Both the position numbers and the translations under genes were made by a program. The notes under the pieces were generated by a model, which did not search any database, had not been told where the DNA came from, and worked only from the letters and a program-made list of their open reading frames with translations. This document shows positions 1 to 64,000 of a stretch of 64,000 nucleotides of DNA, in pieces. Source of the DNA: a virus; the IMG/VR virus record IMGVR_UViG_3300042563_000635, positions 1 through 64,000 of that record. The stretch is one strand, 5' to 3'. Positions within the stretch are counted from its first letter, which is position 1, and every line of letters starts with the position of its first letter.

Positions 1-323
1 CGGCCCAAGTCACCTTCAAATTTCGCTTTTGGTTTCCAATACGGCGCAAGCGCATTCGGTGTCCAGATAGTAACCGTGCCTTCGGCAGTACCATGGGTGA
101 GTTCTGCCAGTCTACGTTCATCACTAGAGCCTTCAATGAACCAAAGAAGTTCACCAACACAAGCTTTCCATGCAAGCTTTTTAGTAGTGATAGCGGGAAA
201 ACCTCTGCGCAAATCAAAGCGAAGATTACGGCCAAAAACACTATGGGTGCCAACACCAGTTCTATCATCTTTTATTTCTCCGTTATCTAGAATATCTTGT
301 AGTAAATCGTGATATTGTTTCAT
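1..323 (-). CDS. thyA: Thymidylate synthase, N-terminal part (cut by window edge)
   Basis: Converts dUMP to dTMP using methylene-tetrahydrofolate, supplying dTTP for phage DNA synthesis. About 107 residues are present. They match the start of ThyA: an opening YHDLLQDIL, then DDRTGVGTHSVFG with the phosphate-binding arginine, the FPAITTKKL segment, and GELLWFIEG. The catalytic cysteine lies beyond the left edge, so activity cannot be judged. The start codon overlaps the stop of the dihydrofolate reductase gene as ATGA, so the two are probably translated together. This thyA-folA order is common in phages. Identification is secure. The 3' end is missing only because the window stops. Confidence 0.95.
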   Translation of the reverse strand, partial: MKQYHDLLQDILDNGEIKDDRTGVGTHSVFGRNLRFDLRRGFPAITTKKLAWKACVGELLWFIEGSSDERRLAELTHGTAEGTVTIWTPNALAPYWKPKAKFEGDLG

Positions 324-775
324 TTTCTTTTCCAAATTTGATACACGTGGTCTGTTTGATTCTCATTAAACCAACATGTATAATTATTTTCTAAGTATAA
401 CAAATCAATGAATGTATCGCAAGTGTATTCGGTTAATGTTTTAGTCAAATGTATTTCATCTACTAAGTGCCATGCTGAGTTAATCAGTTGTGCGCCACCG
501 ATGAGCCATACATTCTTGAACTCACTAAAATGATTAAGATTGGACACTTGAATAGCACCTATAGGTAATGACAATGATTGGCTAGTCACTACAAAGTTCA
601 ATCGTCCTAACAGTGGTTTCTTAGGTAAACTCTCCCAAGTGTTTCGGCCCATAACAACGACTTGCCCATGAGTCAAATTTTTGAATCTTGGCAAATCGCC
701 CTCGATTTTACTCCAGGGCAATTTGTTGTCATAGCCTATTCCACCTTTTGGATCACATGCTACTATCAGTTTCAT
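320..775 (-). CDS. folA: Dihydrofolate reductase
   Basis: Reduces dihydrofolate to tetrahydrofolate with NADPH, regenerating the cofactor spent by the adjacent thymidylate synthase. The 151 residues are near the usual length of about 160. Visible hallmarks are GGIGYDNKLPW near residue 11 (Met20-loop region), DLPRFK near 27, the NADPH-binding MGRNTWESLP near 42, and the GGAQL stretch near 93. The start overlaps the stop of the upstream 98-codon gene (ATGA) and its stop overlaps the thyA start, so three genes are chained. Identification is firm. Confidence 0.95.
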   Translation of the reverse strand: MKLIVACDPKGGIGYDNKLPWSKIEGDLPRFKNLTHGQVVVMGRNTWESLPKKPLLGRLNFVVTSQSLSLPIGAIQVSNLNHFSEFKNVWLIGGAQLINSAWHLVDEIHLTKTLTEYTCDTFIDLLYLENNYTCWFNENQTDHVYQIWKRK

Positions 776-1068
776 AGTTTATTCAATAATCTATCTGTCT
801 CTGGTTGTACCGTTTCGGCAATGTTTTGAACATTGAGAACAAATTCCACACTAGAAATTTGATCGTCAAGCTCGTGCAGTTTTCTACCAACTGCATCCTC
901 AATTTGTTCAGGGTCCAAACCTTGACTGAGAAACTTTTCAATATTAATTGTTTGCTGTCGTTTACCTTCAAGCTTGACGATTATCTTTTTGATAAACTGT
1001 ACAGGTATTTTTTGTTTCTCAACATCTTCTAAGATGTGTTCCCACTTTGCGATGAATTCAGGTGACAT
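772..1068 (-). CDS. Unknown phage protein, 98 aa
   Basis: No function recognised. The predicted product is small, charged and mostly helical, opening MSPEFIAKWEHILEDVEK. Regular spacing of hydrophobics and many E/K/Q residues suggest a helical bundle or short coiled coil. There is no signal peptide, membrane segment or cysteine pair. Its stop overlaps the dihydrofolate reductase start, and it begins 6 bp after the upstream gene ends, so it belongs to the transcription unit that feeds folA and thyA. Position alone could suggest a link to nucleotide metabolism, but nothing in the protein shows it. Confidence 0.8.
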   Translation of the reverse strand: MSPEFIAKWEHILEDVEKQKIPVQFIKKIIVKLEGKRQQTINIEKFLSQGLDPEQIEDAVGRKLHELDDQISSVEFVLNVQNIAETVQPETDRLLNKL

Positions 1069-1074
1069 GAGTTA

Positions 1075-1752
1075 TTACGCTACTACTTTCGCCTTTGCGG
1101 GACGACCTCGGCCACGTTTTTCAGTAGGAGCAGTTATAGAAGATTGTAAAGATCCATCTAGATTTGATGCTTCTTTTAACATGCGTTCTGATTCAGCTAA
1201 TAGCCCTCTAGCCTCAGCAGCCATTTTTTCTGCCTGAGTACGTAAATTAGTAGCTATTGCATTATCACCCAATACATCATTTGAACCTGCTTGTACAGCC
1301 GGTGTGTTTTGATTACCACGCATTCTTCGGGCAACATCTGCAGGATCTTGTAATCCTCTAGAACTATCGATTTCGGCTAGACGCTTTACAGCGGCTTCGC
1401 CTTGTTTCATTTCATTCAAAATCTTATTGAGTTCATTCAACTTGATCTTAGTGTTAGGCGCAGGGGTCATGATTACCAACTCAGTGTTGACTTTCTTCAA
1501 TTGACCTTCTCTGTGCAAAACTTGTAGAATTGGATTACCGTCTGTCGTGTAGGTCCTATTCAATGCGTCAGCTAAGTTCTCGCTATTTTGCCCAATATCA
1601 GATTCTATGCATTTAATCATAGGATTGTGAATGTGCTGATTTAGTAACTCAGTATATGTTACCAAGCACATATGCGGTTCACCCGGCACTTCTCTAAAAA
1701 TAACTGCAACTTTGCGGTCGCCATGTTTACCTACGTGTCTTAAAAAACTCAT
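1075..1752 (-). CDS. Unknown protein with C-terminal AT-hook-like tail, 225 aa
   Basis: Start chosen at the ATG at 1752, because an AAGGAG ribosome-binding site lies 7 to 8 bases upstream; the frame is open further up, to 1821. The first 110 residues look like a compact domain opening MSFLRHVGKHGDRKVAV. The rest is helical and alanine/glutamate rich. The end carries KRGRGRPAKAK, whose GRGRP core matches the AT-hook motif that binds the minor groove of AT-rich DNA. That suggests a DNA-associated role, but a basic tail alone is weak proof. The following gene starts 6 bp after its stop. Confidence 0.8.
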   Translation of the reverse strand: MSFLRHVGKHGDRKVAVIFREVPGEPHMCLVTYTELLNQHIHNPMIKCIESDIGQNSENLADALNRTYTTDGNPILQVLHREGQLKKVNTELVIMTPAPNTKIKLNELNKILNEMKQGEAAVKRLAEIDSSRGLQDPADVARRMRGNQNTPAVQAGSNDVLGDNAIATNLRTQAEKMAAEARGLLAESERMLKEASNLDGSLQSSITAPTEKRGRGRPAKAKVVA

Positions 1753-1811
1753 AGTTTTTCTCCTTTTAATAATCTTATTTAATAGTAGTTTTTTAACACC
1801 TAAAATAAATG

Positions 1812-2069
1812 TTAAGACCACTTTAATTCATACAATAATGCTTCGGTAGGATCTTCAAACGAAAGCAAAACAATTGGTTCAAAAAAACTATCAACAGAAA
1901 CACTTGCAATAAACGTGTATCTTCCTACCAAATTATGTACTATCCATTTAGCAGATTCTTTTGTTACAGGAGTACTAGCCATAACAAAATGAGGAGGCTT
2001 AAATGGTAATCTCCTATCAATAAACCAAACGTTTGGCGTAATTTCTAGTTGAGTTTCTTGCTCACTCAT
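1812..2069 (-). CDS. Unknown small protein, 85 aa
   Basis: No family recognised. The product opens MSEQETQLEITPNVWF and has several aromatic residues and a proline-rich LPFKPPHF stretch near residue 21. It is soluble-looking, with no signal peptide or transmembrane helix. It lies between the 80-codon gene upstream and the AT-hook-like gene downstream, on the same strand with short gaps, so co-transcription is likely. No good Shine-Dalgarno is visible; GGCAAAG is the nearest purine run. Confidence 0.7.
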   Translation of the reverse strand: MSEQETQLEITPNVWFIDRRLPFKPPHFVMASTPVTKESAKWIVHNLVGRYTFIASVSVDSFFEPIVLLSFEDPTEALLYELKWS

Positions 2070-2093
2070 ACTTTGCCTATTTTTAAATATTTT

Positions 2094-2336
2094 TTATCGT
2101 TTTTCTTTTTTGAGAACATATAACATTTCTACCTTACTTATTGCATCATTAAGGGTAGGGTCACTGTCTGCCATGAACACGGCTTCTTTTAATTTAAACC
2201 ACCTAGCAGATAGTTCTCCTTCTTTTTTGTGCACCGGGTCAACCCAATGAAGGTGTCTTTCAGTCTCGCCCATTTTACGAGCATAGACTGTTTTACCTCC
2301 ATCAGGTGATTCGTAAATTACTGCTTTACTTGTCAT
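2094..2336 (-). CDS. Unknown small protein, 80 aa
   Basis: The open frame continues upstream to 2444, but that part lies on top of the end of the VWA gene. The sensible start is one of two adjacent ATGs at 2339 and 2336, giving a protein that begins MTSKAVIYESPDGGKTVYAR. The start overlaps the upstream stop by about 11 to 14 bp, typical coupling here. The product is charged, with a possible beta-hairpin at the start (YESPDGGKTVYARK) and a helical, basic end. No function is recognised. Confidence 0.7.
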   Translation of the reverse strand: MTSKAVIYESPDGGKTVYARKMGETERHLHWVDPVHKKEGELSARWFKLKEAVFMADSDPTLNDAISKVEMLYVLKKEKR

Positions 2337-3609
2337 CATACAGTGCGTAAGTACCGAATGGGGGATTCGGATTAGGGTCACCATGAATGATCCAAGTAGT
2401 ATCACAGTAGTCAGGATCACCCCAAGAACCACAAGGGTAACCATCAGTGAAACAGATCAGACGCTTGGGCACATTGCCTGTTTCTTTGAGATATTCAAAG
2501 ATAGCATCAAAGTCAGTACCACCGCCACCTGCTGGCTCATAGCCATCAATTGAATCAAGGTTCTCGCTAGTGAAGTCAGCAGGGTTGTAGATTTCGGTAT
2601 CAAAACAGAAAACATGAACCTTGTAGCCATCGAATGCATCCATCATGCCACCGATCTCACCCAAGAATGCTTGTGCTTGTTTATTAGAGATAGAGCCTGA
2701 CATGTCAATAGCAACAACCACATCGATTTCTTCACCGGGTGTCATGCCGGGCATGATAGCATCCATGTGCCAACCTCTACGTGAGGGACGCATCCAAGAG
2801 AAGTCAGTGCGAATTGCGCTGGTCAAGTTAGTCTGAATCAGTTCACGCCAGGGCATGACCGGGTCAGTAACGCTACGAATCAATCGTTCAACACCTTTAG
2901 GCAATGTGCCTGCTTCGGCAGACTGAGCCGCATTTAGAATAGCTTGCTTGATTTCTTGACGGGCACGTTCACGTTCTTCACCTGACATTTGCGGACGCTT
3001 GCTTTTGCCTTTGCCTTCTTTGTCACCATCAGCTTCACTATCGCCGTCACCGTCACCGTCAAGGTGATCGTCAATCATTTGGTCAATGAGTGAGTTGATA
3101 TCAATCTTTTGAACATTCTTCATGAGGTCATCATAGATTTCCTCAGACGATTTGCCGTCATACTTTTGTTCGTACAAGCAAGGCACAGTCTTGATGAACT
3201 CACCAACCTTGTGGCGCTTCAAGTCAGCATTGACCGCATAGTCGTTTGCAATGTTGAACAGTTGAGGATCACGTGTGCCTCGGCGACCCATGTGATCGTA
3301 AACAACGTGAAGGACCTCATGCGCCACAAGAAACTCAACCTCTTTGGGGCGCAACATCATAATGAAACGGCTGTTGTAATAGAATTTGAGACCGTCAGTT
3401 GCCGCAGTAGAGCACCATTCATCGGCATTTGTGAGGCTCATGCGAGTTGCAAGATTGCCGAAGAATGAATGTCGCAACAGCAAACCGATACGTGCAGTAA
3501 CCAATCGTTCACGTGCTTGTGCATCAATTTTTGGGTCGGTAGGTCCTACAAGTTTATCAAACTTGTCATTGTGCTTTTTAGCTTTGCGCTGTCCGATAAC
3601 TTCGCTCAT
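2326..3609 (-). CDS. VWA-like protein with N-terminal metallopeptidase motif
   Basis: 427 residues, resembling the VWA-like/DUF2201 type of protein. The N-terminal domain has HEVLHVVYDH at 97-106, a zinc-metallopeptidase HExxH with a further histidine. An acidic DGDGDGD linker lies near 184-190. The C-terminal half is a von Willebrand factor A fold with a metal-site DMSGS at 302-306 and a GGGGTDF stretch later. Such proteins commonly work with a MoxR-type AAA+ ATPase in remodelling or metal-insertion machines, and such an ATPase lies at 4165-5265. It has its own consensus promoter at 3636-3664 and a clear AAAGGA ribosome-binding site. The substrate is unknown. Confidence 0.88.
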   Translation of the reverse strand: MSEVIGQRKAKKHNDKFDKLVGPTDPKIDAQARERLVTARIGLLLRHSFFGNLATRMSLTNADEWCSTAATDGLKFYYNSRFIMMLRPKEVEFLVAHEVLHVVYDHMGRRGTRDPQLFNIANDYAVNADLKRHKVGEFIKTVPCLYEQKYDGKSSEEIYDDLMKNVQKIDINSLIDQMIDDHLDGDGDGDSEADGDKEGKGKSKRPQMSGEERERARQEIKQAILNAAQSAEAGTLPKGVERLIRSVTDPVMPWRELIQTNLTSAIRTDFSWMRPSRRGWHMDAIMPGMTPGEEIDVVVAIDMSGSISNKQAQAFLGEIGGMMDAFDGYKVHVFCFDTEIYNPADFTSENLDSIDGYEPAGGGGTDFDAIFEYLKETGNVPKRLICFTDGYPCGSWGDPDYCDTTWIIHGDPNPNPPFGTYALYDDK

Positions 3610-3635
3610 GTTGATCCTTTAGTGTTTATGTATCT

Positions 3636-3664
3636 ATTATAGCAAATAATAGATTTGTTGTCAA
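3636..3664 (-). promoter_or_regulatory. Consensus sigma70-type promoter for the VWA gene
   Basis: Read on the minus strand: TTGACA, 17 bp, TATAAT, a perfect match to the host vegetative consensus. The predicted transcript starts near 3629, leaving about 20 nt of leader with an AAAGGA ribosome-binding site. The -35 box lies 2 bp past the stop of the preceding gene. Confidence 0.88.
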
Positions 3665-3665
3665 A

Positions 3666-3950
3666 TTATTGAAGATTCCGTTTTGTAGCACGATTTACTG
3701 CATCCTCGTCAAGATCAACTTCGTCAAGGTCATCGAGGTCAATGCCCATCTTTCCAGCAAGTTCTTCTAATTCTTCGTCCGAGAGTTCATCCAAATCAAC
3801 AGGAAGTGATCGTTCAAATAGCTCACCGGTTTCAGCTAGACGATTAATCTCAGCAATCATTTCGTCCAGTTCTTCCTGTGTCCCATCAAAGTCATCGAAA
3901 CAACCCGGTGCGAACATAACCTGTAATGGCTTTTTTTCTTCGTTACTCAT
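3666..3950 (-). CDS. Very acidic small protein, 94 aa
   Basis: Unknown function. The product is strongly acidic, with runs such as DLDELSDEELEELAGK and DLDDLDEVDLDEDA in the second half and only a few basic residues at the end. The first 20 residues (KPLQVMFAPGCFDDFDG) look more structured. The composition could fit a DNA mimic, a chaperone-like partner or a metal binder, but none of these is shown. Its start overlaps the stop of a 50-codon gene as ATGA. Directly after its stop comes the VWA promoter. Confidence 0.78.
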   Translation of the reverse strand: MSNEEKKPLQVMFAPGCFDDFDGTQEELDEMIAEINRLAETGELFERSLPVDLDELSDEELEELAGKMGIDLDDLDEVDLDEDAVNRATKRNLQ

Positions 3951-4099
3951 AGTGACAGTCCTCGGTAACCTGCATCAAATGCGATTCGTGCATAGGCTGC
4001 GCCTGCTTCAATTTGATACAAAACCATACCTTGGTCCTTTGTTAAACCTCGTGCCCGGGCACTTTGCCCCAATGCATAAAAATACTTTTTACCTGACAT
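3947..4099 (-). CDS. Unknown small protein, 50 aa
   Basis: A short gene beginning MSGKKYFYALGQSARARGL, with an AAGGATAG ribosome-binding site 4 to 5 bases before the ATG and a 4-bp ATGA overlap with the acidic gene downstream. Both points support real translation. The product is basic and probably helical, with an alanine-rich second half (IEAGAAYARIAF). It starts just after the intrinsic terminator that closes the MoxR unit, so it is expressed by read-through or from a weak promoter that I cannot see. Confidence 0.65.
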   Translation of the reverse strand: MSGKKYFYALGQSARARGLTKDQGMVLYQIEAGAAYARIAFDAGYRGLSL

Positions 4100-4112
4100 A
4101 ACTATCCTTAAT

Positions 4113-4145
4113 AAAAAAGGGTGAGCATATTGCTACACTCACCCT
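4113..4145 (-). terminator. Intrinsic terminator after the MoxR ATPase gene
   Basis: On the minus strand an 8-bp stem (AGGGTGAG with CTCACCCT) and a 12-nt loop are followed by a run of six T. It lies 20 to 50 bp past the ATPase stop and separates that transcript from the next genes. Confidence 0.85.
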
Positions 4146-4164
4146 GTAAAGCTCAGTAACTGAA

Positions 4165-5265
4165 TCAGTTACCAGCCTCCACGATGTACTTACCGTACTT
4201 CTTGTGGAAATCATCAAACGTAGCACCAAGCAAGCTAGGCTCGATTGGGAGTTTGTAAGTCTTAAGTGCAATCTTAGCACCCATAACAACCAACTCAGTT
4301 TCAAAGTTAGCCATGATGTATGTGAAGAAGTTCTTCGCCATGTCATGGAATTCTTTGTTAGTCACTTTCTTGCTTTCAAGTGCATCACGCAATTCATAGC
4401 ACATAGAAACAGTCAGTGAATACATAGCACTGATTTCCTTAACAGACAAGTCCTTGACTTTACCTGACAAGATATCAGCTGGGTCGGGCATACGGCCTGC
4501 AACTTTGCGGTGTGCCATAAACTTAACAGCAAGACCTTCACCAACTGCACCTGCAACCAAGTTGAACAACGTATCAGTGTCAACGTCCTCATCTTTCAAC
4601 AGGTCAGACACAAAAACCCAAGAGCGAGGGGTAGCAAACGCACGTGATGCAGACTTAGAATCGAATTCATACAAGTCTTGTTTTGCGAAAGACAAGTAAC
4701 CAACCACGTCCTTGTGAATGCCTTTGTCAACAGCCCAGTTCTGCCATGCAGTAAAGTCGGCTCGCATTTCTAAGTGCAAGAAACGATTAGCGAGGGGCAT
4801 CGGCATGCGATACGTAACACCCTTGTCGCTGTCACGATTACCTGCGGCAACGATAACAACGTTATTAGGCAACTTGTACTTACCTACACGACGGTTAAGA
4901 ATAAGTTGATAGCCAGCCGCTTGAACAGCAGGGGGTGCAGAGTTCATTTCATCGAGGAAGAGAACAACCACTGGGTATTGTTTTGCGAATTCTTCATCGG
5001 GCAGATCGACGGGTGCGGCCCAGTCCATCTTGTTGATATCTTTGTTGAAGTAAGGGATGCCTCGAATATCAGTAGGCTCCATTTGCGCCATACGCAAGTC
5101 AATGACGAAACCACCGAGTTCATCAGAAATTTCTTGAACGACCTCAGACTTGCCGATACCGGGAGGGCCCCACAAGAAAATAGGACGCTTTGCTTGGAAA
5201 GCTTTGAGAACAGCCTTGCGGGCTTGAACGGAAGTAATTGTGAGATTGTCAGAAACTTTAGACAT
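4165..5265 (-). CDS. MoxR-family AAA+ ATPase
   Basis: 366 residues. Walker A GPPGIGKS is at 33-40, Walker B VVVLFLDE at 99-106, and a sensor-1 asparagine lies in AAGNRDS near 143, followed by PLANRF. These fit the MoxR/RavA branch of AAA+ ATPases, which act as chaperones together with VWA-domain partners. A VWA protein is encoded just downstream, and phage copies of such pairs probably remodel a host or virion complex; the client is unknown. A TAGGATA ribosome-binding site precedes the ATG. The gene has its own promoter (5308-5336) and terminator (4113-4145), so it forms a single-gene unit. Confidence 0.92.
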   Translation of the reverse strand: MSKVSDNLTITSVQARKAVLKAFQAKRPIFLWGPPGIGKSEVVQEISDELGGFVIDLRMAQMEPTDIRGIPYFNKDINKMDWAAPVDLPDEEFAKQYPVVVLFLDEMNSAPPAVQAAGYQLILNRRVGKYKLPNNVVIVAAGNRDSDKGVTYRMPMPLANRFLHLEMRADFTAWQNWAVDKGIHKDVVGYLSFAKQDLYEFDSKSASRAFATPRSWVFVSDLLKDEDVDTDTLFNLVAGAVGEGLAVKFMAHRKVAGRMPDPADILSGKVKDLSVKEISAMYSLTVSMCYELRDALESKKVTNKEFHDMAKNFFTYIMANFETELVVMGAKIALKTYKLPIEPSLLGATFDDFHKKYGKYIVEAGN

Positions 5266-5307
5266 GTGTTATCCTATAAAGAAAGTGTGTTAAAAGAAAG
5301 AAACTGT

Positions 5308-5336
5308 AGTGTAACAGAGATTTGATTTATCGTCAA
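5308..5336 (-). promoter_or_regulatory. Sigma70-type promoter for the MoxR ATPase gene
   Basis: Minus strand: TTGACG, 17 bp, TACACT. The -35 region and the first spacer bases (ATAAATC) match those of the promoter at 5676-5704, so the two are probably related copies. Confidence 0.8.
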
Positions 5337-5343
5337 ATTTATT

Positions 5344-5643
5344 TTACATGATTTGGGCGATGATGCGATTGTACACATCCTTTTTAGCCATCATGTAGTC
5401 GTAATCACGCTCGCCTGGGCGAAAGTTGTTCCATTGATTCTGACCTGCATATGAAATGAGGTCACGCTTCAATGATTGACCTGTGTAGCTTGCAATGAAA
5501 CCGTACAGGTCATAGTGTGCGATGAAACCAGAACACTGATATACAAAGTTGTAACCTGTCTTGTTCAAATTATCAATGTTTTTGACTGCTTTAACAACGT
5601 TAGAGACAATCAGAGTTTTTTGGCGTTCTGTCAGTGGAGTCAT
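5344..5643 (-). CDS. Unknown protein, 99 aa
   Basis: Begins MTPLTERQKTLIVSNVVK. It looks like a soluble helical domain with many aromatic residues (YNFVYQCSGFIAHYDLYGF near 31-49). One cysteine, no signal peptide. It has a sigma70 promoter (5676-5704) and a CGGAACT ribosome-binding site. Its stop is followed 8 bp later by the MoxR promoter, and no terminator is visible, so some read-through into the ATPase gene is likely. No function is recognised. Confidence 0.75.
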   Translation of the reverse strand: MTPLTERQKTLIVSNVVKAVKNIDNLNKTGYNFVYQCSGFIAHYDLYGFIASYTGQSLKRDLISYAGQNQWNNFRPGERDYDYMMAKKDVYNRIIAQIM

Positions 5644-5675
5644 TTTAGTTCCGATGTTTCAGTGTCAATACAAGT

Positions 5676-5704
5676 ATTGTAGCAGAGATTGGATTTATTG
5701 TCAA
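5676..5704 (-). promoter_or_regulatory. Sigma70-type promoter for the 99-aa gene
   Basis: Minus strand: TTGACA, 17 bp, TACAAT. The leader is about 26 nt. The -35 box sits 2 bp beyond the stop of the upstream gene. Confidence 0.85.
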
Positions 5705-5705
5705 A

Positions 5706-5993
5706 TTAATTTGACCAGTATGACTCGCTAGCAGGATTGCAAGCCCAAGGAGTGTCACGGTCGATTTGAACGTCTGCACCGGTCATCAGGTTCTTGACTG
5801 TAACCATAGTAGGGTGAAACTCGATACGAAAACCTTTGCTTACAGGGTAAAGTTCGTACTGGAGTTCTCGGACTTCACGCTTCATTTCGGCTTCATCACG
5901 GTTACGCCAAACTGTAGTACTCACAGCCCGCTCACCTTTTTTAGTGCGCTTGTCTGCTTTGTAGATGTACATAGTGAAATCTTGTCTAGCCAT
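5706..5993 (-). CDS. Unknown protein, 95 aa
   Basis: Begins MARQDFTMYIYKADKRTKKGE. The first half is basic with probable beta strands. The second half (GFRIEFHPTMVTVKNLMTG) also looks beta-rich, so a small beta-barrel or nucleic-acid-binding fold is possible but not shown. The ribosome-binding site AAAGGA and a TTGACG/TATAAT promoter at 6026-6054 support it as a real, separately transcribed gene. No family recognised. Confidence 0.75.
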   Translation of the reverse strand: MARQDFTMYIYKADKRTKKGERAVSTTVWRNRDEAEMKREVRELQYELYPVSKGFRIEFHPTMVTVKNLMTGADVQIDRDTPWACNPASESYWSN

Positions 5994-6025
5994 TTCGAGT
6001 CCTTTAGTTAACTGTCTATGTATGT

Positions 6026-6054
6026 ATTATATACCCAAACCCATTTATCGTCAA
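6026..6054 (-). promoter_or_regulatory. Sigma70-type promoter for the 95-aa gene
   Basis: Minus strand: TTGACG, 17 bp, TATAAT. The spacer begins ATAAAT, as in the neighbouring promoters. The leader is about 26 nt and holds an AAAGGA ribosome-binding site. Confidence 0.85.
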
Positions 6055-6059
6055 CCTTT

Positions 6060-6470
6060 TTAATCCTCAAACGCACGCCTGAGGATAAGTTCTTGCTTGG
6101 AAAATGCTTCAATTTCCCAGGGTCGGTCAAGATACTTAATACGTTTTGAGTACTTTTTGCCAGCCCAAATCTGAGCACCATTTTTTGTAGACTTTAGTAT
6201 GCCCTTTGCCATTTGTTTGACATGCACCATTTCATGTGCAAGGGTCATGCCAATGTCTTTAAGTTTTCTTGTAGGTTTGATGATAACAAGATAGCAACCG
6301 GTTGCTCTGGACAGGTCTAACGTCACCCCTTGATTGTCCTCGCATTCATCATATATGCGAATCAACAAACCTTTGCGGCAGTTCTCAAGTTTAAGTTGAC
6401 TAATCATCGAAGGCAGTATTGCTTCAACAAACTTTTTGTTCCTTCGACTACCTTCGACTTTGATTTCCAT
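6060..6470 (-). CDS. Small zinc-metallopeptidase-like protein (HExxH), 136 aa
   Basis: The start is placed at 6470 because AAGGA precedes it by about 7 bases; an in-frame ATG exists at 6491. The main feature is HEMVHVKQ at 79-86, the HExxH zinc site of gluzincin/SprT-like peptidases, preceded by a helix (KDIGMTLA). A glutamate in WEIEAFSKQE near 119-129 could be the third ligand. The family resembles short phage-encoded metallopeptidase-like proteins of unknown target. The upstream gene ends 2 bp before this start, so the two are coupled. Confidence 0.75.
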   Translation of the reverse strand: MEIKVEGSRRNKKFVEAILPSMISQLKLENCRKGLLIRIYDECEDNQGVTLDLSRATGCYLVIIKPTRKLKDIGMTLAHEMVHVKQMAKGILKSTKNGAQIWAGKKYSKRIKYLDRPWEIEAFSKQELILRRAFED

Positions 6471-6472
6471 GA

Positions 6473-6673
6473 TCAATCCTTCTTTACGCAAAGATATTCT
6501 TTAGACGTTTTAACTTGCAGGTTAATGGTTGTCTCCAGTTCTTTCAACCTTTGTCCTGGAGGGTTAACCTTTTGTGCATAGATTTCACGGATTGCATTTT
6601 GACATGCGGATTGTGTACTGAATTCAACTGCCCAGCCATTTGAGACAATTAAAGATATTAGAATGAATTTCAT
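6473..6673 (-). CDS. Small exported protein, 66 aa
   Basis: Begins MKFILISLIVSNGWAVEF. The short hydrophobic stretch followed by a probable A-V-E cleavage region looks like a signal peptide, giving a mature protein of about 50 residues with two cysteines (near 24 and 62) that could form a disulfide in the periplasm. No function is recognised. It sits in a three-gene unit started by the promoter at 6936-6964 and is followed by the metallopeptidase-like gene. The start lies 2 bp after the previous stop. Confidence 0.65.
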   Translation of the reverse strand: MKFILISLIVSNGWAVEFSTQSACQNAIREIYAQKVNPPGQRLKELETTINLQVKTSKEYLCVKKD

Positions 6674-6674
6674 A

Positions 6675-6929
6675 TTAGTCTACTAGTTGAGCAATTAGTA
6701 TTAATTTTTCTAAATGAACAATGGACTCATTTAGATTTTTTAGAGGTATCTCCAAAATATGTTTACTAGGAGTACGGCGACATGTGACTTCAAGTTTGGA
6801 AAGTTCAGTGACCATAGACACAATGTTTTTCAACATCTTATTAAGGTCAGGGTTGTATCGTAGCTTAGCCAAGTCCTTGCGCAACTTGTCACACGCTTCG
6901 CTGCCTTCTAATGCTGTTTTGATTTCCAT
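6675..6929 (-). CDS. Unknown helical protein, 84 aa
   Basis: Begins MEIKTALEGSEACDKLRKDL. It is almost wholly helical by composition, with leucine/lysine-rich heptad-like patterns, so a coiled coil or small bundle is likely. No function is recognised. It is the first gene of a unit driven by the promoter at 6936-6964. With standard spacing the transcript would begin at or within a base or two of this ATG, so the mRNA may be leaderless; no ribosome-binding site could then be present. A start at a downstream methionine is the alternative. Confidence 0.68.
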   Translation of the reverse strand: MEIKTALEGSEACDKLRKDLAKLRYNPDLNKMLKNIVSMVTELSKLEVTCRRTPSKHILEIPLKNLNESIVHLEKLILIAQLVD

Positions 6930-6935
6930 ACATGT

Positions 6936-6964
6936 ATTGTATACTATAACTTATTTTCTGTCAA
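6936..6964 (-). promoter_or_regulatory. Sigma70-type promoter, possible leaderless start
   Basis: Minus strand: TTGACA, 17 bp, TACAAT. Seven bases past the -10 box falls on position 6929, the A of the start codon of the 84-aa gene. Confidence 0.82.
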
Positions 6965-6971
6965 GCCTTGG

Positions 6972-6995
6972 AAAAAGGCTCTTAAGAGCCTTTTT
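6972..6995 (-). terminator. Intrinsic terminator after the porin gene
   Basis: A perfect 24-bp inverted repeat (five A, GGCTCTT, AAGAGCC, five T) lies 18 bp past the porin stop. It ends in T on both strands. It closes the porin transcript immediately before the next promoter. Confidence 0.85.
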
Positions 6996-7012
6996 CTAAT
7001 CTCAGTTAAAGA

Positions 7013-7915
7013 TTAAAAGTTATGGTCAATACCAAATGTAGTACGGTCTGTAACTGTCTTGTTGCCGGAAGCATAAATCGCATAAAGTCTAGTGCGCTTA
7101 CTTAAGCTGTAGTAAGCACCAACATCATGTGCGTTAACTTTGGTATCATTGTTATGTGCATAGCCTGCAAATAATTGTGTTGCTCCAGCCGGGGCAGTAA
7201 CACGCACGAATGAACCTTTACCAGTTCCGGTACCTGCTCTGTCAACTGCACCGATAGCAATTTTAGCTACTTTGAAATCGTATGCCGCATTCAACCCAAC
7301 TGCTTGTCCATTAGTCCCGTCAACTTTAGTAGATGTTAGGTTTACTGCGATAGGACCAGTAGTGTACTTAACAGCAACTTCATTAGTCTTAGTAGCAGTG
7401 TCACCGGACAACTGAGTTGATGCACCGAGTTGGATACCTGCTACAACAGGAGACCAATATTGAATTTGGTCATTGTTTCGAGATGCTGCACCATTGAAGC
7501 CTAAGCCTGCAGCTAACTGAGGATCAGTGTAGGTTGATGGCATGGTAGCAATGGAACCTAGAAATCCCAAAGTGTATTGACGTCCTGCACGAACCTCACC
7601 AAAGCCGCCAGTCAAACCAACCCATGATTGACGCTGAAACATTTGATTTGCAGTGTTGTCAAATGATCCTGTATCTGGTTTGAAGCCTGTTTCCAAATGA
7701 AAGTTAGCTTTTAAGCCAGAACCTAGATTTTCAGAACCATTGAAAATCAAGCGACTATCATTACCGTCTGCACCGCCGGCAAGTTGAGTTTTTCCGGTGC
7801 CGGTCTTTTGTACACCGATGTTTACTTTACCAGATACGTTTACCGTAGGTTGTGCTAATGTAGCACTAGTTGCTAGGGCAAAAACTGTTGCCATTGCGAT
7901 TGCGATTTTTTTCAT
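7013..7915 (-). CDS. Gram-negative outer-membrane porin
   Basis: 300 residues. A signal peptide (MKKIAIAMATVFALATSATL then AQ) is followed by alternating hydrophobic/polar beta strands rich in glycine and aromatic residues. The last residue is phenylalanine (GIDHNF), the usual outer-membrane assembly signal. The loop containing FGEVRAGRQYT and the opening VNVSGKVNIGVQ match the general porins of Burkholderiales-type bacteria (Porin_4 type), which are usually somewhat longer at 340 to 380 residues. A porin is unusual on a phage and was probably taken from a host. It could change uptake or replace the host's receptor porin. Its leader carries a terminator-like hairpin just before the AAAGGA site. 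A strong terminator follows. Confidence 0.92.
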   Translation of the reverse strand: MKKIAIAMATVFALATSATLAQPTVNVSGKVNIGVQKTGTGKTQLAGGADGNDSRLIFNGSENLGSGLKANFHLETGFKPDTGSFDNTANQMFQRQSWVGLTGGFGEVRAGRQYTLGFLGSIATMPSTYTDPQLAAGLGFNGAASRNNDQIQYWSPVVAGIQLGASTQLSGDTATKTNEVAVKYTTGPIAVNLTSTKVDGTNGQAVGLNAAYDFKVAKIAIGAVDRAGTGTGKGSFVRVTAPAGATQLFAGYAHNNDTKVNAHDVGAYYSLSKRTRLYAIYASGNKTVTDRTTFGIDHNF

Positions 7916-7926
7916 AAATTTCCTTT

Positions 7927-7953
7927 AATAAAAAGCCTGTTTTTCAACAGGCT
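7927..7953 (-). terminator. Terminator-like hairpin in the porin leader
   Basis: On the minus strand: 8-bp stem AGCCTGTT/AACAGGCT with a GAAA tetraloop followed by TTTTATT, ending about 10 bases before the porin ATG and next to its AAAGGA site. It may stop upstream transcripts or act as an attenuator for the porin. Confidence 0.7.
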
Positions 7954-7960
7954 AGAATAA

Positions 7961-7968
7961 TATTTATT
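7961..7968 (-). promoter_or_regulatory. Possible T4-like late promoter box for the porin
   Basis: Reads AATAAATA on the minus strand, 7 of 8 bases of TATAAATA. It lies upstream of the leader hairpin. The same CAAATAAATATTA string occurs before the fusion gene that starts at 29780. No better porin promoter is seen. Confidence 0.35.
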
Positions 7969-8059
7969 TGATAAAAAGCTATCAAATAATTTAGTTCATA
8001 GAGTAAAGTATATAGTGTGTATGCGCAAAAAGTAAGTCTATTGGGTTCATAGATGGGAG

Positions 8060-8083
8060 AAAAGGCTACCTAAGTAGCCTTTT
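8060..8083 (-). terminator. Terminator after the tmRNA gene
   Basis: Inverted repeat AAAAGGCTAC / GTAGCCTTTT around a 4-nt loop, ending in T on either strand. It directly follows the coding piece of the tmRNA. Confidence 0.75.
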
Positions 8084-8308
8084 ATGAGTTTCTGTTACGA
8101 GGTATGTCTTACCCTAGGAAGCCTTTATCAAGCTGCCAATGCGAACTGTGAGTCGTTTGCGTTTACTTTGTTTGCTTCTTCGACCGAGTAGAGCGTCTTT
8201 CTATACTATGAGCATAACGACTACACTTTGCACCCAATCCTAACGGCTTCTACATTGCCGGACTGTCCATTTCAATACTCTTGACCCAATCGATCCTGTG
8301 TCAGGCCC
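8084..8308 (-). ncRNA. ssrA: tmRNA coding piece with tag ANDSQFALAA
   Basis: The 5' end at 8308 is set by GGGCCTG and the tRNA-like D-arm region that follows (GACACAGGATCGATTGGG, close to GATTCTGGATTCGACGGG of E. coli). The resume codon GCA is at 8160-8158. The tag frame is GCA AAC GAC TCA CAG TTC GCA TTG GCA GCT with TGA at 8130-8128 and a second stop TAA. The tag ends in LAA, the usual ClpXP signal. The 3' end is not defined by sequence; it must lie before the terminator stem. Confidence 0.9.
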
Positions 8309-8309
8309 A

Positions 8310-8438
8310 TCAAAAGAAAACACTATCTAACCATTTAAACAACTTACAAAAAATATTTTTGTGTTTATCTGGACTTTCTAAAGTCCCGCATGCGTCACAC
8401 CAATACTTTGTTGCTGGTGGTAATGGTTTATCAATCAT
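8310..8438 (-). CDS. Mini-ORF between the two tmRNA pieces, 42 aa, possible zinc site
   Basis: An ATG-to-TGA frame fills almost the whole intervening segment of the permuted tmRNA gene; its stop (8312-8310) ends one base before the mature coding piece begins. The product opens MIDKPLPPATKYWCDACG and has Cys14, Cys17, His26 and Cys31, spaced like a possible small zinc site, then an aromatic, basic end (FCKLFKWLDSVFF). The upstream AAAAGAAAA is only a weak ribosome-binding site. If real, translation would use the unprocessed precursor. It could also be a chance frame: 42 codons is short. Confidence 0.45.
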   Translation of the reverse strand: MIDKPLPPATKYWCDACGTLESPDKHKNIFCKLFKWLDSVFF

Positions 8439-8449
8439 ATATTTTCTTT

Positions 8450-8515
8450 TGGTGGACCTGGCGGGCACTGCCCCCGCGTCTTGAATCCTTTTCTGTCTAC
8501 TTCATACAGTCTTAA
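8450..8515 (-). ncRNA. ssrA: tmRNA acceptor piece ending in CCA
   Basis: From about 8515 down to the CCA at 8452-8450. It contains GACTGT and GGATTCAAGAC, which pair with the coding piece, then the T arm GCGGG-GGCAGTG-CCCGC, CAGGTCC, A and CCA encoded in the DNA. The 7-nt T loop GGCAGTG differs from the TTCAACT of E. coli. Its 5' end abuts the stop codon of the lipoprotein gene (8521-8519), so it is probably cut out of a longer transcript. Confidence 0.88.
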
Positions 8516-8518
8516 CTT

Positions 8519-8743
8519 TTATCTACAAACCTGACGATGTTGGTACAACGGACGGTTATAGATATCATATCCAATTACACTTCTAGTGGTGTAGCAATGC
8601 AACGGTCTAGGTGCAGGGTGTGCGTACACTGAACTCATTACCGCGGCTCCGACTACTGCACCTGTTAATACGGCAGTTTGCTGAGGTGTAGCACACCCAA
8701 CAAGACTACCTGCGATAGCAACAATACCAATAAGACGTTTCAT
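8519..8743 (-). CDS. Small lipoprotein, 74 aa
   Basis: Begins MKRLIGIVAIAGSLVGCATP: a basic start, hydrophobic stretch and lipobox LVGC with Cys17 as the lipid-attachment site, so the product should be a membrane-anchored lipoprotein of about 58 residues. A glycine/alanine-rich patch (TGAVVGAAVMSSVYA near 27-41) resembles a glycine-zipper membrane segment. The end has HCYTTRS and QVCR, two cysteines that could pair. GGAGCG directly after the stop of the 35-aa gene serves as its ribosome-binding site. It could be a spanin-like or outer-membrane-modifying protein; the size alone does not decide. Confidence 0.82.
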   Translation of the reverse strand: MKRLIGIVAIAGSLVGCATPQQTAVLTGAVVGAAVMSSVYAHPAPRPLHCYTTRSVIGYDIYNRPLYQHRQVCR

Positions 8744-8752
8744 AAACGCTCC

Positions 8753-8860
8753 TTACATTAACAAACCATACACAATACACCAAGCTTCAAGCCCCAACTT
8801 GTAGGCTACATACAATCCTACAAGTGCTAGTGTTCCTTTTAATACCAAAACTTTATTCAT
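8753..8860 (-). CDS. Tiny membrane protein, 35 aa
   Basis: Begins MNKVLVLKGTLALVGLYVAYK and continues to a hydrophobic end (CIVYGLLM): one transmembrane helix. It starts right after the promoter at 8868-8896, and an alternative in-frame ATG lies at 8866. With normal spacing the transcript begins at about 8861, so the message is leaderless or nearly so. The following lipoprotein gene has its ribosome-binding site over this gene's stop, giving tight coupling. The two may act together in the envelope; no family is recognised. Confidence 0.6.
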   Translation of the reverse strand: MNKVLVLKGTLALVGLYVAYKLGLEAWCIVYGLLM

Positions 8861-8867
8861 AAACATG

Positions 8868-8896
8868 AGTATATCACCTTTTTGTATTTATGTCAA
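8868..8896 (-). promoter_or_regulatory. Sigma70-type promoter for membrane protein, lipoprotein and tmRNA
   Basis: Minus strand: TTGACA, 17 bp, TATACT. The TGA of the -35 box is at the same time the stop codon of the upstream GT-like gene. No other promoter is evident before the tmRNA, so the three genes probably share this one. Confidence 0.8.
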
Positions 8897-9936
8897 ATTT
8901 CAAAACCCTTGTGCATTTCCAAATTCTCGTAATCACTGATAAGCTGATGATCCAAAACGTTTCCCGTATCTTTATACCAATTGATTGTTTCTATTGCTAG
9001 TTCAGGATAGGTAGACATGTCATATGGTATTGCTTTTGCATGTTTTTTATTGAACTCTAGTTTGTGAGCAATTTTTAGTTGCAATGTGTAAAGTTCTTGT
9101 TTAGGTATTTGCACAAGTCTTGTGAAATTTTCTAACAACATCTCATACCTTTTTTCTTCATCAGGTTCATCATCAAATGAATAGTCAAATATTTCTTCAA
9201 ACAACTCAAATCCTAAACTCTTTAAAAATTTGTGGTAATGCATTTGACTTGCTACCAAAAAAGGTTTACCTAACAGTAACGGTATTGCAGTTTTTTCACT
9301 TAGAATAATAGTGTCAGCCGAACTTTCACTTATTAGTTGTGCAAAAGATTCATAGTACTGTTCAGTTATCCTGTACTGATTTTTATCCTCTGGAAACTCA
9401 GATTCTAAAAGTAATGGTTTGGCATCAAAATAGCGCCAAGTATACATTTCAGGAACAGGCAATTGGTGTAATGAGACGGCTCCATAGTCTAATAGTTTAT
9501 TCTTAGCCAACAAATCTATTAAGAGGCATCGATGATTGTGAGGTCTATTGTTCATTGAGATGTAATGATATTTGTACTCTACTTTATCATATGAGCCTAT
9601 AGATAAAATTTTTCTGTTATTAATGTTAAACAATGCTCCTAGTGTTTTCCCTATCCAGTATGTACTCCACCAGGAAATCACAGTATTTTTAATTGCTACA
9701 GGATAGCATAATTCTGCCGACCCGGTAATTATGTATATAAGTTTATTATTTTCTTCACAGAAAGATTGCAGTTTTTCAAATAAAACCGGGTCCCCTTGCA
9801 CATGCCATGCCCATTCATTTTGGCAAAACAAGATTATCTTTTCGTAATCTCCTGTTATTGCTTTATTATAAAACTTATCAAAATTAAGTCCATCCCACTG
9901 ATTGTGACCGATGTACTTGGAAATATCACCACTCAT
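8893..9936 (-). CDS. GT-B-like protein of the T/SEK(T) family, 347 aa
   Basis: The start at 9936 is preferred over 9963 because it aligns with the sister gene just upstream: KYIGHNQWDG here, KYIAHNQWSG there. Both share IIxFCQNEWxW near residue 40, NRPxxHRC near 140, and a C-terminal module ILSEKTAIPLLLGKPFLVAS then a YHKFLKSLGFELFEEIFDYSFD block. The EK-containing motif followed by a small hydrophobic strand resembles the nucleotide-sugar site of GT-B glycosyltransferases such as GT10, but family membership is my inference. The gene overlaps its neighbour's stop by 11 bp and is the last gene of the long operon. Confidence 0.75.
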   Translation of the reverse strand: MSGDISKYIGHNQWDGLNFDKFYNKAITGDYEKIILFCQNEWAWHVQGDPVLFEKLQSFCEENNKLIYIITGSAELCYPVAIKNTVISWWSTYWIGKTLGALFNINNRKILSIGSYDKVEYKYHYISMNNRPHNHRCLLIDLLAKNKLLDYGAVSLHQLPVPEMYTWRYFDAKPLLLESEFPEDKNQYRITEQYYESFAQLISESSADTIILSEKTAIPLLLGKPFLVASQMHYHKFLKSLGFELFEEIFDYSFDDEPDEEKRYEMLLENFTRLVQIPKQELYTLQLKIAHKLEFNKKHAKAIPYDMSTYPELAIETINWYKDTGNVLDHQLISDYENLEMHKGFEI

Positions 9937-10984
9937 AATATTGCAACATTTCCTCTTCGGCATTTAGTGAACAAAGTAAATGATCTACTTCTTCACCAGT
10001 ATCACTATAGTGTTGTAGTATTTCTTTTACTAGACTCGGCTTGATTGTAATGTCATATACAATCTCTCTTACTCTGTTTTTATTGTGCAATAATTTATCG
10101 GCCAATCGATTTGTTATAGCAGGTAATTCACTCAACGGTATATCACATATGTTCTTGTAATTGTCAATTAACATTTCGTACCTGACGTTTTCAGCTACAA
10201 CATCATCAAAAGAGTAATTAAAAATTTCATCATATAACACAAACCCTAAATCAACCAACATTTTGTGATAACCCTGTCTTGATGCAACTAAAAAAGGTAC
10301 GCCGGCGCACAATGGCATGATTGTTTTTTCACTTATAAAATAGGATCTATCTGTAGTCTCACTAACCAATTGACAAAATGAATTTTTATGAATATCAGTA
10401 ACTGCGAACATTTGTGAATGAGCATTGGTTGCAAACTTCTCATGATCCACAGTCATTGGAGTAAAATTAAAATACTGCCATGGATAAATTTTCCAACCAT
10501 CTTGTGTGTGTCCTGAATATACCTCTGATCCGTGTATAGAGACAGCACCTTTCTTTAAAATGTCATGCTTTGCTAATTGGTCTATTACTTTACATCTGTG
10601 TGACTTTGGTCTGTGATTAAAGTTAAAGTAATGATAAGTGTATTCTCTATGTTTTGTAGGATCAATAAAAATGTTAGAACCGTTTGTTCTAATGGTATTG
10701 GTGTACGTTCTACCAAACCATGCAGTAGGCCAATAAGTTACAATAGTATTATCAAGATGTACTGGAAAATCTTTTTCGGCTGCCCCTACGATAACGTGTA
10801 TGGGTTTACCTATACTTTTACAGTAATCTTGTAGCAACCTCCAATGTTCAGGTTCGTGACTGAACCATTCCCATTCGTTTTGACAAAAAATAATTATCTT
10901 ATCGCAATCTTCATTTCGAACTCTATTGTAAAATTCTATGAACTTATCATTGCCTGACCATTGATTGTGTGCAATATATTTCAT
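9926..10984 (-). CDS. GT-B-like protein of the T/SEK(T) family, 352 aa
   Basis: A close relative of the next gene downstream, clearly a tandem duplicate: same order of KYIAHNQWSG, IIIFCQNEWEWF, NHRPKSHRC, YFISEKTIMPLCAGVPFLVAS and a final GFVLYDEIFNYSFDD. The module at residues 220 to 275 is the part shared by nine domains in this window. Probable role: glycosyltransferase acting on a phage or host surface glycan (inference). No signal peptide, so it is cytoplasmic. The start overlaps the stop of the giant repeat gene as ATGA. Confidence 0.78.
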   Translation of the reverse strand: MKYIAHNQWSGNDKFIEFYNRVRNEDCDKIIIFCQNEWEWFSHEPEHWRLLQDYCKSIGKPIHVIVGAAEKDFPVHLDNTIVTYWPTAWFGRTYTNTIRTNGSNIFIDPTKHREYTYHYFNFNHRPKSHRCKVIDQLAKHDILKKGAVSIHGSEVYSGHTQDGWKIYPWQYFNFTPMTVDHEKFATNAHSQMFAVTDIHKNSFCQLVSETTDRSYFISEKTIMPLCAGVPFLVASRQGYHKMLVDLGFVLYDEIFNYSFDDVVAENVRYEMLIDNYKNICDIPLSELPAITNRLADKLLHNKNRVREIVYDITIKPSLVKEILQHYSDTGEEVDHLLCSLNAEEEMLQYYEW

Positions 10985-13900
10985 TTGTTAAATCTTTCTC
11001 TTAACCACGCCCATTCATAACTTAATTTTAGTTTATCAATCTTACCGTCTACTTCATGGTAGTATTCAATGCCGGCATGGGCACCGTCTAATGAGTATTG
11101 TGCAAAATTGCCATCTGCTTTAGTCATCCAAGCTTCTAAACGTTTCAAGCTAATGTCTGAGCCATCTTTCTTTAACTTAATAACTTCACGGAATGCAGTA
11201 CGCCATGTAGACCATTCATCGGTGTTATACGTTGCGATTCCTGACAACAACTCAACCGTTTCATGTGGACTATCAAGTGTGAAGTCAAGTCCGTATCCTG
11301 TATTGTCTAGCGTCATTTGTTTGTTGTATGCAATCATACCTTGATGTCCATAAATCAAATTGTTCACTGGATTCTTAGCTAAGAACATATAGTGCTTAGG
11401 AATCTGTAATCTATCTGGTTGCCAGTTAAAGTCAAATTTAGTATTGACTTTTAGTTTAGCAAATACAGTAAACATCCATGGTGTATTACTTGCTTCTGCT
11501 GCCGCATGATAGGCTTGAACACGACCGTTAACACCATCGACTCGAACTATTCTGTTTTCAAGACCTTTAGTTGCTTTTAACAAATGCTCATAGTTTTCTT
11601 CTGCACATGATTCACCATTGCTCAAGTACACAATGTCTAAAGGATTACTTCTTGCTAATCGTGACGATGTTTTAATGTATGGGTAGTCATATAGTTGTGT
11701 CTCAACATATTGTTTTGCTTCTTTAGGAACAACGATGCGTGTACCACCGGTGCTAGTGATAAGAATGTTTTTAGACTCGACATTCCATAAACTCATTGGT
11801 TCTTCCTCGACAGCAACTATGTCTTTGTTATCCTCAGTTACAAACACAGCATAAGGGAAGTCAAAGTCTTGCATTACGCTTGCAACATGAGTATCAAACT
11901 CAGTTACGATAGTAGGAGGTGCTAAACGTTTTGTACGTTGATGTTGGTTAAAGTTTATCTTGTCATAATCTTTCAATGACTCCATGTTATCGATCAACTC
12001 ACGCAACTTGTTAACATTCACTAAGAATGTATCACCAAATTTTTGCCTGTCGCTAGGGAATACATGCAACTGTTCACGTGCAAATGGATCACAAATATAA
12101 GTAAAGTCAAAACCTTCATAGTCACAGACTGTACTTGCTATCCAAATATATTGTTCTTTCTTTTCAGGAAGTTTTGACAATATATTTTTGAAAGTAGTAA
12201 AGTAATCAGTGTCGTACGGAACAACATTTGTGCTAGGCAAGTTATCTGAGTTACCGTGATCTATGTAATAAACATCATACAACACGTTAGTAGCTTTAGC
12301 AATTCTATCCTTAACAAAATTAAGATTGCTCAAGTGTTCAATAATCTTGATGTATTTTGTATCAGCAGAAAATGTGTCACGGTTAACTATAAAGGTTGTA
12401 CCCCAGTGTGACCACTGGGTCCCAAATACATGAACCATTTTCATCTGCCATGGATTAGGATAGTAGTGGAAGTCAAAATCACTGTAATCTAATTCGCTGT
12501 TTAATATCCAGCATAGTTCTGTACTGCTTCGATTAATACAACGATTGATGGTATCAACCCAACTGTTTAGATATCGGGTCTTTTGTATATTACCAAACTT
12601 ACTCTTTAATAATGCAAAACGTTCAGATGATTCACTGTTACCACGGTCAACAAAGAACATGTCTGGTTTTACGAACAAGGTAGATAGATATTCTTCGCTC
12701 AACTTAATGTTTTCGACAAACTTAAAATCTTTCTTTCCTGACATGTACGACTTTGCGTTAACAAAGTATGTTTGTGTTAGAGGTGAGTCGGGTGAACCAA
12801 ATACGTGAACGTAATCAGATTCCCAAGAGATTGTTACAATCTCAGGTCTCCATGCGAAATCAAATAACTTATAATCAATGCTTGGATTCAATGCCCAGAA
12901 TATTTCATTAGGATGTTTATTTACCAAATCTTCTAGTGTTGTTTCAATGTAATACTGACCAATGGTAACATCTTCAACTAAAGGAGCATCATCTTCTATT
13001 GGTTTATATATTCGTTGTTTGAACACAACTTCGCTGTTGTTGATTGTTGGCACATATCTAGGGCCATCTTTATCATCAGTCACTGTACCAAACTGATAAA
13101 TGTACGGTGGTGCTAACTCATCTGGGTGCCAACTAAAGTCGAAGGTAGATGTATCTACTCCTGCAGGAATAACCCAATTAGTCTTTACTTGCTTTCGTTT
13201 AGCAACTGATTCAGTGATATACTTAATATCTGTTGCCTCAGGTACTACGTAACGAGGGCCACCTGTCTTTTGCCATTGAGTACCAAACTGATAGATATAA
13301 GGAGGGTCTTTTGGATGAGGTAACCAACTGAAGTCAAAACTCTCTGCAATTACATCCTTAGGTATTTCCCAATTCTTTTTGTTGTTATTCAACGTGGCGA
13401 CTACATCATGCACGTATTTTGTTTGCACTGCACCTGGCACTATATATTCAACTGTAGGCATTACTTCAGCAGAATATTGGTTGTTACCGAATACATAAAT
13501 GTATGGCTTGTCATTGTCATCAGGATGCCAAGAATAATCAAACTCTTTTATCTCATGCTCTATCAGCGTATTAAAGTTTTTCTTGTTTGGCAATTGTCTT
13601 GCTTTAACATCAGCACAATACTTTACCGGGGTATCACTAGTAGAGCCTGTAGTAATATACTTAGGTCCACCTGTCTTCTGCCATTGTGTACCGAATTGAT
13701 ACACATATAGTTCTTCAGTTTCGTCAGGATGCCAACTGAAGTCAAACTGTGTGCTATCAATAGTTGCAGGAACGATCCATTGCTTTTTAGAAGCAATTGA
13801 TTTTGCGGTAGATCCTTCAACATATTTGATTTCAGTAGCACCTTCTACTGAATACTTAGGTCCACCTGTCTTTTGCCATTGAGTACCGAATTGATAGATA

Positions 13901-16900
13901 TAAGGAGGATCATTTGGATTAGGTTTCCAACTAAAGTCAAACTCACTTACATCAATGTTAGTAGGTATCTCCCAATCTTTAAGATCAGTTGCAAGAACGG
14001 CTTTAACGTCATTGACATACTTTACTTTTTCTGCATAAGGACTTGAACGATATTCAATCGTAGGCATGACTTCGGCAGAATATTGAGTGTTACCAAACAC
14101 ATATATAAACTCTCCGTCAGTTTCATCCGGGTGCCATGACCAATCAAATGATGCAACTGATAAGTTGTTTAATACTGTAAATTTGTCCTTAGTAGGCAAT
14201 TTCTTTGCAGTAAGAATACGTGTATCAATGTACTTGACTGGTGCACTTCTTTTCGCACCCGGGGTCACGTACCGAGGTCCACCTGTCTTTTGCCATTGAG
14301 TACCAAACTGATATATGTATGGATCGTCTTCTGCGTAAGGATGCCATGAGAAATCAAATTCAATTTCTGAAATGTCAGTAGGTATTTCCCAATTATCTTT
14401 ATTGGGTAATGCTTTTGCACTTGGAGAATCCATGTACTTAGTTGCAATAGCTCCATTCATCTTATAGATAGGACCACCGCTCAATGCCCACTGAGTTGCA
14501 AAGTGATAATTATAAGGAGGACTTGTTGCATCTGGGTGCCAGCTAAAGTCAAAATCAGTTACGTCAATGTTAGCAGGCAACGTCCAATTGTCATGATTAG
14601 CTAAAGCTGTTACATGTTGGGTAGTAACATATTTGACTTCTGTTGCATCAGGTACTACATAACGAGGGCCACCTGTCTTTTGCCATTGAGTGCCAAACTC
14701 ATATATGAAAGCAGGATCTTTAGGATTAGGCTTCCAACTGAAATCAAAATCGGTTATGTCTACATTGTTGGGTATATTCCAACAAGTCATGTCAACATCT
14801 AATGTAGCGACAATATCATTGATGTATTTGATTTGTTTTGCTCCTGGCACTACATATTCAACTGTGGGCATTATTTCGGCCGGGTGCTGTGTATTACCAA
14901 ATACATAAATGTATGGTTCATCAGTGTCATCTGGATGCCATGCCCAATCAAAATCCTTGATCTTGTAGTTGTTTAAAATTGCAAAGTTCTTTTTGTTAGG
15001 TAATCTTTTAGATTTTAGAATACGTGTATCAATATACTTGATAGGACTCGAAGGAATTACCCCAGGGGTAACATACCGAGGTCCACCTGTCTTCTGCCAT
15101 TGAGTGCCGAACTGATAGACATATGGTTGATCTTCTACGTACGGGTGCCATGAAAAGTCAAAATCACTAATATCAACATAGTCAGGTACTTCCCAATTAT
15201 CTTTATTAGGCAATGCAACTGCGCTTGGTTCTTCTAAGTATTTTGTTTCGGTAGCGCCAGATACAGTATATATAGGTCCGCCAGTCAATGCCCACTGAGT
15301 AGCAAAATGATAGATGTATGGAGGACTAGTATCGTCTGGGTGCCAACTAAAATCAAATCCAGTAGTATCAACATACGTAGGAACTGTCCAGTTATTTTTA
15401 GTAGGCAATGCAGTTACTTGATGTGTTGTCACGTACTTAACTTCGTCAGCACCGGGTACTACATAACGAGGGCCACCTGTCTTTTGCCATTGCGTACCAA
15501 ATTGATATATAAACGCTGGATCTTTGGGATTAGGTTTCCAACTGAAATCAAATGCAGAAGTATCAGTGTCTGACGGTACTTCCCAGTTAGTCATATCAAT
15601 GTCTAACACCGCAATAACATCATTGATGTATTTGATTTGCTTTGCGCCTGTAACTACATATTCAACTGTAGGCATTATTTCGGCCGGATGTTGTGTATTA
15701 CCAAATACATAAATGTATGGCTCATCAGTTTCGTCCGGGTGCCATGACCAATCAAATTCTTTGATTTTGTAGTTGTTTAAAATTGCAAAGTTTTTCTTAC
15801 TTACTTTTCTAGTTGCCTTAAGAATACGTGTGTCAATATACTTTACGGGACTTGAAGGAATAACACCCGGTGTAATATAACGAGGTCCACCTGTCTTTTG
15901 CCACTGAGTACCAAACTGGTATATATATGGTTGATCTTCTACATATGGATGCCAAGAAAAATCAAATGCATCAACGTCTATGTTGTCAGGTACTTCCCAA
16001 TTATCTTTGTTTACTAGAGCTACCGCATTTGGTTCTTCTAAGTATTTTGTTTCAGTAGCTCCGGGGACAGTATACACTGGTCCACCAGTTAACGCCCACT
16101 GAGTAGCAAAATGATAGATGTATGGAGGACTAGTATCGTCTGGATGCCAGCTAAAATCAAAGTTACTAACGTCAACTGTTTTAGGAAGCTCCCAGTTACT
16201 TGCAGTTGAGTTAGGCAAAATCCTAACTTTTTGAAAGTCTATATACTTTATGTCTACTGCGTCAGGCATAGTGTAAGTAGGCCCACCTGTCTTTTGCCAC
16301 TGTGTTCCGAATTGCCAAATTAAATTTGGTTCTAATGGGTCAGGTCTCCAACTAAAATCGAACCCAGTAACATCTACATTGCTTGGTATGATCCATCGAT
16401 CCCACTCAGGAGTTACATTAACCAAATCATCCATATATTTGATTTCTGTTGCGTCAGATACATGATATTCTACGGTAGGCTTATATTTATTACTAACATA
16501 CGCATTACCCCAACGATATATGTAGGGAGGGTCTTTGGGATTAGGTTTCCAACTAAAATCAAATGCTGATTCGTCTATAGGACTAGAAATTACCCAATTG
16601 GTTTTATCTTCTCCTAAAGTTGCAATCACATCATATACATATTTTATTTGTTTAGCCCCAGGAACAACATATTCAATCGTAGGCATTATTTCAGGAGGAT
16701 ACTGATTGTTCCCGAATACGTAAATATATGGTTCATCTGTTTCATCAGGATGCCATGACCAGTCAAACTCTTTGATTTTGTAGTTGTTTAATATAGCAAA
16801 GTTTTTCTTGCTAGGTTTTCTGATAGACCGTATGATACGTGTATCAATATATTTTATAGGACTAGAAGCAATAGTTCCGGGTGTTATATACCGAGGTCCA

Positions 16901-19335
16901 CCTGTCTTTTGATGTTGTGTGCCGAACTGATAGATATATGGTTCATCCTCAACGTACGGATGCCATGAGTAATCAAACAATTCTTTGTCAACTGACTCGG
17001 GAATTTCCCAATTAGTTTTGTCCGGCAGGGCTCTTGCCACAAGGTCTTCGACATACTTAACTTCTGTCGCCCCGGGTACAGTGTATATCGGGCCGCCACT
17101 CAATGCCCACTGAGTGGCAAAATAATATATATAAGGAGGACTTGTATCGTCCGGGTGCCAGCTAAAATCAAAATCAGTTACTTCAATATTAGTAGGTACG
17201 GTCCAGTGATCACGTGAAACTAAAGCCTTTACTTTATGTGTGGTCACATACTTAACTTCGTCAGCGTCAGGTACTACGTAACGAGGTCCGCCGGTCTTTT
17301 GCCATTGTGTACCGAACTGATATATAAACGCCGGATCTTTAGGATTAGGTTTCCAAGTGAAGTCAAAGTCAGTTGTATCTATATCCGAAGGTACTTCCCA
17401 GTTAGTCATATCAACATCCAATGTTGCTACTACATTACTAACATACTTTACCTGAGTTGCGCCTGCGACAGCGTATTCAATCGTGGGCATAACTTCTGCC
17501 GGATGTTGTGTATTACCAAATACATAAATGTATGGTTCATCGGTGTCATCTGGGTGCCACGACCAATCGAAATTTTTGATCTTGTAGTTGTTCAATATCG
17601 CAAAGTTATTTTTGTTTGGCTTTCGAACAGAGCTAATGATACGAGTATCAACATATTTTATTGGACTCGAAGGAATTACCCCAGGGGTAACATACCGAGG
17701 GCCACCTGTCTTTTGATGTTGTGTGCCGAACTGATAGACATATGGTTGATCTTCTACATATGGATGCCACGAGAAATCAAATTGTGTGCTATCAATATAA
17801 CTAGGAACTTCCCAATTTTCTTTACTTGGTAATGCTATAGCAGATGGATGTTCAACATACTTAACTTCTGTTGCCCCTTCCATGTTATATATAGGTCCGC
17901 CTGTTAATGCCCATTGAGTAGCAAAGTGATATGTATATGGTGGGCTTGTGCTATCGGGATGCCAGCTAAAATCAAATCCGGTTACATCACAGTTAGTAGG
18001 GATAGACCAATTAGCTGTAGTAGATAATGCTTTTACTTTTTGAAATTCAACATACTTAACTTCTGTTGCTCCCTCTACTATATAGCGAGGTCCACCTGTC
18101 TTTTGCCATTGAGTGCCAAACTCGTATATGTATGCAGGGTCTGCTGGACTAGGTTCCCATGAAAAGTCAAATCCAGTTGTATCAACATTGTCCGGTACTA
18201 TCCAATTGTCCATTGATGGCTTACGTTTACTACGTTGTTCCATGTATCTGTATTCAGTAGCACCATCAACTACATATTGTATCGATACTTTATCTTCAGG
18301 TTTGTTCCATTGATTTCCCCATGCATAGATGTAAGGAGGTGCAGTTGGATCAGGTACCCAACTATAATCTATACCATCTGCTTTTTCTAGGTGCTCAAAC
18401 TTCTCTGGATGAGGACTCAACTTAGCTTTCATATCGTACAGATATTTTCTTTCAGTAGCCAAAGGCATACGATACTCTACGGTAGGCATTACCCCACCTT
18501 CGTATTGCTCATTACCGAATACATAGATATAATCAGGTTCACGCGGGTCAGGTCTCCAGCAGAAATCAAATGATGTTTTGTCTATGTCATGTAGAATATC
18601 CCAGCGGTCCCATTCAGGTAACACTGGAACTAATTCATTCATATACTTCTTTTCAGTTGCATTCGGCACATGATATTCTAATGTTGATTTTAGCTTACCA
18701 TCTACATATTTGTTACCCCATACATATATGAATGGAGGATCCATTGGATCAGGTCTCCAACTCATATCCCATCGAATCTGATCTACTTTTTGTACTTCAA
18801 CAATGCAATCCCAATTAGGTAACAATTCCACAATGGTGTTCATGTACTTTATATCAGTAGCACCTTCTACCGTATATTCTAAACAAGTGTTTAGTTCTGC
18901 AGGCGCATACTTAGAACCCCACTTGTAAACAAACGGAGGGTCAGTTGGATCTGGGTGCCAACTAAAGTCCCACTTTTCTATATTGATGTTTTCTAATATC
19001 TTCCAATTATCAGATACTATATTCTTCCTCTTGAGAGGTTCAACATCGCACCGATACACAATAACATCACTACGCTTCTTTGTACACAGCCAGGTACCGC
19101 TATCTTTCTGGTGCTTACTTGGCCACACATTATTGTGTTCTTCTGCCCAAACATCACCGTCAGATAAAAACTCAAAATCAAAATTCCAATCGAATTTGGT
19201 GTAATCACAGAATTCATTTATAACCCAAAAATGTTCTGTCGTTGCTTTCTTTCTAGCATCTACTAGATTTTTAGCAGGTTGTTCCTTAGGATGAACATTG
19301 GGTTTTTTTCCGTAATAAAAAACATCTCTTAGCAT
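10981..19335 (-). CDS. Giant tandem-repeat protein with glycosyltransferase-like C-terminus, 2784 aa
   Basis: One unbroken 8.4-kb frame. Residues 1-110 hold a divergent first unit (ARKKATTEHFWVINE, then FDWNFDF). From about 110 to 2110 come some 30 units of 60 to 70 residues with the core FDFSWHPD..PPYIYQFGTQWQKTGGPRY..PGATEVKYV, then about three divergent units. The last 220 residues align with the GT-A-like protein encoded at 44776-45729 (RVDGVNG, NNLIYGHQGM, TWRTAFRE), but the DGDN metal site of that protein is replaced by FAKLKVN. The repeat itself resembles the segment after the DxD of that fold. Probably a scaffold or binding protein derived from a glycosyltransferase (inference). Starts directly after the carbamoyltransferase stop. 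Confidence 0.9.
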   Translation of the reverse strand: MLRDVFYYGKKPNVHPKEQPAKNLVDARKKATTEHFWVINEFCDYTKFDWNFDFEFLSDGDVWAEEHNNVWPSKHQKDSGTWLCTKKRSDVIVYRCDVEPLKRKNIVSDNWKILENINIEKWDFSWHPDPTDPPFVYKWGSKYAPAELNTCLEYTVEGATDIKYMNTIVELLPNWDCIVEVQKVDQIRWDMSWRPDPMDPPFIYVWGNKYVDGKLKSTLEYHVPNATEKKYMNELVPVLPEWDRWDILHDIDKTSFDFCWRPDPREPDYIYVFGNEQYEGGVMPTVEYRMPLATERKYLYDMKAKLSPHPEKFEHLEKADGIDYSWVPDPTAPPYIYAWGNQWNKPEDKVSIQYVVDGATEYRYMEQRSKRKPSMDNWIVPDNVDTTGFDFSWEPSPADPAYIYEFGTQWQKTGGPRYIVEGATEVKYVEFQKVKALSTTANWSIPTNCDVTGFDFSWHPDSTSPPYTYHFATQWALTGGPIYNMEGATEVKYVEHPSAIALPSKENWEVPSYIDSTQFDFSWHPYVEDQPYVYQFGTQHQKTGGPRYVTPGVIPSSPIKYVDTRIISSVRKPNKNNFAILNNYKIKNFDWSWHPDDTDEPYIYVFGNTQHPAEVMPTIEYAVAGATQVKYVSNVVATLDVDMTNWEVPSDIDTTDFDFTWKPNPKDPAFIYQFGTQWQKTGGPRYVVPDADEVKYVTTHKVKALVSRDHWTVPTNIEVTDFDFSWHPDDTSPPYIYYFATQWALSGGPIYTVPGATEVKYVEDLVARALPDKTNWEIPESVDKELFDYSWHPYVEDEPYIYQFGTQHQKTGGPRYITPGTIASSPIKYIDTRIIRSIRKPSKKNFAILNNYKIKEFDWSWHPDETDEPYIYVFGNNQYPPEIMPTIEYVVPGAKQIKYVYDVIATLGEDKTNWVISSPIDESAFDFSWKPNPKDPPYIYRWGNAYVSNKYKPTVEYHVSDATEIKYMDDLVNVTPEWDRWIIPSNVDVTGFDFSWRPDPLEPNLIWQFGTQWQKTGGPTYTMPDAVDIKYIDFQKVRILPNSTASNWELPKTVDVSNFDFSWHPDDTSPPYIYHFATQWALTGGPVYTVPGATETKYLEEPNAVALVNKDNWEVPDNIDVDAFDFSWHPYVEDQPYIYQFGTQWQKTGGPRYITPGVIPSSPVKYIDTRILKATRKVSKKNFAILNNYKIKEFDWSWHPDETDEPYIYVFGNTQHPAEIMPTVEYVVTGAKQIKYINDVIAVLDIDMTNWEVPSDTDTSAFDFSWKPNPKDPAFIYQFGTQWQKTGGPRYVVPGADEVKYVTTHQVTALPTKNNWTVPTYVDTTGFDFSWHPDDTSPPYIYHFATQWALTGGPIYTVSGATETKYLEEPSAVALPNKDNWEVPDYVDISDFDFSWHPYVEDQPYVYQFGTQWQKTGGPRYVTPGVIPSSPIKYIDTRILKSKRLPNKKNFAILNNYKIKDFDWAWHPDDTDEPYIYVFGNTQHPAEIMPTVEYVVPGAKQIKYINDIVATLDVDMTCWNIPNNVDITDFDFSWKPNPKDPAFIYEFGTQWQKTGGPRYVVPDATEVKYVTTQHVTALANHDNWTLPANIDVTDFDFSWHPDATSPPYNYHFATQWALSGGPIYKMNGAIATKYMDSPSAKALPNKDNWEIPTDISEIEFDFSWHPYAEDDPYIYQFGTQWQKTGGPRYVTPGAKRSAPVKYIDTRILTAKKLPTKDKFTVLNNLSVASFDWSWHPDETDGEFIYVFGNTQYSAEVMPTIEYRSSPYAEKVKYVNDVKAVLATDLKDWEIPTNIDVSEFDFSWKPNPNDPPYIYQFGTQWQKTGGPKYSVEGATEIKYVEGSTAKSIASKKQWIVPATIDSTQFDFSWHPDETEELYVYQFGTQWQKTGGPKYITTGSTSDTPVKYCADVKARQLPNKKNFNTLIEHEIKEFDYSWHPDDNDKPYIYVFGNNQYSAEVMPTVEYIVPGAVQTKYVHDVVATLNNNKKNWEIPKDVIAESFDFSWLPHPKDPPYIYQFGTQWQKTGGPRYVVPEATDIKYITESVAKRKQVKTNWVIPAGVDTSTFDFSWHPDELAPPYIYQFGTVTDDKDGPRYVPTINNSEVVFKQRIYKPIEDDAPLVEDVTIGQYYIETTLEDLVNKHPNEIFWALNPSIDYKLFDFAWRPEIVTISWESDYVHVFGSPDSPLTQTYFVNAKSYMSGKKDFKFVENIKLSEEYLSTLFVKPDMFFVDRGNSESSERFALLKSKFGNIQKTRYLNSWVDTINRCINRSSTELCWILNSELDYSDFDFHYYPNPWQMKMVHVFGTQWSHWGTTFIVNRDTFSADTKYIKIIEHLSNLNFVKDRIAKATNVLYDVYYIDHGNSDNLPSTNVVPYDTDYFTTFKNILSKLPEKKEQYIWIASTVCDYEGFDFTYICDPFAREQLHVFPSDRQKFGDTFLVNVNKLRELIDNMESLKDYDKINFNQHQRTKRLAPPTIVTEFDTHVASVMQDFDFPYAVFVTEDNKDIVAVEEEPMSLWNVESKNILITSTGGTRIVVPKEAKQYVETQLYDYPYIKTSSRLARSNPLDIVYLSNGESCAEENYEHLLKATKGLENRIVRVDGVNGRVQAYHAAAEASNTPWMFTVFAKLKVNTKFDFNWQPDRLQIPKHYMFLAKNPVNNLIYGHQGMIAYNKQMTLDNTGYGLDFTLDSPHETVELLSGIATYNTDEWSTWRTAFREVIKLKKDGSDISLKRLEAWMTKADGNFAQYSLDGAHAGIEYYHEVDGKIDKLKLSYEWAWLRERFNK
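13020..19010 (-). repeat. About 30 coding tandem repeats of ~200 bp, arranged as ~805-bp four-unit blocks
   Basis: Inside the giant gene. Four unit types recur in order: A (WKPNPKDPAFIYQFGTQWQ), B (HPDDTSPPYIYHFATQWAL), C (HPYVEDQPYIYQFGTQ, longer PG..PSSPIKYIDTRI linker) and D (HPDETDEPYIYVFGNTQ, then EIMPTVEY). The A units near 17335, 15525 and 14720 and the D units near 17540, 15730 and 14920 are nearly identical in DNA, a sign of recent unequal exchange. Confidence 0.92.
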
Positions 19336-20814
19336 TTATGATATCACTTTAACATTGTACAATTTTTCGAATCTATCAGCATCAAGTCTGTCATTTACCA
19401 TTGGCTCTCCTCTGATATTAAGAGAGGTGTTTAACAGTATAGGGCATCCAGTCAATACATACCATTTCTCTAGGAGTTCTCTGACTCCGCTTCCATCTTT
19501 TGGCACAGTCTGGACACGACTAGTCCCGTCATGATGAACGATAGCAGGAAATAACTGAGGATGCCTGCAACGAGCGATGACTTGCATATACCTACTGTCA
19601 CTCCAATTGCGAGGCATGTCAAAATAATTGTGAACATGCTCCTCCAAAATAATGGGCGCAAATGGTCTGAATTTTTGTCTGCGTTTAATTTCATTTACAG
19701 TATCCTTTATTGTATCACCTCTGGGGTCTGCTAGCAATGACCTATTACCCAATGCACGTGGACCAAACTCTGCACGACCTGAGGCTACACCTACTATTTT
19801 AGTCTTAACTAGTTCATCAATGATACGATTACTGGGATAATTGCCTGGAATGTCGTGCCCTAAGAAAGCATCAATCCAGTTCAACTTTTTGCCATATCCT
19901 AAAGCGGCGGCACCTAAACTAGAGCCACAGTCTCCGGGATTAGGTACTATCCACATGTCATTGAAGTAATCACCTAAGTTTCTATTTGCTAAACAGTTAA
20001 GTGCGACTCCTCCACCATATACCAAGTTACGACTCTTGCCCAACATACGAGCTTTTGCCATCACTGCGTTGATTAGATATTCTGCTAATGCTTGAGCACT
20101 GGCAGCAACGTCCATTTCATTGGCACCTTCTAAAAAGTTTTCAGGGACACCAATGTGTAAATTTTCTTTGAAATCTATTTTGGTGCTATTTTCTAACAAC
20201 TTAGATTCAATGGTATTAAAATGTATAGGTTTACCGTACGCAGCCATACCCATTAGAATGTATTCTTCATCTAATGGACGTAGACCAACGTGTTGAGTCA
20301 TTGCACTATAATATAAACCAATGCTGTGTGGATATTTTTTAGTCCAAAGTTTCTTGTATTGGGCATAGCCATTTTCATCGTACCAAGCATCCCATATAGA
20401 GATACAATCTATCTCACCGATAGCATCAATTACTACAACAGTGGCATCATTGTATGGACTTGTTTGAAAGCCAGCGGCGGCATGACTCAAATGATGATTG
20501 TGTGTAACGACTTTTGGGTTGTTAAACACATTGAGAATAGATTTACCTATACGCATTTTAGCAGTGCGTAAATCTAATTTTTGTCCTGCTCTTAATTGAC
20601 GTAATGCAGTCATCCAAGGACGTTCATAATAATGAACTTCGCATTCACCAGTTAGAGTTTTGGCTGCGTCTATCGCTAGTTCAGAACATAGTTCAGCGTC
20701 ATGCTTTTTCTTGCTATAACGCTCACTATGACCCGCAAATAGAATGTTTCCATTCGAATCCACAACAGAGATACCGGCGTCATGGAAGCCGTTGCTTATT
20801 CCTACGTAGTTCAT
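19336..20814 (-). CDS. NodU/CmcH-family carbamoyltransferase
   Basis: Transfers a carbamoyl group from carbamoyl phosphate, through carbamoyl-AMP, to a hydroxyl of a sugar or similar molecule. The 492 residues include the N-terminal NHHLSHAA metal-binding motif at 106-113, GMAAYGKP near 198, GGGVALNC near 280, and the C-terminal block EFGPRALGNRSLLADPR, FRPFAP and LNTSLNIRGEPMV. Length is a little under the usual 530 to 570, but all main motifs are present. It lies in the long surface-chemistry operon, so the target is probably a glycan made there. An upstream 32-aa gene and a TATAAATA box precede it. Confidence 0.93.
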   Translation of the reverse strand: MNYVGISNGFHDAGISVVDSNGNILFAGHSERYSKKKHDAELCSELAIDAAKTLTGECEVHYYERPWMTALRQLRAGQKLDLRTAKMRIGKSILNVFNNPKVVTHNHHLSHAAAGFQTSPYNDATVVVIDAIGEIDCISIWDAWYDENGYAQYKKLWTKKYPHSIGLYYSAMTQHVGLRPLDEEYILMGMAAYGKPIHFNTIESKLLENSTKIDFKENLHIGVPENFLEGANEMDVAASAQALAEYLINAVMAKARMLGKSRNLVYGGGVALNCLANRNLGDYFNDMWIVPNPGDCGSSLGAAALGYGKKLNWIDAFLGHDIPGNYPSNRIIDELVKTKIVGVASGRAEFGPRALGNRSLLADPRGDTIKDTVNEIKRRQKFRPFAPIILEEHVHNYFDMPRNWSDSRYMQVIARCRHPQLFPAIVHHDGTSRVQTVPKDGSGVRELLEKWYVLTGCPILLNTSLNIRGEPMVNDRLDADRFEKLYNVKVIS

Positions 20815-20819
20815 TCAAA

Positions 20820-20918
20820 TCACTTGTAGATAAATGGATCACGTTTGCGTAGTTCTTTTATGCGCTTGCGATATTTGTATTCTTTGATTAGGTTTTTGAA
20901 AAATCTGATTATAAACAT
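20820..20918 (-). CDS. Tiny basic protein, 32 aa
   Basis: Begins MFIIRFFKNLIKEYKYRKRIK and ends RDPFIYK: a short amphipathic or membrane-touching start followed by a strongly basic helix. AAAGGATAT lies a few bases before the ATG, and a perfect TATAAATA late-promoter box is 25 bp further up, both favouring real expression. It ends 5 bp before the carbamoyltransferase start, so it may also act as a leader cistron. Function unknown. Confidence 0.55.
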   Translation of the reverse strand: MFIIRFFKNLIKEYKYRKRIKELRKRDPFIYK

Positions 20919-20942
20919 GGGATATCCTTTAAAATTCCCATG

Positions 20943-20950
20943 TATTTATA
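20943..20950 (-). promoter_or_regulatory. T4-like late promoter box TATAAATA
   Basis: An exact match on the minus strand, 2 bp after the stop of the oxygenase fusion gene and 25 bp before the 32-aa gene. In T4 and its relatives this octamer alone marks late promoters. Confidence 0.6.
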
Positions 20951-20952
20951 AC

Positions 20953-22737
20953 TCAATTCCGTATAGGGCATTTTTCTAATAACAGTTTACGATTGTGTTC
21001 TACAATAGGTAACATTTGTGTATACATGTCTTTCAGTTTTGAAATGGGCATGTTGTTGATAGAATCAATCAGTTTGAATATAGCAAATAACCTAGACTCA
21101 TGATCTTCCATTGCATCATATGACTCATCCCAAAACTCACTAAAAGTTTCAAAGCCTTGTTCTTTTAAATAATGCAATGTGTGTGGTGGCCCAACCATAA
21201 TAAAAGGCTTTTTATAGAACATAGCTCTATATACTTTTTCGCTGTAGTTACTTGTAGGTTGTGCAAACCGAGATTCATTGACTACATCTAAGAATACATC
21301 AGCGTATGTTGATTTTAATCTGTCTTGGTTATCACCAAACTTTTCTTTTTTATGATCATAGATAACACCTGTCGGGAACATCTTTTTAAAGTATTTGTCA
21401 TTGATAAGAGTGTGTTCTTTCACATTCAAATCGATGTTCCACGGTGAACGTAGATTTAATTGGTTAAACCCCTTTATCATCTTTTGAAAAACTTCTGGAT
21501 TTTTTCTCAACCAATCGTGTATACTATACCAAGGTTCTACACTGACTATACTCATGTCTGCTTTAAAATACCATGTTAAGTAACTAGTATCGCTGTAGCT
21601 AGCCAAATACGCTGCCACTAATTGTCTATGCGGGGCATATCTCCAGTTCATTGATATAAACCGTTTGCTAAAATTTCCCATGAATTCATCTTCACTAGAT
21701 AAATTCTCAAATTCATTAGTGTCAAAATACTTTACAAACAAATCATCAGCTTCCAATTTCATTTTGGATAGGTAATGAGTGTAAAACTTTTCTATGTTAT
21801 AGTCACAGGTTTTCACTGTGACATTTGTTAATTTGTTTCTGTCAATGTATTCTACAATACTGTCTAATTCTACTGCCCGCATGTCATCTGTTTTCTGCAC
21901 ATGATCATAGTGGAACTCAGAATAGAAAATTAATGAATGCTTAGATCCATGCGGAGGATACATTTGTTGGTCATTCTTGCGATACGAACACAACGGCTCA
22001 TACAGATAGATTTCTAATCCATTATCATTTAAATAGGCTGTATCTTCTGCGCTGTGATTGATAGTTTCTAAATCTGGTAACTCTCTGTTGTACATATAAA
22101 TGTAGTACGGAGAATTTTTATTCATGCGCTTTTTCATTTCAGTCATTTCAGGACTGAACAATGATTCTTTCTTTGTTACTAACCCAGGAACATTATACCA
22201 ATGCACATGCTTATATACATCTTCTGAATTAATTCTAGTGCCTGTAATTTGTAGGGTGTATCTATCTTCAATCCCTATATTACTGGCTGCATGCGGAACG
22301 TCACTGTCCCACATAAAATAATCGCCGGCTACCCAATTAACTATACCTACTCCATCTACTTCTAAGTAATGGCCAGGCTTCCAATCATCTAACATTACTA
22401 AAATTCTAACTGCATTTTCATACTCTACATTGAACAATCTCATATAGGTTTGAAAATGGTCTACGTGCGTTGGCATAATTTCTAATTGTTGCATTTTGTA
22501 GAAATTATACGTCATGTTTTTAAAGTCGAATATGTTGCCAAACCTATTAACCCATTCAGGCATAGGATTACGACTATCATACATAGACCCTGAAAAACTT
22601 TTTACATAGTCATAGCCTTTAGCTTTCCATTCTTCAAGTTCAGAATCCATTAAAGGTTGTCTAACATAATCAAACTTCTTTACATCATCTGTATTCCAGA
22701 ATCTACTTATGTGTCCTCTTGTCCATTTATTTGCCAT
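20953..22737 (-). CDS. Fusion of 2OG-Fe(II) oxygenase-like and GT-B-like domains, 594 aa
   Basis: The N-terminal 170 residues look like a 2-oxoglutarate/Fe(II) dioxygenase: HVD at 91-93, a second histidine in DVPHAASN near 149, and an arginine in RYTLQITG at 159, the expected order for the iron triad and 2OG contact. The C-terminal part carries YSEKVYRAMFYKKPFIMVG and a GFETFSEFWDESYD block, the family module seen eight more times here. A hydroxylase joined to a glycosyltransferase would make and then glycosylate a hydroxyl group (inference). AAAGGAATCAC before the ATG is a good ribosome-binding site. The start overlaps the amidinotransferase end by 11 bp. Confidence 0.8.
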   Translation of the reverse strand: MANKWTRGHISRFWNTDDVKKFDYVRQPLMDSELEEWKAKGYDYVKSFSGSMYDSRNPMPEWVNRFGNIFDFKNMTYNFYKMQQLEIMPTHVDHFQTYMRLFNVEYENAVRILVMLDDWKPGHYLEVDGVGIVNWVAGDYFMWDSDVPHAASNIGIEDRYTLQITGTRINSEDVYKHVHWYNVPGLVTKKESLFSPEMTEMKKRMNKNSPYYIYMYNRELPDLETINHSAEDTAYLNDNGLEIYLYEPLCSYRKNDQQMYPPHGSKHSLIFYSEFHYDHVQKTDDMRAVELDSIVEYIDRNKLTNVTVKTCDYNIEKFYTHYLSKMKLEADDLFVKYFDTNEFENLSSEDEFMGNFSKRFISMNWRYAPHRQLVAAYLASYSDTSYLTWYFKADMSIVSVEPWYSIHDWLRKNPEVFQKMIKGFNQLNLRSPWNIDLNVKEHTLINDKYFKKMFPTGVIYDHKKEKFGDNQDRLKSTYADVFLDVVNESRFAQPTSNYSEKVYRAMFYKKPFIMVGPPHTLHYLKEQGFETFSEFWDESYDAMEDHESRLFAIFKLIDSINNMPISKLKDMYTQMLPIVEHNRKLLLEKCPIRN

Positions 22738-23713
22738 TGTGATTCCTTTCTATGTCTAAAGTTACACAATGGAAGCAGCCTCCCAATGTACGTGCGTGAC
22801 GCATAGGCATCATCTGTACATCAATCTTATGCTTTTCTAATTCTATTCGTAACGGTTCTTGGTGTGCTTCTACTACAGCAAGGTTAGGATTAACGCTGAA
22901 TAAGTTCACACTAACCCAGGTACTTGCATTACAGTAGCCAGGGTAATGACCTATATCTACTGGTTCGGGTGCCCAAATAACATCCCACGATTGTAGTGGC
23001 TTAGGTAGTTGTTCTACTGACTTGATACGTGCAGGATTCAATAACATCAATCCCTCACGTAGTAATGCAATCGTGCTGTCAAGGTGCATATAACTGTACA
23101 CGCCTTCGATAGTATGTACTTTCTTATCTGGGTGTGCAAGCTGTAATAGTTCAGCACCGCTTTTGTTTCCGCTATTACTTACAAGATAAAACAAATCATC
23201 GTTGCTTCTAAGTATGTTTGCCGCATCAAATGCTGGTTCGGTTTCAGTCAATGCTAGAATGTCCGGGTTACCTAAACACTCGCTATTGTATAAGCTACTA
23301 TCTCTAGGAAACCTAGGTACTAGTACATCGCTATAGTTTTGTAACACTGGCAATAGTGCTTTATACTCGTCTTGTCTACTACGCAAAGGCATGGGCGTTG
23401 CTATAACTTTATCATCGTGTATCAATACACTATCACGTGGGCAATAGTTATAATAGCTAGGCACTACAGACCTATCTGGTCTGTGTACTCTAACATTACA
23501 TGACTCTAAGAATTTGCTGAATAAATCTAAATCTTCATTAGCCTCATTGATAACTTGTTCTGGGTATAGGCCCGCGTTTGGAATATTATATATTTTCTTT
23601 ACATCAGCATAGTTTACCATTCGTAAACTAGGATCTACAATAGGAACTCTAGCATCGTCGGCTACTCCTACTATAACTGATAGCAAAGGATCCCATTCGT
23701 TCTTACTTAACAT
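22727..23713 (-). CDS. Amidinotransferase (glycine/inosamine amidinotransferase type)
   Basis: Moves an amidino group, usually from arginine, to an amine. The 328 residues show the family pattern: CPRD near 91-94, EPAFDAAN near 159 with Asp163, YMHLDST with His210 and Asp212, and GGCFHC with the likely catalytic Cys316 close to the end. It lies between a DegT-type aminotransferase gene and a hydroxylase fusion. The neighbouring enzyme could supply the amine to be amidinated, much as in aminocyclitol pathways (inference). Overlaps both neighbours by 11 bp. Confidence 0.9.
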   Translation of the reverse strand: MLSKNEWDPLLSVIVGVADDARVPIVDPSLRMVNYADVKKIYNIPNAGLYPEQVINEANEDLDLFSKFLESCNVRVHRPDRSVVPSYYNYCPRDSVLIHDDKVIATPMPLRSRQDEYKALLPVLQNYSDVLVPRFPRDSSLYNSECLGNPDILALTETEPAFDAANILRSNDDLFYLVSNSGNKSGAELLQLAHPDKKVHTIEGVYSYMHLDSTIALLREGLMLLNPARIKSVEQLPKPLQSWDVIWAPEPVDIGHYPGYCNASTWVSVNLFSVNPNLAVVEAHQEPLRIELEKHKIDVQMMPMRHARTLGGCFHCVTLDIERNHNGK

Positions 23714-24293
23714 TAAATACTTTCATTTTTGATATATCAGGATAATCTGTGTGTGACCATTGTTTTGGGTCAGTGTCTTTAATCTGTTCGAATCTATTCA
23801 TACCTAATACTGCTGTCTCCGGGGTCATATAGTAATGGTATCCCAACATATCTATATCTTGTTCAGCCCAGAGAGTATCAGGCACACGACCATCATAACT
23901 CATTTTCTTTAGTGCAACATATTCATAGTCATGTTCTACTAAGATCATGCCGCCACGTCCAACATTCAAATGCTTTCGGTACTGAAAGCTTAGACACATA
24001 AACGTATTAGGTATGTATCCATTCTTCTTCCAATAGACAGCGGCATCGATGATGTTAGTGTTGCCTACATAGTAATAATCTTTCCAGTATTGTTGATTGA
24101 ACTGCCAATCTAAGTTCAACTTCTCAAACGTCATAGGAACGCTTAGATATGTATTAGTCGGACATGTTACGTTATCAAACTTAGTATAGCGTAATGCTAA
24201 CTCTATACCGTGTGTACAACAATCTACTGCAACTGCATACGGTGCGTTGTAGTAGTCAGCAATCAATCTTTCAAATTGCTGAACTTCTTTCAT
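23703..24293 (-). CDS. Half-length DegT/DnrJ/EryC1-type aminotransferase
   Basis: Sugar aminotransferases of this family are PLP enzymes of about 370 residues; this one has 196. Kept are the start of the fold (YNAPYAVAVDCCTHGIELAL, PTNTYLSVPMTFEKL) and the PLP-lysine segment SFQYRKHLNVGRGGMI, with Lys107 as the likely Schiff-base residue. The C-terminal small domain is mostly missing. Frame and ribosome coupling (ATGA overlap with the radical SAM gene) are intact, so it is a compact version rather than a visible frameshift. It may work only with a partner, or may have lost activity. Confidence 0.8.
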   Translation of the reverse strand: MKEVQQFERLIADYYNAPYAVAVDCCTHGIELALRYTKFDNVTCPTNTYLSVPMTFEKLNLDWQFNQQYWKDYYYVGNTNIIDAAVYWKKNGYIPNTFMCLSFQYRKHLNVGRGGMILVEHDYEYVALKKMSYDGRVPDTLWAEQDIDMLGYHYYMTPETAVLGMNRFEQIKDTDPKQWSHTDYPDISKMKVFNVK

Positions 24294-26554
24294 TCTATAT
24301 CTTTCTTACGTTTGATTGAATCTATACTAATGGTTTGTGGTTGCTTTGCAAAATCTAAAGCAAACATTGCTTCTTTTTCCGGAATAACTTCACGTGAAGT
24401 ATTAGATACAGCAACTTCAAAGTCTTTGTAATTGCCCCAGTTACCGTAGCCAATGTAATGATAGTCAAACGTAAAGTCAACGTTCTTGTTAAGTTCTGTT
24501 TCTTCATCTAACAAATCACTAAAGTCTTGACCATCACGACCTTCAGCGTCACTCCATGTAGGCTTTGCAAGTTTACGGGCTCGTAGTGCAGTGTTGCTCA
24601 TCATACGTGAATAATCTTGTGCATAGAACGGACCTTTACGACCTAGGGGCGGACGCTCACGGTCATCAAACGGATTATCAATCTGCTCAAACTTCATATC
24701 AAAGTCTGCTTCCCACTTACCGCTGTCACTAATCTTAAACTTGTACACGGCATTAAACATCCCGGGGCCAAATTGTTGACCAAATTCTTTTAAGTCAATC
24801 TCAGGATTGTATCGTATCTCTGCTTCGTATCCACCACGACATTTCCATAACATGCGCAAGAAGGGCCACATTTCATTTACTAATGCATCAGCAAAAGGAT
24901 TAATGTTTGGCTTAATAATGTTGTAATCAAACTTCTCATACTCAATCTCTCTAGCCATATCAGTATGATTGAGTTTGATTTTGTAGTGTTCTTTCTCTAA
25001 TGCATGACGCACCGGATAGCTGATAGGTACATCGGTTACTCCGCGAAAGAAGTCAGCAAACATGTGCCATGTTTTGACACGAATCATCAAGTGTGTGCCA
25101 CCGAACGTAAAGTCATTGCGTATCCAGTGACCTTGATACTTGTGCCAACTGATATTAAACTTGTGAGGGTGCTGCCCTACAATAGTCTCAGGACCCATGC
25201 CATAGCCAACACCTAAACCTGCATTGTTAATGTTGTTGTTACGCATACGCCAGAAGAATGTCATAGTGTCTGAATAGTCTTGATAGTCTTCTGTCGGGAA
25301 GCCTACGATCCAGTTAGTAGCTGCCCAGATGCCTGTCTTTTTACAGTCGATAAAGTTCTGTTCCATCTCAGCGATAGTAACACCTTTAGCCATATCATCA
25401 AGTACTTTCTGACTTCCGGATTCAACACCAAAGTTAAACATGATAGCGCCGCCGGCTGCTAAGTCTTGCAAGTACTCTAAGTCCATACGACCATCGCAAC
25501 GTGCGTATCCTGTCCACTTGACTTTCAAGTCTTTCTCTTTAAGAGCAAGGGCAAAGGCTCGTAGTTCTTTAGGGTTACCATTGATTAACGAATCGATGAA
25601 CCAGATAATATCTGTGCCTTTGTTGTAGTACAGCCATTCAACTTCTGTAATCAAGTCAACACTTTGACGCTGACGATACTTCCAAAAGTGTGTTTCTTCA
25701 CAGAATGTACATTTAGCAGTGCAACCTCTACTGATTTCACTATTAACGCCGTTAGGTAATTCGTACTGTGAAAAGTCAATGCTCTCATAGTCGGGCATAG
25801 GCAAGCCGTTGATGTTGATACGTTGATCTTCGGGCTGTGTAAGATAGCGAGGATACTCTACTTCTATCTTGTCTTCTATTTCGTCAAGCATTACTAATAG
25901 ATTCTGCTCACCTTCACCTACCACAACATAGTCATAGTACGGATGTGTTGCAAACCAACTCTTGTGTACGTTAGGTCCACCGACTGCAATCTTAATGTGA
26001 GGTGCTCTACGCTTGATTTCACGACACATCCACTTCGTAGGTTCTTCGCTAATGTAATAAACACTGAAGCCAACTACATCCGGGTTCATTTCAATGATCT
26101 TATCTACTGCTGGTTCTAGTATCTCAGGGCCCAACAATGGATGAATATCATTCATGTAAGTATCGCCCAGCCAATGCCATGAACTAGACGGATCCCATAG
26201 TCTAAATGGAATACGCTGTTTAGGCCACCAGTCTTTCTTGAATGCGTTATACGCTTTAACATTCAAATCAATAATGTGTGTTTCATAGCCCGAACTCTTG
26301 GCAACACCGCTTAATCGTGCAAGACTAAACGGAGGCATATAAGGGCTCCATTCGGGGCACAGTACAAGAACTAACTTAGTGTTTCTTGTCTTGTAGTCAA
26401 CATATACAGGGGTTAAGTTCTTTTGAACTGTTGCTTTGGCATAAGGAGCAATTGCTTCCATCATACTACGATGGCGCGCATCAGCTATATCCTCGGTGGG
26501 ACGCTCCTTAGGCTTTAATTCGTCAACAGCCAATGATCTTAAGGTAAAATCCAA
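24290..26554 (-). CDS. B12-binding-like radical SAM protein, 754 aa
   Basis: A TTG start is used: AGGAG lies 6 to 8 bases upstream and no ATG is available before residue 31. Residues 60-230 form a B12-binding-like Rossmann domain (LCPEWSPYMPPFSLARL, VVGFSVYYIS, IAVGGPNVH, VVGEGE). The radical SAM core follows with CTAKCTFC at about 277-284, the cluster ligands for cleaving S-adenosylmethionine. A C-terminal part of about 250 residues is family-specific. Such enzymes do radical methylations or rearrangements. It heads the run of aminotransferase, amidinotransferase, hydroxylase and carbamoyltransferase genes. The substrate is unknown. Confidence 0.88.
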   Translation of the reverse strand: MDFTLRSLAVDELKPKERPTEDIADARHRSMMEAIAPYAKATVQKNLTPVYVDYKTRNTKLVLVLCPEWSPYMPPFSLARLSGVAKSSGYETHIIDLNVKAYNAFKKDWWPKQRIPFRLWDPSSSWHWLGDTYMNDIHPLLGPEILEPAVDKIIEMNPDVVGFSVYYISEEPTKWMCREIKRRAPHIKIAVGGPNVHKSWFATHPYYDYVVVGEGEQNLLVMLDEIEDKIEVEYPRYLTQPEDQRININGLPMPDYESIDFSQYELPNGVNSEISRGCTAKCTFCEETHFWKYRQRQSVDLITEVEWLYYNKGTDIIWFIDSLINGNPKELRAFALALKEKDLKVKWTGYARCDGRMDLEYLQDLAAGGAIMFNFGVESGSQKVLDDMAKGVTIAEMEQNFIDCKKTGIWAATNWIVGFPTEDYQDYSDTMTFFWRMRNNNINNAGLGVGYGMGPETIVGQHPHKFNISWHKYQGHWIRNDFTFGGTHLMIRVKTWHMFADFFRGVTDVPISYPVRHALEKEHYKIKLNHTDMAREIEYEKFDYNIIKPNINPFADALVNEMWPFLRMLWKCRGGYEAEIRYNPEIDLKEFGQQFGPGMFNAVYKFKISDSGKWEADFDMKFEQIDNPFDDRERPPLGRKGPFYAQDYSRMMSNTALRARKLAKPTWSDAEGRDGQDFSDLLDEETELNKNVDFTFDYHYIGYGNWGNYKDFEVAVSNTSREVIPEKEAMFALDFAKQPQTISIDSIKRKKDIE

Positions 26555-26574
26555 AATGTGCTCCTATTTTCTAT

Positions 26575-26603
26575 ATTATACTACTCTGTTACAAGTAGTA
26601 CAA
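26575..26603 (-). promoter_or_regulatory. Possible sigma70 promoter with an inverted repeat in the spacer
   Basis: Minus strand: TTGTAC, 17 bp, TATAAT, upstream of the TTG-started radical SAM gene. TACTACT and AGTAGTA, 7-bp arms 8 bp apart, occupy most of the spacer and the edges of both boxes, as an operator would. Confidence 0.45.
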
Positions 26604-26614
26604 CACATATGGAC

Positions 26615-26629
26615 ATTATACAGTATAAT
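26615..26629. promoter_or_regulatory. 15-bp palindrome over the end of the fusion gene
   Basis: ATTATAC-A-GTATAAT is a perfect inverted repeat covering the stop codon of the dehydrogenase fusion, just upstream of the possible promoter. It could bind a dimeric regulator, or it may be chance in AT-rich sequence. Confidence 0.3.
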
Positions 26630-29600
26630 GGTATATGCCACTATTGGGGTTATCTGCCATTGGGCAAAAACCCTTAAACTTCAACCCACCGCTTGTAGCC
26701 CACGCAATGTAATGTTCTTGGTTGGCGCCGGTAGTGATGAAAATATCGGCACCTGGATTTAGGTACTTTTTAATATTTTCATAGAAATCCTGCAGTGCTT
26801 CATACCCATCATCAACTATTAACCTACATGTATTATCTAAGCAGTTTAAGTGTTCAAGCGATTCAATAAAAGCTTGCCTGTCACCACTATGCGGGGGATT
26901 TGCTATAACTAAGTCAAATTTTTCCGCAGAAGGTATTTGCATTATGTTATCACATACATATGCACTAACTCGGTCAGTCATTTTGTTAGCAGATGCATTA
27001 GATAAACAAGACTTTATAGAAGGTCCGTGTATATCAACAAATGCTATAGTATCAACTTTGTTTTTGTCTAGGAGATCATAGCCTAATGGGCCCACTCCTG
27101 AACACCAATCTAACGCACGTCCGTAATGTTCTTTTCCGATTCGTTCAATCAATGAATATAACTCATCTTTGATTTCAAAGCCGCCGCCATCCATGTGCGT
27201 AGGATATTCTAGCACGAAACCATTTTCAAAACTGCGAGTTTGTTTAGACCAATCTAATTGATCGGGATTTGATTCGGCCGGCATCGGAAAAGACCTAACC
27301 GAATCAAGATTCAAATTGGGTGCAGGCATATCCTGTACAGGTATGATTACAGACAACGGTTCTGGCTTAATAATAGGCTGATCAATTGGATATGTTATTG
27401 TTTGCACTTTTTGAGCTACGTGAACAACTGGCTTAGTAATAACAACATTATTAAACAATTGTTGATAATTTTTAGTGATTGCAAAATCCTTATTAGTATG
27501 GAAATGTTGTTGATTGAATTCAACAATTTCTTTTATACCAGCTTGCCATACTTCCCAATCGCCACCTGTAAAGTTATTTAGTCGTTTAATTTCTTTAACA
27601 ACTGCTTCAAAACGCAGGTCATCATTTTGAATGTCATCATATGATTCATCAATGTATGGACTAAATGTTTTATACCCTTGTTTACGTAATTCACGCAAGC
27701 AATGTGGTCTAGCCATTAATACGAACGGGTGATTTAATGCAAAGCAACGATATGTTTTTTCAGTTAAAAACAAGCTATCTTCAACAAAAGGACGATGCGC
27801 TTGATCCGGACGATTCTTATCATAGAACAATGTTTCAGTGATTACACTGAAATAACTGTCTTTATAGTATTGCAAATCATCGGGTTGAATGTCCACTGGA
27901 TTGTGTCTATGTTCTGTGATATTCAATCGCAATGGAAATAGTTCTGCATTTTGTTTAATTAATGGAAACTTTTGAGTACGTAATAACGGAATCTTTTCTT
28001 TAAAGTCAGTGTCACCCTCAAAGCTGTACCAGGCTTTATCAACTAAATTTTCATGCAACATTCTTTCAAGTAGCATTAATCTATGCTCACGATTTAGTTT
28101 ATTAAAACATGTGAATATTTTACCCCTAAATCTAATATCATACCCACCAATGTATTCATATCCTTGAGCATATGTCGTAGTAATGTAGTTGAAGAAATGA
28201 CAATTTAACAATGAAACACGTTTGTTCCAACCATTCTTATCAATTAATTTTTCATATACTTTATCAGCATCAACGACACCAGTGACTACAATGATGTCTT
28301 CTTCCGAAATAGTATCATCAACAATGTTAGCAATACGTTGTATCTTACTTTGAACATGTGGCATAAATGCTTCAGTAGCCGCAAAGAACAAGAACTTTGA
28401 CTTACCATTCTTATGAGCTTCACGCATTTCCTTAACAATATCTTCTGTAGGTCTACGTACAAACATTGTTTCAAAATTAATTGTAGCGTCAATCAAATGA
28501 ATAGCATTTTCATAGTCCTTAATGTCTGGAAACATTTCAAACACTTGACGTAACATTGTTTCAGTTGTAGTAGAAGGAACACGGTAATTGTGCTTTGTTC
28601 TAGTATCACCGTAATGTATAATTTCACCACTATGTTGATGACTAGTCATCATGCGCCATGGATCAATAATCACAGCGCCCGGATCTTTAAACTTTAAATT
28701 CTCAACCCAACTCTCCCAATATCCAATTAGATACACATGAGTCCAGTCTTCACGCATGTCATGATCCTCAGTATTTGGATCGTAGTAGTTTAAGTTACCA
28801 CCATGTTTTTCAATGTAGTACCCCACTAACATACTTGCACTACCGTTTGTATAGGGGACACATGGCTTGTATGCTTTACCGATGATTGTTACATTACGGC
28901 CATTCTTTAAGCAACGCAAGGCCATACGTTCAGCTTGTACTTCACGTGCGGTCATGATTGAATCAAACAAGTCATAACCCAAATCTAATCTGTCTGCTAG
29001 ATAACGTAATGCAATGTTATCCCGTGGGTGACACGCGCCGGCGTCTCCTAGTCCGGCTTTCATGTATGCTGGACCCATGATGCGATGTGTGCTCTTAGCC
29101 AATGCTTGTGTAACTACATCTACGTTGATGTTGCCGTTAGTCTCTGCAACATCCTGAACCATGTTAACTAATGCTAGTTTGGTACTGATGAATGTATTGT
29201 AGAAAATCTTAATTGACTCAGCTTCGTCCCATGTGCCAACTTCATAGCGTGGATCATTCTGCATAAACACTTTATAGAAGTCAATTAGTTCACTAGCATC
29301 ACCTGTTAGGCTACCATCTTCTGTACCGATAATTACCATTTCTGGATTTACCATGTCCCATTTTACGGTACCCATAGCAATAAGGTAAGGGTTGTAAATG
29401 AATCTTGCGTTAGTGATACAAGGCTCTAGGATGTTTCGAACTGTTCCGGGTAGCACTGTACTGATAAGAACAACTAATTGACTTCTAGTAACGTGTCTAT
29501 TGACCTCTGTAAGAATATCAGTAACGATAGTGTAATCAAAATCTTTGTTGGGGAGATGACTTGTTGGAGTTTCTCCCCCGTAAATTGGATTGTGTGGAGT

Positions 29601-29780
29601 AGGAGCTGCTATAAAAATAAAGTCTCTATCCTTAACTGCTTCTTCAATTGTATCCTTCATAGGGAACATTGGAAGTCTAGGCTCTACGTCATATCCTACA
29701 ACGTCATACCCTGCGTCAGCCATAACCTCTGCACAGTCTTGACCCAATTTACCTACACCAATCATTGCTACTTTTTTCAT
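26616..29780 (-). CDS. Three-domain fusion: UDP-glucose-dehydrogenase-like, GT-B-like, methyltransferase
   Basis: 1054 residues. About 1-400: nucleotide-sugar 6-dehydrogenase, with NAD site MIGVGKLGQD, STVLPGT near 108, and GDAGACHPRD with the catalytic Cys250 (usual CxPKD, here with arginine). About 420-790: the family module (FLTEKTYRCFALNHPFVLMA, GYKTFSPYIDESYDDI). About 860-1054: class I SAM-dependent methyltransferase with ALDWCSGVGPLGYD and ANPPHSG, like small-molecule or N-methyltransferases. One chain could oxidise a sugar nucleotide, transfer it and methylate the product (inference). GAGGT precedes the ATG. An AATAAATA box is 23 bp upstream. Confidence 0.88.
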   Translation of the reverse strand: MKKVAMIGVGKLGQDCAEVMADAGYDVVGYDVEPRLPMFPMKDTIEEAVKDRDFIFIAAPTPHNPIYGGETPTSHLPNKDFDYTIVTDILTEVNRHVTRSQLVVLISTVLPGTVRNILEPCITNARFIYNPYLIAMGTVKWDMVNPEMVIIGTEDGSLTGDASELIDFYKVFMQNDPRYEVGTWDEAESIKIFYNTFISTKLALVNMVQDVAETNGNINVDVVTQALAKSTHRIMGPAYMKAGLGDAGACHPRDNIALRYLADRLDLGYDLFDSIMTAREVQAERMALRCLKNGRNVTIIGKAYKPCVPYTNGSASMLVGYYIEKHGGNLNYYDPNTEDHDMREDWTHVYLIGYWESWVENLKFKDPGAVIIDPWRMMTSHQHSGEIIHYGDTRTKHNYRVPSTTTETMLRQVFEMFPDIKDYENAIHLIDATINFETMFVRRPTEDIVKEMREAHKNGKSKFLFFAATEAFMPHVQSKIQRIANIVDDTISEEDIIVVTGVVDADKVYEKLIDKNGWNKRVSLLNCHFFNYITTTYAQGYEYIGGYDIRFRGKIFTCFNKLNREHRLMLLERMLHENLVDKAWYSFEGDTDFKEKIPLLRTQKFPLIKQNAELFPLRLNITEHRHNPVDIQPDDLQYYKDSYFSVITETLFYDKNRPDQAHRPFVEDSLFLTEKTYRCFALNHPFVLMARPHCLRELRKQGYKTFSPYIDESYDDIQNDDLRFEAVVKEIKRLNNFTGGDWEVWQAGIKEIVEFNQQHFHTNKDFAITKNYQQLFNNVVITKPVVHVAQKVQTITYPIDQPIIKPEPLSVIIPVQDMPAPNLNLDSVRSFPMPAESNPDQLDWSKQTRSFENGFVLEYPTHMDGGGFEIKDELYSLIERIGKEHYGRALDWCSGVGPLGYDLLDKNKVDTIAFVDIHGPSIKSCLSNASANKMTDRVSAYVCDNIMQIPSAEKFDLVIANPPHSGDRQAFIESLEHLNCLDNTCRLIVDDGYEALQDFYENIKKYLNPGADIFITTGANQEHYIAWATSGGLKFKGFCPMADNPNSGIYHYTV

Positions 29781-29802
29781 TTAATACCTCATGTATACCT
29801 AA

Positions 29803-29810
29803 TATTTATT
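29803..29810 (-). promoter_or_regulatory. Possible T4-like late promoter box before the fusion gene
   Basis: Reads AATAAATA on the minus strand, inside the string CAAATAAATATTA that also lies upstream of the porin. It is flanked by ACCTAA and TTAGGT, which can pair. Confidence 0.35.
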
Positions 29811-29836
29811 TGTTTAGGTACAGTCATTTAAATTTA

Positions 29837-30901
29837 TTACAATTTACCTAATAGGTCAACGTGTTCTAACTCTATAGAGGGCAACATTTTCTTTAAATAT
29901 TCTATTTCATTAACAGATTGTTGCATGTAATGATTGTAATTATGTGTTACCATTTCTCTTATTTCATCTACGTTCTTGTCTAAATTATCTATAAAGTGTT
30001 TGACACTTTTTGCTGTCCAATTTAATATCAGATCAATCTCAGTGGCCGGCGGTAGAAAAAACTTGTTAAATGTCTTGTACCCCAATTGGGTTAGATGTTC
30101 ATCAATTCCTATATCCCCTACAATTATAAAGGGATGGTGATTGATCATTGCTCTATATAGTTTTTCTGTCAAGTAAGGCATATCGATTTTGCCCATTGGA
30201 TTAGGTGTTAATTCAACTGAATTTTCACTGACAATGCTTAGACAAGTATTTTTATAATATTTAAGGTTAGTTGGAAAACCAGTATATTCAAATACATTGG
30301 TATCATAACATTTTGAAATATCAATGTCCATACTAGGCTTTTGTATGTCTATTAAAAACTTGATAATATACTGTTCATCCTGTAGATAATGTATGTCTGC
30401 ATTTTTTATAGCATTTATATTGTTTGGTGTTGGGGGAAAGTATAATGAGTAGTCTAAGTACTCTAATAGATTATTAGCGTAGAAGTAATACATCAAACCT
30501 ATCCTATGGCGTCTAACAGGTTTCCCTATTAAAAATAATGCTTTTTTACTTTCTGGATACCATTTATTTCTATGTCTAGTTACACTGTGCTTATACGTAA
30601 TGTAAGCCCAAGTGTTTATATAATAGACATTTTTTCTATCTTTAGTCAATTCTCTTGCGGTATCATGCAATAGATAATGATGTGGTATGTTTATCGATTG
30701 TGCGTAAGCTCCCGCGTTATCTAATATTGAATCAAAAAAACTTTTGTCAAATGTGCTTAATTTTTCAACTATAGCAGTAAACATTATCTCATCGCCGGGT
30801 TCATAATATAACGTTACGGTATTATTAATTTCCTGAACTAAGCCTTCAAGGCTGACGGTTTTTCCTAAGTAAGGAGCAATGCGTACATAAAGGTATTTCA
30901 T
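29837..30901 (-). CDS. GT-B-like protein of the T/SEK(T) family, 354 aa
   Basis: The most divergent member. The shared block is YLTEKLYRAMINHHPFIIVGD near residue 245 followed by LGYKTFNKFFLPPATEID; the usual aspartate-rich DESYD/DYSFD ending is lost. The YLTEKL wording is especially close to the donor-sugar motif of GT10-type enzymes. The N-terminal half has no family I can name. The start overlaps the SGNH-like gene's stop by 4 bp. Its own end is followed by about 56 bp holding a late-type box. Probable cytoplasmic glycosyltransferase (inference). Confidence 0.72.
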   Translation of the reverse strand: MKYLYVRIAPYLGKTVSLEGLVQEINNTVTLYYEPGDEIMFTAIVEKLSTFDKSFFDSILDNAGAYAQSINIPHHYLLHDTARELTKDRKNVYYINTWAYITYKHSVTRHRNKWYPESKKALFLIGKPVRRHRIGLMYYFYANNLLEYLDYSLYFPPTPNNINAIKNADIHYLQDEQYIIKFLIDIQKPSMDIDISKCYDTNVFEYTGFPTNLKYYKNTCLSIVSENSVELTPNPMGKIDMPYLTEKLYRAMINHHPFIIVGDIGIDEHLTQLGYKTFNKFFLPPATEIDLILNWTAKSVKHFIDNLDKNVDEIREMVTHNYNHYMQQSVNEIEYLKKMLPSIELEHVDLLGKL

Positions 30902-31689
30902 AGTAAAAATGTGAAATCTTTACTGATTAAACATTGTAATGGGGTTCCAAACTTTTGTTGGATATCTTGTTCAGTTTTGCACTGAGTTAACAAGTGTGTA
31001 GCTTCTAAGGCATACTCATGTGTTGTTTTACTCAATTCTAACCCACATGCTTTTAAGTAATCATAATATAATGTTGGTTTAGAGTGAGGATCCCTTTGCA
31101 TATGGCCGGCAAACGTTATATATGGCACTGGATCTGTAGACCAGTTTTGTCCTAAAAAGTCATATAATGATATTGGCATGTCATCATACTCTTTTTGATA
31201 TAATGAAGACAAGGTGTTTGTTACATGTTCGTTGTCAACACTACCATATTCAGTATACTTAAATGGAATACTTTTCAACAATATTGTACCACAGTTACTT
31301 TGTGCTAATGACTTATTAACTAAGTTAATTATAGCATGGTCACGAATCATATAGCCTGCAGGATCACAATAATCTTTTACCCAACTCTTAGGGTATTCTG
31401 AATTCCATACATTACCTTGAGTAAACCAACCGGTATTAATCCATCTATCTTCTCTGCTGAATGTAGACCACATTATCATTACTAGATCAGTATCATTGAA
31501 TTTATATTTGGCATTGGCTTCGGCAACTCTAGCCATTATACCCATATTACCTAACCCTGCAATAGCATAATTATAATACTCTGCTTTTGTTTCTACTGCT
31601 ATTAAGTCTGCCCAAGTTTGCCACTTGTAGAATGTAAAACTACATCCAAATGCAAATATACGCTTATATTTCTTTAAATCTATGTTCAT
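30898..31689 (-). CDS. SGNH/GDSL-like hydrolase, 263 aa
   Basis: Near the start is FAFGCSFTF, with Ser17 in the position of the SGNH nucleophile, then AGLGNMG near 45, which fits the block II glycine and the block III asparagine. The final His of the triad is not obvious; candidates lie in FAGHMQRDPHSKP near 193-205. Such enzymes remove or move acyl groups, often O-acetyl groups on polysaccharides, and that would fit the glycan cluster (inference). The start overlaps the previous gene by 26 bp. No signal peptide, so it acts in the cytoplasm. Confidence 0.7.
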   Translation of the reverse strand: MNIDLKKYKRIFAFGCSFTFYKWQTWADLIAVETKAEYYNYAIAGLGNMGIMARVAEANAKYKFNDTDLVMIMWSTFSREDRWINTGWFTQGNVWNSEYPKSWVKDYCDPAGYMIRDHAIINLVNKSLAQSNCGTILLKSIPFKYTEYGSVDNEHVTNTLSSLYQKEYDDMPISLYDFLGQNWSTDPVPYITFAGHMQRDPHSKPTLYYDYLKACGLELSKTTHEYALEATHLLTQCKTEQDIQQKFGTPLQCLISKDFTFLL

Positions 31690-33709
31690 TGTTTCTAATA
31701 AAGTTGTTTATGTCATCTGAATAATCTGGATACTTATTGATAACAACATGATTAACTAAGTCTTGCCACACTGTGGGAATCAATGATGATTGTGTAGCTA
31801 GTTTCAAAGCTATTTTCTTATTGTACACACACTTTTCAAATACACTATTATATAGTTCTTTTAACTGCCCCGGAGTTTTATCAGTGTAACGATTGATATT
31901 CTGTGCTATTAAGTCATACCTAATATCAATGTCAGGTTCACTATCAAACGTATAATCAAACAATTCATCGTATAATTTAAATCCTAATTCTTGTAATTGT
32001 TTATGGAAACCCATACAACCCGCTACTAAAAACGGCTTATTAAAGAACAACGGCATTGCTGTTTTTTCTGAAAGACCAAATAATATTTCACTAGTTTCTG
32101 GAACCAATTGCATGAAAGACATTGCATATTCTAATGGTAATCTTTCTTGACTTACAAATCTATCTAACTGGTCACGCAACATAATCTCTTGGTTCCAATA
32201 CTTAAATGGATAAGATTCAGTAGTCTCACGCCAGATTACTACACCCTTGTCAATTACATCATGTTTAGCTAACATATCCATCATTATAGCTCTATGAATC
32301 TTAGGTGCTTTATTCATGCTAATAAAAGGATATTTGATAGGAATATTTCTAGACACATGCACATCCTCTACATCTAAACATATACTATTATTCATTTGAT
32401 AGTTAGGACTTACTAAAAGTCTACTCAATGCCATTGTAAGCCAAAAGGTTGGCCAATAGTAAATTTTCACGTAATCAGATATAGATATTGTATTATGTTT
32501 ATTAATACCGGTTATAAGATGAAACTCAATGTTATAAAGTTTAGCAAACTCTACTAGCTCATTAAACAATGTTATAGATCCGGCGGCTTTATTGTACTCA
32601 AACTCTATTGCACTGTTGAATATTATCTTGGATATTCGTCCCCTGTCGTTTATAAAATTGTTGATTTTTTCTACTAGTTGACTGTCCCATATATCAAAAT
32701 GTATAATCTTATGACGGTTAACCATTAAATGACACATGTGAACATATCTACCATCTGTTGCATTTTGTTTTGTTACTAAGCCGTTGTTTATTGCGTATAT
32801 ACGGTCTTTGATAATCTCGGGAATAGTGTTAATGTCTTTGAATATACGCATATAATTATTATAATTGCGTTCAGCTTTGGCTTTAATTCTTTGATATAAC
32901 TCAGTAGTATTCTGTTCTGATATACGTTTAACGTTTACTGCAATAGCCTCAGCACGTTTAAGCATGTCGGGCTCACTGTCGAAACTGTAATCTATAATCT
33001 CATCATATAACTCAAAACCCATGTTTACTAACTTTTGATGAAAATACTGATCAGCCATTATGACAAACGGCTTTTTAAACAATATAGGTAAGCAAGTCTT
33101 CTCAGTAATAAAAGGCACTGTTGTAGTAGCCTCACCTATTACATGTAAAAATGATTGATGATATTCATCAGGAATCAAAAATGAATCTAGTTTAGTTTCA
33201 AAGTCGTCTGATATTAATCTGACCTCATCATTATAGTGTTTGAATTGATATAAGCTAGGATTTCTTGCAGGAAATCTATTCCAGGTTACAATACCTTTAT
33301 CTAGTAAACCCTGACCAGTTAACTCATCTACTAACATACAACGATGAATCCAATTCTTATTATTCAAACAAATATAAGGATATTTAAAATCGGTATATGT
33401 TCTATTGAAATCTAACTGATTGCTACATTGCACCGCCCAATGAATCCAGTATGTGTGCCAGTGGATTATTTCTATATTGTTAAAATATTTTGTTTGTTCA
33501 ACATAGTAATCGCTAATAAATGCACCAACTGTAACTATTAGTTTAATATTGTTATCATTCAATAGGTTAGCCATGTCAATGGTTAACTCACGTGAATGCC
33601 ATTCAGTTTCACATAGTAATATAATTATGTTTGGTTTCTCATTAGAAACAACGTTGATAAAATCATCTAGTGTGGGGTCGTCTAACTGACTTACATAAAC
33701 TGTTTTCAT
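31664..33709 (-). CDS. Two-module GT-B-like protein of the T/SEK(T) family, 681 aa
   Basis: Two full-length family units in one chain. Unit 1 (about 1-330): NIIILLCETEWHSRE, NKNWIHRC, FITEKTCLPILFKKPFVIMAD and GFELYDEIIDYSFDSEPD. Unit 2 (about 335-681): MNKAPKIHRA, LSEKTAMPLFFNKPFLVAG and GFKLYDELFDYTFDSEPD. The layout points to gene duplication and in-frame fusion, and the two halves could act as a built-in dimer or as two transferases. Overlaps the upstream radical SAM gene by 4 bp (ATGA). No transmembrane segment. Confidence 0.8.
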   Translation of the reverse strand: MKTVYVSQLDDPTLDDFINVVSNEKPNIIILLCETEWHSRELTIDMANLLNDNNIKLIVTVGAFISDYYVEQTKYFNNIEIIHWHTYWIHWAVQCSNQLDFNRTYTDFKYPYICLNNKNWIHRCMLVDELTGQGLLDKGIVTWNRFPARNPSLYQFKHYNDEVRLISDDFETKLDSFLIPDEYHQSFLHVIGEATTTVPFITEKTCLPILFKKPFVIMADQYFHQKLVNMGFELYDEIIDYSFDSEPDMLKRAEAIAVNVKRISEQNTTELYQRIKAKAERNYNNYMRIFKDINTIPEIIKDRIYAINNGLVTKQNATDGRYVHMCHLMVNRHKIIHFDIWDSQLVEKINNFINDRGRISKIIFNSAIEFEYNKAAGSITLFNELVEFAKLYNIEFHLITGINKHNTISISDYVKIYYWPTFWLTMALSRLLVSPNYQMNNSICLDVEDVHVSRNIPIKYPFISMNKAPKIHRAIMMDMLAKHDVIDKGVVIWRETTESYPFKYWNQEIMLRDQLDRFVSQERLPLEYAMSFMQLVPETSEILFGLSEKTAMPLFFNKPFLVAGCMGFHKQLQELGFKLYDELFDYTFDSEPDIDIRYDLIAQNINRYTDKTPGQLKELYNSVFEKCVYNKKIALKLATQSSLIPTVWQDLVNHVVINKYPDYSDDINNFIRNNEHRFKEI

Positions 33710-35634
33710 TTTCTAGTAACCCAAGCCTTACCAAAGTTTCTACGTCTTGCAAAGAATATCTGTTCACAAAATTTCTCTAATGTCATTGTCTTATCCTCAG
33801 GGAAATCAAACTCATAACTAGCAGGAGATTCTAATTCATTTTGATTCTGTAGATAGCCGAATATATCATACTTAAAGTCAATAACCTTAGGATATGTTCC
33901 GCATTGTGTATAGTCAACCAAATAATTACGTTGGATAAGCATTAACTCATCGTGTAAGTCTTTGGGTAATGGATACTCTTTTAGTAAGAAACTTTCAATA
34001 ATGTCAAAAATATGCTTATGTTTATTATCACTGTGTAACATGATAATAGTACTATGTATTAAGTTCCATCCGTGAATGTGCATACCCATTAATAATGGGT
34101 GATCTATCATTCCCTTCTCACCCCATAACCCATAATGTTTACCAATACGTTGAATCTCACTGTTAACCCATGGATCTTTTTCTATATATTGATAAAGTTT
34201 TTCATAGAAATCTCTATATTCAACACCGTGCAATTTAAACAATACACGACTGATATAGTTTGTCATGCCGTTAATGTGAAATGTGTTTTGATACCAACTG
34301 TGTAATTGCGCTTGAAGCATCTTGTCAAGTGGTAAGTCACGTGTGCTTACCACAATTTCAACACCTTCACGTAGATTCTTTTCGTTGTTAGAGCCTACTA
34401 AGTAATCGTAAACAACTTGACCTTGTAGCTTATACATCTTACGCTGAGTCAGATTCATTTCAGCGTTTTCTAATAGTTGTGCTTGATATACAGTGATACC
34501 AGTGTGATTGCCTGCTTTGTACAATCTATAGAAGTTTTCTTTCCAACTTGCTAATGTTTCACCCGGCAGTCCTAGAATCAACTCTGTGTACAACGGGATG
34601 TTAGCCTCTTCACACATAACAAACACTTCACCAATCTTGTTTGTATCTAAGTTGGTTCGTTTGATGATCTCTAATGTGTTCTCGTCCATTGTCTGCACAG
34701 ACAAGTTTAAGCCGATCTTGGCTCCACCTTCATAGATTAATTTCTTAACGATATCAACAACTTCTTTCTTTTGATTCTTCGCCCAGGCAATTGTATATGC
34801 ACGTGGCATGCCGTATTCTTTTTGTACAGCAATTAATTTATCAGCAATTAAACTATCACGCTCTGCAAAGATACCAAAATTCGCATCGGTAAAGCTAATA
34901 AAATCAAATTGATTCTGACCCATCCACTCTAATTCAGCAAATACTCTTTCTAATTCGAATATCTTTACTTTATTGTATGTCAAGCTACCCCAATCACAGA
35001 AGGTACATGCATAGGGGCATCCTCTGTTTGTTTCGATAGTTCCGTTCCAACGAATCTCAGGGTGCTTCTTCATTAGTTTATCGAATATACCCGTCAGATA
35101 AGGACTAGGAATCGTATCTAAGTCATCAATACGAACGGTATCACCTGTACTAACTGCTACCCCGTTGTCATTAACTAGCATACCTTTAATAGATTTATAG
35201 TCAGGGGTGTCTTTTAAATGTTCTTCTAATACTGCACGGAATGTTTTTTCACCCTCAAGCTTAACGCATATATCTAAGAAAGGGTATTGTTCAAAGATAT
35301 CTTCTTTTTCGATAGGGAATTCGGGGCCGCCACCAATAATGAATAAATTAGGATTAGCTAATTTTAATGCTTTCCCCAATTCTTTAGTATAACTACGATT
35401 CCAAATATATGTACTGAAGCCAATTACATCACTGTCTTTTAATATCTCTACTGCATCTTCTATGTCTTCGCGGCGCCAAATAAATTCCCCCAATTCATAG
35501 TTTTCATTAATTGTAGGGAACTGATTTACGTAGCTCCACAGGATTCCCGGACTATACGGCAAGTAATATGCGTTTAATTCCTTAGGACCCTGTTGAAAGT
35601 TAGGACTGACAAAGCTGATTATCTTTTTAGACAT
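33706..35634 (-). CDS. B12-binding-like radical SAM protein, 642 aa
   Basis: Residues 1-180 look like a B12-binding domain (SDVIGFSTYIWN, NLFIIGGGPEFP, VKLEGEKTF). The radical SAM cluster CPYACTFC is at 206-213, with FTDANFGIF and ELILGLPGET further on as in B12-type radical SAM methylases. The C-terminal 220 residues are helical and unassigned. It differs clearly from the 754-aa radical SAM protein at 24290-26554, so the two are not recent duplicates. Overlaps the downstream two-module gene by 4 bp and the upstream SGNH-like gene by 8 bp. The substrate is unknown. Confidence 0.88.
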   Translation of the reverse strand: MSKKIISFVSPNFQQGPKELNAYYLPYSPGILWSYVNQFPTINENYELGEFIWRREDIEDAVEILKDSDVIGFSTYIWNRSYTKELGKALKLANPNLFIIGGGPEFPIEKEDIFEQYPFLDICVKLEGEKTFRAVLEEHLKDTPDYKSIKGMLVNDNGVAVSTGDTVRIDDLDTIPSPYLTGIFDKLMKKHPEIRWNGTIETNRGCPYACTFCDWGSLTYNKVKIFELERVFAELEWMGQNQFDFISFTDANFGIFAERDSLIADKLIAVQKEYGMPRAYTIAWAKNQKKEVVDIVKKLIYEGGAKIGLNLSVQTMDENTLEIIKRTNLDTNKIGEVFVMCEEANIPLYTELILGLPGETLASWKENFYRLYKAGNHTGITVYQAQLLENAEMNLTQRKMYKLQGQVVYDYLVGSNNEKNLREGVEIVVSTRDLPLDKMLQAQLHSWYQNTFHINGMTNYISRVLFKLHGVEYRDFYEKLYQYIEKDPWVNSEIQRIGKHYGLWGEKGMIDHPLLMGMHIHGWNLIHSTIIMLHSDNKHKHIFDIIESFLLKEYPLPKDLHDELMLIQRNYLVDYTQCGTYPKVIDFKYDIFGYLQNQNELESPASYEFDFPEDKTMTLEKFCEQIFFARRRNFGKAWVTRK

Positions 35635-36502
35635 TTTTATTCTGTATGAAGGTGGCCAATTCTTTGGCTATAAACTTGTATCCTTCAACAGTTGGATGAA
35701 TACAGTTAGTCAAATATTTAGCTGGCCAGGCCCTCTTACTGTAAAACTCATAATGTCCGCCCCAGTCCTTAGGGTTCATAAGTCCGTCTAATTCTACAAA
35801 ACGCTGTACAAATGCACCGTATTTTGTTTGATTATGCAAATACGTAGACCAATCAAACTTGTTAAACACATTGCCGGCGTTTTCTAGTAGATATTTAGTG
35901 ACTGATCCACCCGGTGATTGATTGAATGAGTTAGCAACAACTACTTTAAAGCCATGCGCCTTAGCAAATGATTGCAAGTTCAATAAAGCCATTAATGCAT
36001 TATTTGCGGCAAATTGTTCACTCCATAGCATTTTACCGTATACCGCCCATAAAGGTTCTTCTGCGCCACCTTCACCTGCAATAGGCCATGCGCTACGCCA
36101 CTTGTAATGTACAAATTCACCGTTACTATACCCATCGTCTTGATTTTCATTTCGTTTGGGGTACTGATGAAAGAAGTCTAATCGTTCAAATCCACTAAGC
36201 ATAAGAATAATATATCCTTCACTATTGTCCCAATCAATGCGGTCGCAGAAATGTAATTGATTGACGGCGGCATTATTTCCTATACCACGGACTCCCAAGT
36301 TCATAGGGGTATACTCAGGGAAATGATTCACACACAGTTGATTGACCCAACTGTTTTCATGCTCATACTTACGTAAATGAAAGTCGGGAACACCCCTTAG
36401 TTGAACTTTTCCGTTGTATTGGTTCCATATTTCTTCAGGATAGCCGCCTTCGCCTTGCGTCCAACTGCATCCTAAACCTACAATGTATTTCTTTTTGCTC
36501 AT
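35627..36502 (-). CDS. SGNH/GDSL-like hydrolase, 291 aa
   Basis: Signs of the family are IVGLGCSWTQGEG at 7-19 with Ser13 as nucleophile, LGVRGIGNNAAVN near 90 (glycine and asparagine blocks), and CIHPTVEGYKFIAKEL near the end with the catalytic histidine. The Asp of the triad is often three residues before that His; here an asparagine lies in the area (LTNCIHP), so the catalytic set may be altered. It is a second, only distantly similar hydrolase beside the one at 30898-31689. Likely acts on acyl groups of a glycan (inference). Confidence 0.78.
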   Translation of the reverse strand: MSKKKYIVGLGCSWTQGEGGYPEEIWNQYNGKVQLRGVPDFHLRKYEHENSWVNQLCVNHFPEYTPMNLGVRGIGNNAAVNQLHFCDRIDWDNSEGYIILMLSGFERLDFFHQYPKRNENQDDGYSNGEFVHYKWRSAWPIAGEGGAEEPLWAVYGKMLWSEQFAANNALMALLNLQSFAKAHGFKVVVANSFNQSPGGSVTKYLLENAGNVFNKFDWSTYLHNQTKYGAFVQRFVELDGLMNPKDWGGHYEFYSKRAWPAKYLTNCIHPTVEGYKFIAKELATFIQNKNV

Positions 36503-36503
36503 G

Positions 36504-37583
36504 TTATATACCTAATCTTGGGCGTAAATGCCATTCTTTATTAGTGATGAAATGCAAATGACCCTTGTTATTATACACTTCTCCTAATAATTCATAATCA
36601 TTTTCTGTAGTTATGAATTTTAAACACTCTGGAATTAATTTATCTTTGTCTTGTAATGTTTTAAACATCTGCAAAGCCATGTTCCTATTGTGTTTTAATT
36701 TTGATTTAATTTGTTCATACATCTTAAACTTTGCACTTGGATCACTATTAAATAGTGCTTTTAATCTTAGCAAGTTGTCTATTATGCCCTGTATGCGTTC
36801 CTCGACAGTGAGCATACTGTCAAAGTTGTAGTCAAACAATTCGTCATACATTTCGATACCGTATTCTGAATACAACCACTTATGATAATTCATACTAGAT
36901 ATCACTAAGTAAGGCTTTAATGCGCCCCAGGGTTTAGCCGTTTTTTCAGTGGGCACAAAGAAATCATTTCTATAGTCAGTTTCTGCTACTATATCAATAA
37001 AGCCAGTGAAATAGCTTTTTGGTAGACGTCCAGCACTGAAAGTTTGATTAGAGTTTAATTGAAAATCAGGTTCGTCTGACAATACTGAACCATCATGATA
37101 CTTCCAATCGTACATAGGATTAGTGCGCAAGTCTGGATATCTGTATGTGACGATACCATCATTGATTAAGTCATTGTTTACTAGTAAATCTACAAACAAT
37201 TTACGTTCATACTTTGGATTGTTGTTATATGAAGTGAATAGCTTATTGCTTGTTTCAAACACGTTTACGTCACCGTAATCAATTATAGTGCCCTCAACAC
37301 ATGCTAAATTACCATATGCACTGCCTAACGTATTGACCCCGTGTATATAGGGTCTTATCTCTTTGTCGGGGCCGGCCCACAATACGTACATGTATTTCTT
37401 ATTTTCTATGAGCCAATTTTCGATTAGGTTGAACAAATTATCAAAAATTAGTTCTACATTAATTTCGCCCAATGATATTACGGTAATATAATCAGGATTT
37501 TTTAATTTTATATCCTTAATGATATCAGTATACCATTCAACTCCCGTCTCAGGGAATACTTGTAACACATATACGCGGGTCAT
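36504..37583 (-). CDS. GT-B-like protein of the T/SEK(T) family, 359 aa
   Basis: Begins MTRVYVLQVFPETGVEWY. The N-terminal half resembles the family layout (YVLWAGPD, NPKYERKLFVDLLVNNDLINDGIVTYRY). The module is FVPTEKTAKPWGALKPYLVIS with IEMYDELFDYNFD after it. The GALKP segment is a variant of the usual GKP. It sits between a GDP-mannose-epimerase-like gene and an SGNH-like gene, 2 bp from one and overlapping the other by 4 bp. Putative glycosyltransferase. Confidence 0.75.
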   Translation of the reverse strand: MTRVYVLQVFPETGVEWYTDIIKDIKLKNPDYITVISLGEINVELIFDNLFNLIENWLIENKKYMYVLWAGPDKEIRPYIHGVNTLGSAYGNLACVEGTIIDYGDVNVFETSNKLFTSYNNNPKYERKLFVDLLVNNDLINDGIVTYRYPDLRTNPMYDWKYHDGSVLSDEPDFQLNSNQTFSAGRLPKSYFTGFIDIVAETDYRNDFFVPTEKTAKPWGALKPYLVISSMNYHKWLYSEYGIEMYDELFDYNFDSMLTVEERIQGIIDNLLRLKALFNSDPSAKFKMYEQIKSKLKHNRNMALQMFKTLQDKDKLIPECLKFITTENDYELLGEVYNNKGHLHFITNKEWHLRPRLGI

Positions 37584-38560
37584 TTATCATCGGTTCCGCA
37601 TTCTATCTGTTCAACAATCCATTTATATGTTTTATGTATACCTACTTCTAACGATTCTGTAGGAGCCCAATTTAATTTTTCACGTATCAATGTGTTATCA
37701 CTAGTACGACCCATAACTCCCATTGGCCCGGGTATATTTTTAATATGAACTTTTTTACCAACAAGATCGGCTATTAGATAGACTAGATTGTTAATTGATA
37801 TCATTCGAGAGCTACCTAAGTTGACTGGCTCTGAAAAATCACTTTCCATCAAACGCTGTATGCCATCTAAACATTCATCAATGAATAAAAAGCTACGAGT
37901 TTGAGTGCCCGGACCCCATATCTCTATTGTTCCGCCAGGCTCGACAGTTGCTACTTTTCTGCAAAGAGCCGCAGGTGCTTTCTCTTTGCCATTATTCCAA
38001 GATCCGTAGGGACCAAATACATTGTGAAAACGTGCAATACGTACTTCTATGCCATAGTTCTTAGCATACGTCAAATACAATCGCTCACTGAATAACTTTT
38101 CCCAACCGTACTCACTGTCAGGGTTTGCAGGGTATGCGCTTGATTCTGACAACACTGGGTTGTCAGGGTCTAGTTGATTGTGCTCTGGGTACATACATGC
38201 GCTTGAACTATAGAATATTTTAGCGTTTTTATTCTTTCTACGAACATTATCTAATATGTTTAAATTAATCATTACACTGTTATGCATGATATCAGCATCG
38301 TGTTCGCCGGTAAAGATGTAGCCGGCGCCGCCCATGTCGGCAGCTAATTGATATATTTCATCGTAACTAATTGTATGAAATAAGCTCTCTACATTCTGTT
38401 GATCTCTTAAATCTACCACATAGAATTCATCAGCCTGCGACTTACTGTATAAGGGTTCTTTTAAGTCCACACCTACTACGTAGTGACCAGCTTTCTTTAA
38501 TCTCTCTACTAAGTGAGAGCCTATAAATCCACCCGCTCCACATACTAAAATCTTTTTCAT
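37580..38560 (-). CDS. NAD-dependent epimerase, GDP-mannose 3,5-epimerase-like
   Basis: 326 residues of the extended short-chain dehydrogenase type. GAGGFIG at 8-14 binds NAD; SSSACMYPE near 118 and YGWEK at 151-155 give the catalytic Ser/Cys, Tyr and Lys; LAADMGGAGYIFTG near 72 and FHNVFGPYGSWNNGKEKAP near 178 closely match GDP-D-mannose 3,5-epimerase, which makes GDP-L-galactose/gulose. Related enzymes make other sugars, so substrate is not certain. It indicates that the phage builds its own nucleotide sugar for the nearby transferases. Overlaps its downstream neighbour by 4 bp. Confidence 0.9.
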   Translation of the reverse strand: MKKILVCGAGGFIGSHLVERLKKAGHYVVGVDLKEPLYSKSQADEFYVVDLRDQQNVESLFHTISYDEIYQLAADMGGAGYIFTGEHDADIMHNSVMINLNILDNVRRKNKNAKIFYSSSACMYPEHNQLDPDNPVLSESSAYPANPDSEYGWEKLFSERLYLTYAKNYGIEVRIARFHNVFGPYGSWNNGKEKAPAALCRKVATVEPGGTIEIWGPGTQTRSFLFIDECLDGIQRLMESDFSEPVNLGSSRMISINNLVYLIADLVGKKVHIKNIPGPMGVMGRTSDNTLIREKLNWAPTESLEVGIHKTYKWIVEQIECGTDDK

Positions 38561-38561
38561 A

Positions 38562-39902
38562 TTAATCCTTAGGTTCTTCTCTTAAGCGTTTAGAGGCTTC
38601 TACACGTATCTTATCTGCTACCGTTTTAGAAGTGTTAGTAGTCAATATCTTAAAGTTATGATCTACTATAGGCTTTACCTTACGCTTAAAGTCTAGTATT
38701 TGCTCTGGTGTCCAGCTAGCAATTTCTTTACAAACTTTCACAATCTCAAACAGTCTACGCTTAGGATCTTCGATTTCGTCATATGATTCATCCCAGAAGT
38801 CATCAAACGTTTGAAATCCAAACTCACGTAATGTACGCAATGCACCTGCAGTTCCTACCATAATGAATGGATGTTTTTCTTTTGCAGGCTTCCATGTCTT
38901 TTCTGTAGCAGTTAGTTCAGTCCAATCAAAATTTGTTTCAGTTATGATACTAACTAAGCTGTTCTGATAAAAAGGTCTAGCGGCTGCATCAAAGTCACCG
39001 CACATTCTTTGTATCTCTGTCTCTCCGTCAATTACTAACGGTAACTTAGCCATGAAGTTTTCAACATCTTTGTTACCTATTTGTAGCATAGGGTTTGAAT
39101 ATAAGTCAACTGTAGTCTTAAAATGAACACTGTTCATCTCAGGGTCAGTCAAGTTCATGCTATAATAGCTACGGTCAACGATGCCGGCTTTGTCTAATGC
39201 TAGTGCAAGATGTGTACGGTGAGGTCTAAATCTACGATTCCAGCATAAGAATACTTTTTCAGGCACAGTGTCAGTGTCGTACACTGGTTCCGGAGTGTTC
39301 TGTAACTGTAATGATAATGCATGTTGTGATATAGGGAAAGGTATCATTATCATACGATGCATTGGATCATCGGGGATTCCATTTCGATCACACCAGTTGT
39401 TGTATAATTGTTCTGCGTTCATACAACCAGTAATGTATATGACCTTGCCCATTGGAATTCTATTGTAATGTCCGAAGTAGGCATGCATTGCACGTAATTG
39501 TCCATCTTGTACCCATGCTTCGGGTGCATAGTCAATTAAGAAGAAGCCATTACGATCTCTGACTTGATGTGTTATGTGATTAGGAGTATGACTGAACTCT
39601 AACAAACCACCACCATTCAAGAAATAGTTCTGAAACTGTATACGCCAAGCTAATGTATATGGGTATATAAACGGATCATGTTCTTCTAAGCCAAATGTAG
39701 AAGATAACGGGTGATTACCGTTGTGCATAAACACTCGCCAATATATATCATCTGCCCAAAAGAAATTACTACCATGTGCGTCGGTGCTTTCACCCACACT
39801 AGCGTAACTCATAATGTTAGGCAACTCTGTGTTCACCATTGGACCTCTTGGTCCAATCCAGCTGTAAACAATTTTTAACGGATCATTTTCATTTAACTGC
39901 AT
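38562..39902 (-). CDS. GT-B-like protein of the T/SEK(T) family, 446 aa
   Basis: The longest single-module member. The N-terminal 250 residues include FLCWNRRFRPHRTHLALAL near 217, comparable with the NRPxxHR segment of other members. The module is LTATEKTWKPAKEKHPFIMVG near 345 followed by GFQTFDDFWDESYDEIEDPKRR. This DESYD subtype is shared with the oxygenase fusion and the dehydrogenase fusion, so these three form one branch. It overlaps the radical SAM gene upstream by 14 bp. Probable glycosyltransferase, donor unknown. Confidence 0.76.
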   Translation of the reverse strand: MQLNENDPLKIVYSWIGPRGPMVNTELPNIMSYASVGESTDAHGSNFFWADDIYWRVFMHNGNHPLSSTFGLEEHDPFIYPYTLAWRIQFQNYFLNGGGLLEFSHTPNHITHQVRDRNGFFLIDYAPEAWVQDGQLRAMHAYFGHYNRIPMGKVIYITGCMNAEQLYNNWCDRNGIPDDPMHRMIMIPFPISQHALSLQLQNTPEPVYDTDTVPEKVFLCWNRRFRPHRTHLALALDKAGIVDRSYYSMNLTDPEMNSVHFKTTVDLYSNPMLQIGNKDVENFMAKLPLVIDGETEIQRMCGDFDAAARPFYQNSLVSIITETNFDWTELTATEKTWKPAKEKHPFIMVGTAGALRTLREFGFQTFDDFWDESYDEIEDPKRRLFEIVKVCKEIASWTPEQILDFKRKVKPIVDHNFKILTTNTSKTVADKIRVEASKRLREEPKD

Positions 39903-40881
39903 TTTTTTCTAACCATTCGCCATCAAATTTAGGAATAATAATATCTGTTCCGCAATGACAGTGTTCTTTCTCACATATGATTTGTTTTGGGCCTACACGA
40001 TTAATATCATCTAATATATGACCCACGTAACCACCCATGCCGCAACTTGCTAGGCTCATCTCGCCTACGGGATTGATAAAGATACAATCACCCACGTTGC
40101 AACTCCAACCGTTAAAGAAGTTGTTTCCTGCTACAATAACTTCGTTGCTGTTACACACTTCAGTAGAATTATCTTCATACTTGTTATAACTAACTGTCAA
40201 CGTAGTGCGTTTCATCGGCTTACGTTTAGTTTGTTGAATCTCCGTTGTATGCTCACGTAACCATGCTTCTTTAGCAGGATCTTTGTAGTGCCAAGGGCCT
40301 GTGTTTACTGACATTTCATCAAACAACGGTGTCCACTCTAAGAAGTAATTAGGCATTACTGTCTTAAGATAGTTTCCATAGTCAACTACTTCCCAGAATC
40401 TTTCTTCGTGCATTAACATCTTAGTAGAAAGGTAGTTGACCTTGTCACATAAGAACATAGAGTTTTCTTCATATCGCTGTTTGTCTGCGAATTCAATGTG
40501 AAAGCTACCCACTACATCGTCAAATAGATGATAGTGTTTCTTCCACCACTCTAGTGGACGACTCAAGTTAGTGTTAACTGCAAGAGTAGCACGAGGTAAC
40601 TTTTCGTAAATCCATTCACAGATAGGAATAAAGTTCTTCCAAGCTGTAGGTTCTCCACCGCTGAAGAAGAACTTAAAGTTCTTATACCCTGCTGACTTGT
40701 AGCGATTGATAATCGTTTCTAAGTTATTTAGGTATATGTCTAAGTTACCTTCGTTACGGTCAGTGCCTCCCCAGTTGCCAGGGTTACAATAACTGCACTT
40801 ATAGTTGCAGAAATTGTTTACTTGCCATGTTATTGCGAGATAGGGCTGGGGAGCCTCAATCGCTATTAGCTTCTTGCCCAA
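39889..40881 (-). CDS. Radical SAM protein, 330 aa
   Basis: CNYKCSYC at 25-32 binds the [4Fe-4S] cluster; FFSGGEPTAW near 72 is the GGE motif for SAM. The last 80 residues have seven or more cysteines (GWSCNVGDC, ASCGMGG, CEKEHCHCG), a SPASM-like auxiliary cluster region. SPASM enzymes often modify peptides or sugars. It is one of four consecutive radical SAM genes and overlaps both its neighbours by 14 to 16 bp, so all are made together. Confidence 0.87.
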   Translation of the reverse strand: MGKKLIAIEAPQPYLAITWQVNNFCNYKCSYCNPGNWGGTDRNEGNLDIYLNNLETIINRYKSAGYKNFKFFFSGGEPTAWKNFIPICEWIYEKLPRATLAVNTNLSRPLEWWKKHYHLFDDVVGSFHIEFADKQRYEENSMFLCDKVNYLSTKMLMHEERFWEVVDYGNYLKTVMPNYFLEWTPLFDEMSVNTGPWHYKDPAKEAWLREHTTEIQQTKRKPMKRTTLTVSYNKYEDNSTEVCNSNEVIVAGNNFFNGWSCNVGDCIFINPVGEMSLASCGMGGYVGHILDDINRVGPKQIICEKEHCHCGTDIIIPKFDGEWLEKNAVK

Positions 40882-42137
40882 TCGAATACCTCTTTTAGTT
40901 CTGGAATAACTTCTTCCAATTTTTCATCCCTAAAGTCATCTAGTTCTTCATTGAACTTGATAAACTCTTGAATGCCACCCTTGTTCTCATCGCCCACAGT
41001 CAAGTTATAGATAATCATTTTAAATCCATTGTAGATATCAATGTTATCTTTGTAACGATTCTGATAGACACGGTACAATTCAGCGAGTCTTCGCTTTACA
41101 CTAGCGGGTAGGATCATAATGTTAGCATACCAGGGGTTGGTAGCTAAATTAAAGCGTGGGCTAGATTTAGTATCAATAAACCCTTCATTGATCATATAAT
41201 CAAAGAAGTCAGGGAAAGTAAACACATTCCAAATACTGATGGTTGGAGTAATCTGAAATTCAGCATGCGGTACTTGCTCTTTTACTAACTTGATATTACT
41301 AACAATACGATCCCAATCTGTACCCTTTCTGATACATTCAGCTACATCACCATGTGCGTCAAGTGATGCCCAAATTTTCAGTTTAGGGAATTTCTTCCAA
41401 TACGCAATCAAGTCAATGTCTTTTTTATACTTCAAGCTACTAAAGTTTGTAGTATATGTCAATTCAACTTGATCCGTTAATCCGTTTTCAATCCAATAGT
41501 CTAAGCATTCATAGTGCTCAGGAGTAATGATAATCTCGCCACCTGCAAAATAGACTTCTGTTACATCTTTGAGATATGGCTTAAGTTTAGCCATGAATCC
41601 CATTTCTTCTGCTGAGTTAATAACAATCTTAGTGGTCTTGAAGTATTTCTCATAGTTGTCCATACCAACACGGTCGACAAACTCTTGTGCCCATTGACTT
41701 GAACATCCTGGACCACAGCTTCTGCACTTCATATTACAGATACTACTAAAACGCAAGTCCATGTACTTCATTTCAAAGTCAATGAGGCTTCCGTCTTCCA
41801 TTGTATTTTCTGCAATGTAGTTTACGTACTCTAGGCCCTTGCGCTTATTATGAGACTGGCGCATTGTCCAAGTACCCATTAGTTCTAAGTCATAGCAACG
41901 CTTACATGCTTCGACCGGTTCATCATTCATCATAGCAGTGCGCAATTTCTTATAATCACTACTATTCATCATGTTGATGATTGATTCACCATCTTTTAAG
42001 TCTGCAACAGGCATATTGCTATCTGCAATACAGCAAGGCATTACTCGACCGTCAGGCCAACTGTGAAAATGAACCCAGGGCAATACACAGAAATGTTTTC
42101 CGTGCTTAACCAGGTTCTCTACTGTTACGTTATCCAT
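40866..42137 (-). CDS. Radical SAM protein with N-terminal cysteine module, 423 aa
   Basis: The order is unusual: a SPASM/twitch-like cysteine module first (FCVLPWVHFHSWPDG, then CC at 35-36, CKRCYDLE at 78-85), then the radical SAM core CNMKCRSC at 134-141 and FAGGEI near 193. The auxiliary module normally sits at the C-terminus. It is closely related to the next gene upstream (42141-43370), a tandem duplicate. No peptide substrate gene is recognised nearby, so a sugar or nucleotide target is as likely as a peptide. Confidence 0.86.
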   Translation of the reverse strand: MDNVTVENLVKHGKHFCVLPWVHFHSWPDGRVMPCCIADSNMPVADLKDGESIINMMNSSDYKKLRTAMMNDEPVEACKRCYDLELMGTWTMRQSHNKRKGLEYVNYIAENTMEDGSLIDFEMKYMDLRFSSICNMKCRSCGPGCSSQWAQEFVDRVGMDNYEKYFKTTKIVINSAEEMGFMAKLKPYLKDVTEVYFAGGEIIITPEHYECLDYWIENGLTDQVELTYTTNFSSLKYKKDIDLIAYWKKFPKLKIWASLDAHGDVAECIRKGTDWDRIVSNIKLVKEQVPHAEFQITPTISIWNVFTFPDFFDYMINEGFIDTKSSPRFNLATNPWYANIMILPASVKRRLAELYRVYQNRYKDNIDIYNGFKMIIYNLTVGDENKGGIQEFIKFNEELDDFRDEKLEEVIPELKEVFDWARS

Positions 42138-42140
42138 TGA

Positions 42141-43370
42141 TTACTCCAATAATTCAGATAATTTATTTAACTCGGGGAATGTTTTCCAGAAACTTTCCTC
42201 ACGTATTCTGTCAAGCGATTTAGTATGTCCTAAGAACTGAGTCTTAACGTCACTCCAAGTATCACTCTCATTAGCAAAATTTACAGCATCACGAACTAAT
42301 CTTGACAAGCTAGTGCCGTCGTTATCGTTAGCTTCTGCCCATTTCAATGCTTTTTCCTGTGCTAATGGCTTCAATGATTTTGGTAAACTTTTTGCACTGT
42401 AATACATAGGATGAACTGCAAGATATAAACTATGATACCAATCTTCTCTACGGATAATATTCTTATCTTTCAAGTATTGATAGAACTCACCAATCGTCAA
42501 GTAATTAAAAATAGAAAATACAGTATTCATTTGAAAACTAACATAGTCCAAATCTCTAAAGGTTAATAGATTGCTTTCTACTTTACCCCAATCAGTACCT
42601 GAACGTAGTAATTCAGCACGTTCGCCGTAATGGTCAATTGAACAACTCAACTCAACCTTCTTAAAGTGTTTCCAAAGATCAAGTACATCATGGTTCTTGT
42701 ACTTGATATTACTAGCATTGGTGTTATATCTTAATACTACATCAGTGCGGCCTTTACGAATCATTTCTTCTAGTATAACATAATGTTCTTCGGTAATCAA
42801 GGGCTCTCCACCCGCAAAGTATGCTAGGTCTATGTGTTCTACTTGATCCAATACTTCTTCTAGTACTTTACCCTTACCATCGTCTACGTGAATAACAATC
42901 GGGTGATCCTTATCGTAATTCTTGTTCATCTCTAGGCCCCACTGACTAGAAAACTCTGAACCACATGTACGACATTTGAAGTTACAAATGTTACTGAATC
43001 TGATATCAAAGTAACGCATCTTAAACTCGTCTACTGTTCCATCTTCTTGGGTAGTGGGCACAACTTCGTCATAATACTTACCAAAGTGTTCTTTGCTATA
43101 GTTACGGAAACTGTGTGGTCCTGCTTCTTCATGCTGATAACAGAACTTGCAGATTTCATTCTTACGCTCATTCAACATATCCAATCTAAGTTCTTTCATC
43201 TTAGGGCTGTTGAATGCTTTGTGTAAAGTAACTTCTTTAGTGTTACCAAAGGGCTTTGTATAGTCGTTTGAACAGCAAGGATATATGTCTCCTTTGGGAG
43301 TCACGTTTAAATGAATCCAAGGAAACATACAAAATGTTTTGCTGTCGTTTAGTAAATAGTCTTTGTTCAT
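42141..43370 (-). CDS. Radical SAM protein with N-terminal cysteine module, 409 aa
   Basis: Sister of the preceding gene: FCMFPWIHLNVTPKGD at 13-28, CC at 32-33, CKFC at 74-77, core CNFKCRTC at 129-136 and FAGGEPLI later. Both share the line KMRYFDIRFSNICN just before the core. The duplicated pair differ enough to suggest separate jobs or a heterodimer. It overlaps the 469-aa radical SAM gene upstream by 4 bp. Function: SAM-dependent radical chemistry on an unknown target. Confidence 0.86.
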   Translation of the reverse strand: MNKDYLLNDSKTFCMFPWIHLNVTPKGDIYPCCSNDYTKPFGNTKEVTLHKAFNSPKMKELRLDMLNERKNEICKFCYQHEEAGPHSFRNYSKEHFGKYYDEVVPTTQEDGTVDEFKMRYFDIRFSNICNFKCRTCGSEFSSQWGLEMNKNYDKDHPIVIHVDDGKGKVLEEVLDQVEHIDLAYFAGGEPLITEEHYVILEEMIRKGRTDVVLRYNTNASNIKYKNHDVLDLWKHFKKVELSCSIDHYGERAELLRSGTDWGKVESNLLTFRDLDYVSFQMNTVFSIFNYLTIGEFYQYLKDKNIIRREDWYHSLYLAVHPMYYSAKSLPKSLKPLAQEKALKWAEANDNDGTSLSRLVRDAVNFANESDTWSDVKTQFLGHTKSLDRIREESFWKTFPELNKLSELLE

Positions 43371-44776
43371 TTAAATGGATTCAGTTGATTTGTCTCTTGG
43401 CATAGTCTGTAAAAACTTAGCATTTCTGGAAATACAGATAACATATCTGCTTCTCTACGTTCATCTAATTCGTTGAACCAATTATAGAAATCTCTACGTC
43501 CTTCAATTAGCTTTTCTTCAGGATAAACAGTCTCGGCCATGTAGTCAACTACACGCTTAAATTTTTCGTACTCAATGCTACTAAAAGCATCACTGCGTTT
43601 ATCGTCAGTATTTTCTTCCATGTATTTCAGTGCTTCGTACATGTAAGGCATGAATTCTTCTTTAGGAAGAATGTTCATATCGTATTGAATAGGATCACGT
43701 AGATAAGGTGTATCAAAACGCACACGATGTTGTGGGTTTATAGGATCGTCATACCATCCATATATCTTGCGCCATTCAATAAACTTCTCTAAGAAACTTT
43801 TAAATGTAGTTACACTAAAGATATTGAATGTAATCATGAATGTGATCGGACTGTCTGTGCGAGTTAGATACGTGTGAAAATTCTTTTCCCACAACTCTAA
43901 ATCTAATCCAGTACGAATGTATTCAGCACGTTCACCCCAAGTATCTAAACTAGTGAACAACTTAAAGTTTTTAATCTTACCTTCACCTGTAAGTTTTTTA
44001 ACTTTGTCTGATAAACGCTCGATAAGAATAGGCTTAGTACCCAAGTTGCTGTTGATGTTCAACTCTAACCAGGGCATAGGATCTTCTTCAATCTTTTCAA
44101 GCAATGTCCATGTGCTCTTATGTAGTGTAGGTTCGCCACCAGTTACACGCATGATATTCAATGTCTTACGCATCTCTGGCCACCACTCCCAAAACGCATC
44201 AACGTATGGATTGTCATCTTCACGTTGATACAATCGCATCCAGTCAATATCACAACGGTGATTCTTCACATTAGTGACAGGACCATTCTGCTCAATCTCT
44301 TTGTAGAAGCTTGTACTATACTTAGGATGACAGTAGCCACACTTGAAGTTACATTCGTTACCAAAGTTGATTTCGATGTACTCGGGGTTGATGTTTTGAT
44401 TCCACGGACCCTTTGCGGTTTGTTCATATCGTTCTTCGGTAAAGATACTTGCGTTACGAATGTGACGGTCACTGATGTAATCAGGACCCATAGCTTCAAT
44501 GTTCCAGCAATACTGGCATCCAGTGGGCTTACCACCATCAAGCATTAGTTTACGTTCTTCTTTCTTCTGCTGTGTGTTATGTAATGCAGAAGGGTTATCA
44601 TATAATTCTTCTAAAGGAATCTTATGAGGTTGAGGATGGTAACAACTATGAGTCTCTCCTGATTGCAAATACATTGTTACATGATGCCATTTAGCAAGGC
44701 AAAAAGTAGGACCAGTTTCGTTTTCGATCTTGATCCTAATGTCTTTGATTCTTTTTTGTTCATGACTTTCGCTCAT
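43367..44776 (-). CDS. Radical SAM protein with N-terminal cysteine module, 469 aa
   Basis: The start at 44776 (TAATG overlap with the GT gene, AAGGA 6 bases before) is preferred to the ATG at 44782. The N-terminal module is FCLAKWHHVTMYL near 25 with cysteines in THSCYHP and CQYCW near 87-92. The core CNFKCGYC is at 142-149 and RVTGGEPTL follows. Third and most divergent of the reversed-order radical SAM proteins here. Coupled to a GT-A glycosyltransferase gene just upstream, again pointing to sugar chemistry. Confidence 0.86.
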   Translation of the reverse strand: MSESHEQKRIKDIRIKIENETGPTFCLAKWHHVTMYLQSGETHSCYHPQPHKIPLEELYDNPSALHNTQQKKEERKLMLDGGKPTGCQYCWNIEAMGPDYISDRHIRNASIFTEERYEQTAKGPWNQNINPEYIEINFGNECNFKCGYCHPKYSTSFYKEIEQNGPVTNVKNHRCDIDWMRLYQREDDNPYVDAFWEWWPEMRKTLNIMRVTGGEPTLHKSTWTLLEKIEEDPMPWLELNINSNLGTKPILIERLSDKVKKLTGEGKIKNFKLFTSLDTWGERAEYIRTGLDLELWEKNFHTYLTRTDSPITFMITFNIFSVTTFKSFLEKFIEWRKIYGWYDDPINPQHRVRFDTPYLRDPIQYDMNILPKEEFMPYMYEALKYMEENTDDKRSDAFSSIEYEKFKRVVDYMAETVYPEEKLIEGRRDFYNWFNELDERREADMLSVFPEMLSFYRLCQETNQLNPFK

Positions 44777-45729
44777 TACCATCCTTCAATTTTTCGAATA
44801 ACTTCCATCTCAGTGACTAACGGGCCTTGATTATGATAGTCTGTTTGATAATGACGCTTAAAGAACTTACTTTGTTCTTTACCTAGCGTACACATTGGCA
44901 AACCTAACTTGTCATGTAATGCCGCGCCTAACAATGTTGCTTCACGTTCAGGATCTCGGTTAATATGTTCTTCCCATAACACCGTGTAATTGTCAAACCA
45001 TTGAACATTATGTGCGTCCCAATCAGTTAAGAGAGTCATGTATGTACCGAGTCTAGCACCGTAGATAGCCCACATGCCGTTCTCTACATCCGCACCTACG
45101 TTCTGCCAAATAGTCAAGTTGTTCAAATTGCGACTAGCAACTGTTTCTTTAAACTCATCTACTGAAGGAACTTCACCTTTGTTAAGACACATCTTGACTC
45201 CTTCTCTAAAGCCTGCTCTCCAAGCTTGAAACGGAGTATGATTGGGGTATGTTGTGCTGTAACAATCATACATTGCCCAATACAAGTTATCTTTGCTATC
45301 TAAACAGAAGTCAGCAATACGAGCCGCATCTCCGTCTTTTTGATTTTCATGTGTCTTCATGTTAGCAACATAAGTCTTTGTCCAAGAACTCATGCCACCA
45401 TTACCATAACGCAATCCGTTGATAGCATTAACTGCCTTCCAACGAAATTGTGCTTTGGTGTATGATGGATCTCTGCCTGTAAAGTCTAGTTGCATATTGA
45501 AGAATGATTCATCGGGCATATTGTCCCCGTCAATCAATATGAACCGCTCAGTGTCTGATGCGGCGCCGGCAGCTTTGTGTGCCGCATCTGAACCCTTGAT
45601 TCCGTCTACCCGCTTTGCCCAAGGAACCATGTTTTTAATTTTTAGCCAAAATTCTTCTTTTTGTGGCTCGTCATAGCTTAGGTAGATGCAGTCCAAATCG
45701 GCTACATCAACTATATTATTTAAGCTCAT
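44776..45729 (-). CDS. GT-A-like glycosyltransferase, 317 aa
   Basis: The early part (CIYLSYDEP, RVDGIKG, AAHKAAGAASDTERFILIDGDN) is a Rossmann-type nucleotide-sugar fold, with DGDN at 67-70 as the metal-binding DxD. Later motifs NGLRYGNGGMSSW and AWRAGFREGVKM recur in the C-terminal domain of the giant repeat protein at 10981-19335, so the two domains are homologous, and this protein is the version with the intact metal site. It probably transfers a sugar in the cytoplasm. Overlaps its upstream neighbour by 14 bp. Confidence 0.8.
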   Translation of the reverse strand: MSLNNIVDVADLDCIYLSYDEPQKEEFWLKIKNMVPWAKRVDGIKGSDAAHKAAGAASDTERFILIDGDNMPDESFFNMQLDFTGRDPSYTKAQFRWKAVNAINGLRYGNGGMSSWTKTYVANMKTHENQKDGDAARIADFCLDSKDNLYWAMYDCYSTTYPNHTPFQAWRAGFREGVKMCLNKGEVPSVDEFKETVASRNLNNLTIWQNVGADVENGMWAIYGARLGTYMTLLTDWDAHNVQWFDNYTVLWEEHINRDPEREATLLGAALHDKLGLPMCTLGKEQSKFFKRHYQTDYHNQGPLVTEMEVIRKIEGW

Positions 45730-46072
45730 ATGTGTTTAGTTTCCATCTATTAATGTTGTCGCCTTCTGATGAAACTACTATACTGATGTCCTCTGCTTCA
45801 CATAGTTGACCTTGGGTAAGATGTGGCATTAACTTAGATACAATTGCATGATTACTAGCAGTAGATATACGCCCGTCGATAATTCGAAGGTCCGGTCTTG
45901 CTTGTGCATACGTAATAGCATCGATTACTAGATACTTACCTTCAAGTTTTTCGCATGTGTAGCAAATAACTTTACCGGTAGCTTCGTCATAATACAAACG
46001 AAACTCAGGAGCCTGTATTACAGGAGCCTCCCAAAGAATTAGAATATCATCATCTTGTGTAGTTTCAGTCAT
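45716..46072 (-). CDS. Unknown protein, 118 aa
   Basis: No family recognised. The sequence is beta-rich (APEFRLYYDEATGKVICYTCEKLEGKYLVID), with two cysteines and an acidic start. It could be a small binding domain that partners one of the glycosyltransferases on either side, since it overlaps both (8 and 14 bp) and has no separate promoter. That is only a guess from position. Confidence 0.7.
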   Translation of the reverse strand: MTETTQDDDILILWEAPVIQAPEFRLYYDEATGKVICYTCEKLEGKYLVIDAITYAQARPDLRIIDGRISTASNHAIVSKLMPHLTQGQLCEAEDISIVVSSEGDNINRWKLNTYELK

Positions 46073-46868
46073 AGGCTTTTAGTATTTTAGTAGAAAACGT
46101 CTTCACATGATAGTGAAACGGGTAAAGCTGTGGACATGAATTGATGCGCAATGTATGTGGCAATATTTCATAAACTAGTGCGTCAGTCCAGTCTTCGGTA
46201 GGTAAGTTATTTATTAACCTTTTCATATGCACCATACTCATTTCTTTAAAATCAGGTAGTGTACAATTCTCGACCCCTACAATGTGCGCTGCCAAAGCAT
46301 ATACCCAATCAGTAGTAGCTTCTTCATACGGACTACATTTTAATGTAGCTCTGAACTCAGCCCAGTTTTCAAATAGGTGTCTAACTACTTCAAAAAAGTT
46401 CTTTGCCGTGTCAGACTTTTTAAAATAAGTGATTGCGTTGTAAGTATCAGGCAATTTGTTATCATCAATGAATCTGCGGTATACTCTGGACGGGGATAAT
46501 TCCTGTTTAAAGTCTCTAATGTTAGTAGATATCACTAAATCTCTATGCTTCAATGCATCCCACCAATAGTCTATTGAACTGGGAAGATATATATCTGCTT
46601 CTAGTTTTATAGTGTATTCATATGGACTAGCATCATACACCTGCCAATCATTGTTCAATTTCCAATAACTTTTGGGTGCTTGATCTCCGTAGGGCAAGGG
46701 TATAACTTTATCATACAAAGATTTGTTTTTTATTTTATTGTCAGTAATAATGGATACTTTAGCGTCGGGCATAGTACGCTTGATGCTTTTAGCTAATGCA
46801 TCGGCACATTTCTGATATGTCTCTAATGAGCCGCCATCCTGGGCAATGATTACAAAACCTTTATCCAT
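46065..46868 (-). CDS. GT-A-like glycosyltransferase, 267 aa
   Basis: Nucleotide-sugar fold: FVIIAQDGGSLETYQKCADALAKSIK at the start, VSIITDN near 38, and IKLEADIYLP with EAD at 90-92 in place of the usual DxD. WKLNNDWQVYDASPYEYTI before it matches the K-x-QVYDLSPYDETL pattern of the neighbouring gene at 46861-47670, so the two are relatives. Probable cytoplasmic transferase; the variant metal site could change metal or donor use. Overlaps by 8 bp at both ends. Confidence 0.8.
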   Translation of the reverse strand: MDKGFVIIAQDGGSLETYQKCADALAKSIKRTMPDAKVSIITDNKIKNKSLYDKVIPLPYGDQAPKSYWKLNNDWQVYDASPYEYTIKLEADIYLPSSIDYWWDALKHRDLVISTNIRDFKQELSPSRVYRRFIDDNKLPDTYNAITYFKKSDTAKNFFEVVRHLFENWAEFRATLKCSPYEEATTDWVYALAAHIVGVENCTLPDFKEMSMVHMKRLINNLPTEDWTDALVYEILPHTLRINSCPQLYPFHYHVKTFSTKILKAYD

Positions 46869-47670
46869 TTTTAATTAACTCCAAAAAGTTTTCTTTATTC
46901 ATTACGTGAAAGTCTGTATCTTTGATATTGATATATTCTTTACGAATTTTACCTCGTTGCCAATTGTCAAACATTACGGTATACTCTGTATTGAATTCAT
47001 CTGTGCTTTCTGCGTATACTGAAGTATTTTTACCAACGTGTAATAGATTCCAGGGAATAATGTCTGAATTAATGTTTAGATGCCCATTAGCAATACGCAA
47101 GGCCAATGTCAATGCGTAATCATTGCGGTATACTCCGGCAATGAAACTATGAATGTTTGCGTAATGCTCGTAATTTTTTTGAACCATTTCTAAGCATTCA
47201 AAGATTTGTTTTGCTCTTTGAGTTTTTTTAAATGTTATGACTGTAGCCCACAGTGTTTTAAAGCTATACGCACTTAATATTTCTTGAGGTGCTTTTGGGT
47301 GCATTAGAAATGAAGTAGTATCATGACAACAAAAATCATCACAAATGTCAAATGTGCTTAGTAAGCGGTCACTATTTACTACGTAGTCGGTGTCCAATAA
47401 TAGTGTTTCATCATATGGACTTAGGTCATATGCTTGATATCGACCTTTGTTAATCCAAACTACATAGTCTCGGATGTTGTTCTTGTCCGGTTCTACAACA
47501 ATAGTGTTGTCAAACTTGTATTTGGAATTATTTGGTATGCTGGATTCATCAGTAACAATTGTTACCGGAAGTCCTAAAAAATGATTGATTCTCTTTGCAG
47601 TGTACTCCGCCATAGCGTAGTAATCGTATTTGGGAGAGTTAAACGCAAAGAGTAGTGCGCCTCTACTCAT
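46861..47670 (-). CDS. GT-A-like glycosyltransferase, 269 aa
   Basis: The start at 47670 gives an ATGA overlap with the gene upstream; an in-frame ATG at 47694 lies inside that gene. Key stretch: GRYQAYDLSPYDETLLLDTDYVV, with DTD at 93-95 as the metal-binding DxD of GT-A enzymes, preceded by LPVTIVTDESS near 34. It is homologous to the next gene. First transferase of the long operon. Probably soluble. Sugar and acceptor unknown. Confidence 0.83.
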   Translation of the reverse strand: MSRGALLFAFNSPKYDYYAMAEYTAKRINHFLGLPVTIVTDESSIPNNSKYKFDNTIVVEPDKNNIRDYVVWINKGRYQAYDLSPYDETLLLDTDYVVNSDRLLSTFDICDDFCCHDTTSFLMHPKAPQEILSAYSFKTLWATVITFKKTQRAKQIFECLEMVQKNYEHYANIHSFIAGVYRNDYALTLALRIANGHLNINSDIIPWNLLHVGKNTSVYAESTDEFNTEYTVMFDNWQRGKIRKEYINIKDTDFHVMNKENFLELIKNG

Positions 47671-47972
47671 CGTTTTTTCTCTAGCTCTGCCCATTCATTT
47701 AGCCACTCACGCATTATAGATTCGTAAGTTTCATTAAGTTTAGCTAAAAGTTCTGTACGATTTACCTCAACCGGATTTTCAAAACTGTCAACTAAGATGA
47801 CCGTATTAGATTGAGAATTATTTAAAAAATTGATTGTTTGAAGGTTTGCTCTCCAAAGGCCGCCTTGCTCTGCAACGATTAATCGTGTTTCGTACTTTTC
47901 TTTTAGATATGATTTGGCAGCGTTGTGGCTAAATCGGGCTTTAGCTTCGCTAATTAAAGTTTTTGTGTCCAT
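47667..47972 (-). CDS. Conserved phage protein of unknown role, 101 aa
   Basis: Begins MDTKTLISEAKARFSHNAAK and ends WLNEWAELEKKR, mostly helical with a central beta hairpin (RLIVAEQGGLWRANLQTINFL). I recall similar small proteins next to structural genes in T4-like phages of aquatic bacteria, which supports the phage assignment. The start is preceded by TTAGGAGTG, a good ribosome-binding site, and by a TCTAAATA late-type box, so it opens the long operon. Role unknown. Confidence 0.75.
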   Translation of the reverse strand: MDTKTLISEAKARFSHNAAKSYLKEKYETRLIVAEQGGLWRANLQTINFLNNSQSNTVILVDSFENPVEVNRTELLAKLNETYESIMREWLNEWAELEKKR

Positions 47973-47988
47973 AGATCACTCCTAAGAG

Positions 47989-47996
47989 TATTTAGA
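47989..47996 (-). promoter_or_regulatory. T4-like late promoter box at the head of the long operon
   Basis: TCTAAATA on the minus strand, 7 of 8 bases of TATAAATA, 17 bp before the 101-aa gene. Almost every gene from here to 29837 overlaps the next, so this box may drive about 18 kb. Confidence 0.45.
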
Positions 47997-48020
47997 TAGA
48001 CACAAGCACCTGCTTAAAAA

Positions 48021-48971
48021 TTATGTACCAGAGACTGTACCAGAAAGGGTGACTGCACCCCAAGTATTTGATATGTTAGTAATCGCAGGGGGTCGAACTG
48101 TCAACGTAGTAGCCGAGTTAGCAGCCGCTGTTAAGCCGTCCGGAACTTCATCCCAGACAGTATAAATTGTAATTATGGATCCTGCATCACCATTAGCACC
48201 TTGTGTGCCGTTACTTTGAACGATTACACGGATAAATGTACTTAGGTAACCACTAGGTCCGGTTGATGCAGTTTGTGTGAAAGCAGTAACGTTTGATGCT
48301 GTCAGTGCATAATATCCAGTGTTGGTACTAATTGTAGGGGCATTTCCACCACCACCAACTTTAGTTATACCATTATATGATGTGCCGGCAACTGTGATAG
48401 CACCTGACGTTGGACTGCTTAATACTACGGTCCCTACGTTACTGGCTAAGTTATTTAATAACAAATTGATACCTGTTCCACTAGGATGCGCACACGTAAT
48501 TGCTAATTGTCCACCTGCATTAAAAAAGTATCTAGCCGCATCGCCGTTAGCAAATGTAGCAGTATGGGTGAATGTAATTGCTGAACTCCATGTGGTCGCT
48601 CTAGTTGCAGTGTTTGAAGTAGTACTTCCTTGGGCTGCGGCATTTAAGCGACTGTTATAAATTGTAGTTAGGTTAGTTGGTATTGCAGACAAATATGTTA
48701 CTGTTCCACCTGCTGAAGGTGCAGTAACGCTGGTAATGCTTGTCCCCTGATGTGACGCAGAGTTTGCTGTACTGTTTACTAGAGAGGCCCAGTTCGATGC
48801 CGCAACCGCTGTACCTACTGCAACGTTAGCAACAGCAGTCTGTCCATATCCTGCGTTTGTGCCACCGGTTGCCCAAACAGTATTCAATTTACCGCTTGAG
48901 GTTACAGGGTTACCACCAACAAGATTGTTGAAGTCTGTGGCTTCAATTAAACCAAATTGTGCGTAACTCAT
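48021..48971 (-). CDS. Virion structural protein, 316 aa
   Basis: Begins MSYAQFGLIEATDFNNLVGG. The composition is very rich in A, G, S, T and N with almost no charged residues, a pattern of tail-fibre and baseplate proteins. The opening lines (FNNLVGG, GYGQT) resemble small tail proteins of T4-like phages of aquatic bacteria, and GYGQT also occurs in the protein encoded next upstream. AAGGAT lies before the ATG. Not a recognised enzyme. Structural role inferred from composition and neighbours. Confidence 0.75.
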   Translation of the reverse strand: MSYAQFGLIEATDFNNLVGGNPVTSSGKLNTVWATGGTNAGYGQTAVANVAVGTAVAASNWASLVNSTANSASHQGTSITSVTAPSAGGTVTYLSAIPTNLTTIYNSRLNAAAQGSTTSNTATRATTWSSAITFTHTATFANGDAARYFFNAGGQLAITCAHPSGTGINLLLNNLASNVGTVVLSSPTSGAITVAGTSYNGITKVGGGGNAPTISTNTGYYALTASNVTAFTQTASTGPSGYLSTFIRVIVQSNGTQGANGDAGSIITIYTVWDEVPDGLTAAANSATTLTVRPPAITNISNTWGAVTLSGTVSGT

Positions 48972-48980
48972 CTTTTATCC

Positions 48981-50198
48981 TTATTTTATAATTACAATAG
49001 CTTCAACTGTACCAACGCCAGATGTAGTCTTATTTTCTAACGATCTTCCAATCGTATTGAATGCGTTTGCTTCACCTTCTTCGGCAGCTCTTGCAATACC
49101 TTTTCCTGCACTTACTAATCGTTGATGCTTTTTAACTATACCAGTAACTTTTACTTTAACTCGGCCGCTCATTGCGACCGGTGGGTGCGTTTTATCAGTG
49201 CCGGCACCTGAATTCATCAAATAAGCCGCAGTGTCTGAAATAACACCAAATACATCTTCACTTAGTTCGTACTGAACAGCAGTAATTTCTTCTTCGCCGC
49301 CTAACTCAACAACAGTACCTGCATCATACACGGCATCAGCCGCAAAACGTTCAGCCAAGTCAGCATATGTTGCATTGAATCTTGATCCTGCACTTAACGT
49401 CCAGTTACCAGTAATAGTACCTGCAGTCGTATTTGCACCGGTTGTTAATGTAGTTGCTTGAGTTGTTGTAGAAAGAATGGCACCGTTGTATACTGGTAAA
49501 TAACTTGCTACATTACTGTTACTATATGTACCTGCAAAACTGATAGGATCACCGTTAGAATACATATACTTGTCTGTTCTAACACCATATAAGTTTGCGC
49601 CTGCACTATTACCTATAAACAAGTTACCATTAGTTATAATGATAGAGTTACCAGATAATCCACCGTTTGAAGTCCATGTACCAGTAATAGAACCTGCAGT
49701 TATGTTTGAACCTGTTGTAATAACAGTAGTTCTAAACGTTCCTATGTTAGCAGTAGTGATGTTTGCGTCTGCAATATTAGCATTTGCTGATACTGTAAGA
49801 TAGTTAAATGACCCAGCATTACCGGTAACGTTATTAGTTGCAGCCAAATTATTAGCCTGAACGTTTCCAGTTACTGTAACTGCACCAAATGTTGTAGTAC
49901 CACCTGAACTGGTTGAAGTCAATGCTAGCCAAGCTAATGCGTTTGCTTCACCGTCTGTGGGACAAACATATAGTGTGCTATTATTTGTATTGTACCATAA
50001 CTGACCACGTATAGGATTTGCCGGAGGGGTAGTGTCGGCAAAATTTTCTAGTTGATGGACAAAGTTGGTATCTAATGTTTGGCCGTAGCCGGCGTAGTTT
50101 CTGCCGGGAAGCCCGATAGATGTACTAGTAGTATTAATCGTACCATCCGGTACTGTCGTTAAAACTGTCCCATCACTTTTAACAATTGTATATGCCAT
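48981..50198 (-). CDS. Tail-fibre-like protein, 405 aa
   Basis: N-terminal 90 residues: NYAGYGQTLDTNFVHQLENFA and a small Trp-rich segment (RGQLWYNTNN, LYVCPTDG), a typical attachment domain. Residues 100-270 are repetitive beta-structure (TGNVQANN, TTGSNITAGSITG). C-terminal domain from about 275: YADLAERFAADAVYDAGTVVELGG, VFGVISDTAAYLMN, MSGRVKVKVTG, as in the ends of many phage fibres; some such ends are cleaved chaperones. GGAGTG precedes the start, and a GATAAATA box lies 25 bp upstream. Confidence 0.8.
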   Translation of the reverse strand: MAYTIVKSDGTVLTTVPDGTINTTSTSIGLPGRNYAGYGQTLDTNFVHQLENFADTTPPANPIRGQLWYNTNNSTLYVCPTDGEANALAWLALTSTSSGGTTTFGAVTVTGNVQANNLAATNNVTGNAGSFNYLTVSANANIADANITTANIGTFRTTVITTGSNITAGSITGTWTSNGGLSGNSIIITNGNLFIGNSAGANLYGVRTDKYMYSNGDPISFAGTYSNSNVASYLPVYNGAILSTTTQATTLTTGANTTAGTITGNWTLSAGSRFNATYADLAERFAADAVYDAGTVVELGGEEEITAVQYELSEDVFGVISDTAAYLMNSGAGTDKTHPPVAMSGRVKVKVTGIVKKHQRLVSAGKGIARAAEEGEANAFNTIGRSLENKTTSGVGTVEAIVIIK

Positions 50199-50222
50199 TT
50201 CAAATCACTCCGATATTCTTCT

Positions 50223-50230
50223 TATTTATC
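50223..50230 (-). promoter_or_regulatory. T4-like late promoter box before the tail-fibre-like gene
   Basis: GATAAATA on the minus strand, 7 of 8 bases of TATAAATA. It abuts the stop codon of the 206-aa gene and is 25 bp ahead of the fibre-like gene. Confidence 0.45.
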
Positions 50231-50851
50231 TTAAATAGTTACCAAGTTAGTTAGTGCTTGAATTCTAACCGTATAATCTATCTGAATTTGTCTATTCAAA
50301 GACTTTTGTACGGGGTGAAAAATAACATGAGTTAAAAGTCTAGTTATAACATTCCCGTCGTTATCTGTGCCATAATTGGCCAATAAGCCAAGTTCATCAA
50401 AAACGTACTCCCCGTCAGTTTGAGTACTATTGTCAAATGCGTTTTGTCCTGCAGGTTCACCATAATCTAGCAAACACTGAACCAAAATATCAGTATACAC
50501 CTTACCAGTAGTATGTGATACTGTCATTTTATTACGTGTAGGATCCAAGTTAAACACACTAGTGTCGTCAACAATTTTAGTATAAGTTTGGTTATATAAT
50601 GCTGCATTTTGACCAGTAGTATTAGGAGGTAAATAGGTGATAACTCCGGTTTCATCAACGCTTGCCCCACCGTTACCAAAAGCCATTTCGTAGATTTCTC
50701 CGTACCCGCGGCTGCTTAATGTGTCAGCAATTGCTTCCGACATATTTTCGTAGTTGATGGCATTCTTCTTGTCCACAAAAACTTCCCCGTTATTGGGGTC
50801 GTAGACCTTTAGAAAACCTTCAATTTTATATGATAAAGTAATTACTGACAT
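50231..50851 (-). CDS. Virion structural protein, 206 aa
   Basis: Begins MSVITLSYKIEGFLKVYDPNNGEVFVDKKNAINYENM. The fold looks beta-rich, with FGNGGASVD near 78 and a C-terminal VIFHPVQKSLNRQIQIDYTVRI. Its place between tail genes suggests a tail or baseplate protein. The N-terminal segment LKVYDPNNGEVFVDKKNAIN is echoed in the 50-aa protein encoded just upstream. Starts inside the TGATG of that gene, so translation is coupled. Confidence 0.75.
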   Translation of the reverse strand: MSVITLSYKIEGFLKVYDPNNGEVFVDKKNAINYENMSEAIADTLSSRGYGEIYEMAFGNGGASVDETGVITYLPPNTTGQNAALYNQTYTKIVDDTSVFNLDPTRNKMTVSHTTGKVYTDILVQCLLDYGEPAGQNAFDNSTQTDGEYVFDELGLLANYGTDNDGNVITRLLTHVIFHPVQKSLNRQIQIDYTVRIQALTNLVTI

Positions 50852-51003
50852 CAGTTATCGCCTCTTTTTTGTACTAAAACTTGTTTTGTGTTTGGATCGA
50901 AAATCTTTAAATGCGAGGAAAAGTAAAAGCCCCCATGCTCATTAGGCTTAGTTTCAGGCTTTTTTTGAGTAGATTCCTGGCTCTGTAAATGTTTTTCGTT
51001 CAT
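50851..51003 (-). CDS. Small protein related to the start of the next gene, 50 aa
   Basis: Begins MNEKHLQSQESTQKKPETKP, a flexible polar tail, followed by LKIFDPNTKQVLVQKRGDN, which parallels LKVYDPNNGEVFVDKKNAIN in the 206-aa protein. TGATG joins the two genes. The ATG is only 15 bp past the stop of the 4324-aa gene, with no clear ribosome-binding site; TATAAATT at 51020-51027 could promote it. It may be a small virion part or a shortened paralogue. Confidence 0.6.
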   Translation of the reverse strand: MNEKHLQSQESTQKKPETKPNEHGGFYFSSHLKIFDPNTKQVLVQKRGDN

Positions 51004-51017
51004 GATTTATTTATCTT

Positions 51018-54000
51018 TCAATTTATATCACCGCGTAAGAATATTGCGGATGGAGTTGTAGATATCTGTAACGGGTCGCCCTCAACTGTATTGTACACGT
51101 TAGAGTTCCAAACTTCCTGATAATCCTGAATGGACATTTGATTATTAGACAACAATCCGTAAACTTCGGAGTACAACGGTATAAAGAACTGAGCACCGGT
51201 GCCATTTGTTCCTCGTTGTAGGCCAGAAATAGTATTATTTGCTAAATCAACTGAGCTAAACTTAATTTGCTCGCCGTTAACATATAACAAGTTTCCTTCT
51301 AAGATAGTTATAGTTACCTGATTTCCAACAGAAATATATGCGCCGGCTGCTATTTTTAATACAGGAGACAAGTTTACTATTACAATTTCATAGTTTTCAC
51401 TAGCGATAGTTTGTCCTATGGTATTGTTTACAACACTGACATTAGATATAATTCTCTTGTCGGCTTCTAGACCTATGTAGAAATACCCATCAACTGCTGC
51501 AGGAACTATCTCATTTTGAGTAACTAAATCTGTTAATCTAGTTACATCATCAACATACATCACTGTGTCGGTATTGCTCAACGGTTCAACTAACCAAGTT
51601 CTAGTCTGTGTGTTTGCACGATACGCAACATTGGTTCCAATTTGATTGACGTTGATTAAGAATACTTCTTCGTTTGGAGTAGCACTTGGCATCATGCTTG
51701 TAATGGTCACGCTATCCAAAGTTGTAATTGATGCTAATATACTAACTTCATTATTTGCATTTAAACGCAATCTTGTTGAAGGTACACGGTATCCATTGAC
51801 TGTTACCCATAATCTATCAACATTGTCTTGTTCCCATTGAGTTACATACATTGATCCGGATACAGTAGATAATATAACTTCACTACCGTCTCTAGTCGCA
51901 GTAATAGAAAACTCAGTAACACTGACTATTGATTTAACATAATACGTAGTGTTTGCCGACACCCCTCCAAATACAGCTCCGGTGAACACGATAGGAGTTC
52001 CAATGATTAACGTTTCCGTACTAGCTACGGTTAAGTAGTTACCCAATACTGGGTCATTAGTAGTATCCGTGACCTCAAGATTTTGTATAATATAAGCAGT
52101 TGATTCCCAAATATAACCACCACTTACATATGATGATATAGCAGTAACAGGGTTGTTAATCGCAGACAATCCTGGATTGTAAGGTGTGTCGATGTATAAG
52201 TCTACTTGAGTAGAATTTATAACATGTACATAATAGGTATTGTTATTTAATTGAACAGATCCTAATGTACCGTCGATTCTTACTACATCACCGGACGTTA
52301 AGCCGTGAGCAATTCCAGTTGTAACTCGTACTGCTGATTGTCCTCCAACGTATGCAATTACTAATCCAGTACCAGTAGATAGGTTAATTATCGTTCCACT
52401 TTCATTTTGAATAGTGAACGTAGTTGAAGAAAGAACAGCACGAACATAATATACAGTACCATCAATCGCAATGTCGCCAAAACTAGTTGCTCCTTTAAAC
52501 TGAATAGTTTGTCCTGGAACAAATCCGGTAGTTGAAACGCAAGTTATTACCTCTGTTGTACCATTTGAAGCTGTACAATTAGTGATAGCGGCAACCGGTG
52601 TTATGGTATTGTTAACGTCAACGATGTTAGCAACTGTTACACCAGTTATGTTATACTGAGTATTTAAATACTGACGGTCAGTATTATTAAATGTCGTTAC
52701 GGCAATAGTACTACCTAACGTAGGCGCAGATACAAATGTGATTTCGTTATTGTTACTATCTATAGTATACGCAGTAGTGTTTAATAGTCGTAATCCATTT
52801 ACTTCTACAATTGCATTATCAGGATTATTATCACCAACAAAATTATCTAATGAGAACGGACCTGTTGCTCCGGTAGCACTTATTACTTGAACTTCAGGTA
52901 TAGTGTAACCATACTGAGTAGGAGTAGTTTCTCCAAATAAAGTATAGCTAATGTAATCAACATTGTCATCATAATCTCCTGTTGAGAAGATAATTGACGC
53001 ACTAATACCGTTATCTGCAATACCAAAAGCATAGTCGTTAGATATAAACTCTGCACCCCCGGTGGCGTTTGTTAATGCTATAACTGGGCCGCCGAGTGTC
53101 GCAGATACTGTAAATTCGTTAGGATCAACGATAGATTTGATGTAGTAAGTTGTTTGTGGCAACAATACTCCACCAAACATAGTGTCACTAAACACTATTC
53201 TTTCCCCTATTACCATACCACTAGTAGTGTTTGTTGTTATTGCATTGTTACTAGCTTTTGTTCTAGTAATTGTACTAGTTGTTCCTATTAATAATTTACT
53301 ACCGTTGTGATAGATAATAGGGCTAGTCCACACTGCTCCGTATCCAACTCTAATAACAACATTCATAGAACCAGTACCATCAGTCAACGCTAATGTTGAT
53401 CCTGCAGTACCAGTACTAACATTTATTGTAGTTGAGATTGTAATTCTATTGGTTACATAACTAATAGTTTTTACATAGTATGTAGTGTCTTCTGCAATAC
53501 CACCAAACACACTACCTTGAAAGGTTATTGGACTGTTTAATACAAAATCTTCTACGCTTGCACATAGTATTGAGTTATTTGTGCTATCAGTCATAGTAGC
53601 AATAACATCAACTGGTTGAGTATCTGGTCTTATGATACCTGAACCATCGTATATTTGTCCAGAATAATTACAATTTACGTAAATTTCATTCCATCCAGTT
53701 GAAGAATTAATTCTTATAGGATCAGATTTTGTACTAGACTTAACTAACTGATTTCCATTACCCACTTCATACACATCTACACGTAGGTTGTTTGCTACGG
53801 GTGAGAAAGTAAGAGGAGTATTTAAGGTGATCGTATAATCAATCCAATTGATTGTATAATTTAATGTTTCATATATTGCAGTGCTTAGTCCTGTAGTTCC
53901 GTCAATAATGTAAACTGCAATTTGAGCAGGAGTCTGAACGTTGTACAAATTACCTATATCAAAACTATATAATGTCTGTGTTCCTGAAGTAGGAGTGTAC

Positions 54001-57000
54001 TCTATGCTAACAACGTTATAACCAACGTGAGCATAAATTGTTTCATCCCAATTAGTGCCAGGGCGAGTCGCAACTGTCATCGTAATGTTATCAGTAACGA
54101 CACCAGGAACTAATTCTTCTGGTCCATAACCATATGTAAATTCTGCACCCTGTACATCATAGATCGTAGGTTGTATTGCAAATACTGATGAGCTAGTCCA
54201 AGTGACACCATTATCAGAACTAATTAAAATAGTGTTATTATCACCAACTGCTATCCATTCTCCGCTTGTAGAGTTATAGGTAATTCCATTTAAATTCTCT
54301 GAAGTTCCGGAACTATGCTGGGCCCAAGAATAACCGTCAATCGATACTTTAATGAGCCCCGCATCACCGACAGCAACATATCTATTGTTTGCATAATACA
54401 CATCAACCAATGATGTTGTTCTTGGTGCAAACATATATGTTGTCTCACTAGGATCAAACACGTTCAATGTTACTGGTAATCCACCAGGAGTAGCACTTAC
54501 TTGTAACTGAGTGAGCGATATTATATTAACTACATAATATGTTGTTCCTGCGACAAAGACGTTGAATGACTCTGAGAATTTAACTTGATCTCCAACTATA
54601 AATCCAGCGGTGCTAGTTACGTTCAATTCGTTAGATGAGTCGTTTGCACTAATCACTGTAACTTCATTTACACCTAACCAATTTGCACCGTTATCAGATA
54701 TGTATATTACTCCATCTTCACCCACAGCTACAATTTTTGAACTGTTGTGTGTAACACCGTAGAAGCCCTTAGAACTTAATGCAGGAATTTGATTCCAGTT
54801 AATTCCGTCAGTGCTTGTTAAAACAATGTTTACATCAATCGTAATTCCTACGCCAGTTGAATAATCTAACTGTTGACCTTTACCAACAGCGATAAATCCA
54901 ATGTAGTTTGGAACGCTAACTCCATTAACACCGTATAGGATATTAGTCAATGTAGGGTTACTGAATGTAAATCGTTGTCTCCAAATATAGGTATCATCGC
55001 TAGAAACAATTCCTTCTCCGACAGCGACCCATAAGTTATCTCTGTATCCAACTGAATTTAAATTCAATGAAGATATGCTCAGTGCAGTAAAATCATAGGT
55101 TGTAGTATCATACGGAACAGAACCATACGGGGTATAGTAGCCATTAGTAGTCCATGTTATACCATCTATACTTCTAAACACAGGGGTTGCTGGATTGTTG
55201 GTAGTCATTATATAATAACCACCTGCATAAATCATATCAGTAGTGTTTATCGGACTATTTGCTAACTTTTGAATTGACCATTCGTCTCCGGTTAGACTTG
55301 ATATTACACTAGAATAATCAGTCATGTCGGCTGCTGCCAAATAACGCACACCATCCCAAACAACAGCATGTATATCTACATCAGCAGGATAGAACGCTTG
55401 ATCTTGTAATATGGTGTCGATTGGATACTGATCATCGGGCGCAAACGCATTACCCAAATAAGTACTGTTTGGATATATTACTCCTTCAAACAATTGAGAC
55501 AAATCTTTGCCTGGCATGTTATCAGTTGGTTGATAGTAACCAAATACACGATCCATTGCATTTAATCTTCTGTCGCCACTAGTTAATAATTCCCACTTAC
55601 CGAATACAAACTCAGTGTCGTTGTTAGATATCACACAAACATATACTCGGTTGTTATATTTGACAATACTTTGATTGAAGATGAATGGCTCTGGTAACAA
55701 TGCAAACGAACCTGATTTAGCCATTGTAAAGTTAACACCAATTGTGGTCACTATATTTACAATAGTAGTAACGTCTCCGGGTACTGTGCTAATTCTAAAC
55801 TGTGTACTAGATGGAATATCATAGATATAATATGTTTCACCTTCAGTAATATTTGTTATGTTTGTCTGAACAGATCCAGTAAACACAACTGCATCATTAA
55901 CATCAAACACACTAGTGTCACCAATTGTCAATCTATCATTGGCTGAACTTACAGCAGTAACTGTAGCTTCAGTAATACCAACGTAGGGCAATGACAGACC
56001 ACTTACAGGAACTGTCATCAATTGATTCTGATATAATTCGAACTCAGTAGATGAAATTACTTTTAAGTAATATTGGTTTGAATCACCGGCTACCGTTCCG
56101 TTACAGATTACGCTTGTAATTTCACCATTAGTTCCAATAGAGTTAACAGTTACTGTTAAGTCGTTCAACGGTGATGTGCCACCTATTTCATTTCCCGGAA
56201 TAACAATTGTGTTATCTACTGCATATCCTGTACCCAAATTGCTAATTAATACTCTATATCCACCTAAAATATAACTTACATCAAATTCAGCTACTGTTAG
56301 CGGCGTTTGATCTACTGTAGTTTCAGTAGTGATGACCATGGTAGAAGTTGATAGTGAACCAGAAGAAGTGTTTATTAACGCACCGCTAGCGGTTAACGAA
56401 ACATTGAACGTAGTGCTATTAGCATTACGGACATAATATCTCGTTCCCAAAGACATGCCTGAAGGTACAGTACCGTTTCTAAAGATTACTGTAGTTCCAT
56501 TTTCAGGAGCATTAGCGACTGTAATAACCGCAGGGTTTGCGGCTGTGATTGATGCACTTTGTTGGGAGTCACCTGGATACTCAGCAGGGTCGCCGAGGTT
56601 GCCTGCGACTTTGATATACGGTAATCCAGTACCGGTCATCAATCCGCTAGCAGTAGATAATGTTAGTTCTAAACCACCGGGCGTGTTAGTGATTGTGAAT
56701 CTAGTGTCACTTACTATTTCTTTAATCCAATATTCAACATCAATTTCTGCACCACCAATGCCTGATCCAGAGAATGTGATTGGCATATCAGCAAATAACA
56801 TCTCAGTAGTATCACAAGTCAATTCATTAGTTGAAGATGATGTGTTTGTCACTTCAATTTCAATAGTGCCTTTGTCTACTACATAATAAGTTGTTCCAGG
56901 AACAAGCACATTTGTAAAGAATAGGTCTTCTGAGATTTCTATAGGCATATTAACATATATGTTAGTCAACCCTCTTGCAACAGTGTCACCTGCGTTATAG

Positions 57001-60000
57001 TTAGTCATTACAATTGAGTTAACATCAACCGGTAATCCGTCAATTCCTGAAGTGCGCTCACCTATCAATGCCGCAACACCTCTAGTAATTAGATTTCCAT
57101 TTGTTCCATCTAACCCAGGATATTGACCAGAAGTTTCGTATAGTGTGAACAACTGACCATTAACTTGTCCTGGACTTACCGGTAAGCTAACGTTAACTAC
57201 CATACTGTTTCCTGTAGCGGTAGTCAATGTAACAGTATTTTTCTGACTAGTTACCAACGCTGAAGTGTTGCTTGCCGGCGAAACATCAGACAACGGTAAC
57301 ACAGCACCGTTAACAGTAGCTGATATTTGGAATGCACTAGGGCTAACAATAGAAGAAACATAGTAAGTTGTTCCTGAAACTAGGCCACCAAATGTAGCAC
57401 TTTCAACTCCTGCAAGTATCATGGTGTTAAAAATTATAGGCTCATTGACAATAAGTTTATTAGTATCACCGTCAATCAGTACAGTGTCATTAGACGCAAC
57501 AGTTGCAGTTACATTAAACGTCTGCGGATTCTGTGTTTCAGACATAGTAAATGTTTGATTGTCTACTACGGTAGTTACATAATAAACTTCATTTTCTATG
57601 ATTCCACCAAACACTCCGTTTTGTATCTTAGTTGGGTCAGTACCTGTAAAGAAGATAGGCAAATCAATGTAGAAGCCAGCGGTGCCACCAGTACCTGTAA
57701 CATTTAACGGTACTGTTATGTTGTTAGTAACTGCTAAGGTTGATGTAACATCAAGTATTCCAGGATAATTTACAGTAATAACTGCAATATCGGTAACTTC
57801 TCCTACAAAACATTCTAGTCCAGCCGGGCCTACTGTCCAATTAGTCAATGGTAATAAAGGGCTACCTGTACTGTTTATTGACAAAGTAAAATCAGTTTGA
57901 TTTACAATACTATTGACATAGTAAACTTGTTCATTAACAATACCACTAGATCCAATGTCACCGATAAATGTTACAGGCATTCCTATATAGAATCCATTAG
58001 TACCACCAGATGCGTTTGGATTACCAGAACCATCGTCTTGTAGAGTTAATCTAACAACATCATTTGACGCATATGTGCTATGCACATTACGAATAAAAGA
58101 ACTATACGTTACTGTTCTCTCGTTTCTCAAATCAGTTATTTCAAATGCTACACCTTGAGCACTAGCCAATATATCAGCTATTGGTGGCTGAGTACTTTGT
58201 AAAGTAATTGATGAGCTTGCTATTGATTCGCTATTAGAATATGTGCCGGCGAAGAAAGCACCATAGTATCTACCGGTTACCCATTCAATGACTTTTGATG
58301 TATACGCAGTTCTATCAAACCTTAATACAATATCATTTTGCCTTATAGGTAATGAACTAGAAATTGCACTTGCCTTTGCACCTAGATTAACTGTGTGATT
58401 TGCACCTGTTCCTGTACTGAATAACGGGAGTCTATCGTGATCATTAATACAATCAGCATAGTTATCATAAAATCCCAAAACAACTGAAGGTACAGTTTCT
58501 AATACATTGATATAATACCATTGATCGTTTTCTAATCCACCAATTGGTGTACTGTTAGTTCCTACTTTGTATTGAATTAGGTCTCCTGTTTGCAATAACG
58601 GAGCATAAATTTGAATAGTGCTAGAGAATGTGTTTACATCCGTACTTGAGAATGGAACAACAATAGATGAGTCAATGATTATTTTTGGTAGTACTGTATA
58701 TCCTTGGCCAGGATCAACAACGTCCACACGCAATACACTATCTAAATTCATTACTGCATTCAACACCGCAGGTTTTGTTGGTGCCGGATACAACACTGGA
58801 TCAATATATGCAGTAACCTTAGGAGGTTCGATATATCCTCTGCCGCCATCAAGTAATAGCACAGCAGGAAGATCCATAAATATGTTTTCACCAGGAATAT
58901 GTTCTGTAATTGGGGTTCCGTTAACTCCGCGAGTTAACCCAGCCAATACATTTAACGCACGATCCACTGATGAGTATCCAATTTGTTCGGTTCCCATTTT
59001 TAAAATACCATTGATAGGTAAACCTTGAGCATTATCAACTGCAAAAGATTTAGTATTCAATGAAATATATGACGCTAATGTTGTTATGTGTGCATCAAGT
59101 TCACCTGTTATAGACAACCCATGGTTTTCAAACCACTGTGAGTATTCTTGTTCTTCCCATATAGGATTGTCAGGAGTAAATTGATTTACTCCGTTACCGC
59201 TATTATAAACTAATTGAGGTGTTATAAACTGTGCTTGAGATTTGTCATATTTTGCAGGCAAATCAAAATCAGTAATATTTCCACTATACACTTCGCTACC
59301 AGTATACTTAAATAAGAATTCTTTGATAACCACATGATATGGTTTTATTTCATTCATGTACCCTGACAAGAAATCTTGATTATCCGTTTGGAATACTTCG
59401 ATTGGTCGTAGTTCACGTATAGTATGTGCAACATCAATGAATGATGTTTTGTTTAGCCATGGTAAGTAATTTTGACTTTCTGTGGTTTCACTTTGAATGT
59501 ATTCAAACAACAAAATCAAACTACGGTTTCTGTATACCAATAGGTCATCCGTATATATTTGTTCGTTCAATGCACGAACAATTTTGCGTGTTTCTTCACT
59601 AGGATAAACATCATAAGTATCAGTGTCAAAGAAGTTATCACCGTAACCTAAACGAACTGATTCATAATCCCATAATGATGATTTAAAGCGTATTGTGCCG
59701 TTTTCTAAACCAATACGTCTCCAATTACCGGTTAACTCGAATATGTAAGTTTCTGCTTTACCACTCATGTTAGTAGATACAGTTACTATAGTGCCAGGGA
59801 TGACTGACAGTGTAGATAAATCTGCATAGATAGGAACCTGTAATGCAGATTTTATGTTGTCATCATAACCTGTTGCCCACCAATTAATAAATTCCCAATA
59901 GTCTCTAGTATCATAGAACTCACCTGATGATGTCAAGAATGAAGATTGTCTGATTTCAGTTATGGGGAACTGAGTTAATATAGAATTTGCATACTGTAGA

Positions 60001-63000
60001 TAATTTTTTAATGCAGTAAAACGATCTAGGAAAAAACTCTGTCGAGGTCTTGCTAGTATACCCGTTTGAACTGCTTTTGGCAAATATGGATTAGGAACAA
60101 TTGCACCTGTTTCATCAACACCGCATAAGCTGTCTAATAAACGATCATACAAGCTATCAGGTATTTCATTAGTTGTATTTGGAACTCCAGGTAAGAAATC
60201 ACTAGGGAATCCTGAACGAATTAAATTAAATTGTTCATGCGATACGTCATCGTTGTTACCTGTAGCAAATCCAATGTGTAATACACTATCATTGGCATTG
60301 ATATAATCACCAGAGTTATACAATCCGTAAACACTAGGAAGAATAGGACTAAAATAACTTATACCAGATGCTTTTGGATTTTCAATATAAGATGCAATGA
60401 TAGAATCTGCTAATGTCTTACCATTGTTTGAGAATATAGTATTTGTATTTCTAGCCCAGAAATAATAGACAGGAGCAAGTGCGCCGGCTGCGTCTATTAC
60501 ATATTGAATAGAGAATGAAGTTACATCAACAGGTATTCCTGGCCCTCTGTATTCGCCAGGTAGTACATTACTTGCTACCCAACTACAAACTGATACGTCA
60601 CTACCAGGAAACAATGTACCCCAATATTGACTGTTATAAGAAACGTCATTGTTTTGATGATAGTTTACAAAACGAAGATTCTTAGTGTTTAACCAAACTT
60701 TACCAACATGATCTGCTCCCCATACTAGGCCGCCTGTAACGGTATCGCCGTTGTTGTAATTTGCAGGATCAACGTTAGAAATAATGTCAATATTTTCTCT
60801 TGCTGCTCCTAATATTTTTCCTTGCAATGGATCAATGTAATCCATATTAATCAATGTCTCATTCGATTCTGCGCTGAACAACTGAATATTAAAAATCTTG
60901 TTAATGTCTACGATTGGAGCAGAGTATCTATACAGAGCCCAATCTTTTACACCAGTACTGTTGTTATAAACTGTTGCAGAGCCGGCGTACTCGGATCCGG
61001 TTGTAGAACCTACATCACCGGGAGTACCTACAATTACTCCGTAATTATTAAAGTCTAACGCAGTGCCATACAGTGGTTGATTACTTGTAGTTACATCAGT
61101 TGCTTGGTCGTAAGTATTAAACGGTGTATATGCTAAGTTTGGTGAGTTAACACTTTGCGCATATACGAATTTACCTAGATTTAATAAACTTTCATTGTAC
61201 TGTGAGATGTAGTCGAACATGTACACTGCACCAAAATTTGGTGATTCGTCTATCCAAGATGTAGTATTGTTATCAAACAACGTATCATTGTCTTGATTTT
61301 CGTCATCAACAAAGTCAAAGGTAGTAGCAGAGTATCTAGTACCAACTGGGGCACTAGCAACAAAACTACCATACTCATTAAACTTAACTACTGTACCAAA
61401 TTGTGTTGGGCCGATATTATGTGGACATACAATTTCTTGAGTCATGTCAAATACAGTAATTCCCAATTCAGATAATGTAGTAGTATCAGTTATGCTTAAA
61501 CATAATTTTTCGTTGATAGGAGCTAGACTATTATCCACTAATAATATAACTAATTTTCCGTTAATTGCTGTTGCGGCAACATTAGTTATGTTAGATGAAT
61601 TTATAGCATTCGCTACTACGGTTGCGTTACCTACAGGTATGTAGGTTAAGAATCCATTTAATAATATTTTTCTAGTTGTAGTGACATTACAGTCAGTTGT
61701 ACCCACATACATACCATAAGCGGCGCCTGGATCTGTGTAACGATATACTACACCCTCTGAAGTTTGTGTACTTAATTGGAACGGTGCTCCAATTAATATC
61801 TCGCTTGCAGTATTATTGGTTGTTACACTTGTACCAAACTGGGCGCCGGTTTGAGGAGCTTCTGCAGGCGCAATGTTTTGTAACAACGTTATCTCATGAC
61901 CATTTACGTCAATTATATCACCTGCATTCAATGAAGCAGTATACACTAACGTATCACTGATTACTGCATAATTACTGTCTTGTATCAATGTTCCGTTGTT
62001 AGATACAAACAATGTATCGTCTTGTAAGTATGCTTTAGCATTTGTCATGCCGGCAACTGTTGCAAGAGGAACAACAGTTGCACTTTCTCTTGATTCCTTG
62101 ATAGTTATATCATACCCCGAAACCGTAGCGATGTAGTATACCTTTGATGTAGTTATTTCAGTTCCAGTAAAACCAGAACCAATAAACATGATAGGCTTAT
62201 CAACGTCAGTAGCCGGATTAGGCAATGTTGATAATGTTATCCTATCTGTTGTAGCATTAGTATCAGTGACTGTGAATTCAGTAGAAGAAGGTGTCCAAGC
62301 TAGTTGCAATGTTTGCGTGTTTGGAGATACAGTGTTGTATTGAATTTCTAGGTTTTGAGACAGACGCTGAAAGACATAGGTGCGACCCCATTTGTCAACA
62401 GACCCTTCATCTTTGTAGGGAGTTCCTATAATTATTTTATTGCTATCATATTCTGTAGCGATTGAATATCCAAATTTATCACCGGAGTTAGTCAATCCCA
62501 ATGCATCACCATCTATTGTAGTAACTGCATTGAATGTAATCTTTGTGGCTACTCCGGTGCCTGTGCCTACCCCTGTTGCAATAAATACCGTGCCTACATC
62601 GTTAGATGTTGCTCCAATACTAGTAAAGTCAGTAGTACCGATTGAATTGATTATATATGTTTCTGTCGATTCAAAGTTCCCCGCTGTAGTAACAATATTT
62701 GAACGTTGATACACATGTACCGTGTTGTTATCAATATCAGATATATAAATCCAATTTTGATTTTTTGATATTGATATTGCTGTTCCCCAAAGATCATCGA
62801 GCGCGGCAGCATAAGGTATAGTTTGTACTAATACCAAATCATCTGATGTTGTTGTACTTTGCAACTGATACAATTTAACACTACTAGCCGCACCTGTTGT
62901 TTCCGCAATTGCATATAGATCACCCGCGTAACTAATAGTACTACCAAATGTAGGGTTACCAACTAAAGTTTGTACAAGTTCATATGCATTATTCAAATCG

Positions 63001-63992
63001 TTGAAGGTGTAACGATACACTTGACCCAAATCTGCATCGCTGATCACATAACCTAATTGGCTACTTATCGCAACTGCACTTCCCAATGATTGAGAAGATG
63101 CTTTAGTTACTTGATTTTCTAATGTATAGTTTATATTTTTTCTGTATACGCCCCATGATCCAGAAGCATCAGTATCTACCCATACTGTATTCTTTCTAAA
63201 TTCTGCTTCTGTTAATGGTAAGTTTGCAATTTCTGCAGGAGTTGCAACACGTTGAGAAGTAAACTTCATAGCAACACCTTGACCATTAATGGTCTTGATG
63301 CTAGTGTCTAAAACTTTGTTTACCAACACTCTGTTTTGATCAATCACAATCGTTGCTAGATAATAGCCATCAATCGCAGGATCAAAATTCACAATAGCAA
63401 ATGGTTGATATTGTGTTAGATTATGAGGTTTGTTAAATGTTACAGTAATTGTTTCATTTAAGTTATTTTTTACAGTAGTTACTTGACCCATTGACACAGG
63501 TGTGTAAACTTGCCATTGCTCTAAGTAGTTGGCTAACCATACGTAATCACGTACAAAAAAGTCTTGAATAGGTACGATAGAACCATTTTTATCTACTGCT
63601 ACTCCCAATTGAGAATAGAAGAAAGCAGACATTTTAATGTCATTGTAATTTACATATCCTGCATCAGGATACAATGTACTGATAGTTTCTGTAGTTGTAG
63701 GCAAAACATTAACGTTTGTAATGGTTCTACCGTAGTTGAACAATGAGTATAACGGGACTTCTTGTTGTACACCTTGATTGTAAATTCCCTGAGTCAACCC
63801 TACTATTGCAGGATTTCCTGTCATTGATTTTTCGTTAACTCTAAATTCTACAAAATTGTTGTTTAGTACACCGCCAAACTCTCCGGCCTTTATAGCCCAA
63901 TTTTCAAAAATTTCATAATCAATGCCGCCTTGAGGCAAAGTGGCGCCTTTGAATGCACTAGCTGCGTTCAATGTACCTTTGTTCTTAATCAT
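51018..63992 (-). CDS. Giant repeat-rich virion protein, at least 4324 aa (5' end probably outside window)
   Basis: The first ATG at 63992 has no ribosome-binding site and the frame stays open to the window edge, so the true start is probably upstream. Roughly: residues 250-1050 hold FG-GAP-like repeats (FGSTISYAG, LWGTAISISKNQNWIYISD, GTALDFNNYGVIVGTPGD), 1200-1600 a unique part; 1670-3900 about 16 copies of a 70-100-residue unit (G.TYYVKSIVS.TEFTIS.T..G..L.L), broken near 2750-3150 by BNR-like repeats (TDGINWNQ, KIVAVGEDGVIYISDNG). EQI-SSVD-LRG-NGT blocks occur near 1670 and 4260. Low charge and high T/N/S suggest an extended tail or fibre protein. Confidence 0.85.
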   Translation of the reverse strand: MIKNKGTLNAASAFKGATLPQGGIDYEIFENWAIKAGEFGGVLNNNFVEFRVNEKSMTGNPAIVGLTQGIYNQGVQQEVPLYSLFNYGRTITNVNVLPTTTETISTLYPDAGYVNYNDIKMSAFFYSQLGVAVDKNGSIVPIQDFFVRDYVWLANYLEQWQVYTPVSMGQVTTVKNNLNETITVTFNKPHNLTQYQPFAIVNFDPAIDGYYLATIVIDQNRVLVNKVLDTSIKTINGQGVAMKFTSQRVATPAEIANLPLTEAEFRKNTVWVDTDASGSWGVYRKNINYTLENQVTKASSQSLGSAVAISSQLGYVISDADLGQVYRYTFNDLNNAYELVQTLVGNPTFGSTISYAGDLYAIAETTGAASSVKLYQLQSTTTSDDLVLVQTIPYAAALDDLWGTAISISKNQNWIYISDIDNNTVHVYQRSNIVTTAGNFESTETYIINSIGTTDFTSIGATSNDVGTVFIATGVGTGTGVATKITFNAVTTIDGDALGLTNSGDKFGYSIATEYDSNKIIIGTPYKDEGSVDKWGRTYVFQRLSQNLEIQYNTVSPNTQTLQLAWTPSSTEFTVTDTNATTDRITLSTLPNPATDVDKPIMFIGSGFTGTEITTSKVYYIATVSGYDITIKESRESATVVPLATVAGMTNAKAYLQDDTLFVSNNGTLIQDSNYAVISDTLVYTASLNAGDIIDVNGHEITLLQNIAPAEAPQTGAQFGTSVTTNNTASEILIGAPFQLSTQTSEGVVYRYTDPGAAYGMYVGTTDCNVTTTRKILLNGFLTYIPVGNATVVANAINSSNITNVAATAINGKLVILLVDNSLAPINEKLCLSITDTTTLSELGITVFDMTQEIVCPHNIGPTQFGTVVKFNEYGSFVASAPVGTRYSATTFDFVDDENQDNDTLFDNNTTSWIDESPNFGAVYMFDYISQYNESLLNLGKFVYAQSVNSPNLAYTPFNTYDQATDVTTSNQPLYGTALDFNNYGVIVGTPGDVGSTTGSEYAGSATVYNNSTGVKDWALYRYSAPIVDINKIFNIQLFSAESNETLINMDYIDPLQGKILGAARENIDIISNVDPANYNNGDTVTGGLVWGADHVGKVWLNTKNLRFVNYHQNNDVSYNSQYWGTLFPGSDVSVCSWVASNVLPGEYRGPGIPVDVTSFSIQYVIDAAGALAPVYYFWARNTNTIFSNNGKTLADSIIASYIENPKASGISYFSPILPSVYGLYNSGDYINANDSVLHIGFATGNNDDVSHEQFNLIRSGFPSDFLPGVPNTTNEIPDSLYDRLLDSLCGVDETGAIVPNPYLPKAVQTGILARPRQSFFLDRFTALKNYLQYANSILTQFPITEIRQSSFLTSSGEFYDTRDYWEFINWWATGYDDNIKSALQVPIYADLSTLSVIPGTIVTVSTNMSGKAETYIFELTGNWRRIGLENGTIRFKSSLWDYESVRLGYGDNFFDTDTYDVYPSEETRKIVRALNEQIYTDDLLVYRNRSLILLFEYIQSETTESQNYLPWLNKTSFIDVAHTIRELRPIEVFQTDNQDFLSGYMNEIKPYHVVIKEFLFKYTGSEVYSGNITDFDLPAKYDKSQAQFITPQLVYNSGNGVNQFTPDNPIWEEQEYSQWFENHGLSITGELDAHITTLASYISLNTKSFAVDNAQGLPINGILKMGTEQIGYSSVDRALNVLAGLTRGVNGTPITEHIPGENIFMDLPAVLLLDGGRGYIEPPKVTAYIDPVLYPAPTKPAVLNAVMNLDSVLRVDVVDPGQGYTVLPKIIIDSSIVVPFSSTDVNTFSSTIQIYAPLLQTGDLIQYKVGTNSTPIGGLENDQWYYINVLETVPSVVLGFYDNYADCINDHDRLPLFSTGTGANHTVNLGAKASAISSSLPIRQNDIVLRFDRTAYTSKVIEWVTGRYYGAFFAGTYSNSESIASSSITLQSTQPPIADILASAQGVAFEITDLRNERTVTYSSFIRNVHSTYASNDVVRLTLQDDGSGNPNASGGTNGFYIGMPVTFIGDIGSSGIVNEQVYYVNSIVNQTDFTLSINSTGSPLLPLTNWTVGPAGLECFVGEVTDIAVITVNYPGILDVTSTLAVTNNITVPLNVTGTGGTAGFYIDLPIFFTGTDPTKIQNGVFGGIIENEVYYVTTVVDNQTFTMSETQNPQTFNVTATVASNDTVLIDGDTNKLIVNEPIIFNTMILAGVESATFGGLVSGTTYYVSSIVSPSAFQISATVNGAVLPLSDVSPASNTSALVTSQKNTVTLTTATGNSMVVNVSLPVSPGQVNGQLFTLYETSGQYPGLDGTNGNLITRGVAALIGERTSGIDGLPVDVNSIVMTNYNAGDTVARGLTNIYVNMPIEISEDLFFTNVLVPGTTYYVVDKGTIEIEVTNTSSSTNELTCDTTEMLFADMPITFSGSGIGGAEIDVEYWIKEIVSDTRFTITNTPGGLELTLSTASGLMTGTGLPYIKVAGNLGDPAEYPGDSQQSASITAANPAVITVANAPENGTTVIFRNGTVPSGMSLGTRYYVRNANSTTFNVSLTASGALINTSSGSLSTSTMVITTETTVDQTPLTVAEFDVSYILGGYRVLISNLGTGYAVDNTIVIPGNEIGGTSPLNDLTVTVNSIGTNGEITSVICNGTVAGDSNQYYLKVISSTEFELYQNQLMTVPVSGLSLPYVGITEATVTAVSSANDRLTIGDTSVFDVNDAVVFTGSVQTNITNITEGETYYIYDIPSSTQFRISTVPGDVTTIVNIVTTIGVNFTMAKSGSFALLPEPFIFNQSIVKYNNRVYVCVISNNDTEFVFGKWELLTSGDRRLNAMDRVFGYYQPTDNMPGKDLSQLFEGVIYPNSTYLGNAFAPDDQYPIDTILQDQAFYPADVDIHAVVWDGVRYLAAADMTDYSSVISSLTGDEWSIQKLANSPINTTDMIYAGGYYIMTTNNPATPVFRSIDGITWTTNGYYTPYGSVPYDTTTYDFTALSISSLNLNSVGYRDNLWVAVGEGIVSSDDTYIWRQRFTFSNPTLTNILYGVNGVSVPNYIGFIAVGKGQQLDYSTGVGITIDVNIVLTSTDGINWNQIPALSSKGFYGVTHNSSKIVAVGEDGVIYISDNGANWLGVNEVTVISANDSSNELNVTSTAGFIVGDQVKFSESFNVFVAGTTYYVVNIISLTQLQVSATPGGLPVTLNVFDPSETTYMFAPRTTSLVDVYYANNRYVAVGDAGLIKVSIDGYSWAQHSSGTSENLNGITYNSTSGEWIAVGDNNTILISSDNGVTWTSSSVFAIQPTIYDVQGAEFTYGYGPEELVPGVVTDNITMTVATRPGTNWDETIYAHVGYNVVSIEYTPTSGTQTLYSFDIGNLYNVQTPAQIAVYIIDGTTGLSTAIYETLNYTINWIDYTITLNTPLTFSPVANNLRVDVYEVGNGNQLVKSSTKSDPIRINSSTGWNEIYVNCNYSGQIYDGSGIIRPDTQPVDVIATMTDSTNNSILCASVEDFVLNSPITFQGSVFGGIAEDTTYYVKTISYVTNRITISTTINVSTGTAGSTLALTDGTGSMNVVIRVGYGAVWTSPIIYHNGSKLLIGTTSTITRTKASNNAITTNTTSGMVIGERIVFSDTMFGGVLLPQTTYYIKSIVDPNEFTVSATLGGPVIALTNATGGAEFISNDYAFGIADNGISASIIFSTGDYDDNVDYISYTLFGETTPTQYGYTIPEVQVISATGATGPFSLDNFVGDNNPDNAIVEVNGLRLLNTTAYTIDSNNNEITFVSAPTLGSTIAVTTFNNTDRQYLNTQYNITGVTVANIVDVNNTITPVAAITNCTASNGTTEVITCVSTTGFVPGQTIQFKGATSFGDIAIDGTVYYVRAVLSSTTFTIQNESGTIINLSTGTGLVIAYVGGQSAVRVTTGIAHGLTSGDVVRIDGTLGSVQLNNNTYYVHVINSTQVDLYIDTPYNPGLSAINNPVTAISSYVSGGYIWESTAYIIQNLEVTDTTNDPVLGNYLTVASTETLIIGTPIVFTGAVFGGVSANTTYYVKSIVSVTEFSITATRDGSEVILSTVSGSMYVTQWEQDNVDRLWVTVNGYRVPSTRLRLNANNEVSILASITTLDSVTITSMMPSATPNEEVFLINVNQIGTNVAYRANTQTRTWLVEPLSNTDTVMYVDDVTRLTDLVTQNEIVPAAVDGYFYIGLEADKRIISNVSVVNNTIGQTIASENYEIVIVNLSPVLKIAAGAYISVGNQVTITILEGNLLYVNGEQIKFSSVDLANNTISGLQRGTNGTGAQFFIPLYSEVYGLLSNNQMSIQDYQEVWNSNVYNTVEGDPLQISTTPSAIFLRGDIN
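51900..58600 (-). repeat. Degenerate coding repeats with TTYYVKSIVS core
   Basis: About 16 copies of a 210-300-bp unit inside the giant virion gene. Each encodes a turn, a tyrosine pair (TYYV), a valine-rich strand, then SxTxFTIS and a glycine turn. Copies differ by about half or more of their residues, so this is an old expansion, unlike the fresh repeats at 13020-19010. Confidence 0.75.
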
Positions 63993-64000
63993 GTTCTTGT

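Follow-up and report, generated by a model that had tools for sequence, protein, structure and literature searches.

A giant tandem-repeat protein related to GT-A glycosyltransferases beside a variable sugar island in uncultured large phages

Pelagimyophages carry a host recognition cluster between VrlC and gp14 that holds tail fibres together with glycosyltransferases and radical SAM cassettes, and in both pelagimyophages and cyanomyophages this cluster is hypervariable and adjoins the baseplate/VrlC genes (PMC7029224). Carbohydrate-binding module arrays and cellulosomal scaffoldins are repeated, non-catalytic modules that serve enzymes, and GT2-type glycosyltransferases (K4CP, WrtF, PcManGT, SunS) have a GT-A fold. 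Here, we describe a phage locus with a comparable hypervariable island that adjoins baseplate genes, and a giant protein, P0001, of a kind that the host recognition cluster paper, as consulted, does not mention, being made of glycosyltransferase (GT)-derived repeats. P0001 shares its C-terminal fold, and the element order of its long modules, with the GT2-type enzymes, but its DxD is lost, its modules are truncated and up to 34 minimal repeats stand in tandem. The analogy to binding-module arrays and scaffoldins is a possible one; in contrast to these, no carbohydrate-binding module (CBM) or cohesin family was found in P0001, and its origin appears to be a GT rather than a lectin-like fold.

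The window analyzed is a stretch of 64,000 nucleotides that forms part of a 98,897-base virus record. An initial annotation had reported a giant protein of some 35 joined copies at 10981-19335, and the minus strand does hold a single 2,784-aa frame there, in which 34 FDF-type motifs (30 short units, 3 long modules with FDF at aa 2158, 2287 and 2409, and 1 C-terminal domain with FDF at aa 2634) and an N-terminal cap make 35 modules. P0001, its parts and its single-domain relative P0002 are as follows.

10981..19335, minus strand: P0001, giant GT-A-derived repeat protein, 2,784 aa, open frame without internal stop
19000..19335, minus strand: N-terminal cap module, aa 1-112, a truncated GT-A-like start plus one FDF unit
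13051..19011, minus strand: 30 short repeats of 65-70 aa each, aa 109-2095, subtypes in ordered blocks (ACBD, period 4)
14749..15591, minus strand: four-repeat block, aa 1249-1529, input for structure prediction
12739..13050, minus strand: long module 1, aa 2096-2199, a bridge between short repeats and GT-like modules whose profile matches both sides
12316..12738, minus strand: long module 2, aa 2200-2340, beta-alpha-beta-alpha-beta start with an ExD-like NSELD at the metal position
11866..12315, minus strand: long module 3, aa 2341-2490, paralogue of module 2 (profile E 1e-14, 125 columns)
10984..11733, minus strand: C-terminal GT-A-like domain, aa 2535-2784, with a conserved AKL replacing DxD and WRTAFRE kept
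44776..45729, minus strand: P0002, a single-domain relative that has invariant IDGDN (DxD)

Orthologues of the same architecture occur in dozens of viral contigs and, because these contigs are independent and their arrays identical in architecture, the P0001 array is not an assembly artefact. The short repeats share the core W-x-[VI]-P...FDFSWxP...YIYxFGTQW...GGPxY...KY, with W18 (100%), P20 (99%), D15 (98%), Y43 (97%) and Y29 (96%) conserved in a sample of relatives. The N-terminal cap, which is kept in relatives, matches the third long module (profile E 3.7e-6, score above all 200 shuffles).

Homology between the C-terminal domain and the protein at 44776-45729, as claimed in the initial annotation, was recovered both by translated search (C-terminal 250 aa against P0002, E 1.7e-7, 34% over ~173 aa) and by profile-profile comparison (hhalign E 3.3e-13, 187 columns), with a score of 89.6 against a maximum of 26.3 in 200 column shuffles. 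The two share the motifs WR(T/A)(A/G)FRE and N-P/A-[VI]-N-x-L-x-Y-G. P0002-type phage GTs, present in the same genomes and homologous to P0001 over ~187 columns, differ from it in being single domains with an intact IDGDN and without repeats. At the DxD position, IDGDN is invariant in P0002, whereas a conserved AKL, with K and L invariant, stands there in the P0001 C-terminal domain; the metal position reads NSELD in module 2 (nearly invariant) and SSICD in module 3, and canonical DxD is absent from every P0001 module.

Profile searches tied the short repeat to long module 1 at E 1.4e-12, to long module 2 at E 1.5e-9 over 55 columns and to the C-terminal domain at E 1.3e-5. The last of these had an hhalign score of 35, where the null reached at most 23, and column shuffles never equalled the scores against module 2 or the C-terminal domain. 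Long module 1 scored 32.8 against the C-terminal domain, a value reached by none of 200 shuffles. The repeats align from the DxD strand to just beyond the metal site of the C-terminal domain, in agreement with the earlier suggestion that their core resembles the part of the GT fold just after that site; these above-shuffle homologies and the GT-A matches of the C-terminal model (below) support an origin from a piece of a GT. A profile built from the C-terminal domain by itself was searched against contigs of relatives, where it matched long module 2 (E 1.9e-8 and 2.2e-7, among others) and, in four relatives, single short segments (E 3-6e-4), all in the same register. By positions computed from frame lengths, the four segments fall within the short-repeat array, one of them in a 759-aa frame without a C-terminal domain. 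With window-centred profiles, long module 2 matched the C-terminal domain weakly and a reversed control scored higher; module 3 compared directly with the C-terminal domain scored no better than shuffles. Direct profile comparison gave no signal between P0002 and either the short repeats or module 2, and the link of repeats and module 2 to P0002 runs only via the C-terminal domain.

A 528-aa protein from a related contig (L232:2564-4150, plus strand), with two intact tandem P0002-type domains carrying DGDA, bridges the P0001 modules. It matches the C-terminal profile (6e-42), P0002 (6e-72) and the long module 2 profile (2.4e-8, NSELD aligned to DGDA), and has a sub-threshold Pfam match to Glyco_tranf_2_3 (E 7e-4) in register up to DxD; three near-identical contigs encode it, well away from the sugar island. 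No curated GT family model in Pfam matched above cut-off: P0001 gave only Glyco_trans_1_3 (E 0.36), and GT2 models reached only E 0.011-0.036, below cut-off, in single relatives. A single-sequence similarity of long module 3 to a radical SAM C-terminus (E 3e-4) was gone with profiles and was rejected.

Structure prediction (AlphaFold2) of aa 1987-2784 with 46 orthologues gave a model of pLDDT 86.2 and pTM 0.62, and all 50 best matches of this model in the PDB (Foldseek) were GT-A enzymes; this C-terminal third, long modules included, is assigned a GT-A fold. The best match was the two-domain chondroitin polymerase K4CP (2z86, E 1.2e-5, 626 columns), followed by WrtF, PcManGT, SunS and ppGalNAc transferases; the multi-domain nature of the model keeps global TM-scores low. 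The second half of the GT-A fold is missing from the long modules. Four short repeats, modeled with 100 aligned blocks, gave pLDDT 94.8 and pTM 0.79 and a nearly all-beta structure with ~3 strands per repeat. The repeat did not prove to be an unrelated known domain: Foldseek against the PDB returned nothing better than E = 4, GT-A folds included, and no Pfam family was consistent, with CBM or lectin families showing no consistent match over the 100 repeat blocks (H_lectin in 4 members only, best E 0.052). The order of elements in the repeat (strand, FDF loop, YIYxFG strand, GPRYVV strand, loop, VKYV strand) recurs, by comparison of element order only, in long module 2 and in the C-terminal domain, where the second loop is a helix. 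In BFVD, only two proteins match the repeat fold, A0A6J5L5L5 (E 1.4e-26, 37% identity) and A0A6J5LK21 (E 3.1e-17, 24% identity), both from uncultured Caudovirales phage, shorter than P0001, uncharacterised and unannotated.

Scans of IMG/VR, of which the best 80 matches each were looked at, returned 476 matches for the repeats, 493 for the C-terminal domain and 386 for P0002, which puts the P0001 family at some 480-490 matches, on contigs of up to 525 kb. With the queries used, no member was found in 50,697 GenBank records of cultured phages or in plasmids, nor, with the patterns used, in 84,980 bacterial and archaeal genomes; it falls in no named family and has no solved structure. Seven Aeromonas phage matches to part of the C-terminal third (E 0.4-0.5) were judged to be chance, and Moraphage (PMC12619734), considered as a lineage match, was set aside, with no mention of carbamoyl or radical SAM functions.

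The number of short repeats in intact proteins ranges from 3 to 34 at the threshold applied. The subtype string of P0001 is E I J L F, ACBD ACBD K ACBD ACBD ACBU, AVDAG; arrays of other phages are runs of one subtype or of two alternating subtypes (period 1 or 2). Compared with the closest relatives, repeats near both array ends are orthologous and the middle repeats are scrambled, as expected from unequal recombination. Repeats and C-terminus are under purifying selection (dN/dS ~0.02-0.17, approximate because synonymous changes are close to saturation). Longer arrays go with longer islands (Spearman 0.68, n=56); the correlation is partly phylogenetic and, once tree-corrected, only suggestive (r 0.28, p 0.09; sign test 26/37, p 0.02). 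In contig L117, an intact P0001 has downstream of it a separate 72-aa frame (13500-13716, plus strand) that matches the end of the C-terminal domain (E 4e-22) and is a duplicated remnant of it.

In the region around P0001, P0003 and the next frame (both matching phrog_10938) precede the genes for baseplate wedge and hub; further downstream lie a conserved block, closed by P0002 and a radical SAM protein, a variable island, a carbamoyltransferase and then P0001.

51018..63992, continuing in the next frame at L159:2-6700: P0003 and its neighbor, the frames of a split phrog_10938 protein
43367..44782, minus strand: radical SAM protein directly after P0002, at the island start
20953..43370, minus strand: variable sugar/radical-SAM island between P0002 and P0001 (DegT, UDP-glucose dehydrogenase, epimerase, B12/radical SAM, SPASM)
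19336..20814, minus strand: carbamoyltransferase (Pfam 5.7e-48), directly upstream of P0001, 0 nt apart
8893..10984, minus strand: two tandem paralogues of 352 and 356 aa, 41% identical, directly after P0001

Across relatives, the island between P0002 and P0001 measures ~1.3 to 27 kb. Most contigs have both P0001 and P0002: P0001 was present in 19 of 20 contigs found by P0002 (the exception lies at a contig end), and P0002 in 11 of 13 found by P0001 (both exceptions look truncated). In 82 of 99 relatives, the gene immediately upstream of P0001 encodes the carbamoyltransferase; those without it there include L074, L135, L146, L151, L156, L194 and L207, and among proteins of known length, kinship ignored, P0001 measures at most 1,477 aa without the upstream carbamoyltransferase and up to 3,084 aa with it.

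Several other genes of the region are unusual. The giant virion structural protein (phrog_10938) is split into adjacent frames of 4,324 and 2,233 aa. A single 1,054-aa frame (26616-29780, minus strand) joins the N-terminal part of UDP-glucose dehydrogenase, a region of weak radical SAM similarity and a small-methyltransferase domain, and two radical SAM proteins (40866-43370, minus strand) have their domains in an order opposite to the usual one, with SPASM ahead of radical SAM. The 196-aa DegT/DnrJ aminotransferase (23703-24293, minus strand), whose best stretch covers only family positions 24-79 of 360, is kept in relatives and is possibly a split or trimmed enzyme. The tandem paralogues at 8893-10984 had no family match; their SEKTxxPLxxGxPFLVAS motif is one that we take to be typical of GT-B-type transferases, and they are possibly GT-B-like. 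Near the island end lies a Gram-negative porin gene (Porin_4, E 1.7e-41; 7013-7915, minus strand), with relatives in a few other contigs. A MoxR-like AAA ATPase beside a DUF2201 metallopeptidase/VWA protein (2326-5265, minus strand) forms a pair that is conserved downstream of P0001 in several contigs.

Our preferred, still tentative, reading is that P0001 is a GT-A-derived, mostly non-catalytic scaffold for glycan assembly; that it binds a glycan or acceptor, that it acts as a scaffold and what it targets are what we infer. This role is favored because P0001 has lost the DxD that its single-domain partner P0002 retains, because the segment chosen for repetition surrounds and immediately follows the metal site, and because the pairing with the island is fixed. 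P0001 would have arisen by whole-domain duplication of a phage GT-A glycosyltransferase, followed by loss of the metal site; its modules would next have been trimmed step by step, and a minimal beta subdomain of 65-70 aa, comprising the DxD strand and what comes after it, amplified in tandem. In the infected cell, the repeats of such a mostly non-catalytic scaffold may hold a growing glycan, or an acceptor awaiting glycosylation, and P0002 and the island enzymes would build the glycan by sugar-nucleotide synthesis, radical SAM modification, carbamoylation and transfer. The product may be destined for the host surface, where it would exclude other phages, or for the tail of the phage itself, and the ordered repeat subtypes may read a repeating target. 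The carbohydrate-binding array put forward in the initial annotation is a plausible, if putative, description. A further, rather improbable reading makes P0001 a glycan template or ruler of a new kind, in which ordered subtypes of GT-A-derived binding repeats would correspond to the repeat unit of a polysaccharide encoded by the phage and array length would be set by the pathway; the correlation of array and island length, weak once tree-corrected, is not relied on for it.

That P0001 is instead a virion adhesin or fibre, with its beta repeats forming a long tail arm that binds a host surface glycan and array length tuning reach or avidity, is doubtful but deserves weight. Expandable beta arrays suit fibres, the island starts beside baseplate genes and the giant phrog_10938 virion protein, and the corresponding pelagimyophage island is a host recognition cluster with tail fibres (PMC7029224). 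P0001, however, matched no structural PHROG or Pfam fibre domain in searches of both databases, lies away from the tail genes at the far end of the island, downstream of the carbamoyltransferase, and has an enzyme-like C-terminus. We consider it unlikely that P0001 is an active giant glycosyltransferase, catalysis residing in a metal-independent C-terminal domain (Lys for DxD) or in module 2 (ExD) and the repeats serving as spacer or processivity track. Metal-independent GT-A enzymes exist, the WRTAFRE motif and most of the C-terminal domain are conserved, NSELD is nearly invariant in module 2 and the top structural match, K4CP, is a polymerase with two GT-A domains; yet no P0001 module keeps the canonical DxD, which P0002 of the same genome does, and the long modules miss the second half of the fold.

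The proximity of many copies of one aromatic motif to several radical SAM/SPASM enzymes would also suit a repeated acceptor protein that is itself glycosylated or radical-SAM-modified by island enzymes. P0001 is very improbable as such a substrate: its repeats are predicted with high confidence to be well folded, unlike peptide substrates, and the conserved aromatics may simply form the fold core. Hardly credible by now, and largely refuted, is a repeat that is an unrelated known domain such as PKD with a chance similarity to GT-A. It draws on a weak PDB sequence match (6aem, E 0.014), against which stand the pLDDT 95 repeat model without a PDB fold match, the absence of the PKD family among the Pfam matches listed for 100 members, ~3 strands per repeat rather than the seven of the PKD beta sandwich, and the in-register links of the repeats to the GT; a PKD identity was rejected on fold and Pfam evidence.

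Large uncultured phages, represented by hundreds of metagenomic contigs, thus carry a giant protein of up to ~35 copies of a GT fragment beside a sugar-making island, around which the family pairs with a conserved phage GT, P0002. An enzyme fold appears to have been cut down to a beta module of 65-70 aa and amplified into one of a phage's largest proteins, with intermediates of that trimming preserved within the polypeptide itself. Whether or not the repeats bind glycan or acceptor, a predicted repeat fold without a PDB match has been found. If the repeats of the proposed scaffold bind glycan or acceptor, this would explain how glycan assembly is organized in uncultured large phages and would offer a new repeat scaffold; should P0001 act as template or ruler, the substrate-side subdomain of an enzyme would have been turned into an expandable recognition polymer.

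Follow-up and report, generated by a model that had tools for sequence, protein, structure and literature searches.

A single gene in a viral DNA stretch of 64,000 nucleotides (the window, part of a 98,897-base IMG/VR virus record) encodes three enzyme-like domains in one chain, and this three-part fusion, confirmed here as genuine, recurs in phage contigs. It consists of a divergent nucleotide-sugar dehydrogenase (DH), a middle domain predicted to be a glycosyltransferase (MID) and a methyltransferase (MT; Table 1). The protein is probably a phage multi-enzyme of a conserved glycan-building cluster, in which oxidation, transfer and methylation would be carried out by the same polypeptide. A preliminary description of the region had proposed domains of these broad kinds in one stop-free frame of 1054 residues, with Cys250 and an NPPH motif in place and domain borders near 28520 and 27260 (residues 421 and 841). 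All of this was borne out, the borders lying near those computed here and the frame within a glycan-type gene cluster, and the full-length structure model contains three confident regions and a low-pLDDT linker preceding MT.

Table 1. Features of the fusion gene and of the surrounding cluster, in window coordinates.
Feature	Position	Strand	Basis or remark
Three-domain fusion ORF, DH-MID-MT, 1054 aa	26616..29780	-	ATG to stop, no internal stops
Domain 1 (DH), residues 1-395, divergent UDP-glucose/GDP-mannose dehydrogenase	28596..29780	-	phrog_9148, PF03721, PF00984
Domain 2 (MID), residues 411-778, GT-B-fold glycosyltransferase, unnamed family	27447..28550	-	predicted fold
Linker, residues 779-850	27231..27446	-	disordered; pLDDT <50 at 785-836
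Domain 3 (MT), residues 851-1054, class I SAM methyltransferase, PF05175 type	26619..27230	-	Pfam and PDB match
Pro131-Tyr132, site of Pro-Glu in known NDP-sugar dehydrogenases (human Glu161)	29385..29390	-	alignments
Cys250, catalytic Cys equivalent	29031..29033	-	invariant in 99/99 relatives
Glu674-Lys675 in F-L-T-E-K, resembling GT10 [TS]-E-K	27756..27761	-	alignment; near-invariant/invariant in family
NPPH motif, residues 961-964	26889..26900	-	invariant in eight aligned MT domains
MID-family paralogue	8893..9963	-	MID-family search
MID-family paralogue	9926..10984	-	MID-family search
Nol-like carbamoyltransferase	19336..20814	-	
Protein with C-terminal MID-family domain	20953..22737	-	MID-family search
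B12-binding radical SAM protein	24290..26554	-	directly downstream in each fused form checked
MID-family paralogue, just upstream of fusion	29837..30901	-	MID-family search
Protein with two MID-family copies	31664..33709	-	MID-family search
Second B12-binding radical SAM protein, KedN5-like	33706..35634	-	profile matches, gene order
MID-family paralogue	36504..37583	-	MID-family search
NAD-dependent nucleotide-sugar epimerase	37580..38560	-	
MID-family paralogue, nearly full length	38562..39902	-	MID-family search

Recurrence of the fusion and its precedents

HMMs for DH, MID and MT run across all fetched viral loci recovered six distinct DH-MID-MT proteins (those of the window and of loci L001, L016, L183, L186 and L187). 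The five from outside the window lie on different IMG/VR contigs and measure 1027-1053 aa, and none of the five is interrupted by a stop. Two-part forms were found in the same survey (DH-MID, n = 8; MID-MT, n = 3; DH-MT, n = 3), together with many single-domain proteins, and each pairwise joint is seen among viral loci at one same site in the gene order. Between the window and L183, the whole frame had a dN/dS of 0.06 and the linker one of 0.23; selection on the fusion frame is purifying along its full length, across both joints. Although unfused versions do exist as neighbouring genes, there is virtually no chance that an assembly or frameshift error glued separate genes together, since the fusion stands on six different contigs and in-frame purifying selection spans both joints.

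When the DH domains are arranged in a tree, all six triple fusions fall within one supported group of 11 rows (98/97), the remainder of which comprises three rows with DH separate from MID-MT, one with DH separate from MID and one DH-MID. The fusion-state labels need 13 changes on this tree, so the joints were made or broken repeatedly.

The preliminary description knew of no such three-part enzyme. A search of the open-access literature for a UGDH-GT-MT fusion found no report, and to that extent the claim stands for the trio; it has to be tempered by two-part fusions, which are fairly common, by the occurrence of the three-part form on six contigs and by the presence of one two-part form in UniProt. 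That entry, A0A6J5TB28, is a 788-aa protein of an uncultured Caudovirales phage; the MID model aligns with it over 355 columns (Foldseek E 1.3e-16), and its only annotation is an N-terminal UDP-glucose/GDP-mannose dehydrogenase, the MID part being unannotated. Given this match and this annotation, it is most likely a DH-MID protein; unlike the window fusion, it is too short for a methyltransferase domain.

A virus fusing glycosyltransferase and methyltransferase domains for one glycan is already exemplified by the chlorovirus PBCV-1 protein A064R (638 aa), which has two glycosyltransferase domains and a methyltransferase domain; one of the former represents a new family, of which Pithovirus has a partial homologue annotated as GT10 (PMC9614988). 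Likened by description, A064R resembles the window fusion in being virus-encoded, in having three domains and in joining a C-terminal SAM methyltransferase to a glycosyltransferase. However, it lacks a dehydrogenase and belongs to a eukaryotic virus, and its activities are proven, whereas those of the fusion are predicted from sequence and model.

Family assignments of the three domains

From its profile matches, DH is placed in the NDP-sugar dehydrogenase (UGDH/GMD) superfamily as a divergent relative. It matches phrog_9148 (UDP-glucose dehydrogenase; E 1.6e-95) and lies above the curated cut-offs of PF03721 (E 2.1e-15; 57.2 bits against 27) and PF00984 (E 4.9e-15; 55.9 bits against 25.4), and its best PDB matches are UDP-glucose 6-dehydrogenases. 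The likeness extends to the NAD glycine motif, invariant or nearly so, and to the catalytic Cys, Asp, Lys, Asn and Thr. DH differs from known NDP-sugar dehydrogenases in active-site positions considered below, in its C-terminal part, where the UDP-binding domain PF03720 is weak (14.4 bits against a cut-off of 30, E 0.052), and in being joined to two further enzymes. Its TIGR03026 score falls under the cut-off.

The middle domain represents a large uncharacterised phage family and is the core of the fusion protein. As a sequence family it has no match in Pfam, PHROGs or PDB sequences, and three tblastn queries found no match in the cultured phage records searched; its close matches in BFVD consist almost entirely of 'uncharacterized' proteins from uncultured phages. 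The window's record holds ten matches in eight genes, about nine copies, and a 64-row alignment of the family has positions at which R, E, K, D and N never vary. Twelve weak MID-family loci (L091-L102) lie on bacterial or archaeal contigs, including those of Methylobacterium and Caulobacter isolates.

The predicted structure of MID (pLDDT 93.8) indicates a GT-B glycosyltransferase fold of two Rossmann-like domains, and its best Foldseek matches in the PDB are GT-B glycosyltransferases (E about 2e-3, probability 0.98). The top structural match is 2nzx (Z 11.2, rmsd 4.0, 252 aligned) of the GT10 alpha-1,3-fucosyltransferases, with which MID shares the GT-B fold and a [TS]-E-K motif. However, the top rows of VIA-align 2 were tied, T4 beta-glucosyltransferase (Z 10.8) and GtfC (Z 10.7) lying within one Z unit of 2nzx, and hhalign of MID against 15 cyanobacterial GT10 proteins gave a probability of 0.5%, aligned at the SEK motif. 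PF00852 (GT10) was not among the listed Pfam matches of the 64 MID members; a scan for it across 99 genomes from a single bacterial order had no match, but no control gave a signal either. As the GT10 profile comparison was not significant, MID is placed in no known GT family. What had been called a transferase-like family module can thus be specified as a GT-B glycosyltransferase by predicted fold, but not assigned to a known GT family by profile. A Radical_SAM match at residues 441-516 was under its cut-off and was taken as chance because the matched stretch contains no cysteine.

MT matches PF05175 above the cut-off (E 4.8e-11; 43 bits against 23), and its NPPH fits the NPP[YFH] motif of that class; nearest to it in the PDB is 9l4q (E 1.7e-28), which also carries NPPH and for which no paper was found in the open-access literature. 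The sequence family includes the PF05175 'MTS' methyltransferases, 9l4q and PSSM2_187 of cyanophage P-SSM2, all of which, unlike MT, are stand-alone proteins. The window sequence alone retrieved one locus of MT relatives, and alignment A4 as query retrieved 80. Two MT-family genes in tandem were seen at L201:5610-7012 and L216:4002-5404.

A conserved cluster around the fusion

Fused and unfused forms share one gene order: an epimerase, a KedN5-like B12-radical SAM protein, MID paralogues and DH/MID/MT, followed by a second B12-radical SAM protein, a DegT-like fragment, a MID-family protein and a carbamoyltransferase. The B12-binding radical SAM protein immediately downstream of the fusion is 72-99% identical within the close clade. 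In the window, the cluster sits between virion structural genes and a porin gene. Pelagimyophage genomes have a make-up comparable to this setting: their host-recognition region carries glycosyltransferases, and they also encode UDP-glucose 6-dehydrogenase and radical SAM genes (PMC7029224). The conserved gene order, the structural-gene setting and the likeness to pelagimyophages together suggest a role in a virion or host-surface glycan.

Several other features of these regions were recorded. The DegT/DnrJ aminotransferase piece (196 aa, 23703-24293, minus strand) has relatives that keep its length (195-200 aa), and the porin is of Gram-negative type (300 aa, 7013-7915, minus strand; Porin_4 E 1.7e-41). 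At the edge of the cluster, a run of four radical SAM genes, of which two have SPASM domains, occupies 39889-44782 (minus strand), and a frame of 4324 aa or more for a virion structural protein (51018-63998, minus strand; phrog_10938) reaches the window end. In isolated cyanophages and a pelagiphage (L081, L083 and L267), the gene for the sugar dehydrogenase is adjacent or close to a NadE-like gene.

Proposed function and alternatives

In the mechanism we favour, the N-terminal domain would use NAD and Cys250 to oxidise a sugar nucleotide or a closely related compound; the middle domain would move a sugar from a nucleotide donor onto an acceptor, and the C-terminal domain would methylate the product or an intermediate with SAM. 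Within a single chain, these steps, whether consecutive or related, could stay together. Most likely, the target would be a carbohydrate on the virion or the infected-cell surface, which the neighbouring B12-radical-SAM enzymes and carbamoyltransferase may alter further. The analysis demonstrates the chain, its domains with their families or predicted fold, the conservation of catalytic residues, the recurrence and the gene order; a pathway shared by all three domains, along with which sugar is handled, how the steps follow one another and what accepts the sugar, is inferred. Such a multi-enzyme is consistent with the family or fold support for each domain, the six triple fusions with all pairwise joints in a conserved gene order, the whole-frame purifying selection and the presence of a MID-family domain on the same fetched stretch in 88 of 102 DH proteins, as well as with pelagimyophage gene content (PMC7029224) and the A064R precedent (PMC9614988). 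Weighing against it are the departures of DH from its family in the Pro-Glu pair and the UDP-binding domain, the glycosyltransferase assignment by predicted fold where profiles match no known family, and the genomic surroundings of MT relatives.

The preliminary description had gone further, proposing that the protein makes, adds and caps a uronate-type sugar. The three kinds of enzyme in one chain stand, as does a real methyltransferase domain, but the uronate step, the use of its product by the transferase and the capping of that sugar by the methyltransferase are conjectural. A protein that produces a uronic acid nucleotide and, after transferring the uronate, caps it by methylation to an ether or ester is possible, if doubtful. 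Cys250, Asp254, Lys191, Asn195 and Thr108 are unvaried in 99 of 99 DH relatives, which together with the UDP-glucose 6-dehydrogenases as best PDB matches would fit such a product. However, the Pro-Glu pair of the family (SpUGDH Pro140-Glu141, human Glu161), reported invariant in 229 sequences (PMC4794789), is replaced by Pro-Tyr in 98 of the 99 relatives, Tyr132 aligning to position 161 of human UGDH, and the second Glu of known enzymes is Met. The human E161Q structure has been solved with a thiohemiacetal intermediate. His251, beside Cys250 and likewise invariant among the 99, might take over water activation, but the active-site comparison as a whole does not appear to support the uronate interpretation.

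It is also conceivable, though unlikely, that the fusion mainly equalises the amounts of neighbouring cluster enzymes while its three domains act on separate substrates. The same genes also occur side by side unfused, the joints vary within the clade, and MT relatives are found in unrelated contexts: 39 of the 48 distinct relatives that stand alone lack a DH or MID gene within 6 kb, and the two examined adjoin ribonucleotide reductase genes, so the substrate of MT may not be a sugar. On the other hand, every pairwise joint is found again at a single place in the gene order, a pattern that usually marks linked steps.

Two further possibilities start from the altered DH active site and are both very improbable. 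In the first, DH would have lost normal turnover and would serve as a sugar-nucleotide binding or scaffold domain, as the lost Pro-Glu pair and the weak UDP-binding domain might suggest; the (near-)invariance of the catalytic Cys, Asp, Lys and Asn and of the NAD glycine motif argues against this, as does the strong purifying selection on DH (dN/dS about 0.06). In the second, DH without the Glu that helps to complete turnover in known enzymes would hold the oxidised sugar on Cys250 or pass it on in another form, giving a relay of oxidation, transfer and methylation that, if true, would yield a sugar derivative outside the ordinary uronate pathways.

In summary, what is new here is the addition of a dehydrogenase to virus glycosyltransferase-methyltransferase fusions, already known from A064R (PMC9614988). 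The analysis reveals a large phage family of predicted glycosyltransferases for which neither Pfam nor PHROGs has a model and to which none of the cultured-phage records searched gave a match, although this one record carries about nine copies. The altered active site of DH offers a direct test case for the role of the conserved Glu, and the fusion forms indicate which steps probably go together in a conserved phage glycan cluster that includes two B12-radical-SAM enzymes.
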